Source: a virus | Strand: one strand, 5' to 3' | DNA: 20,191 nucleotides | Virus record (IMG/VR): IMGVR_UViG_3300042516_001613 | Coordinates: 1 to 20,191 of that record | Shown: piece after piece, positions 1-20,191 of the stretch | Position numbering within the stretch: the stretch's first letter is position 1 | Layout: each line of letters opens with the position of its first letter | Made by a program: the position numbers and the translations under genes | The notes under the pieces: model-generated | What the model saw: only the letters and a program-made list of their open reading frames with translations | Database searches by the model: none | Told to the model about the DNA's origin: nothing

Positions 1-485
1 TTGCGGTTCATGGCCTCGAGGGCAAGGAGGAAGTCCTCGTTCTCTTCAGCTACTTCTCCAAGCTGGTTAAGTCGCTGGCGCTCAAGGGACATGCCCTTCT
101 TCTGCTCGGCGGTGAGAGCCTGCAGTCGGTCGAACTTAGGATTGATCTTGGCGACACGCATCTTACCGCCGGAGATAACAGCGTCATTGATCGTGCGACC
201 AGACCCAGCTCGCTTGGTCCGTCCATTGGCAATAGCGCTGGGGAGTGCGCTTGCCTTGCGGCCCTTAGTTGCGGCTGGTGTTGCTTCAGTCTTGATTGGC
301 GTGCCAGGAGCGGCAACTGCCGCAGTCTTCTGGCCACGGATCTCCTTGCGGGCAGTCTCGATGGCCTTCTTAATCCCTTGAATGTTTCCTTGAGTGACGA
401 CGTTAGGGTCGGTCGTGATCATGGAAGGAACTTCCTTGCCATTCACGAAGGACCCAGAGGTCATCTTCAATTTGTCTTTAGGCAT
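1..485 (-). CDS. Unknown phage protein, N-terminal part (cut by window edge)
   Basis: The reading frame opens at an ATG at 485 and stays open to base 1, giving at least 161 residues. The ATG sits 7 bases after GGGGAG and lies inside the last codons of the large terminase gene (8-base overlap), so the two are probably translationally coupled. The visible part is basic and rich in Lys, Ala, Gly and Thr: a flexible-looking stretch with many KxT/AAT runs over residues 40-90, then a more helical, charged part (FDRLQALTAEQKK, ERQRLNQLGEVAEENEDF). I recognise no family. In many tailed phages the portal gene follows the large terminase, so a portal with an unusual N-terminal extension is possible, as is a scaffold or other head-assembly protein; the sequence itself does not decide. 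Confidence 0.8.
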   Translation of the reverse strand, partial: MPKDKLKMTSGSFVNGKEVPSMITTDPNVVTQGNIQGIKKAIETARKEIRGQKTAAVAAPGTPIKTEATPAATKGRKASALPSAIANGRTKRAGSGRTINDAVISGGKMRVAKINPKFDRLQALTAEQKKGMSLERQRLNQLGEVAEENEDFLLALEAMNR

Positions 486-1980
486 TTGTTATCTCCCCAA
501 AATAGCTGAACACAGGCTTCGTCACCGGGTTCGAAGGATTTCTGGTCGCGTGCCTCACCGACAGCGCCAGTGCCATTACGGCATCAGTTTCCAGCTTCTT
601 GTCATCTAGCTTGTAGCCCAGCAGCTGGCGCCGGAGCTCCATCCAAGCGCCCCTACGTGGGAGCTTGATCTGTCCCTTGTCGATCACCGCTTTCAGGTCC
701 GAAAGAAGCTCAAGCTTCTTGGCCCTGGTGCCGCCGAAGTCGTAGTCCCTCAGTGGCTTGATGATGCTGAACTCCTGGCGGAAAAGCTTCCCGCCGAATC
801 CAGTTGAGTCAATGGTGCTTGTGCATGCAGCGCCGTCCTGGTTGTAGAGAAGGTGGCCTTCGCGCACCATGTTGACCACCGCAGGGATTGTCTGCTTTCC
901 AATCTTCCTCCGGCACCGGACTCCAACCATAAGGTTGCGCTCCGTGTAGTCAATGGTGATCGCCCAGGTTGCATCGGATGAGATGCCAGGGTCAATGCCC
1001 TGCGAGTACCTTCGGCCCTTCGCTGGAGGAATTTCCTCCTCAAAGTCTACGAAGCATTTATCAATCATCTCTGAGTTAAAATATGCATCCCGAGACTCGA
1101 TGAAGAACCCGTCGATGTTCTGCGGCACCAGGTACTCAGCCTGTTGGCGAACAATCGATTCGAATGTGGAAGAGTTAAGTCCGTAGCCTACGTTGTCTCT
1201 TGTCGAGAGCCGGAAGCTCATGAATTGCTCATCCTTGTTTGGGTTGACTGGGTTGCCCAGCTCCCACAGGTCTGCGTAGTCGTTGATACCTTCCGTCGGT
1301 GTGCCAATGAAGTGTAGCTGTCCACCTGTCGAGAGTCGTCGTAGGTTTAGAACCTCTTGGTAAATCATGAGGAGGTGAGGCTCGAAGGCTGCCTCGTCAA
1401 ACGAGATGCCATTCATGTCCTTGCCTAGGAGTGCCTTAGCCTTGTCCTGCGTGGTGCGGAAGTGGATGTTCGCCCCGCCGAAGATTGGGTCAACCTTGAT
1501 CCACAGGTACTCGCCCCGCCACTTCTTCTCGAAGTTGTAGACCGGACCGATCTCTTTCACTATTGGACATCCTCTACCTCGTTGGGCGGGGTGGCCTCCT
1601 TGCAGAAGCATCGATAGTTCCCTATGCACCAACTCAGCAGTTTCCTGCTGGATACCAATGTGATACCATTCGTAAGGCTCGGTAGTCCAACGCTCTGCGT
1701 CCTCAATGGACCCGTTAGTCGGGGGACGAAGTCCCAGCTTGTAGGTGGCAGAGTGCAGGACTCCAACCGCCATCCCCAAAGTCTTACCAGCCCGGTTACC
1801 GGCGCTGCATACAGTGGTCAGGTATTTGGGCCTGAACCCTGTCTCATCACGGGCAACCATACCTTCTAACCAGGCCAACTGGCCCGGATTGAGATTGACA
1901 CCTAGCCAACGAGAGGCGAAGAAACCGATGTCGGTCCGACCTCTGGTTAGATCTTGGGCAATCTCAGCATTAATGTTCAA
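478..1980 (-). CDS. terL: Phage terminase large subunit (TerL)
   Basis: This 500-residue protein is the ATP-driven DNA packaging motor and headful/termini nuclease that docks on the portal. The ATPase half shows a Walker A loop GNRAGKT at residues 61-67, a Walker B strand with catalytic acidic pair ISFDEAAF at 192-199, and an IGTPTEG coupling-type motif at 225-231. The RNase H-like nuclease half shows spaced acidic residues in GIDPG (D330), TIDSTG (D391) and ETDAVMAL (D466). The length is normal for the family. The start is a TTG whose last bases form TTGA with the stop of the upstream DUF6321-like gene; AAAGGA lies about 8 bases before it, so TTG is preferred over internal ATGs. The 3' end overlaps the next gene by 8 bases. 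Confidence 0.96.
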   Translation of the reverse strand: MNINAEIAQDLTRGRTDIGFFASRWLGVNLNPGQLAWLEGMVARDETGFRPKYLTTVCSAGNRAGKTLGMAVGVLHSATYKLGLRPPTNGSIEDAERWTTEPYEWYHIGIQQETAELVHRELSMLLQGGHPAQRGRGCPIVKEIGPVYNFEKKWRGEYLWIKVDPIFGGANIHFRTTQDKAKALLGKDMNGISFDEAAFEPHLLMIYQEVLNLRRLSTGGQLHFIGTPTEGINDYADLWELGNPVNPNKDEQFMSFRLSTRDNVGYGLNSSTFESIVRQQAEYLVPQNIDGFFIESRDAYFNSEMIDKCFVDFEEEIPPAKGRRYSQGIDPGISSDATWAITIDYTERNLMVGVRCRRKIGKQTIPAVVNMVREGHLLYNQDGAACTSTIDSTGFGGKLFRQEFSIIKPLRDYDFGGTRAKKLELLSDLKAVIDKGQIKLPRRGAWMELRRQLLGYKLDDKKLETDAVMALALSVRHATRNPSNPVTKPVFSYFGEITNA

Positions 1981-2276
1981 GCAGTCTTTCCTTTGTTTCT
2001 AGCGCTGATGGCCTTGGCCTTGGCCTTGGCATCTGCTTTGCTGCTAGCCCCCCACGCTTGAAGGGAGAGCAGGAGACGCGTCGGTCGCCCCTTAGAGTCT
2101 CGCTCCGGCCCAGGCATGTTACCCATGCGGGCCAGGAACGACGCTCGACGCGGATTGTCGCCGGACTTAACCGGCGCCTTGAGCGTGCCCCCCTTGTAGG
2201 AAGCACGCCCCTTAGCATTGAGCCCACCCGCAGGGTTCTTGCCCTCTTTGCGGGTCCAGGCTGGAGTCTTAGCCAC
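1977..2276 (-). CDS. DUF6321-like small basic phage protein
   Basis: A 99-residue, strongly basic protein starting MAKTPAWTRKEGKNP and continuing with GGLNAKGRASY, then RRASFLARMGNMPGPERDSKGRPTR. This pattern (PAWTRKEGKNPxGGLNAKGRASY ... FxARMxxMxGPxxDxxGRPTR) is the signature I associate with the DUF6321 family of phage and environmental sequences; the family assignment is from memory and its biochemical role is not established. The C-terminus is an Ala/Lys repeat (KADAKAKAKAISARNKGK). The start is GTG at 2276, 8 bases inside the end of the preceding gene with no clear Shine-Dalgarno, which suggests coupling to upstream translation. The stop overlaps the TerL start (TTGA). Its place just before TerL suggests a packaging or DNA-binding role; that is inference. 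Confidence 0.85.
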   Translation of the reverse strand: MAKTPAWTRKEGKNPAGGLNAKGRASYKGGTLKAPVKSGDNPRRASFLARMGNMPGPERDSKGRPTRLLLSLQAWGASSKADAKAKAKAISARNKGKTA

Positions 2277-2442
2277 GCTGGGCTACGGTGCGCTGACCGG
2301 CTTTGTTGGTACCAAAGAGAGTCTTGCCGCCCTTAGGAAGCTTCTTTCCCTTTGCTGGCTTGCCCTTAGGCTTGGCCTTTCCCTTAGCGCCCTTCTTGGC
2401 GTACATATCCGTAAGGAATGCTGGCATCTTCTTTCCTGGCAT
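2269..2442 (-). CDS. 57-residue lysine-rich microprotein
   Basis: A short frame (MPGKKMPAFLTDMYAKK...) with about one residue in four lysine, mostly in a GKAKPKGKPAKGKK-like tract resembling histone-H1 or protamine-like tails. Its ATG overlaps the stop of the preceding gene (TAATG) and its own TAA lies 3' of the GTG start of the DUF6321-like gene, so both edges are locked into an overlapping operon; this is the main argument that it is real. GAGAGGACGATA before the ATG can serve as a ribosome site. The composition suggests nucleic-acid binding or a virion-packaged basic peptide. No family is recognised. Low complexity means homology searches may fail; coding conservation in related phages would be the better test. 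Confidence 0.72.
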   Translation of the reverse strand: MPGKKMPAFLTDMYAKKGAKGKAKPKGKPAKGKKLPKGGKTLFGTNKAGQRTVAQRG

Positions 2443-3110
2443 TATCGTCCTCTCGTCCCGCCTTTGGCGAGCCCTTCTTTATTCTTGCGCAGGATGTAGT
2501 CCTTTCGGGACTCTCCTTGCTTGGCCTTCTCAGCTGGCATTACAACCTTGTCCTTATAGACCTGGGCTGCAGTTCGCTTTGACTTCTCTGGATGAGCTGA
2601 GTCAAATGGAGCATAGTCCATAGACTTACCAGCTTGAACATAAACTGGACGTGGCTTAGGACTGCCTGGCTTGCCCTTCGGCTTAGTAGGCTTCCCGCCG
2701 CCATCGGCCATCTGCGTGGACTTGCGGCCACCGCCACGACCGGAGTCTCGGGAGAACCCAGCTTCCTTGCGGACCTTTACGGAACCGCCGTCATAAGTAG
2801 TAACGCCGGTGGCGTTGCTCTTCGACTTTCGCTTGTCCTCCTTGAGTGTACCAAGTGCTACGCGATAGTTGTCGATCTGAGCCCAGACCTTCTTCTTCTC
2901 AGAATAGTTCTTGAACTTTCCGGTCTTAACGTACTTAACAAGACGCTGCATGTCGGCAAGGATGTCCTTGCGTGTCTGCGTGCCTCGGGCTGGTGCGCCA
3001 CTGCTGTAGCGCTTCTGCCCTGGCTTTGGCTTCCCTACGTTACCTGTGGATTCTGTTTTTGCTCCGCCATCAACACTTCGTGGTGCTGGCTTCTTGGGTG
3101 TTGGTGCCAT
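2442..3110 (-). CDS. Basic low-complexity phage protein, 222 residues
   Basis: The protein is rich in Lys, Gly, Pro and Ser. Residues 1-45 look disordered (PKPGQKRYSSGAPARGTQTRKD). Residues 45-95 look helical (ILADMQRLVKYVKTGKFKNYSEKKKVWAQIDNY, split here by charge). A Gly/Arg-rich centre follows (DSGRGGGRKSTQ), then a PKPKGKPGSPKPRP tract and a basic C-terminus. The start ATG is 8 bases after AAGGGAG and only 2 bases after the holin-like gene's stop; its own stop shares bases with the next ATG. It belongs to a block of three consecutive basic genes before TerL. A structural or DNA-condensing role is possible but no domain is recognised. Confidence 0.82.
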   Translation of the reverse strand: MAPTPKKPAPRSVDGGAKTESTGNVGKPKPGQKRYSSGAPARGTQTRKDILADMQRLVKYVKTGKFKNYSEKKKVWAQIDNYRVALGTLKEDKRKSKSNATGVTTYDGGSVKVRKEAGFSRDSGRGGGRKSTQMADGGGKPTKPKGKPGSPKPRPVYVQAGKSMDYAPFDSAHPEKSKRTAAQVYKDKVVMPAEKAKQGESRKDYILRKNKEGLAKGGTRGR

Positions 3111-3112
3111 AG

Positions 3113-3325
3113 TTATTCTCCCTTACGTCCGAACGCAACATCGTCCGGGTTAAGCCAGCGAAGGATAACTGGGAGAACAGCTGCAAGGCCTGCTGCCGCG
3201 AGCGAGCGAAGGCCGTCACGGTTAAGGTCAAGAACGCTGTCTCCAAGCGCGATCAGCTGGGCGACTACTGCGGCAAGGAATGAACGTCCCCAGGACGCCA
3301 ATACTGCCTTAATCTCTTGGTTCAT
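3113..3325 (-). CDS. Holin-like small membrane protein
   Basis: A 70-residue protein with an N-terminal amphipathic/hydrophobic helix (WGRSFLAAVVAQLIAL, about residues 12-27), a short polar turn (GDSVLDLNRDG) and a second hydrophobic helix (LAAAGLAAVLPVILRWL), ending in NPDDVAFGRKGE. The layout SWGRSFLAA...AAGLAAVLPVxLRWLNPxDxAFG matches small holin-like proteins common in actinobacteriophages and other phages; the match is from memory. Holins form membrane lesions that time host lysis. The start ATG has a strong GAGGAGGT five bases upstream and overlaps the end of the preceding gene by 17 bases. No endolysin is visible beside it, so a lysis role is inferred; a small structural membrane protein is the alternative. 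Confidence 0.75.
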   Translation of the reverse strand: MNQEIKAVLASWGRSFLAAVVAQLIALGDSVLDLNRDGLRSLAAAGLAAVLPVILRWLNPDDVAFGRKGE

Positions 3326-3761
3326 TGTCTACCTCCTCTGCGATCAGAGTATATGATCCGCCCCCGAGAATCCCAGCCATTGCGACTGCGAGACCTCGAT
3401 CTGCGTTCTTTTCCTTTCTTCGGTCCAGCATTTCCTGGGCCCGGAGTCCCTCCGACAGGGTCGGAGTCAGATCCCCATTTTCGACCATCTTGAAGACGTA
3501 TCCGCTTACAAGCTTGGCCAAGTCGTTGTTTGTAGCCTCTATCTTTACCGCCTGCTGCACCCTCTTGGCTACTTCCCTACGAGCACTCATGTGCTCTTCG
3601 GTAAGGTGTTGGCGCTTGTGGTTTCCTAAGGTGATCCTGCTGATGTAGGCGTTCTCTGCCTTTAGCCACAGGCTGATCTTGATGTCTGACATCCCCTCTG
3701 TCATCTTTCGGTTGATGACGTCTACGAGTGGGCTTGAGCAGACTGCGCACTTACTCAACAT
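3309..3761 (-). CDS. Zinc/HTH DNA-binding protein, candidate small terminase
   Basis: The protein has 150 residues from the ATG at 3761. Near the N-terminus CAVC is followed by a helix-turn-helix-like stretch (MTEGMSDIKISLWLKAENAYISRITLGNHKRQHL) with HxxxH, so a CxxC...HxxxH zinc site flanks an HTH. A long charged helical part follows (ARREVAKRVQQAVKIEATNNDLAKLV), then a Gly-rich C-terminus. Small packaging subunits and phage regulators both show CxxC-HTH-H layouts; position in the packaging operon favours a TerS-type role (inference). The frame could extend 22 residues further, but that extension lies over the 54-residue gene in another frame and has no convincing ribosome site, so the internal ATG is preferred. 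It overlaps the upstream gene by 11 bases and the holin-like gene by 17. Confidence 0.75.
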   Translation of the reverse strand: MLSKCAVCSSPLVDVINRKMTEGMSDIKISLWLKAENAYISRITLGNHKRQHLTEEHMSARREVAKRVQQAVKIEATNNDLAKLVSGYVFKMVENGDLTPTLSEGLRAQEMLDRRKEKNADRGLAVAMAGILGGGSYTLIAEEVDNEPRD

Positions 3762-3915
3762 CAGGATTTGGGATGAGGTCTTGCTGGCACACGCCGCAGA
3801 CAAGGTGGCAAGGCTCCCCATTTTCATTTAGCTTAACCCAGTAGCTTACCTCGCCAAGGTCGGCATTAGGGCAATTATCCGTCTCGCAGGTAACTGTTAC
3901 GCTTGCAAACTGCAT
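3751..3915 (-). CDS. 54-residue Cys-rich microprotein
   Basis: A short frame starting MQFASVTVTC with cysteines at residues 10, 15, 36, 40 and 43 (CxxxxC ... CxxxCxxC), consistent with a small zinc-ribbon fold built on beta-strands. The ATG is 7 bases after GAGGT and 8 bases after the fibre gene's stop, a normal operon spacing. Its last 11 bases overlap the start of the zinc/HTH gene. It ends PNPDVE. Function unknown. The good ribosome site, regular Cys spacing and fit to the operon make it more likely a gene than a chance frame, and it also explains why the next gene should not be started further upstream. Confidence 0.7.
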   Translation of the reverse strand: MQFASVTVTCETDNCPNADLGEVSYWVKLNENGEPCHLVCGVCQQDLIPNPDVE

Positions 3916-3923
3916 CTTATACC

Positions 3924-5498
3924 TCAGGTCTTAATGATAAAGTTAAGCAGCGTGGACTTAGGCGATACCGTTCCGTTTGCGCTCATAGCTGACGACGTTA
4001 CGGATGTTGCCCCGAGGTTGGTCACGGCGCCCGTAACGGTGTGTGTAAGGTTGGAGCTTTCTGCTCCGGATGTCACCGCGGCAGGGTTGGTTGTGTGCGT
4101 GTGGGAAGTGCTTGCCACACCTTGCGATGTGCCACTACCGGTGAATAGAATAACCGAAGTGCTACCAGTTGGAGCAGATGATGTTGTAGAGGCAACGTCA
4201 ACGCTGTGCGTGTGGTCGCCGTGTGTGGAAACGGCAATGGTATCAGAGTGACCGTGTGCAATATCTGTGGTGTGCGTGTGGGCGATGCTGTTTGTTGTAT
4301 TTGGAGCGAATGTTCCGCTATTGTTTGCCCAGCCCAACGAAGTATCTGACCTACCTGCAGCAAATCTGTCGCGCATATCTGGGAGTGCAAACGTCCCAGA
4401 CGCTACGCCAAATACCGCTGCTAGCGCCGGGTAAGTTGACTGGCTGATTGTTGACCCGTCAAGGAACAACCACCCAGTAGGTGCTGTCGCAGTCATCCAC
4501 ATAGCCACAGATCCTGTTGGCATAAGAGCGCCGTGTGTGTGGTTGGAAAGACTTACTGCTGTTCCACCCTGTGAGAGTGTTCCAGATGTTACGTCAAGAC
4601 CGGTTGTGGCAACAGTTACTCTCTCTGTCCCTCCAATATCAAATGACAACGTGTCGTCAGAGGTAATGTAGTTTTTTCCTGCTTGCCCAACAAGTTCTAG
4701 TTCAGCAAATCCCGACCCGCCAGCACTAAGCCCAACTGTTACGCTTGATGGGCCAACTACCTCAAGTTGATGGGATGGTGCGTTGGTTCCGATACCAAAC
4801 TTACCAGCGGCAGTAATCCTGACCCGCTCTGCGCCACCTGTTCCAAGCACAAGCGCACCGGCAGTTTCTGCGTTCCACAAATATCCAACATCGGTATCTG
4901 CCATGAGCAGGTACATACCGTCTTCGGTTCCAGATCCAGATGTGGTGTTTAGAAGCTGAACTTTGGAATCTGCCTTATTGATTTGCAGGTTATTTGCAAA
5001 CGATGTGTGCGTGTGCCCTGCTGTTGCTCCAGGAGCGGCCCAGATCGTGTCGTAGTCGGTGCTGCTGTTCTTGGTTAGGATCTGGCCTGAGGTTCCGCCA
5101 GCGGCTACTCCTGGTCCAGTAGCGCCAGTGGCGCCAGCAGGCCCAGTAGCGCCAGTGGCCCCAGTAGCTCCGTTAGTGCCGTTGGCCCCGGCAGGACCGG
5201 CAGGACCGGTAGCACCAGTGGCACCAGTGGCGCCCGTAGCGCCCGTTGCTCCGGTAGCACCTGTTGGGCCAGCTGGTCCGGGAGTGCCGCCAGTAGTTTC
5301 CAGCGTAGTCACGCGAGCCCTAAGAGTAGCACCCTCATCCGAGTCTAGCCATACCAGGGTAGGCTCTACTCCGCCGATGTCCTCGTTGAACTCCTCGTAG
5401 TATTCGTCCGGGATCTCGAACACGGTATCTGCCGGGCCCTCAACGAGGAGCCCGTTCCACCGCAACGATATTGGACGTCCAAACTTAAACCGTGCCAT
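3924..5498 (-). CDS. Tail fibre / receptor-binding protein with collagen repeats and tail-collar domain
   Basis: This 524-residue protein probably contacts the host surface. Residues 1-65 look like a virion-anchoring N-domain ([13 protein letters not shown]...). Residues 72-130 are uninterrupted Gly-X-Y triplets (mainly GAT, GPA, GAN), which form collagen-like trimer stalks in phage fibres. A mixed beta region follows ([38 protein letters not shown]). Residues 326-383 match the phage tail-collar domain: [20 protein letters not shown] and then [13 protein letters not shown]. The C-terminus is a His/Thr/Ser-rich region with HTHTT-type motifs, typical of metal-stabilised trimeric tips. The start has AAGGAG five bases upstream, and a promoter-like element lies 20-45 bases before it, so the gene may be transcribed separately from the giant protein gene. 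Confidence 0.9.
5109..5285 (-). repeat. Collagen-like Gly-X-Y coding repeat
   Basis: The DNA coding for residues 72-130 of the fibre is a run of near-identical 9-base units (GGCGCTACT-like, read leftward) with two interspersed Pro-rich blocks. Such tracts vary in length by slippage or recombination, which can change fibre length and host range. The triplet periodicity is exact across about 59 residues. Confidence 0.9.
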
Positions 5499-5515
5499 TA
5501 AGACTCCTTAATGTT

Positions 5516-5542
5516 CCCTCTATAAATATCCAGTCTTGTCAA
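5516..5542 (-). promoter_or_regulatory. Promoter-like element upstream of tail fibre gene
   Basis: Read leftward it is TTGACA, four bases, then TGGATATTTATAGAGGG, about 17 bases before the fibre's first codon. TTGACA overlaps the stop codon of the metallopeptidase-like gene. The same layout, TTGACA plus TGGATATAAATAGAGAG, occurs at 12778-12805 before the giant gene. Spacing between TTGACA and the AT-rich core is too short for a standard sigma-70 -35/-10 pair, so it may be a phage-specific promoter or an activator site. Not tested. Confidence 0.5.
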
Positions 5543-5934
5543 GAGCTGTGCACATCTACAGGTGGTAGCAATCTAGCTACGACAGAGGACAGGGCGTCGG
5601 CAGCGCGCTCGATTTCCTTCTCAAAGACTGTGGAAAGAAGCGAATATGCCTCAGTTCCTAGTACCCCGTTAAGGGATTCTACGGTCCTCTCCGGCCCGGA
5701 ATAGTGGACATGGAGCAGCTCGTGGGCCACAATGCGGCGCTTCTCGTCGCTGTCAAGCCCCCAGAAGTCGCTGGAAACTCGGAGAGTTGCGGTCCAAAGG
5801 TTGTCTGAAACCTCGATATCCGCCCAGTTATCCTCTTCCGTGGGGTGCTTAGATACCTCTACCTTCCATTGGGCTAGCCCAAAGATAGGCAAGCATCGGT
5901 TGATGTAGGTCTGTAGCTCTGGAATACTGTACAC
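5539..5934 (-). CDS. HELLH zinc-metallopeptidase-like protein
   Basis: A 131-residue protein with the zinc-binding helix RRIVAHELLHVHY (HELLH at residues 71-75: two His ligands and the catalytic Glu). A C-terminal helix FEKEIERAADALS supplies a possible third acidic ligand (around E109 or D113), a layout like small gluzincin or IrrE/ImmA-type domains. The N-terminus is a short helix plus beta-strands (WKVEVSKH, ADIEVSDNLWTATLRV) leading to the active helix. Start is GTG at 5934, with GGAGGG placed over the last codons and stop of the giant gene, 2 bases upstream. The gene sits between two virion genes, so roles in virion protein maturation or in degrading a host protein are both open. No signal peptide is visible. 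Confidence 0.82.
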   Translation of the reverse strand: MYSIPELQTYINRCLPIFGLAQWKVEVSKHPTEEDNWADIEVSDNLWTATLRVSSDFWGLDSDEKRRIVAHELLHVHYSGPERTVESLNGVLGTEAYSLLSTVFEKEIERAADALSSVVARLLPPVDVHSS

Positions 5935-5936
5935 TT

Positions 5937-8900
5937 TTACCCTCCGTTTCTATAAATGCTAAATGGATCCTTATCGTCAGGTTCCGCCTGTTCGTTAGCC
6001 GTTGCAACATTGTTCGGAACCATGTTGTTCATCTGGTTTCCGGAGACTGCGCTGTACAGCGAGTCTGCAATTGCGGACCCAGCCACGCTACCTGCCATGG
6101 CGCCGGTGAATGAACCGGCCACTGGCAATGCTGCCGTCCCTGCTACAGCTCCGACAGCACCACCACCAAAGCCGCCAATGATGTTGATTAGGGTGCGCAA
6201 CATGTCGCCCTTGTTCATGGCAGTAAACCCTAGGGCTGCAGCCGAGGAGGCCACTGGGTTGATTGCCCCAAGAACTTCAAAGGCTGCGGCAGTCTTAATG
6301 TCGTCTTCTGAAAGATTTCCTTGCATCAGCCCCATACCAGCTGTAACAGCCATACCAGCTCCCACACCGCCGATTGCATGAGCCGTCCTGACTGATCGCA
6401 TCTTAGACGCATACCGGCGATATAGCTGCTTCATTGTTTCGGTCTCTGTGCGCCGCTCAGATCCAAGCGGTGCGCCTGGTCGGCTGGTTGTAAGGGCCTC
6501 CACAACCTTGCCGTCTCGGATGGATCCAGCATCCAGGGCAGCGTCAAGCATTGGGTCGACACCACGAATAGGAGTTTCACCAAGTAACTCTGCATTTCGG
6601 GCAAGGAAATTGTCGATATCGGAGTCTGCGTACTTGGCATCCTTTCCTTCAAAGATTACCTCAGAAGGAGATTTAATATGCGCAAGGGCTCCAAGGTTTG
6701 GGTTTCCGTTGTTAAGAGCCTTTCTAATCGAGAATGCGCCAGCTGTCCTGCCGTCTGCGTCAAGACCGTCAAACTTATCCGAGATCTCTACGGTCTCCTT
6801 TGCCATCTCCCGTAGGTCTAGGTTAGGGAACGGGGGCTCTACGCCCTGCGCAATTGCCATCTCGTTGATGCGAGTAAAGAAACCGTACCGCATGTATGTA
6901 TCAAGCATTCTGGTTACAAACTTGATTGTAGCGGAATCATACTTCCGCATCTTTGACATTGCTTCTATTACCCTATTCGCCTCTTTCTGGCTAATCCCAA
7001 ACGCCATGAGGGCCTCTGGCCGAATAGACATCATGTATCTGCCGGTGTTATCTGTTGTTGGGATAATCTCAAATACGTCACCTGCTCCATGCTGGGCAAG
7101 GACATTTCGCACTCGGTCCTGAGTTTGTTCGAAATTAGTTTCCTCTGCAAGAGGCTGGTATCCGTACTCAAATGTCATCTGCTCAAGGGTGTCGAACTCC
7201 AATAGCTTTCCGGTCTTCTTGTCAAGAGTTACCTTCGCCACATAGACCTCATAATTGAACAGGCCTGGGGATCCAGGGATTGGCTTTCTAATTAGAACAA
7301 ACTTCATTTGCTGAGACTTGGCAAATTCAATCATTTCTTGCCCGTACTCGGTCTCTTTTAGCATGTCGATATAATTATCTGTAAGCAGCCCCATGTTGCT
7401 GCCATCAGTCGTCTTAAGTTCAGGAATCTCTCCTGTTTGAGCGGCGAATAGTGCGTTTGGTACATGGATCATCTTGCCACCACTTGCAGCAAAGTCGTCC
7501 GCAATCTTCTGCTTTAGCTGGTCTGCGTAGATAATGTTGTTGATGAACTTAACCCAACCGTCACCTGCTTGGTCAAGAGCGGTATGAGTTGAGTAGTACC
7601 TGTAGGCCTTCCAGGCAAGGCGCCTCCACTCCTCAGTGCTAAACGTAGTTCCTGGCGTAGAAGTTGGTGTCGGAGCGGACCCAGTTGTAACTGGCAGATC
7701 CACAACGGAACCCTTGTACTTCTTACCAAACGTCTTGGCAACCTTCTTCATTACGTTATTCTCTTGTTCAGTTACGTACTCTGCCCAGAGTCGCTGCATT
7801 TCCTCATCATACGGGTCAACCTGGCCGGTATTAGGGTCTCCACCGCGCACGATATTGTATTTACCGTCGCGTGGCTTGAAGATTCTAGCGGCCTCGGGCT
7901 TGCCTTTGTCCTCTTGAAGAATAGCCTTTGCAAAGTCATCAGGGTATGCTGAATCTGCAATTGCCCTGTAGTTACCTTTGTTTTCAATCAGGGAAATAAG
8001 GATAGCACGGAACCTTGGGTCTTTGGCGGTGCGCAGCTCGTCGACTAGCGCACGAGCCTCTTTGGAAATACCTTCAATGAGCGTCCCAGTCGACCCATCA
8101 GGGCTTCTTACCTCAGTTACCTCCCTGCCGATTGCGTCTGGGTTTGTTTCCAGTAACTGCAGGATTGCCTCAAAGTCTCCGCCGAGGCTGGCAATCTGGT
8201 CATAGACTTCAATAGGCTTAGTTGTTAGGCCGTCATCTGTCTCTCGCACAGAGTCAATGGCAACGTCTCGCCGGCCAGTACGAGCAAGGTAATCTGCAGA
8301 TGCCATATCCTGTGCGATGATGTATGCCGCACGATCGATAGGAGTGATGTCTGCTTCGTCGTAGAATCCAAGTTGGTCCCAATCAATGAATTGCATGCCG
8401 GCAGCCCCGGCTGCTCGAGAAGATGTACTAAGTCCAGGTGTGGAGCTGATAGGGCGACCCATGTCGTAAGTTGTTCGAACGATCGTGCCTAGCTTTCTGG
8501 ATAGCAAACGCCACTCTAGATCTGTCATCTGTGGCATCCTATCGCGGATCTTCTCCAGCCATGCGTCCTGTGCGGTCGTCACAACTTGAGTGCGGCCAAG
8601 CTCATCATATACCGCTGCTAGCTCAGAAGATAGGTCAACAATATCCTTAACGTCCCTCTTCTGGCCCCTTGCGTTCCTGGCGTCCCAGTTTGCCTTTGTG
8701 CCTCGCACTGAAAGCATAAAGAGAAGGTGACCAACGAGCCTTCTGACTTTGGCGCGACGGGTAGGATCGAGAGGTGTCCATTCAATCTTGGTTGGGGATG
8801 GGTCCTGAGACGCCTCTCGCATAATAATATCCTCGTCGTCGGATGCGGTCAATGCGTCTTTCTTTTCTCGAATCGTCCTGGTTGAAACCTCGTACGGGTG

Positions 8901-11900
8901 CTGGCTTTCTTCATAAACTGCACCCGCATCGTACAAGTTTCTTGTCGGCACTACAGCCCTTGGCTGCACAAGCTTAAGTGGCTCGGACTCTGGGAAGTTA
9001 TAATCGGCAGGGTCAGAGCTAATGCGCTCCATAATAAGTTGCGCAATTGCCATTTGCATGCGCATATGCGGAGGCAGCGTTACCCTTCCCCTGCCCGGGA
9101 TGTCAACTTCATCAGGCAGGGAAGCCCCGATCTCTGTAACCCTTGGGTCATCCATAAGGGTTCTGAAGTACGCCTTTAGCGCCTTTGCATTTTGCTGCAT
9201 GTACAGTACGAGTTCTTTTGTATACGGCGTAGCCTTAATGCTTGTCCTTGGACCACTCTCTAGTGGCTTCCCGTCAGGGCCAACTGAGTAAAGTCCTGAT
9301 CGGAATCGTCCCAAACCGCTGATAGTGCGAGGCTTTTCTGACTTTCCCGGGCTTCCGGCCTCACCTTCCCACGAGCGTGCCTGGGAACGATACATCATTC
9401 CAAAGTCTGTTTCTGAGCTAAGCATACCCATTGGGCCTGATCCGTATACTTCCGGCAAGCTAGCTGTGCCAAGAACTTCTGCAACAAACATGGCTACACG
9501 CGCTCGATAATCAGCAATATTGCGGGCCATGAATGGAATGTGTTCAGTATTGGCTAGGATTTCTGCAAGGATTGGCTGGGATGGGTCAACTCCGGCACGC
9601 CGGAAGATAGGCCATGACTCCTGGCCAAGCAGAACAGTCTGCTCGACCGATCCGTCAACGCCTAGTGGCGTGACTGGTGCCTGCAATGCAGCTCGACCAA
9701 TTTCTCCCTGCACTTGGCGGGCGTCTGCGCGGGCAATAATGTCAAGTTGGTCCTCTGTTCGTCGTGAAACGTCACGCGCAGGTGTGCCGGCCTCTACAAG
9801 CGCTGCATCTTCGCGCTGCATTTCAAGGCCTTCTCGCAAATCTGTACCAGAAATAGCCCCATACCCTGGCCGCGTCCTGCCGTAGTCCTTGTTGTCACCA
9901 CGATCGAACTTTCCAGTGACATCCCCTAGGTACCAACGTGCTCCGGCGTCGTCTTCGTACCCTTCTGCTGGCAGTTTCAGGCTACTTGGGGCGCCAAGGT
10001 CAGGCATTGTGCCATCCTCATGCCCAAGCACAGCTGTGGCCACGCCAGAACGCCAGTCAGGTGACGTGCTCTCTACGTCTACGTCGCGCACAAGCACAGC
10101 TGGTGCGCTTCCCCACATTCCTACAGAAAGGATTGGCCCCTCAGTAAGGGCAAAGAGTGACTTCATAGACTTCGGAGCGTTTTTCATATTGCGCATTGCT
10201 TCTGCAGTTGCGTCAGTTACCGGGTTGCCTTGCTCATCGTACATTTGTACGGGGATTTGGCGCTCCCTGTCTACGAATGGCTCTGGCACAAGGGCCAAAC
10301 TGATCTGCTCGCCCATTGGTGTGCGCAGCGGTAGGGTGTGCTTGACCGCAGGGAAGACGTATGGGTCAACGTCAATGCGTAGTCTGGGGAATGTCTTGGC
10401 CTGGACGATCCTGCTTAGGTCAATATCCTCGCCAATTCGGAACGGAGGTGTTACGGCAGCTCCGTTCTTAGCCGCAACCTCTACAAGAGGGTGGTCTGCC
10501 GGCAGAACGAGGATGCCTTCGCGGTTGCCAATGAGTCGGCCCTCGCCATTTGCGGAGCGGATTGAGTCATTTAGACCAAACTTCTCGCCGTCTAGGCGGA
10601 CAACAACGAACTCTATGGTCGGCAGCATGGCACGTCGCCGTGCCGTTTCGGCTGCGATTATCTTTTCGTCAAGTGTGTACTCGATATTGCCGCCAACGCC
10701 GATGTCTGTGTTCGTAGCATCCGACCATTGTGCGCTTGTGTCAGAGAAACCCAGGTACCCAAGCTCCTCCTTGAGAGATCCAATGATCGCTCCCTCAAGC
10801 ATGCCGTCTCGCAGGCCCCTTGTGCCGCCACCTTCGGACGCTTGCAGCTCTGCCGTTGGGTCTGTGGATAGCACAAAGCCGATTGCCGCCTTGTTCGTCT
10901 CTGGGTCTGGGTGCATTGGGTTGATGAACGACGGTACGTCTAGCCCCTGGGCGTCGACTTGCTGCCATCGCTGGTCGACGATGCCTGCTCGGTCGAGCGC
11001 AAAGCGCCGTCGGCTGGCTGTTTGATAGCGGACGATGTTGTTAACCGTCATCGGCACACCGTTTACCACGATATGTGACATGAGCGGGCGCTTGATCGTG
11101 CCCTCCTCAGTCTCAACTGTACGGATATCTTCGCCGGTTAGCTCACGTACACGGTCCAGAATCTCCTGGCTAAGGTTTTCCAGCGCCATGGACGGAACCG
11201 GTACCTTCTGACCGCGTGCCTTCTTGGGGTCAAACTGAAGGTAAGAGTTGTTTACAATATCTGAGTCAATCTCCGTAACAAGCTTTGACAGCAGCGTAAC
11301 TGCCGAAGACGACTCTGGGTGGTGCAAAGCGCCGCCGTCGCCAAGCTCGTCGATCAATCGGACGATCTCGTCCAGCATTTCGCGTTGCACGCCGTAGTTC
11401 TTTTGTTCCTGAGCTAGGAAGTATGGTCGGTGTGTGTCTGCGCCACTGGTTGCTGAGCCGTTTCGTACCTGTTCCAGCAGTTCCTGCTCAACTCCGGCAC
11501 GAGTCATAATCTCGTCAAACTCCTTGCGGAACTGGGCCAAACGTGGTGAGCCCTGCAGATCCTTCTCGACGAATCCTAGCGCATAGTGGAAGAGTGTCTG
11601 CCGCATGGCTAGACGCCCACGCCTGTGGCTTTCTGGGTCGGCCAGGTCGTCACGCGCTGCCAGGTTCTTGCCGTTCAGGCTGTTCTCGCCAAACCACTTG
11701 GCGAATAGAAGATACAGATCGTCTAGTGGGTTGAGTGATCCGTAGTTAAGGATCTCTCCGCGTACTGCTGAGATTTTTGCTAGCAGTCGCTTCCGCTCCA
11801 TCGCAGCAGCCAGAACATCCGCGCTACCGCCGACAGCCTTGCTAGCCTTAATCCTACCCTGGATTGCCGGGTCACGCAGGTCTGCCTCTACAACAAGATC

Positions 11901-12704
11901 CTGCCACTCCCTGGACCCTTGTGATTGCTCTCGAGCTTCAACCCTAGCGGCCTCATCTGGTGTCAGTTTCAGGGCTTCACGTCGCGCGGCAATCTCACCC
12001 TTCGTTTCTGGTGTGCCACCTGGTCGGGAAGCTGACAGCTCAGTCTCTGCAGCCTGCAGCATAGCCAGCTGGTCAGGGGAAAGGCCTACCCCCTCATCGA
12101 GGGTCGTCGCCGTTGTGTTGTTTTCGGGGGCATCCAGCCCTTCCATAAGAGGCCCTGGGATGCCCATTTGCGCCAAGCTGGGGCTCGTTTCCCCTGGAGG
12201 TGGTGTCTGTACTACCCCCGGCTGTGTTTCGGGCCCCTGTGCTCGCTGGGCGGCTGTTTCTGCCATGACGGCTGGTGAGGCGCTGGCCGTAGCCTTGCGG
12301 GTGATGAAGTCCATTGCGGCTTCTGCTGGGATCTGGCCGCCAGTTGAGCCTGCTACTGATTGCGCCAAGCGCAGGGCCTTGTCCTGGATGCCGACCGGGC
12401 TATCCCCAGCTACGACGGCCTGCTGGATCTTGCGGAACTCATCAACGAAGTACTTGCTACCCTTGATGATCTTGCCAATCTCTACGTCAAGGGCGTCCTG
12501 TGGCGTTGGCGCTACCGGAGCTACGGGGGGAACAGCAGTACCCCCAGCTGCCGGAGCGGAGGGGGCGGCAGCAGCTGGGGGTGTAGTTGGTTCGGCGGGT
12601 GCCTTGGGCGCAGCCTTGCCTTCGATCTGCTGGTCGACAACTTGGTTGGCGTTCTTCAGACCTTCTTCTAGCTGCTTCTGGATCTTGGTGTTCTTCTTGG
12701 CCAT
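5937..12704 (-). CDS. Giant virion-associated protein candidate (2255 residues)
   Basis: The largest gene here takes a third of the window. Residues 1-30 are charged and helical. Residues 33-70 are Ala/Pro-rich (APKAPAEPTTPPAAAAPSAP), a likely linker. Most of the remainder is mixed charged helix with no fold I recognise. Near the end, residues 2108-2127 and about 2172-2217 are Gly/Ala-rich and hydrophobic with repeated GxxxG spacing (GGFGGGAVGAVAGTAALP, AGSFTGAMAGSVAGSAIA), a glycine-zipper pattern suited to membrane insertion. Proteins of this size and composition in short-tailed phages are often internal ejection proteins. No tape-measure heptads dominate, and no T7-type or N4-type RNA polymerase motif was seen. 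Start: ATG after GGGAGAAC. It begins the leftward operon, directly downstream of tandem promoter-like elements. Confidence 0.9.
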   Translation of the reverse strand: MAKKNTKIQKQLEEGLKNANQVVDQQIEGKAAPKAPAEPTTPPAAAAPSAPAAGGTAVPPVAPVAPTPQDALDVEIGKIIKGSKYFVDEFRKIQQAVVAGDSPVGIQDKALRLAQSVAGSTGGQIPAEAAMDFITRKATASASPAVMAETAAQRAQGPETQPGVVQTPPPGETSPSLAQMGIPGPLMEGLDAPENNTTATTLDEGVGLSPDQLAMLQAAETELSASRPGGTPETKGEIAARREALKLTPDEAARVEAREQSQGSREWQDLVVEADLRDPAIQGRIKASKAVGGSADVLAAAMERKRLLAKISAVRGEILNYGSLNPLDDLYLLFAKWFGENSLNGKNLAARDDLADPESHRRGRLAMRQTLFHYALGFVEKDLQGSPRLAQFRKEFDEIMTRAGVEQELLEQVRNGSATSGADTHRPYFLAQEQKNYGVQREMLDEIVRLIDELGDGGALHHPESSSAVTLLSKLVTEIDSDIVNNSYLQFDPKKARGQKVPVPSMALENLSQEILDRVRELTGEDIRTVETEEGTIKRPLMSHIVVNGVPMTVNNIVRYQTASRRRFALDRAGIVDQRWQQVDAQGLDVPSFINPMHPDPETNKAAIGFVLSTDPTAELQASEGGGTRGLRDGMLEGAIIGSLKEELGYLGFSDTSAQWSDATNTDIGVGGNIEYTLDEKIIAAETARRRAMLPTIEFVVVRLDGEKFGLNDSIRSANGEGRLIGNREGILVLPADHPLVEVAAKNGAAVTPPFRIGEDIDLSRIVQAKTFPRLRIDVDPYVFPAVKHTLPLRTPMGEQISLALVPEPFVDRERQIPVQMYDEQGNPVTDATAEAMRNMKNAPKSMKSLFALTEGPILSVGMWGSAPAVLVRDVDVESTSPDWRSGVATAVLGHEDGTMPDLGAPSSLKLPAEGYEDDAGARWYLGDVTGKFDRGDNKDYGRTRPGYGAISGTDLREGLEMQREDAALVEAGTPARDVSRRTEDQLDIIARADARQVQGEIGRAALQAPVTPLGVDGSVEQTVLLGQESWPIFRRAGVDPSQPILAEILANTEHIPFMARNIADYRARVAMFVAEVLGTASLPEVYGSGPMGMLSSETDFGMMYRSQARSWEGEAGSPGKSEKPRTISGLGRFRSGLYSVGPDGKPLESGPRTSIKATPYTKELVLYMQQNAKALKAYFRTLMDDPRVTEIGASLPDEVDIPGRGRVTLPPHMRMQMAIAQLIMERISSDPADYNFPESEPLKLVQPRAVVPTRNLYDAGAVYEESQHPYEVSTRTIREKKDALTASDDEDIIMREASQDPSPTKIEWTPLDPTRRAKVRRLVGHLLFMLSVRGTKANWDARNARGQKRDVKDIVDLSSELAAVYDELGRTQVVTTAQDAWLEKIRDRMPQMTDLEWRLLSRKLGTIVRTTYDMGRPISSTPGLSTSSRAAGAAGMQFIDWDQLGFYDEADITPIDRAAYIIAQDMASADYLARTGRRDVAIDSVRETDDGLTTKPIEVYDQIASLGGDFEAILQLLETNPDAIGREVTEVRSPDGSTGTLIEGISKEARALVDELRTAKDPRFRAILISLIENKGNYRAIADSAYPDDFAKAILQEDKGKPEAARIFKPRDGKYNIVRGGDPNTGQVDPYDEEMQRLWAEYVTEQENNVMKKVAKTFGKKYKGSVVDLPVTTGSAPTPTSTPGTTFSTEEWRRLAWKAYRYYSTHTALDQAGDGWVKFINNIIYADQLKQKIADDFAASGGKMIHVPNALFAAQTGEIPELKTTDGSNMGLLTDNYIDMLKETEYGQEMIEFAKSQQMKFVLIRKPIPGSPGLFNYEVYVAKVTLDKKTGKLLEFDTLEQMTFEYGYQPLAEETNFEQTQDRVRNVLAQHGAGDVFEIIPTTDNTGRYMMSIRPEALMAFGISQKEANRVIEAMSKMRKYDSATIKFVTRMLDTYMRYGFFTRINEMAIAQGVEPPFPNLDLREMAKETVEISDKFDGLDADGRTAGAFSIRKALNNGNPNLGALAHIKSPSEVIFEGKDAKYADSDIDNFLARNAELLGETPIRGVDPMLDAALDAGSIRDGKVVEALTTSRPGAPLGSERRTETETMKQLYRRYASKMRSVRTAHAIGGVGAGMAVTAGMGLMQGNLSEDDIKTAAAFEVLGAINPVASSAAALGFTAMNKGDMLRTLINIIGGFGGGAVGAVAGTAALPVAGSFTGAMAGSVAGSAIADSLYSAVSGNQMNNMVPNNVATANEQAEPDDKDPFSIYRNGG

Positions 12705-12718
12705 GTTCTCCCACCCTC

Positions 12719-12754
12719 TTAGAGGGTATAGACTATCTATTTATAACCTGTAAA
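12719..12754 (-). promoter_or_regulatory. Proximal leftward promoter-like element
   Basis: Read leftward: TTTACA, 18 bases, TATACC, an acceptable sigma-70 arrangement, with TTATAAATAGATAG between. It ends about 15 bases before the giant gene's start codon. The second half, CTATACCCTCTAA, is repeated exactly in the distal element, making the pair tandem direct repeats about 42 bases apart. ATAGA...TCTAT forms a short inverted repeat in both. Confidence 0.5.
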
Positions 12755-12760
12755 ACCGTA

Positions 12761-12805
12761 TTAGAGGGTATAGAACTACTCTCTATTTATATCCAACCCT
12801 GTCAA
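12761..12805 (-). promoter_or_regulatory. Distal leftward promoter-like element
   Basis: Read leftward: TTGACA, four bases, TGGATATAAATAGAGAG, then TTCTATACCCTCTAA. It resembles the element in front of the fibre gene closely in its first half and the proximal element in its second half. Together they probably drive the structural operon. The polymerase used is unknown; no phage RNA polymerase gene is in the window. Confidence 0.5.
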
Positions 12806-13037
12806 GCGTTTAGCAACATTAAGATTGCTTATCAAAGGGGTATGTCCAGTGGGGTGGTAGGGTAATCCCCCAATAGACCTCACGGTCAAAAAAAGCCGTA
12901 GGGAGACCCCCTCTACGAAATCTCTTCGGGAAAAGGGTGGTCCCTATCCCGTAATAAGCACCCTCAATCCTCGGACACCCGAGGGGGGGTGACTACCGCT
13001 GGGCTGCTACCCGGCGTAAGGAAGGAGGTGATTCTAT
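12806..13037 (+). promoter_or_regulatory. Rightward leader / control region without genes
   Basis: No gene is seen here. The rightward transcript would fold repeatedly. At 12849-12883, GTGGGGT pairs with ACCTCAC around an inner GGG-TAAT-CCC. At 12897-12917 there is a CGTAG/CTACG stem. At 12928-12950 GGG...AGGG-TGGT-CCCT..CCC is followed by GTAATAA, the first member of the hairpin family. At 12969-12984 CCTCGG-ACAC-CCGAGG forms a clean hairpin. A full AAGGAGGTGAT ribosome site follows before 13038. I could not identify a convincing rightward -35/-10 pair. Confidence 0.55.
12888..12917 (-). terminator. Leftward intrinsic terminator in the divergent control region
   Basis: On the minus strand, CGTAG-A-GG and its complement CC-CTACG form a stem of about 7 base pairs with a bulged A. 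The stem is followed at once by GC and seven T. It would stop leftward (antisense) transcription coming from the right arm before it reaches the leftward promoters. On the plus strand the same bases fold but lack a U run. Confidence 0.5.
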
Positions 13038-13343
13038 ATGGCGAAGACGTTCAAGCTCACAGCCTGGGGCGAGGAGTACGAACTCGTAGTCCGCACCGCT
13101 ACGTACCAGAACAACGGCAACACTGCCGTGGTTCTGGAGACGGTAGACGGTGAGGGCTTCGCGTACCTCAGCGCAAACCTGGATGTGGTTCTACCGGCTG
13201 GTCACTTCATGCTGAAGGACTATTCGGAGAACGAAGAGCTTGTTGCCGACCCTGTGATCCAGGGCCTGTACACCCCATGCGAGGTGCACGGCCCTGAATC
13301 GTCAGGCTACGTGACACTCTCGTGCCACATCCTCAAGGCCTAG
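13038..13343 (+). CDS. DUF4313-like small protein
   Basis: A 101-residue protein of beta-rich character: MAKTFKLTAWGEEYELVVRTATYQNNG, then AVVLETVDGEGFAYLSANLDVVLPAGHFMLKDY and a closing GYVTLSCHIL strand. The order 'basic start, YELxLRxxxYxNNGxxAVxL, FxxLSxNL, then FMLKDYSENEEL' resembles the DUF4313 family found on mobile elements and phages of Firmicutes and Actinobacteria; the call is from memory and moderate. Function unknown. The start has an extended AAGGAGGTGAT ribosome site. It is the first gene of the rightward arm, so probably among the earliest expressed. Confidence 0.85.
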   Translation: MAKTFKLTAWGEEYELVVRTATYQNNGNTAVVLETVDGEGFAYLSANLDVVLPAGHFMLKDYSENEELVADPVIQGLYTPCEVHGPESSGYVTLSCHILKA

Positions 13344-13356
13344 CAGGGCCATAGCT

Positions 13357-13381
13357 CGGGTGAGGGGTGCTCCCTCACCCG
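13357..13381 (+). promoter_or_regulatory. Intergenic hairpin (family member)
   Basis: A 10-base-pair perfect stem, CGGGTGAGGG with CCCTCACCCG, loop GTGCT, followed by TAACAATCGAAAGGAGGTG. It lies between the stop at 13343 and the ribosome site of the next gene. There is no U run, so a plain intrinsic terminator is unlikely; mRNA processing or stabilisation, or translation control, fits better. Confidence 0.75.
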
Positions 13382-13406
13382 TAACAATCGAAAGGAGGTG
13401 AAATAG

Positions 13407-13667
13407 ATGCCACACTTTATGTGCACCGTGTGCAACAGGCGCAGGCCTAAAGACCGAACTGTCGGGCAAGAGCACGAAGAGCTCGGTTGGATCTGCCTGG
13501 ACTGCTTGCACCACTACACGTTCGAGGCGTTGCGAATGATCGCAGGCCTCCACACGTGCAGCAGCTGCAGCATTAAGGGTACCAGCATGGATGGTGACCG
13601 TTACGGTCAGCAGAATGATTGGTATTGCGATGTCTGCACGTACGAAACACCGGAGATTAAGGGTTAA
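13407..13667 (+). CDS. Double zinc-ribbon microprotein (86 residues)
   Basis: Four CxxC pairs are evenly placed: C6/C9, C30/C33, C51/C54 and C74/C77. They make two complete four-Cys zinc sites joined by a short helix (HHYTFEALRMIAGL). Such ribbons bind nucleic acid or proteins. No catalytic motif is visible. The start ATG follows AAAGGAGGTGAAATAG. The stop codon lies inside the next intergenic hairpin, so the 3' end of this message is structured. It is the richest member of a set of Cys-paired small proteins in this arm. Confidence 0.85.
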   Translation: MPHFMCTVCNRRRPKDRTVGQEHEELGWICLDCLHHYTFEALRMIAGLHTCSSCSIKGTSMDGDRYGQQNDWYCDVCTYETPEIKG

Positions 13668-13684
13668 GGGAAGTTCCCTCAACC
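13662..13684 (+). promoter_or_regulatory. Intergenic hairpin overlapping a stop codon
   Basis: GGTTAAGGG pairs with CCCTCAACC around the loop AAGTT, with one A-C mismatch; the tail is GTAGAAAGGGGGTG. The TAA of the zinc-ribbon gene is in the left arm of the stem. Same AGGG-loop-CCCT core as its neighbours. Confidence 0.65.
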
Positions 13685-13702
13685 GTAGAAAGGGGGTGAT
13701 AA

Positions 13703-13780
13703 ATGGTGAAGGACCTGATTGGCTGGATAATATTTCTGGCCTGCTGGTATGTAGCCCTAGTCATAGGGCTACAAATCTGA
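13703..13780 (+). CDS. 25-residue single-span membrane microprotein
   Basis: The frame reads MVKDLIGWIIFLACWYVALVIGLQI, given here as two parts because of length: MVKDLIGWIIFLA and CWYVALVIGLQI. Apart from Lys3 and Asp4 it is almost wholly hydrophobic, enough for one membrane span with a short cytoplasmic N-terminus. An AGGGGGTGAT ribosome site is correctly spaced from the ATG, and hairpins of the family lie on both sides, as for the neighbouring genes. Phage microproteins of this kind can modulate membrane enzymes or exclude other phages; no specific function can be assigned. Confidence 0.65.
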   Translation: MVKDLIGWIIFLACWYVALVIGLQI

Positions 13781-13823
13781 GGAGAGGGGCGTTCCCTCTC
13801 CCGTAATAATCGCCCTCGTGGCG
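13781..13823 (+). promoter_or_regulatory. Two-hairpin intergenic element
   Basis: The first hairpin is GGAGAGGG/CCCTCTCC with loop GCGTT, then CGTAATAATC. The second hairpin is CGCC-CTCGT-GGCG. The GAAAGGAG ribosome site follows directly. The stem sequence differs from that at 13357 in paired positions (TGAG/CTCA versus AGAG/CTCT), which is compensatory change. Confidence 0.75.
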
Positions 13824-13836
13824 AAAGGAGTTTGGT

Positions 13837-14172
13837 ATGGCAGTAGCCTACCTCATTAGGGCACTTGTCCAGGGTGACATGTCCCACGATGGTGCCCGTC
13901 AGGCACCGAAGGGCTTCAACGGCTCTTGGGATCTTCGTTATGATTCCAAGACCGGTGCGCCAATGCGTCTCTTCACGGTTGAAGAGCGCGCAGTTGACGC
14001 CGAAGGCAAGACCAAGGTGACCGGTTATTACAACTGCGTTGCCAAGGGCGAGCTTAAGGAGGCCATTGAAGCCGCGCAATGGACTGAGGTCGAGCTCGTT
14101 GCTGACCTCAGGTTCAACCGCGACACCAAGTATCTCCAGCTTGAGGTGGTGAAAGTCTCACCAGTCAAGTAA
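13837..14172 (+). CDS. Paralogue A: putative OB-fold-like protein
   Basis: A 111-residue protein sharing about 70% identity (counted by eye) with the product at 14495-14833. Conserved blocks are QAPKGFNGSWD, KVTGYYNCVA, EAIEAAQW and FNRDTKYLQLEVVKV. The predicted order is strand-strand-strand, helix (LKEAIEAAQW), two strands (EVELVADLRF, YLQLEVVKV), similar to OB-fold nucleic-acid-binding proteins. A single-stranded DNA-binding role is an attractive but untested idea. Codons here are GC-ending (GCC, AAG, CGC), unlike its paralogue. The start ATG is 8 bases after AAAGGAG. A GNRA-capped hairpin follows its stop. Confidence 0.88.
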   Translation: MAVAYLIRALVQGDMSHDGARQAPKGFNGSWDLRYDSKTGAPMRLFTVEERAVDAEGKTKVTGYYNCVAKGELKEAIEAAQWTEVELVADLRFNRDTKYLQLEVVKVSPVK

Positions 14173-14182
14173 TACCAAGGGG

Positions 14183-14218
14183 CTAGCGGGGGATAGGGGT
14201 AACCCTATCTCCCGTTAG
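14183..14218 (+). promoter_or_regulatory. Long GUAA-capped hairpin
   Basis: CTAGCGGGGGATAGGG pairs with CCCTATCTCCCGTTAG: 16 pairs including two G-U wobbles, closed by the tetraloop GTAA (GNRA class). Wobble pairs and a GNRA loop point to function as RNA. It is 10 bases after the stop of paralogue A. No U run follows. Confidence 0.8.
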
Positions 14219-14408
14219 TTCCGTATGGGGTACCTGCCTTCCCTGGCCCGTAACAATCCGGGGAAGCTTGCTCAACCTGGCGAAGCTTTATCATTAAGCT
14301 TTCTTAACCTGACGCATGCGCTGCATACGATAGCAAGCATACTCAGTTAAGCATTGTCAAGTGATAAGCTAGCACAGGGGTAGGCTGGCGCGGTTGCGTG
14401 TTACCCTT
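14219..14408 (+). other. Gene-free interval with AAGCTT triplet and possible control sites
   Basis: No convincing gene. It contains CCCGTAACAATC (tail of the hairpin family, 14247-14258), AACCTGGCGA (14274-14283), three AAGCTT hexamers at 14264, 14283 and 14296, and TTGTCAAGTGATAAGC at 14354-14369. The last resembles the TGTCAAG found at the leftward promoter-like elements and may be a promoter or binding site. A 41-codon frame from 14225 has no ribosome site. Confidence 0.4.
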
Positions 14409-14480
14409 CGGGTGAGGGTGGATCCCTCGCCCGTAATAAATCCTGCCTAATGGCAGGCTAGTTTAGTCCCGCTATGCGGG
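14409..14480 (+). promoter_or_regulatory. Three-hairpin intergenic element
   Basis: The first hairpin is CGGGTGAGGG/CCCTCGCCCG with one wobble and loop TGGAT, then TAATAAAT. The second is CCTGCC-TAAT-GGCAGG (14442-14457). The third is CCCGC-TAT-GCGGG (14468-14480). The GGAAGGAGAT ribosome site of paralogue B follows. The core of the second hairpin recurs exactly at 15819-15832. Confidence 0.75.
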
Positions 14481-14494
14481 GGAAGGAGATGCAA

Positions 14495-14833
14495 ATGCCA
14501 ACAGCATTTGTAAAGCGTGCTCTCATTCAGGGAGCAATGGATCATGAAGGTGCTAAGCAAGCACCCAAAGGCTTCAACGGAAGCTGGGATATCCGATACA
14601 ACTCCAAGACTGGAGACAAGTTGAGGATCTTCACGATCGAAGAGCGCACCTCAGATGAGGCAGGCAAGCTCAAGGTTACAGGTTATTATAACTGCGTAGC
14701 CTCAGGCGAGATCATGGAAGCAATCGAAGCAGCTCAGTGGAGTGAGGTCAGCCTCATCACCGAGATCAAGTTCAATCGAGATACCAAGTACCTCCAGCTA
14801 GAGGTAGTAAAGGTTCTCCCAGTAGAGGCATAA
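14495..14833 (+). CDS. Paralogue B: putative OB-fold-like protein
   Basis: The protein has 112 residues from the ATG at 14495, which is 7 bases after GGAAGGAG; an in-frame ATG at 14474 would place the ribosome site inside the gene and is rejected. It aligns end to end with paralogue A without gaps in the core: QAPKGFNGSWDIRYNSKTG, FTIEER, KVTGYYNCVASGE, EAIEAAQWSEV, FNRDTKYLQLEVVKV. Codons end more often in A or T (GCA, GAA, CTC mixed) than in paralogue A, matching the genes to its right. The two may act as alternative or joint subunits of the same nucleic-acid-binding protein. Function unproven. Confidence 0.88.
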   Translation: MPTAFVKRALIQGAMDHEGAKQAPKGFNGSWDIRYNSKTGDKLRIFTIEERTSDEAGKLKVTGYYNCVASGEIMEAIEAAQWSEVSLITEIKFNRDTKYLQLEVVKVLPVEA

Positions 14834-14860
14834 GGTTCAGTTTAGAACCCGCAATCAACC

Positions 14861-14900
14861 GGATAAGTGGCATCCCGCGCAAGCGGGGTGCCATTTATCC
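14861..14900 (+). promoter_or_regulatory. 18-base-pair GCAA-capped hairpin
   Basis: GGATAAGTGGCATCCCGC pairs with GCGGGGTGCCATTTATCC over all 18 positions, two as G-U wobbles, with a GCAA (GNRA) tetraloop. It lies between the stop at 14833 and the next start at 14950, and is preceded by a small GGTTC/GAACC hairpin. No U run follows. It is the longest perfect fold in the window. Confidence 0.85.
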
Positions 14901-14949
14901 TCAATGCCCAGGCTTGATAAACCTGGCGAAGATGATAAGGAGATGACAA

Positions 14950-15132
14950 GTGCCTAGGTGTCCATGGTGTGATCATATCAGTGAGCTAAAGTACCAAGGC
15001 TTCTGCTCAAAGGAATGCTTAGACGATGCAGGCCATGAGTATGAGAAGTACCTAGACAAGTTCAATGATTACATGGCAGGTTATCCAGTAACATTCGAGA
15101 AGATCAGGCGTAAGAAGAAGGAGGAGCAATGA
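14950..15132 (+). CDS. 60-residue zinc-ribbon-like microprotein
   Basis: The protein starts with GTG, 7 bases after AAGGAG, and begins MPRCPWCDH. Cysteines at 4, 7, 19 and 23 (CPWC ... CSKEC) form a compact zinc site, followed by a charged helix (HEYEKYLDKFNDYM) and a basic C-terminus (IRRKKKEEQ). The stop TGA overlaps the ATG of the next gene, so the two are probably co-translated. The CxxC-x11-CxxxC layout resembles small treble-clef or FCS-type fingers, which bind nucleic acid or protein. No specific family is recognised. Confidence 0.8.
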   Translation: MPRCPWCDHISELKYQGFCSKECLDDAGHEYEKYLDKFNDYMAGYPVTFEKIRRKKKEEQ

Positions 15133-15356
15133 TTTGCCAAGCCATGAATGGCAAGCGGCTATGTACCTATGATGGTATCCGTACTGTCAAGGGTGGCAAG
15201 CTACTATGTCTGGTACATATCGACTCATTCTTTAAGGGTGAACAGATCAAGTGGGCGCCAAAGCGCCTGCTCTCATGGGAAGTTGAGCGCCGCGCATCGG
15301 CAGCAGCCGAACGCTACCGTATCAACAAGCTAAATGAGGAGGTATACCGTGCCTAA
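15129..15356 (+). CDS. 75-residue basic protein with possible C3H site
   Basis: The frame begins MICQAMNGKRLCTYDG. C3, C12, C27 and H30 (CLVH) could hold one zinc ion. The second half is a basic helix (WEVERRASAAAERYRINKLNEEVYRA). The ATG shares ATGA with the stop of the previous gene, with GGAGG four bases upstream. Its own last codons contain the ribosome site (GAGGAGG) and GTG start of the next gene. It forms the middle of a four-gene overlapping block (14950-15647). Function unknown. Confidence 0.8.
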   Translation: MICQAMNGKRLCTYDGIRTVKGGKLLCLVHIDSFFKGEQIKWAPKRLLSWEVERRASAAAERYRINKLNEEVYRA

Positions 15357-15537
15357 TGAACCATATGTAACAATCGGTTGTATAAACTGCAGCAAGCTAA
15401 GGGTATATAAAGATTCATTCGGAAACTGGATTAGAATAGTAGACTTGCCTAAGTTCTGCGATGATTGCGGAGAGGCATACCTCGCAAGCTATATAGAATA
15501 TGTAGTCCCAACATCAGAGAAAGGAGGTAATGAATAA
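15349..15537 (+). CDS. 62-residue four-Cys zinc-ribbon microprotein
   Basis: The start is GTG at 15349, five bases after GAGGAGGT; an in-frame ATG 15 bases upstream overlaps that ribosome site and is rejected. The sequence has C11/C14 (CINC) and C37/C40 (CDDC), separated by a beta-like stretch (VYKDSFGNWIRIVDLP), a classic zinc-ribbon spacing. The C-terminus is acidic/polar. It overlaps the previous gene by 8 bases and the next by one base (TAATG). Possibly an adaptor or nucleic-acid-binding protein; no family recognised. Confidence 0.8.
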   Translation: MPNEPYVTIGCINCSKLRVYKDSFGNWIRIVDLPKFCDDCGEAYLASYIEYVVPTSEKGGNE

Positions 15538-15647
15538 TGGATTTAGCAGCATTTCTATGGACAGTAATCGCTTCCATCATTGGAACAGTAGTAGGCATTG
15601 TCATTCTTAGTGTCGCAGACAAAGCTTATGGTATCTTCAAGAACTAG
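15537..15647 (+). CDS. 36-residue single-span membrane microprotein
   Basis: The peptide starts MDLAAFLWTVIASIIG and continues TVVGIVILSVADKAYGIFKN. Residues 3-26 form one hydrophobic span, with DKAYGIFKN as a short, positively charged tail, suggesting the C-terminus stays in the cytoplasm. Its ATG overlaps the preceding stop (TAATG), with AAGGAGGT nine bases upstream, so it is clearly part of the operon. It is the second membrane microprotein of this arm after 13703-13780. The function is unknown; a small holin-like or membrane-protein-modulating role is possible. Confidence 0.75.
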   Translation: MDLAAFLWTVIASIIGTVVGIVILSVADKAYGIFKN

Positions 15648-15655
15648 TCATCAAC

Positions 15656-15779
15656 GAGTCGGGTAGCAGACCGACTCACCCAGGTAGGGATGGGGTAGCC
15701 AGCGGCAGGCTACCCCAATCCCTCTCAATAAGAGAAGCGTGATAAACCTGGCGAAAGCGCAAGCGTTGGCGTGTGCTTT
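15656..15779 (+). ncRNA. Structured interval: candidate noncoding RNA or 5' leader
   Basis: Several stems occur in a row. GAGTCGG/CCGACTC lies at 15656-15677 (8-base loop). AGGGAT-GGGGTAGCC pairs with GGCTACCCC-AATCCCT at 15686-15723 (15 pairs, one bulged A, loop AGCGGCA). CTCT-CAATA-AGAG lies at 15722-15734, and AAAGCGCA/TGTGCTTT with one wobble at 15754-15779. There is no open frame. The repeat GATAAACCTGGCGAA (15741-15755) separates the halves. Whether it is a separate RNA, a terminator complex or a regulatory leader for 15845 is not known. Confidence 0.5.
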
Positions 15780-15786
15780 TGCTTGT

Positions 15787-15832
15787 GGCGGGGGGTGTTC
15801 CCTCGCCCGTATTAGAAGCTGCCTAATGGCAG
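15787..15832 (+). promoter_or_regulatory. Two-hairpin intergenic element
   Basis: GGC-G-GGGGG pairs with CCCTCGCC (bulged G, one wobble, loop TGTT), then CGTATTAGAAG, then CTGCC-TAAT-GGCAG (15819-15832), then the AAGGAGG ribosome site of the gene at 15845. The layout matches 14409-14457. Confidence 0.7.
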
Positions 15833-15844
15833 AAGGAGGAAGCT

Positions 15845-16246
15845 ATGGAAGACAGGGTCAAGGTAGACCTACAGTTTGGGTTCCAGCGTGAACAAGCAGA
15901 AGAAGCATTAGCTATCCTAATCTCAGGATACTATATGCTTGAGTCATTCCAGAAAGCAAAGCATCGTTTCCGAAGCAACTATCCTGAGGTGTTCACATCA
16001 TCCGAAGAGATGATGATTGCTGATGGCCTGACACAGACAGAAGCAGAGAGCAATACTATTCAGGCATTAGAACAGTACTTTGATTTGCTTGGCAAGATGG
16101 TATACATGCTGGGTTATGAGCTAGCTCAAGAGCTAGGCGCTCCATTCCCAGAGGAAGAGACCATCGTTGCACATCGTCAGGTATCAGACCTAGATCAAGA
16201 GGAGGTGATGAATGAACTAAATCGTATCATGAATACCAATAACTAA
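15845..16246 (+). CDS. Unknown helical phage protein, 133 residues
   Basis: The start ATG is 7 bases after AGAAGGAGG. The protein looks almost all helical and acidic: REQAEEALAILISGYYML, FQKAKHRFRSNYPEVF, an acidic middle (SSEEMMIADGLTQTEAES), QALEQYFDLLGKMVYMLGYELAQELG, then a C-terminal helix (LDQEEVMNELNRIMN). It contains no Cys. It opens the tightly packed second half of the rightward arm, where intergenic hairpins largely stop. No family recognised and no catalytic motif seen. Confidence 0.82.
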   Translation: MEDRVKVDLQFGFQREQAEEALAILISGYYMLESFQKAKHRFRSNYPEVFTSSEEMMIADGLTQTEAESNTIQALEQYFDLLGKMVYMLGYELAQELGAPFPEEETIVAHRQVSDLDQEEVMNELNRIMNTNN

Positions 16247-16255
16247 GGAGGTACA

Positions 16256-16513
16256 ATGGTTGACAGTAACGAAGTGGAGTTGACAGTACCACCACAGGAT
16301 CCTGATGTATCTTGTGATGGTGTCAATCACCACGTAAAGGTAGAGTTTGTAACCTACTACACCTTACCGGATAATGTCTGGCGCAAGTGGGCCAATGGCA
16401 CTGCCGATCAGGTGAAGGAAGAGGTTGCTAAACTAAAAGCAACAGCAGACAATGACACATCAGTGTTCATTGATTACTGCTGCGAAGCATGCAAGGAGGA
16501 AGGTAATGGCTGA
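16256..16513 (+). CDS. Unknown acidic protein with C-terminal Cys cluster, 85 residues
   Basis: The start ATG follows TAAGGAGGTACA. The protein has an acidic N-terminus, C20 and H25/H26, a beta-like VKVEFVTYYTLPDNVW, a helix (DQVKEEVAKLKATA), then CCEAC (C75, C76, C79) near the C-terminus. C20/His plus the CxxC pair could form a zinc site bringing the ends together. The last 8 bases overlap the next gene, whose ribosome site (AAGGAGGAAGG) lies in this gene's final codons. Function unknown. Confidence 0.8.
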   Translation: MVDSNEVELTVPPQDPDVSCDGVNHHVKVEFVTYYTLPDNVWRKWANGTADQVKEEVAKLKATADNDTSVFIDYCCEACKEEGNG

Positions 16514-16943
16514 CATTGGAGATTTCAAGGAGCAACTAGAGTCTGTCCAGTCTAGCATTGAATCAGCTGGGTACAGTGCAGACCAAGCAGCAGATGAAGC
16601 GAAGGCTGCTTATCAGAACATTGATGCTGCACTAGCAGTCATTGGTGATCTTGTTGACAGTGTTGATAGCATCATCGGCTACAGCAAGCATGACCTAGAG
16701 GTAGCAATGCGCCACCTCAGTGTCATCGGCAGGCTGCAGGCCATGTATCTTAACCGGCTCGACAATGTGGTTGAGAACAATCACATTCCAGACAAGGTTA
16801 AGTTCGCTAACTTCATTGCATTCCTGGAGGCTATCACCAGCTGGGAAGGTAGCCAAATGGTATGGGATAAAGAGTATAAGATCGAGTCTTACTATGAGAA
16901 CTCGACTTATGGATATAAGACTGCAAAGTCAGAGGAGGTCTAA
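16506..16943 (+). CDS. Unknown coiled-coil-like protein, 145 residues
   Basis: The start is the ATG at 16506, 4 bases after GGAGGAAGG, and not an upstream in-frame ATG inside the previous gene. Residues 1-60 have a heptad-like pattern (FKEQLESVQSSIESAGYSADQAADEAKAAYQNI, split by acidic residues), suggesting an oligomerising coil. A helical middle (HDLEVAMRHLSVIGRLQAMYLNRL) and a Tyr-rich tail (YKIESYYENSTYGYKT) follow. It overlaps the previous gene by 8 bases and is one base from the next start. No family recognised. Confidence 0.82.
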   Translation: MADIGDFKEQLESVQSSIESAGYSADQAADEAKAAYQNIDAALAVIGDLVDSVDSIIGYSKHDLEVAMRHLSVIGRLQAMYLNRLDNVVENNHIPDKVKFANFIAFLEAITSWEGSQMVWDKEYKIESYYENSTYGYKTAKSEEV

Positions 16944-16944
16944 C

Positions 16945-17394
16945 ATGGCAACCAAGAATACTGAAAAGTGTGGAGCACCTAAGCTTAAGGAACTACAGGC
17001 TGAGTTCAATCAGCAGGTAAGCGTACAAGTAGATAGCGCAAGCATCGTTGCTTTGATCATGAAGGCTTCATTGCCTGAGCTGGCCAAGCAAGTAGCCAAG
17101 GGCAATAGCTACCATAACTCTGTCAATGGTGCTATCAAGGCGTTGAATACAGCAACCGCTCTTGACCTTAAGGTTACAGAGATTAACGATGCATGGGATG
17201 GGTATCACGGATTCAACACTGTCCTAAGCGATGCTGGCATGCTTCGTCAGTGGCGAGCGCAGCGTCCAGGCTGTGACTTCACTGAGAATGTAGACACAGC
17301 TGATCTGTACGATAGTACAGTAGCCGAGGTTCACATCACCTTCAGCAAGAAGCTGAAGGACAAGAAGTTCTTGGCATCAAAGGGTGTCAAGTAA
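16945..17394 (+). CDS. Unknown phage protein, 149 residues
   Basis: The start is the ATG at 16945, after GAGGAGGTCTAAC, one base after the previous stop; earlier in-frame starts lie within the neighbouring gene. The N-terminus is basic (MATKNTEKCGAPKLKELQ), followed by helices (SIVALIMKASLPELAKQVAKG, NGAIKALNTATALDLKV), an aromatic segment (INDAWDGYHGFNTVL), and a C-terminal strand and basic tail (AEVHITFSKKLKDKKFL). No known motif. It is followed by a stable hairpin before the next gene. Confidence 0.82.
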   Translation: MATKNTEKCGAPKLKELQAEFNQQVSVQVDSASIVALIMKASLPELAKQVAKGNSYHNSVNGAIKALNTATALDLKVTEINDAWDGYHGFNTVLSDAGMLRQWRAQRPGCDFTENVDTADLYDSTVAEVHITFSKKLKDKKFLASKGVK

Positions 17395-17411
17395 TAGCTA
17401 AGTAGGGTGCA

Positions 17412-17450
17412 GCCGGATGGGTTAGAGGTGTGGTTCACCACCCATCCGGC
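17412..17450 (+). promoter_or_regulatory. Nested intergenic hairpin
   Basis: GCCGGATGGGT pairs perfectly with ACCCATCCGGC (11 pairs). Inside it, GGTG-TGGTT-CACC forms a second stem after four unpaired bases. It lies between the stop at 17394 and the GAAGGAG ribosome site of the gene at 17473. No U run follows. It is the only strong intergenic hairpin in the second half of the arm and its sequence differs from the AGGG/CCCT family. Confidence 0.8.
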
Positions 17451-17472
17451 ACACGCTACGGAAGGAGTAGTT

Positions 17473-17805
17473 ATGTGTGAGAAGTATAATGGCTGGACTA
17501 ACTGGGAAACATGGAACGCAGCGTTATGGATTGGTGAAGTAGATGGAATGGGAGATGAGATCTTTGCTCAGGCTCTCAAAGAAATCGAAGCCAACACAGA
17601 CGATGACACTGTAGATATCCCAACAGCTAAGTACGCTCTATCCAAATGGCTCGAAGAGTTCTCGACGGAGATGTTCTTTGGACACATTGACAGAGACGAA
17701 CTGCACGGGCCAGCAGCAGATGCCATCTATGTAGGTTACATTCCATCTGTCGATTGGTATTCAATCGCAGAACATTATATCAAAGATGCACAGGAGGGAC
17801 TATGA
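17473..17805 (+). CDS. NGWTNWETW family protein (DUF7249-like)
   Basis: The protein has 110 residues from the ATG at 17473, 6 bases after GAAGGAG. The N-terminus KYNGWTNWETWNAALWI is the hallmark of a small family found in phages, plasmids and haloarchaea, which I recall as DUF7249; the name is from memory. The rest is acidic and helical (FAQALKEIEANTDDDTV, AKYALSKWLEEFSTEMF), ending with a short helical segment that carries DWYSIAEHYI, a motif that often ends family members. Function unknown. It overlaps the next gene by four bases (ATGA). Confidence 0.88.
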   Translation: MCEKYNGWTNWETWNAALWIGEVDGMGDEIFAQALKEIEANTDDDTVDIPTAKYALSKWLEEFSTEMFFGHIDRDELHGPAADAIYVGYIPSVDWYSIAEHYIKDAQEGL

Positions 17806-18413
17806 ATACAGCTATTGAAGGTGGCAAGACAGAGTCAGGTATCCAGTGGGAAACCCATATGGATTATGACTATGACACAACAGATATGCGTAGCGATTTC
17901 TACATCATCGGCACTCGTGGTACCGGCAGGCACATCAAGGTAGATGAGTACTGCGATAGTATGGATGAGTTCGATGCTGCTCTCAAGGCAGAGAGCATCG
18001 TGTACTACCAGCCGCTGTTCATGCTGGCACACAGTGGTGTCAGCGTCAGCCTTGGTGGATACAATGACCCATGGGATAGCGGCCAGTGTGGATTCGCATG
18101 CATCACTCGCAAGATCGCAGACGAATGGGGTCTACTGCCACATCAGTACGAGGGATTCCTTCGTGATGCGGTAGAGAACTTCGACGCCTACCTCAGAGGT
18201 GAGGTGTTCCGATTCGACATCTATACAGAGAACAAGTGCAAGGAGTGCGGATGCACTAGCACTGAGACACTGGATGGATGCGGAGGGTATGTGTACCCAG
18301 GTGGATATGCTAAGTTCTTTGAGGAAGTAGTAGAACCAGCCATTGCTGAATGCGAGCGACAGCTAGCTGAAGCTGAGCACCAAGCAGAGAAAGGAGTCAG
18401 GTCAGATGATTAG
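17802..18413 (+). CDS. Conserved phage hypothetical protein with HSG...PWDSGQ motif, 203 residues
   Basis: Residues around 73-100 read PLFMLAHSGVSVSLGGYNDPWDSGQCGF. The block 'LxLxxHSGxxxS...PWDSGQxGF' is typical of a widespread family of unknown function in phages and mobile elements (recalled, not searched). A CKECGCTSTETLDGCGGY cluster follows, which may bind zinc, then a charged C-terminal helix (AIAECERQLAEAEHQAE). The start ATG follows GGAGGGACT and shares ATGA with the previous gene; in-frame starts further upstream lie inside that gene. The C-terminal codons overlap the next gene by 8 bases. Confidence 0.87.
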   Translation: MNTAIEGGKTESGIQWETHMDYDYDTTDMRSDFYIIGTRGTGRHIKVDEYCDSMDEFDAALKAESIVYYQPLFMLAHSGVSVSLGGYNDPWDSGQCGFACITRKIADEWGLLPHQYEGFLRDAVENFDAYLRGEVFRFDIYTENKCKECGCTSTETLDGCGGYVYPGGYAKFFEEVVEPAIAECERQLAEAEHQAEKGVRSDD

Positions 18414-18540
18414 TCTTAGAACTATTGGCATTGTTAAGTGTGTCGAATGCAACAAGGTATTCGACCTTGATGTAGAAGAGCAAGCAGCAGAGTGGTACTA
18501 TGGCCACGATTGCTTTATAGAGGAGGAAGATAATGACTAG
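18406..18540 (+). CDS. 44-residue zinc-ribbon-like microprotein
   Basis: The frame begins MISLRTIGIVKCVECNKVF and has C12/C15 (CVEC) and H34/C36 (GHDC), a small zinc-ribbon-type arrangement, then an acidic tail (FIEEEDND). AAGGAGTC lies 8 bases before the ATG. It overlaps both neighbours by 8 bases, the same overlap length at each end, which argues for a real operon member. Function unknown. Confidence 0.75.
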   Translation: MISLRTIGIVKCVECNKVFDLDVEEQAAEWYYGHDCFIEEEDND

Positions 18541-18682
18541 CCGAATCTGTTGGGAATGTGACCAGGCGCTAGCAGAGTATGACGAAGGCCACATCGTTGT
18601 TGACTTCTCTGAATCAGCAGAAGACTGGAAGATCTATTGTGAGGATTGTTGGCAGAGAATGCTGAAAGATAAGGAGGGATGA
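18533..18682 (+). CDS. 49-residue four-Cys microprotein
   Basis: The peptide begins MTSRICWECDQALAEY, with C6/C9 (CWEC) and C36/C39 (CEDC) separated by a beta-like acidic stretch (GHIVVDFSESAEDWKIY), then a short helix (WQRMLKDKEG). The spacing suits a zinc ribbon or a thioredoxin-unrelated redox pair; zinc binding is more likely. The ATG lies 7 bases after GAGGAGGAAG. Adjacent to another Cys microprotein (18406-18540), it may act together with it. Confidence 0.75.
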   Translation: MTSRICWECDQALAEYDEGHIVVDFSESAEDWKIYCEDCWQRMLKDKEG

Positions 18683-18683
18683 G

Positions 18684-18962
18684 ATGGTAAACTTTGATGC
18701 AATGAGAGAGCTAGAGAACCAGACGCAGCTGAAGCATCTCGAAGCAGAGGCAGCGTACATCATGAAGGAAATGATTGACCCTATCCTTGGTTGCACAGTT
18801 GTCAGCGGGTTGGTAGACAGCTCAGACATGGACGGCATGCCCATGTTTGCTAACCCATTCCCAACCATCACATTCCGCAGGCCGGATGGCACGCTGATTG
18901 TGATGATGGTATCAGCGGACGACGAGTGCAACGAAGGCGGACGCCTTATCCAGATAGCATAG
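18684..18962 (+). CDS. Unknown small phage protein, 92 residues
   Basis: The ATG lies one base after the previous stop, with AAGGAGGGATG upstream. The protein is an N-terminal helix (MRELENQTQLKHLEAEAAYIMKEMI) followed by a beta-rich half (GCTVVSGLVDSSDMDGMPMF, TITFRRPDGTLIVMMVSAD) ending GGRLIQIA. RRPDGTLIVMMVSAD resembles a strand-turn-strand ligand- or protein-binding hairpin. No family is recognised. AGGAGG follows the stop for the next gene. Confidence 0.8.
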   Translation: MVNFDAMRELENQTQLKHLEAEAAYIMKEMIDPILGCTVVSGLVDSSDMDGMPMFANPFPTITFRRPDGTLIVMMVSADDECNEGGRLIQIA

Positions 18963-18970
18963 GAGGAACT

Positions 18971-19339
18971 ATGAAGATACTAGACATAGAGCTAAGCGAC
19001 AAAGAGGTAGTCAGCATCTACACTACAGCACTCGAAGGTGGCATTGGATACTGGGCCATCGCAGACGAGTACAAGTGGCAGTACTTGTACGAGGACTGGG
19101 AGAATGACATCGTTCATCCTCTCGAACCAGACCAAGTACTAGTGGTTCTATCCGATACAGAAGACGATGACTTCAAAGATGAGCAGCTAACACCGGCTAA
19201 GATCAGAGCTGGTGTCAAGCTACTCATCGAGAAGTATCCACACATGTATCAAATCCTCGACGATCAGTTCCATGTGGATGCAGATGGAGCTGATGCAGTA
19301 GTACAGCTTGGACTATTCGGTGAGATAGTCTACGGCTAA
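18971..19339 (+). CDS. Conserved phage protein of the LFGEIVYG type, 122 residues
   Basis: The start is the ATG at 18971 after AGGAGGAACT; the longer in-frame alternative begins inside the previous gene. The sequence shows TTALEGGIGYWA early, an acidic middle (SDTEDDDFKDEQLTPAKIRAGVKLLIEKYP), and a C-terminus DADGADAVVQLGLFGEIVYG. These two blocks, ALEGGIxYW and DADxADAxxQLALFGEIVYG, recur in hypothetical proteins of many phages, including actinobacteriophages (from memory). Function is not known. It is the last gene of the rightward arm, and the U-tailed terminator begins 8 bases after its stop. Confidence 0.88.
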   Translation: MKILDIELSDKEVVSIYTTALEGGIGYWAIADEYKWQYLYEDWENDIVHPLEPDQVLVVLSDTEDDDFKDEQLTPAKIRAGVKLLIEKYPHMYQILDDQFHVDADGADAVVQLGLFGEIVYG

Positions 19340-19346
19340 AGACAAA

Positions 19347-19390
19347 GCCCTAACAGTGGATTCCTTCCCCACTGTTAGGGCATTTTTTTT
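19347..19390 (+). terminator. Intrinsic terminator of the rightward arm, possibly bidirectional
   Basis: GCCCTAACAGTGG pairs perfectly with CCACTGTTAGGGC (13 pairs, loop ATTCCTTCC), followed by A and eight T on the plus strand. On the minus strand the same stem is followed by the U-rich TTTGTCTTT, so it may also stop leftward transcripts, for which it lies downstream of the 77-residue gene. It sits exactly between converging genes. Confidence 0.92.
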
Positions 19391-19423
19391 CAAGCGCACC
19401 CACCGTAACAACCTGGCGATAGG

Positions 19424-19657
19424 CTACTGCAGTAGTTCTGGCTTACGCTTTCCCCTAGCTGGAGGTGGTGGAGATTCAGACGGAGGGGTTATTCCTTTCG
19501 CCTGGAGCACAGAGTTTAACAGGGCGAAGGCGGCGTCCCATCCATCGTCGTACCCATCGTCGTATGTTTCCTGCAGCAGCTCCTGCATTTTATGTTCGGT
19601 GTGTTCGCACATCGGTGGCTTGCACTTGCAGTCCACCTCGATAAATACTTTCTTCAT
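19424..19657 (-). CDS. Unknown 77-residue protein downstream of the helicase
   Basis: The start is the ATG at 19657, one base after the helicase stop, using AGGGGG in the final codons of that gene; a longer in-frame start inside the helicase gene is less likely. The protein begins MKKVFIEVDCKCKPPMCEH, with C10, C12, C17, H19 and H22 as a possible metal cluster. An acidic aromatic helix (YDDGYDDGWDAAFALLNSVL) and a Pro-rich basic tail (PPSESPPPPARGKRKPELLQ) follow. Function unknown. Close coupling to the helicase suggests co-expression with replication. Confidence 0.75.
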   Translation of the reverse strand: MKKVFIEVDCKCKPPMCEHTEHKMQELLQETYDDGYDDGWDAAFALLNSVLQAKGITPPSESPPPPARGKRKPELLQ

Positions 19658-19658
19658 G

Positions 19659-20191
19659 TTACCCCCTAAAGCTGGCGGTCGACTTGACAAACTCTAGATC
19701 GCACACACCGGTCGGACCATTGCGGTGCTTGGCAATCTTGCAGCTGACCACCTCAGACTGCTTAGTAAAGTCTGGCTGTTCCTTACGCCAGAGCATGAGC
19801 ACCATGTCTGCATCCTGCTCGATGGCACCGGAGTCACGCAAGTCGGAGAGCCGTGGCTCACCGGTATCACGGTACTCACTCATGCGACTGAGCTGGGACA
19901 GGGCGATGATCGGTACGTCCAGCTCACGGGCGATGCCCTTGAGTGCACGGCTGATGTCGGCTACCTCGTTGACCCTGTTCTGGTCCTTGCCGCTACGGTC
20001 AGGGACCATGAGCTGCAAGTAGTCGACGATGATTAGGTCAACGCCACGCTCAGCTGCAATCTTACGGCACTTCGACCGCATCACAGATGGGCTGGCAGTT
20101 GGCGAGTCATCAACGTAGATGCCTAGCTTAGACACCGTATTGGCCCAGTCCTCCAGGTCGCTGAGCTGCACCATGTCTAGCCCACCGTTGC
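19659..20191 (-). CDS. dnaB: DnaB-type replicative helicase, C-terminal part (cut by window edge)
   Basis: The frame is open to the right edge, so only the last ~177 residues are visible and the Walker A loop and N-terminal domain are outside. The RecA-like ATPase core shows LIIVDYLQLM (Walker B, acidic residue D), then a linker with the typical NEVADISRALKGIARELDVP, then IALSQLSR (sensor-type Gln), PRLSDLRDSGAIEQDADMVL (highly conserved DnaB block) and CKIAKHRNGPTG, which carries the arginine-finger region. These motifs in this order identify a hexameric 5'-3' helicase that unwinds the fork and would interact with a primase. The 3' end is TAA at 19659, followed by a coupled small gene. Confidence 0.95.
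   Translation of the reverse strand, partial: NGGLDMVQLSDLEDWANTVSKLGIYVDDSPTASPSVMRSKCRKIAAERGVDLIIVDYLQLMVPDRSGKDQNRVNEVADISRALKGIARELDVPIIALSQLSRMSEYRDTGEPRLSDLRDSGAIEQDADMVLMLWRKEQPDFTKQSEVVSCKIAKHRNGPTGVCDLEFVKSTASFRG

Follow-up and report, generated by a model that had tools for sequence, protein, structure and literature searches.

Covarying intergenic hairpins with a common core and tail precede small early genes in a phage genome fragment

Hairpins in the early region

The window, meaning the whole stretch of DNA analyzed (20,191 nt; IMG/VR virus record IMGVR_UViG_3300042516_001613, positions 1 to 20,191), carries six related hairpins on its + strand, at 12928, 13357, 13662, 13781, 14409 (14410 in the list below) and 15787. 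Each is located directly 5' of the leader and Shine-Dalgarno sequence of a gene, and two of these genes encode SSB-like proteins:

Element 1: hairpin 12928-12950, with tail 12928..12957, + strand; GGGAAAAGGG-TGGT-CCCTATCCC, tail GTAATAA; 34.7 bits
Element 2: hairpin 13357-13381, with tail 13357..13387, + strand; CGGGTGAGGG-GTGCT-CCCTCACCCG, tail GTAACAA; 42.2 bits
Element 3: hairpin 13662-13684, with tail 13662..13691, + strand; GGTTAAGGG-AAGTT-CCCTCAACC, tail GTAGAAA; 40 bits
Element 4: hairpin 13781-13802, with tail 13781..13809, + strand; GGAGAGGG-GCGTT-CCCTCTCCC, tail GTAATAA; 41.9 bits
Element 5: hairpin 14410-14432, with tail 14410..14439, + strand; GGGTGAGGG-TGGAT-CCCTCGCCC, tail GTAATAA; 38.1 bits
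Element 6: hairpin 15787-15808, with tail 15787..15815, + strand; GGCGGGGG-GTGTT-CCCTCGCCC, tail GTATTAG; 39.3 bits
SSB/PriB-like OB-fold protein gene: 13837..14172, + strand, preceded by element 4
Paralogous SSB/PriB-like OB-fold protein gene: 14474..14833, + strand, preceded by element 5

The common hairpin consists of a stem of ~8 bp, [A/G]GGG, a loop of 4-5 nt and CCCT, followed by the tail GTA[A/G/T]NA[A/G]. The inner half of the stem is conserved, the loop (~5 bases) has a nearly constant central G, the tail is GTARNAA-like, and the distance from loop to tail is fixed. The pattern [AG]GGG-N3-6-CCCT-N1-4-CGTA gives 10 overlapping matches on the + strand, which correspond to the six sites with G runs counted more than once, and none on the minus strand; the chance expectation under a first-order Markov model of the window is 0.03 per strand. 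Folding energies range from -9.7 to -20.2 kcal/mol (z -1.9 to -4.8), the least stable members being those at 12928, with an internal mismatch, and 13662, with an A.C mismatch.

The elements end 16-87 bases 5' of the start codon, before a separate Shine-Dalgarno sequence. Element 1, which has the weakest stem, stands at the head of the early + strand region, while element 2 (-20.2 kcal/mol, z -4.4) precedes the gene at 13407-13667. The tail of element 3 abuts the Shine-Dalgarno sequence, and the 5' arm of this element holds the TAA that terminates the upstream gene. Some members begin within the stop codon of the upstream gene, as seen in TGAGGG in the related genome G008 and in GGTTAAGGG at 13662. 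Elements 4 and 5 precede the SSB-like genes (13837-14172 and 14474/14495-14833, respectively). For the gene at 13837, the OB-fold evidence includes a structure model of its paralogue (pLDDT 89) and a best match to M. tuberculosis SSB (E 8.9e-5). Element 6 precedes the gene at 15845-16246, and the orthologous gene in distant relatives is preceded by an analogous element. The absence of a U run, already remarked on in the first-pass annotation, holds at the listed sites, and intrinsic terminators were rejected: the stems lead into the tail GTA[A/G/T]NA[A/G], and none of the six was listed as terminator-like on the + strand. Rfam returned two matches in the window, both far below the gathering score, and only a tRNA in the relatives. 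No sigma70-like promoter was found at the six sites.

Other structures around the elements

The first-pass annotation had listed seven sites, six of which form the family. The seventh, 14183, was rejected as a member, as it lies in a different and perfect hairpin of 20 bp with CCCGTTAG inside the stem. Relatives carry other long hairpins at this place, together with the same CCCTGGCCCGT block. The structures found beside the six elements are:

Non-member 20-bp perfect hairpin: 14179..14222, + strand; -38.7 kcal/mol, z -7.7
Orphan 3' half CCCTGGCCCGTAACAA lacking the AGGG arm: 14241..14256, + strand; matching block in the relatives G008, G039 and L181
Secondary leader hairpin CGCCCTCGTGGCG: 13811..13823, + strand; between element 4 and the Shine-Dalgarno sequence
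Secondary leader hairpin CCTGCCTAATGGCAGG: 14442..14457, + strand; between element 5 and its gene
Secondary leader hairpin CTGCCTAATGGCAG: 15819..15832, + strand; abuts the Shine-Dalgarno sequence of the gene at 15845
Conserved AT-rich divergent region: 12705..12870, no strand assigned; upstream of element 1, common to both motif clades

The longer leaders thus carry extra hairpins beside the Shine-Dalgarno sequence, and the mean z of such leaders is -4.1. A constant folded distance from hairpin to start codon was considered and dropped: the raw distance is 41 +/- 25 and the folded one 23.5 +/- 5, and shuffled leaders behave the same. The conserved divergent region may hold the promoter or operator that drives transcription of the elements; its position upstream of all of them is compatible with a single transcript.

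Covariation in related genomes

Compensatory changes in the stem, proposed from the copies in the window, became more evident once relatives were added. Across 25 sites from five related genomes, 94% of cells are paired. Double-change cells number 16, as compared to 4.5 +/- 1.7 after shuffling (a value reached in 0/500 shuffles), and the covariation score is 0.303, against 0.116 for shuffled and at most 0.044 for slid controls. A covariance model and a search of relatives with it had been suggested at the outset; the model built without genome L181 recovered five L181 sites (E 4e-10 to 2e-4), including pair types new to the set. Neither outcome that the first-pass annotation named as refuting its reading occurred: related genomes retain the pairing, and recent near-identical duplication does not describe the copies. 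Since the arms of the stem changed in step, the fold has been kept by selection.

The fourth stem pair is A-T at 15 sites and G.T at 9, which retains pairing in RNA and breaks palindromy. A strand test based on wobble pairs counted 16 G.T against 8 A.C, with the sense strand the more stable at 17 of the 24 sites that differ (P = 0.052); in the other clade the sense strand is more stable in 6/7 B/C stems. The sense strand tends to fold better than the antisense strand, but the test is only suggestive.

Clade-specific versions of the motif

More distant relatives have analogous C-rich elements of another sequence at matching genes. The motif is homogeneous inside a clade and changes as a set between clades: it is CCCTNNCCCGTA in the clade of the window, and CTGCCCCCCG[A/T]AG and GGTTCTCCCAAAG in others. 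The covariance model of the window clade gave no significant match in distant clades; the elements there have another sequence. In clade G012, the 3' half is near-perfectly conserved, but some sites have a weak 5' arm or none, indicating that linear sequence is important for recognition in that clade. The tail resembles a stretch of 16S rRNA, a likeness that was dropped, as the tails of other clades lack it. In this uncultured phage group, no isolated relative turned up when 50,697 phage records were searched with DNA and with four proteins, nor in a terminase search of genome contigs.

The gene content between hairpins varies among close relatives. This agrees to a limited degree with a role as recombination boundaries, one of the functions originally put forward, although small genes simply coming and going would look alike.

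Candidate function and alternative explanations

Of the roles first suggested, those at the RNA level, namely control of translation, processing or protection, have the best support, although they remain putative. The data have led us to propose, with a probability of about one half, that cis-acting RNA hairpins join early mRNAs into a regulon, acting like the translational operators of T4 genes 43 and 32. All six elements would represent a single cis-acting RNA motif, repeated along the early mRNA or mRNAs and most likely acting after transcription; a trans-acting factor would bind hairpin and tail at each cistron and, once bound, set the translation of that cistron or its processing and stability, thereby placing many small early genes under one control. 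The position of the hairpins directly before the Shine-Dalgarno sequence, at times overlapping the upstream stop codon, favors an operator, as do the covariation, the folding of the longer leaders and the change of the motif as a set between clades; action as RNA, a binding factor and an effect on translation are what we infer. The weak or absent 5' arms in clade G012 count against it, as does a folded distance to the start codon no more constant than in shuffled leaders. Speculatively, the SSB-like OB-fold proteins could themselves be the factor that binds the hairpins. A wider version, in which one phage-encoded RNA-binding factor, possibly SSB-like, acts at every early cassette, factor and motif having changed together between clades and new small genes coming under control by landing behind an element, is a tentative and rather doubtful extension.

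A quite different mechanism, which we regard as decidedly unlikely, is that the elements are extruded DNA hairpins read by a phage or virion RNA polymerase as in N4, each gene receiving its own short-leader mRNA that starts ~11-12 bases beyond the loop center, near the G of the tail. Much of the anatomy seen in an RNA operator would be expected of a hairpin promoter as well. The fixed loop-to-tail distance, the single orientation, the clade-specific motif and the occurrence of elements both at heads of gene blocks and at single genes would all suit it, as would the combination of a conserved inner stem with outer bases that vary yet stay paired, which is also found in N4 vRNAP promoters (PMC4496689). 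However, N4 hairpins form on the template strand, whereas the sense strand tends to pair better here, and no RNA polymerase was detected by Pfam, PHROGs or PDB profile searches of the three giant proteins and other tested proteins. The 2255-aa family has almost no invariant residues. Motif searches of the giant proteins and one AlphaFold piece of them likewise yielded no virion RNA polymerase; the model of this piece was of low quality (pLDDT 59.8), and its matches in the PDB were meaningless. That no polymerase was recognized in this phage group weakens an N4-type reading, although this is weak evidence from a 20-kb fragment in which distant polymerases could escape and one family search had no positive control.

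Intercistronic hairpins without a dedicated regulator, cutting or protecting a polycistronic early RNA and giving each small gene its own mRNA end and leader, are an unlikely explanation. Processing between early genes occurs in T7 and also in T4 (PMC3014915), and here the elements lie exactly between cistrons, additional stable hairpins are found in the leaders and there is no T-run. Conservation of the inner bases, of the loop G and of the tail nevertheless goes beyond the needs of a plain protective hairpin, the clade-specific motif implies specific recognition, and 8-10 bp make a short stem for RNase III. Antitermination at nut-like sites, with boxA-like CTCTT/TGCTCTCTT before head hairpins and host Nus factors acting with a phage factor, appears very improbable: although CTCTTCGGG, TGCTCTTGG, TGCTCTCTTCG or CGCTCTTA lies just 5' of several head elements in different clades (boxA-like bases read by eye, at some head elements only), no boxA accompanies elements between tightly packed genes, as these are immediately preceded by coding sequence or a stop codon, and it would be unusual to find six nut sites within 3 kb. 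A dimeric DNA-binding protein acting at palindromic operators, comparable to the ESAS proposal and to stoperators, has a slim chance. In early phage regions, inverted repeats that are short and repeated often serve as DNA sites, and a clade-specific consensus is shared with ESAS, but compensatory change of both arms is not expected of a DNA operator, and the fourth pair keeps RNA pairing at the expense of palindromy.

Comparison with known phage elements

The layout had been likened to, and distinguished from, the start-associated (SAS) and extended start-associated (ESAS) repeats of cluster K mycobacteriophages, a judgment upheld by the covarying stem and the lack of a sigma70-like promoter. 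As with SAS/ESAS, there are several copies per genome in a non-structural gene region, in one orientation and just 5' of gene starts, and the ESAS consensus is likewise clade-specific (PMC3203893). SAS, however, is the 13-bp linear sequence GGGATAGGAGCCC, including AGGAG, which lies at the ribosome site and no more than a few bases from the start codon; membership was rejected (<=2 mismatches allowed), as the present elements end 16-87 bases before the start and differ in sequence. ESAS are ~17-bp imperfect inverted repeats next to a SAS; the departures among ESAS copies lend no support to pairing in RNA (Pope et al. 2011, PMC3203893), and the ESAS of Adephagia hold SigA-like promoters (PMC11373665). 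Membership in ESAS was rejected on account of covariation, a stem of 8-10 bp and the absence of a sigma70-like promoter. Since 2011 no function has been established for multi-copy start-associated phage repeats, and the ones described lack support for RNA pairing. The present family covaries clearly, has several copies in each genome and forms a natural series of versions that differ between clades, which makes structure, recognition and motif exchange directly testable. It may show how phages keep small early genes under one control while the set of these genes changes.

Lambdoid nut sites have a similar small hairpin with a 5-base loop, and a boxA-like CTCTT occurs at some head elements; unlike nut, the cassette elements lack a boxA-like sequence and the copies are many. 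A conserved 3' tail is not known to be part of nut. N4 promoters (PMC4496689) share a short GC-rich hairpin with constant spacing to a conserved start-like sequence, with a stem of 5-7 bp and a loop of 3 bases in contrast to the 8-10 bp and mostly 5 bases found here. The T4 operators resemble the elements in several respects: a hairpin or pseudoknot before the start (~40 bases for gene 43), a conserved stem top and loop above a lower part that differs between phages, and an adjoining sequence that reaches the ribosome site (PMC3014915). The same anatomy of leader hairpin and adjoining sequence up to the ribosome site is present here, with a second hairpin in between in some leaders, and two elements precede SSB-like genes. 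The T4 operators are single autoregulatory sites, whereas the hairpins described here occur in at least six copies at different genes.

Distribution and anatomy of the element

A motif of the form [AG]GGG-loop-CCCT followed by CCGTA occurs at six plus-strand sites in the window, with 0.03 matches per strand expected under a first-order Markov model and 0 matches on the minus strand.

Element sites in the window ([AG]GGG-loop-CCCT, then CCGTA)
12928, plus strand, hairpin element
13357, plus strand, hairpin element
13662, plus strand, hairpin element
13781, plus strand, hairpin element
14409/10, plus strand, hairpin element
15787, plus strand, hairpin element

Their folding energies range from -9.7 to -20.2 kcal/mol. 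The first-pass annotation had listed seven such hairpins; these six match the pattern, but the seventh, at 14183, is a separate 20-bp hairpin. The virus record is linear (20,191 bases), with late-type genes (terminase, a collar/collagen-like fibre protein and a 2255-aa protein) on the minus strand and small plus-strand genes at 13038-19339, followed by a DnaB helicase fragment on the minus strand.

The element stem has about eight pairs. Counting from the loop, pairs 1-3 are G-C with little or no variation, pair 4 is either A-T or G.T, and pairs 5 and 6 vary. The loop is usually five bases with G in the middle, and the tail, GTA[A/G/T]NA[A/G], directly continues the 3' arm. Elements between small genes occupy most of the intergenic gap, with the upstream stop codon near or within the 5' arm and a Shine-Dalgarno sequence a few bases past the tail. 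At block heads, one to three more hairpins of variable sequence separate tail and Shine-Dalgarno; such leaders are much more stably folded than shuffled versions (mean z -4.1), and the folded distance from element to start codon is no more constant than in shuffled leaders.

Other features accompany this region. BoxA-like CTCTTCGG / CCCTTCGG, at 12920-12929 and 14403-14412, lies directly upstream of head elements, as does TGCTCTCTT / CGCTCTTA at the equivalent positions in relatives of several clades. A second repeat, AACCTGGCGA (AACTTGGCGA in relatives, which also carry it), has four noncoding copies at 14275, 14920, 15745 and 19410. The roughly 300 noncoding bases at 14173-14470 contain blocks conserved in G008, G039, L090 and L181 (a long hairpin, a CCCTGGCCCGT block, GGGGAAGCTTGCT-like and GTGATAAG motifs) and may be a structured RNA or a control region in its own right. 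The 2255-aa giant protein (5937-12704) has a glycine/alanine-rich C-terminus, is very variable among relatives (about 20% identity) and matched no known family. A strong tRNA-Arg(TCT) gene lies within the giant-protein long ORF of three relatives:
L139:11140-11215, same sense as the ORF, tRNA-Arg(TCT)
L149:9827-9902, same sense as the ORF, tRNA-Arg(TCT)
L151:2742-2817, same sense as the ORF, tRNA-Arg(TCT)

Relatives and covariation

No relative was found among 50,697 deposited phages by DNA or four proteins, or in genome_contigs by terminase; by terminase, many relatives were found in IMG/VR. The element family recurs in four further genomes (G008/L136, G039/L137, L090 and L181), with about seven sites in each; this gives a comparison set of five related, incomplete genomes, two of them close. 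A covariance model, the check proposed in the first-pass annotation, was built without L181 and matched five sites in that held-out genome (E 4e-10 to 2e-4); L181 first came to light through a DNA pattern made for one of the five, and the other four matches are independent of that pattern.

The compensatory stem changes noted at first reading are borne out across 25 sites tested against 500 shuffles. Stem cells are 94% paired. Shuffling gives 4.5 +/- 1.7 cells changed on both sides, against 16 observed (0/500), and a covariation score of 0.116, against 0.303 observed (0/500); shifting the partner by 1-3 bases lowers the observed score to 0.044 or less. Five and six standard pair types occur at the two middle variable pairs. 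Sites within one genome are paralogous and those of different genomes orthologous, so that stem cells do not count as independent events; even so, kinship alone hardly accounts for the 11 further pair types (6.4 +/- 1.2 in shuffles; 0/500).

Counterparts in other clades

More distant relatives lack the window-clade sequence and have their own repeated early-region element, three to four copies per genome:
G005 and G025, early region, CTGCCCCCCGAAG
G012 and L172, early region, CTGGTCTGCCCCCCGTAG
G009, early region, GGTTCTCCCAAAG

These precede orthologous genes: the SSB-like gene and those of the 14950 and 15845 types. Upstream of the SSB-like gene the element shares the window-clade architecture (8 bp, a loop of about five bases, a C-rich 3' arm and CG[T/A]A). 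Changes in the 5' arm there mostly preserve sense-strand pairing, GGGGTCAG, with one mismatch, being an exception, and some G012 sites retain the 3' half with a weak 5' arm. Structure and sequence are thus jointly constrained, in a balance that varies by clade. Upstream of the 15845-type gene in G005, G025, G012 and L162, a GCTGG within or close to the loop is complementary to a CCAGC just 5' of the Shine-Dalgarno, both partners being altered in G025 (GCGGG/CCCGC), suggesting a pseudoknot or alternative helix.

Gene content between elements

The genes between elements differ among the five genomes, making the elements cassette-like: most have a different first gene, three have a zinc-ribbon-like gene (13407), and in four the SSB-like gene follows a small membrane-type gene. 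The earlier suggestion of recombination boundaries agrees with this variation, but no breakpoint in the five genomes was traced to an element. At L181:11290-11350 (minus strand), the stretch between one element with its Shine-Dalgarno and the next element contains ATG-TAA (or a 22-codon TTG frame), which may mark a cassette that has lost its gene.

RNA or DNA

With a G.T pair, RNA or sense DNA stays paired, while the opposite strand gets A.C. The window clade has 16 G.T versus 8 A.C; the sense form is the more stable one at 17 of its sites and the antisense form at 7 (P = 0.052). In the second clade, 6/7 B/C stems are more stable as sense. This bias makes the transcript a more likely level of action than DNA. 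A search for sigma70-like promoters found none at the elements. Both clades share a conserved divergent region upstream of all elements, which is a plausible promoter region. At 12715-12790 this region contains the palindrome ACCCTCTAAGAGGGTAT (window form ACCCTCTTAGAGGGTAT) and another AGAGGGTAT copy, conserved across the two motif clades and operator-like.

Mechanism and known systems

Three mechanisms fit the elements. They could be translational or stability operators acting in RNA, processing or protective hairpins with no dedicated regulator, or hairpin promoters of the N4 kind. The last reading accounts well for the element's anatomy (PMC4496689) and is a serious rival. Such promoters depend on a polymerase of their own, and the three giant proteins and the other proteins tested contained none that could be recognised, which is limited evidence against this reading. 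We propose that the element would act as the RNA operator. Its position, the covarying stem, the conservation of loop and tail, the sense bias and the switch of motif from clade to clade all match this role.

An element stands in front of each of genes 13837 and 14474, whose products have predicted SSB/PriB-like OB folds (pLDDT 89; M. tuberculosis SSB is the top PDB hit, E 8.9e-5). In T4, the SSB gp32 is a repressor of its own mRNA (PMC3014915), which makes these products the natural first candidates for a trans-acting factor, though this assignment is a guess.

No Rfam match was found for the element, and identity as an intrinsic terminator was rejected. Its layout had been said to recall, with differing sequence, the SAS and ESAS repeats of cluster K; it is neither. 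Precedents for the RNA operator are T4 genes 43 and 32 (PMC3014915): the element would work in a similar way and is at most a candidate T4-type operator.
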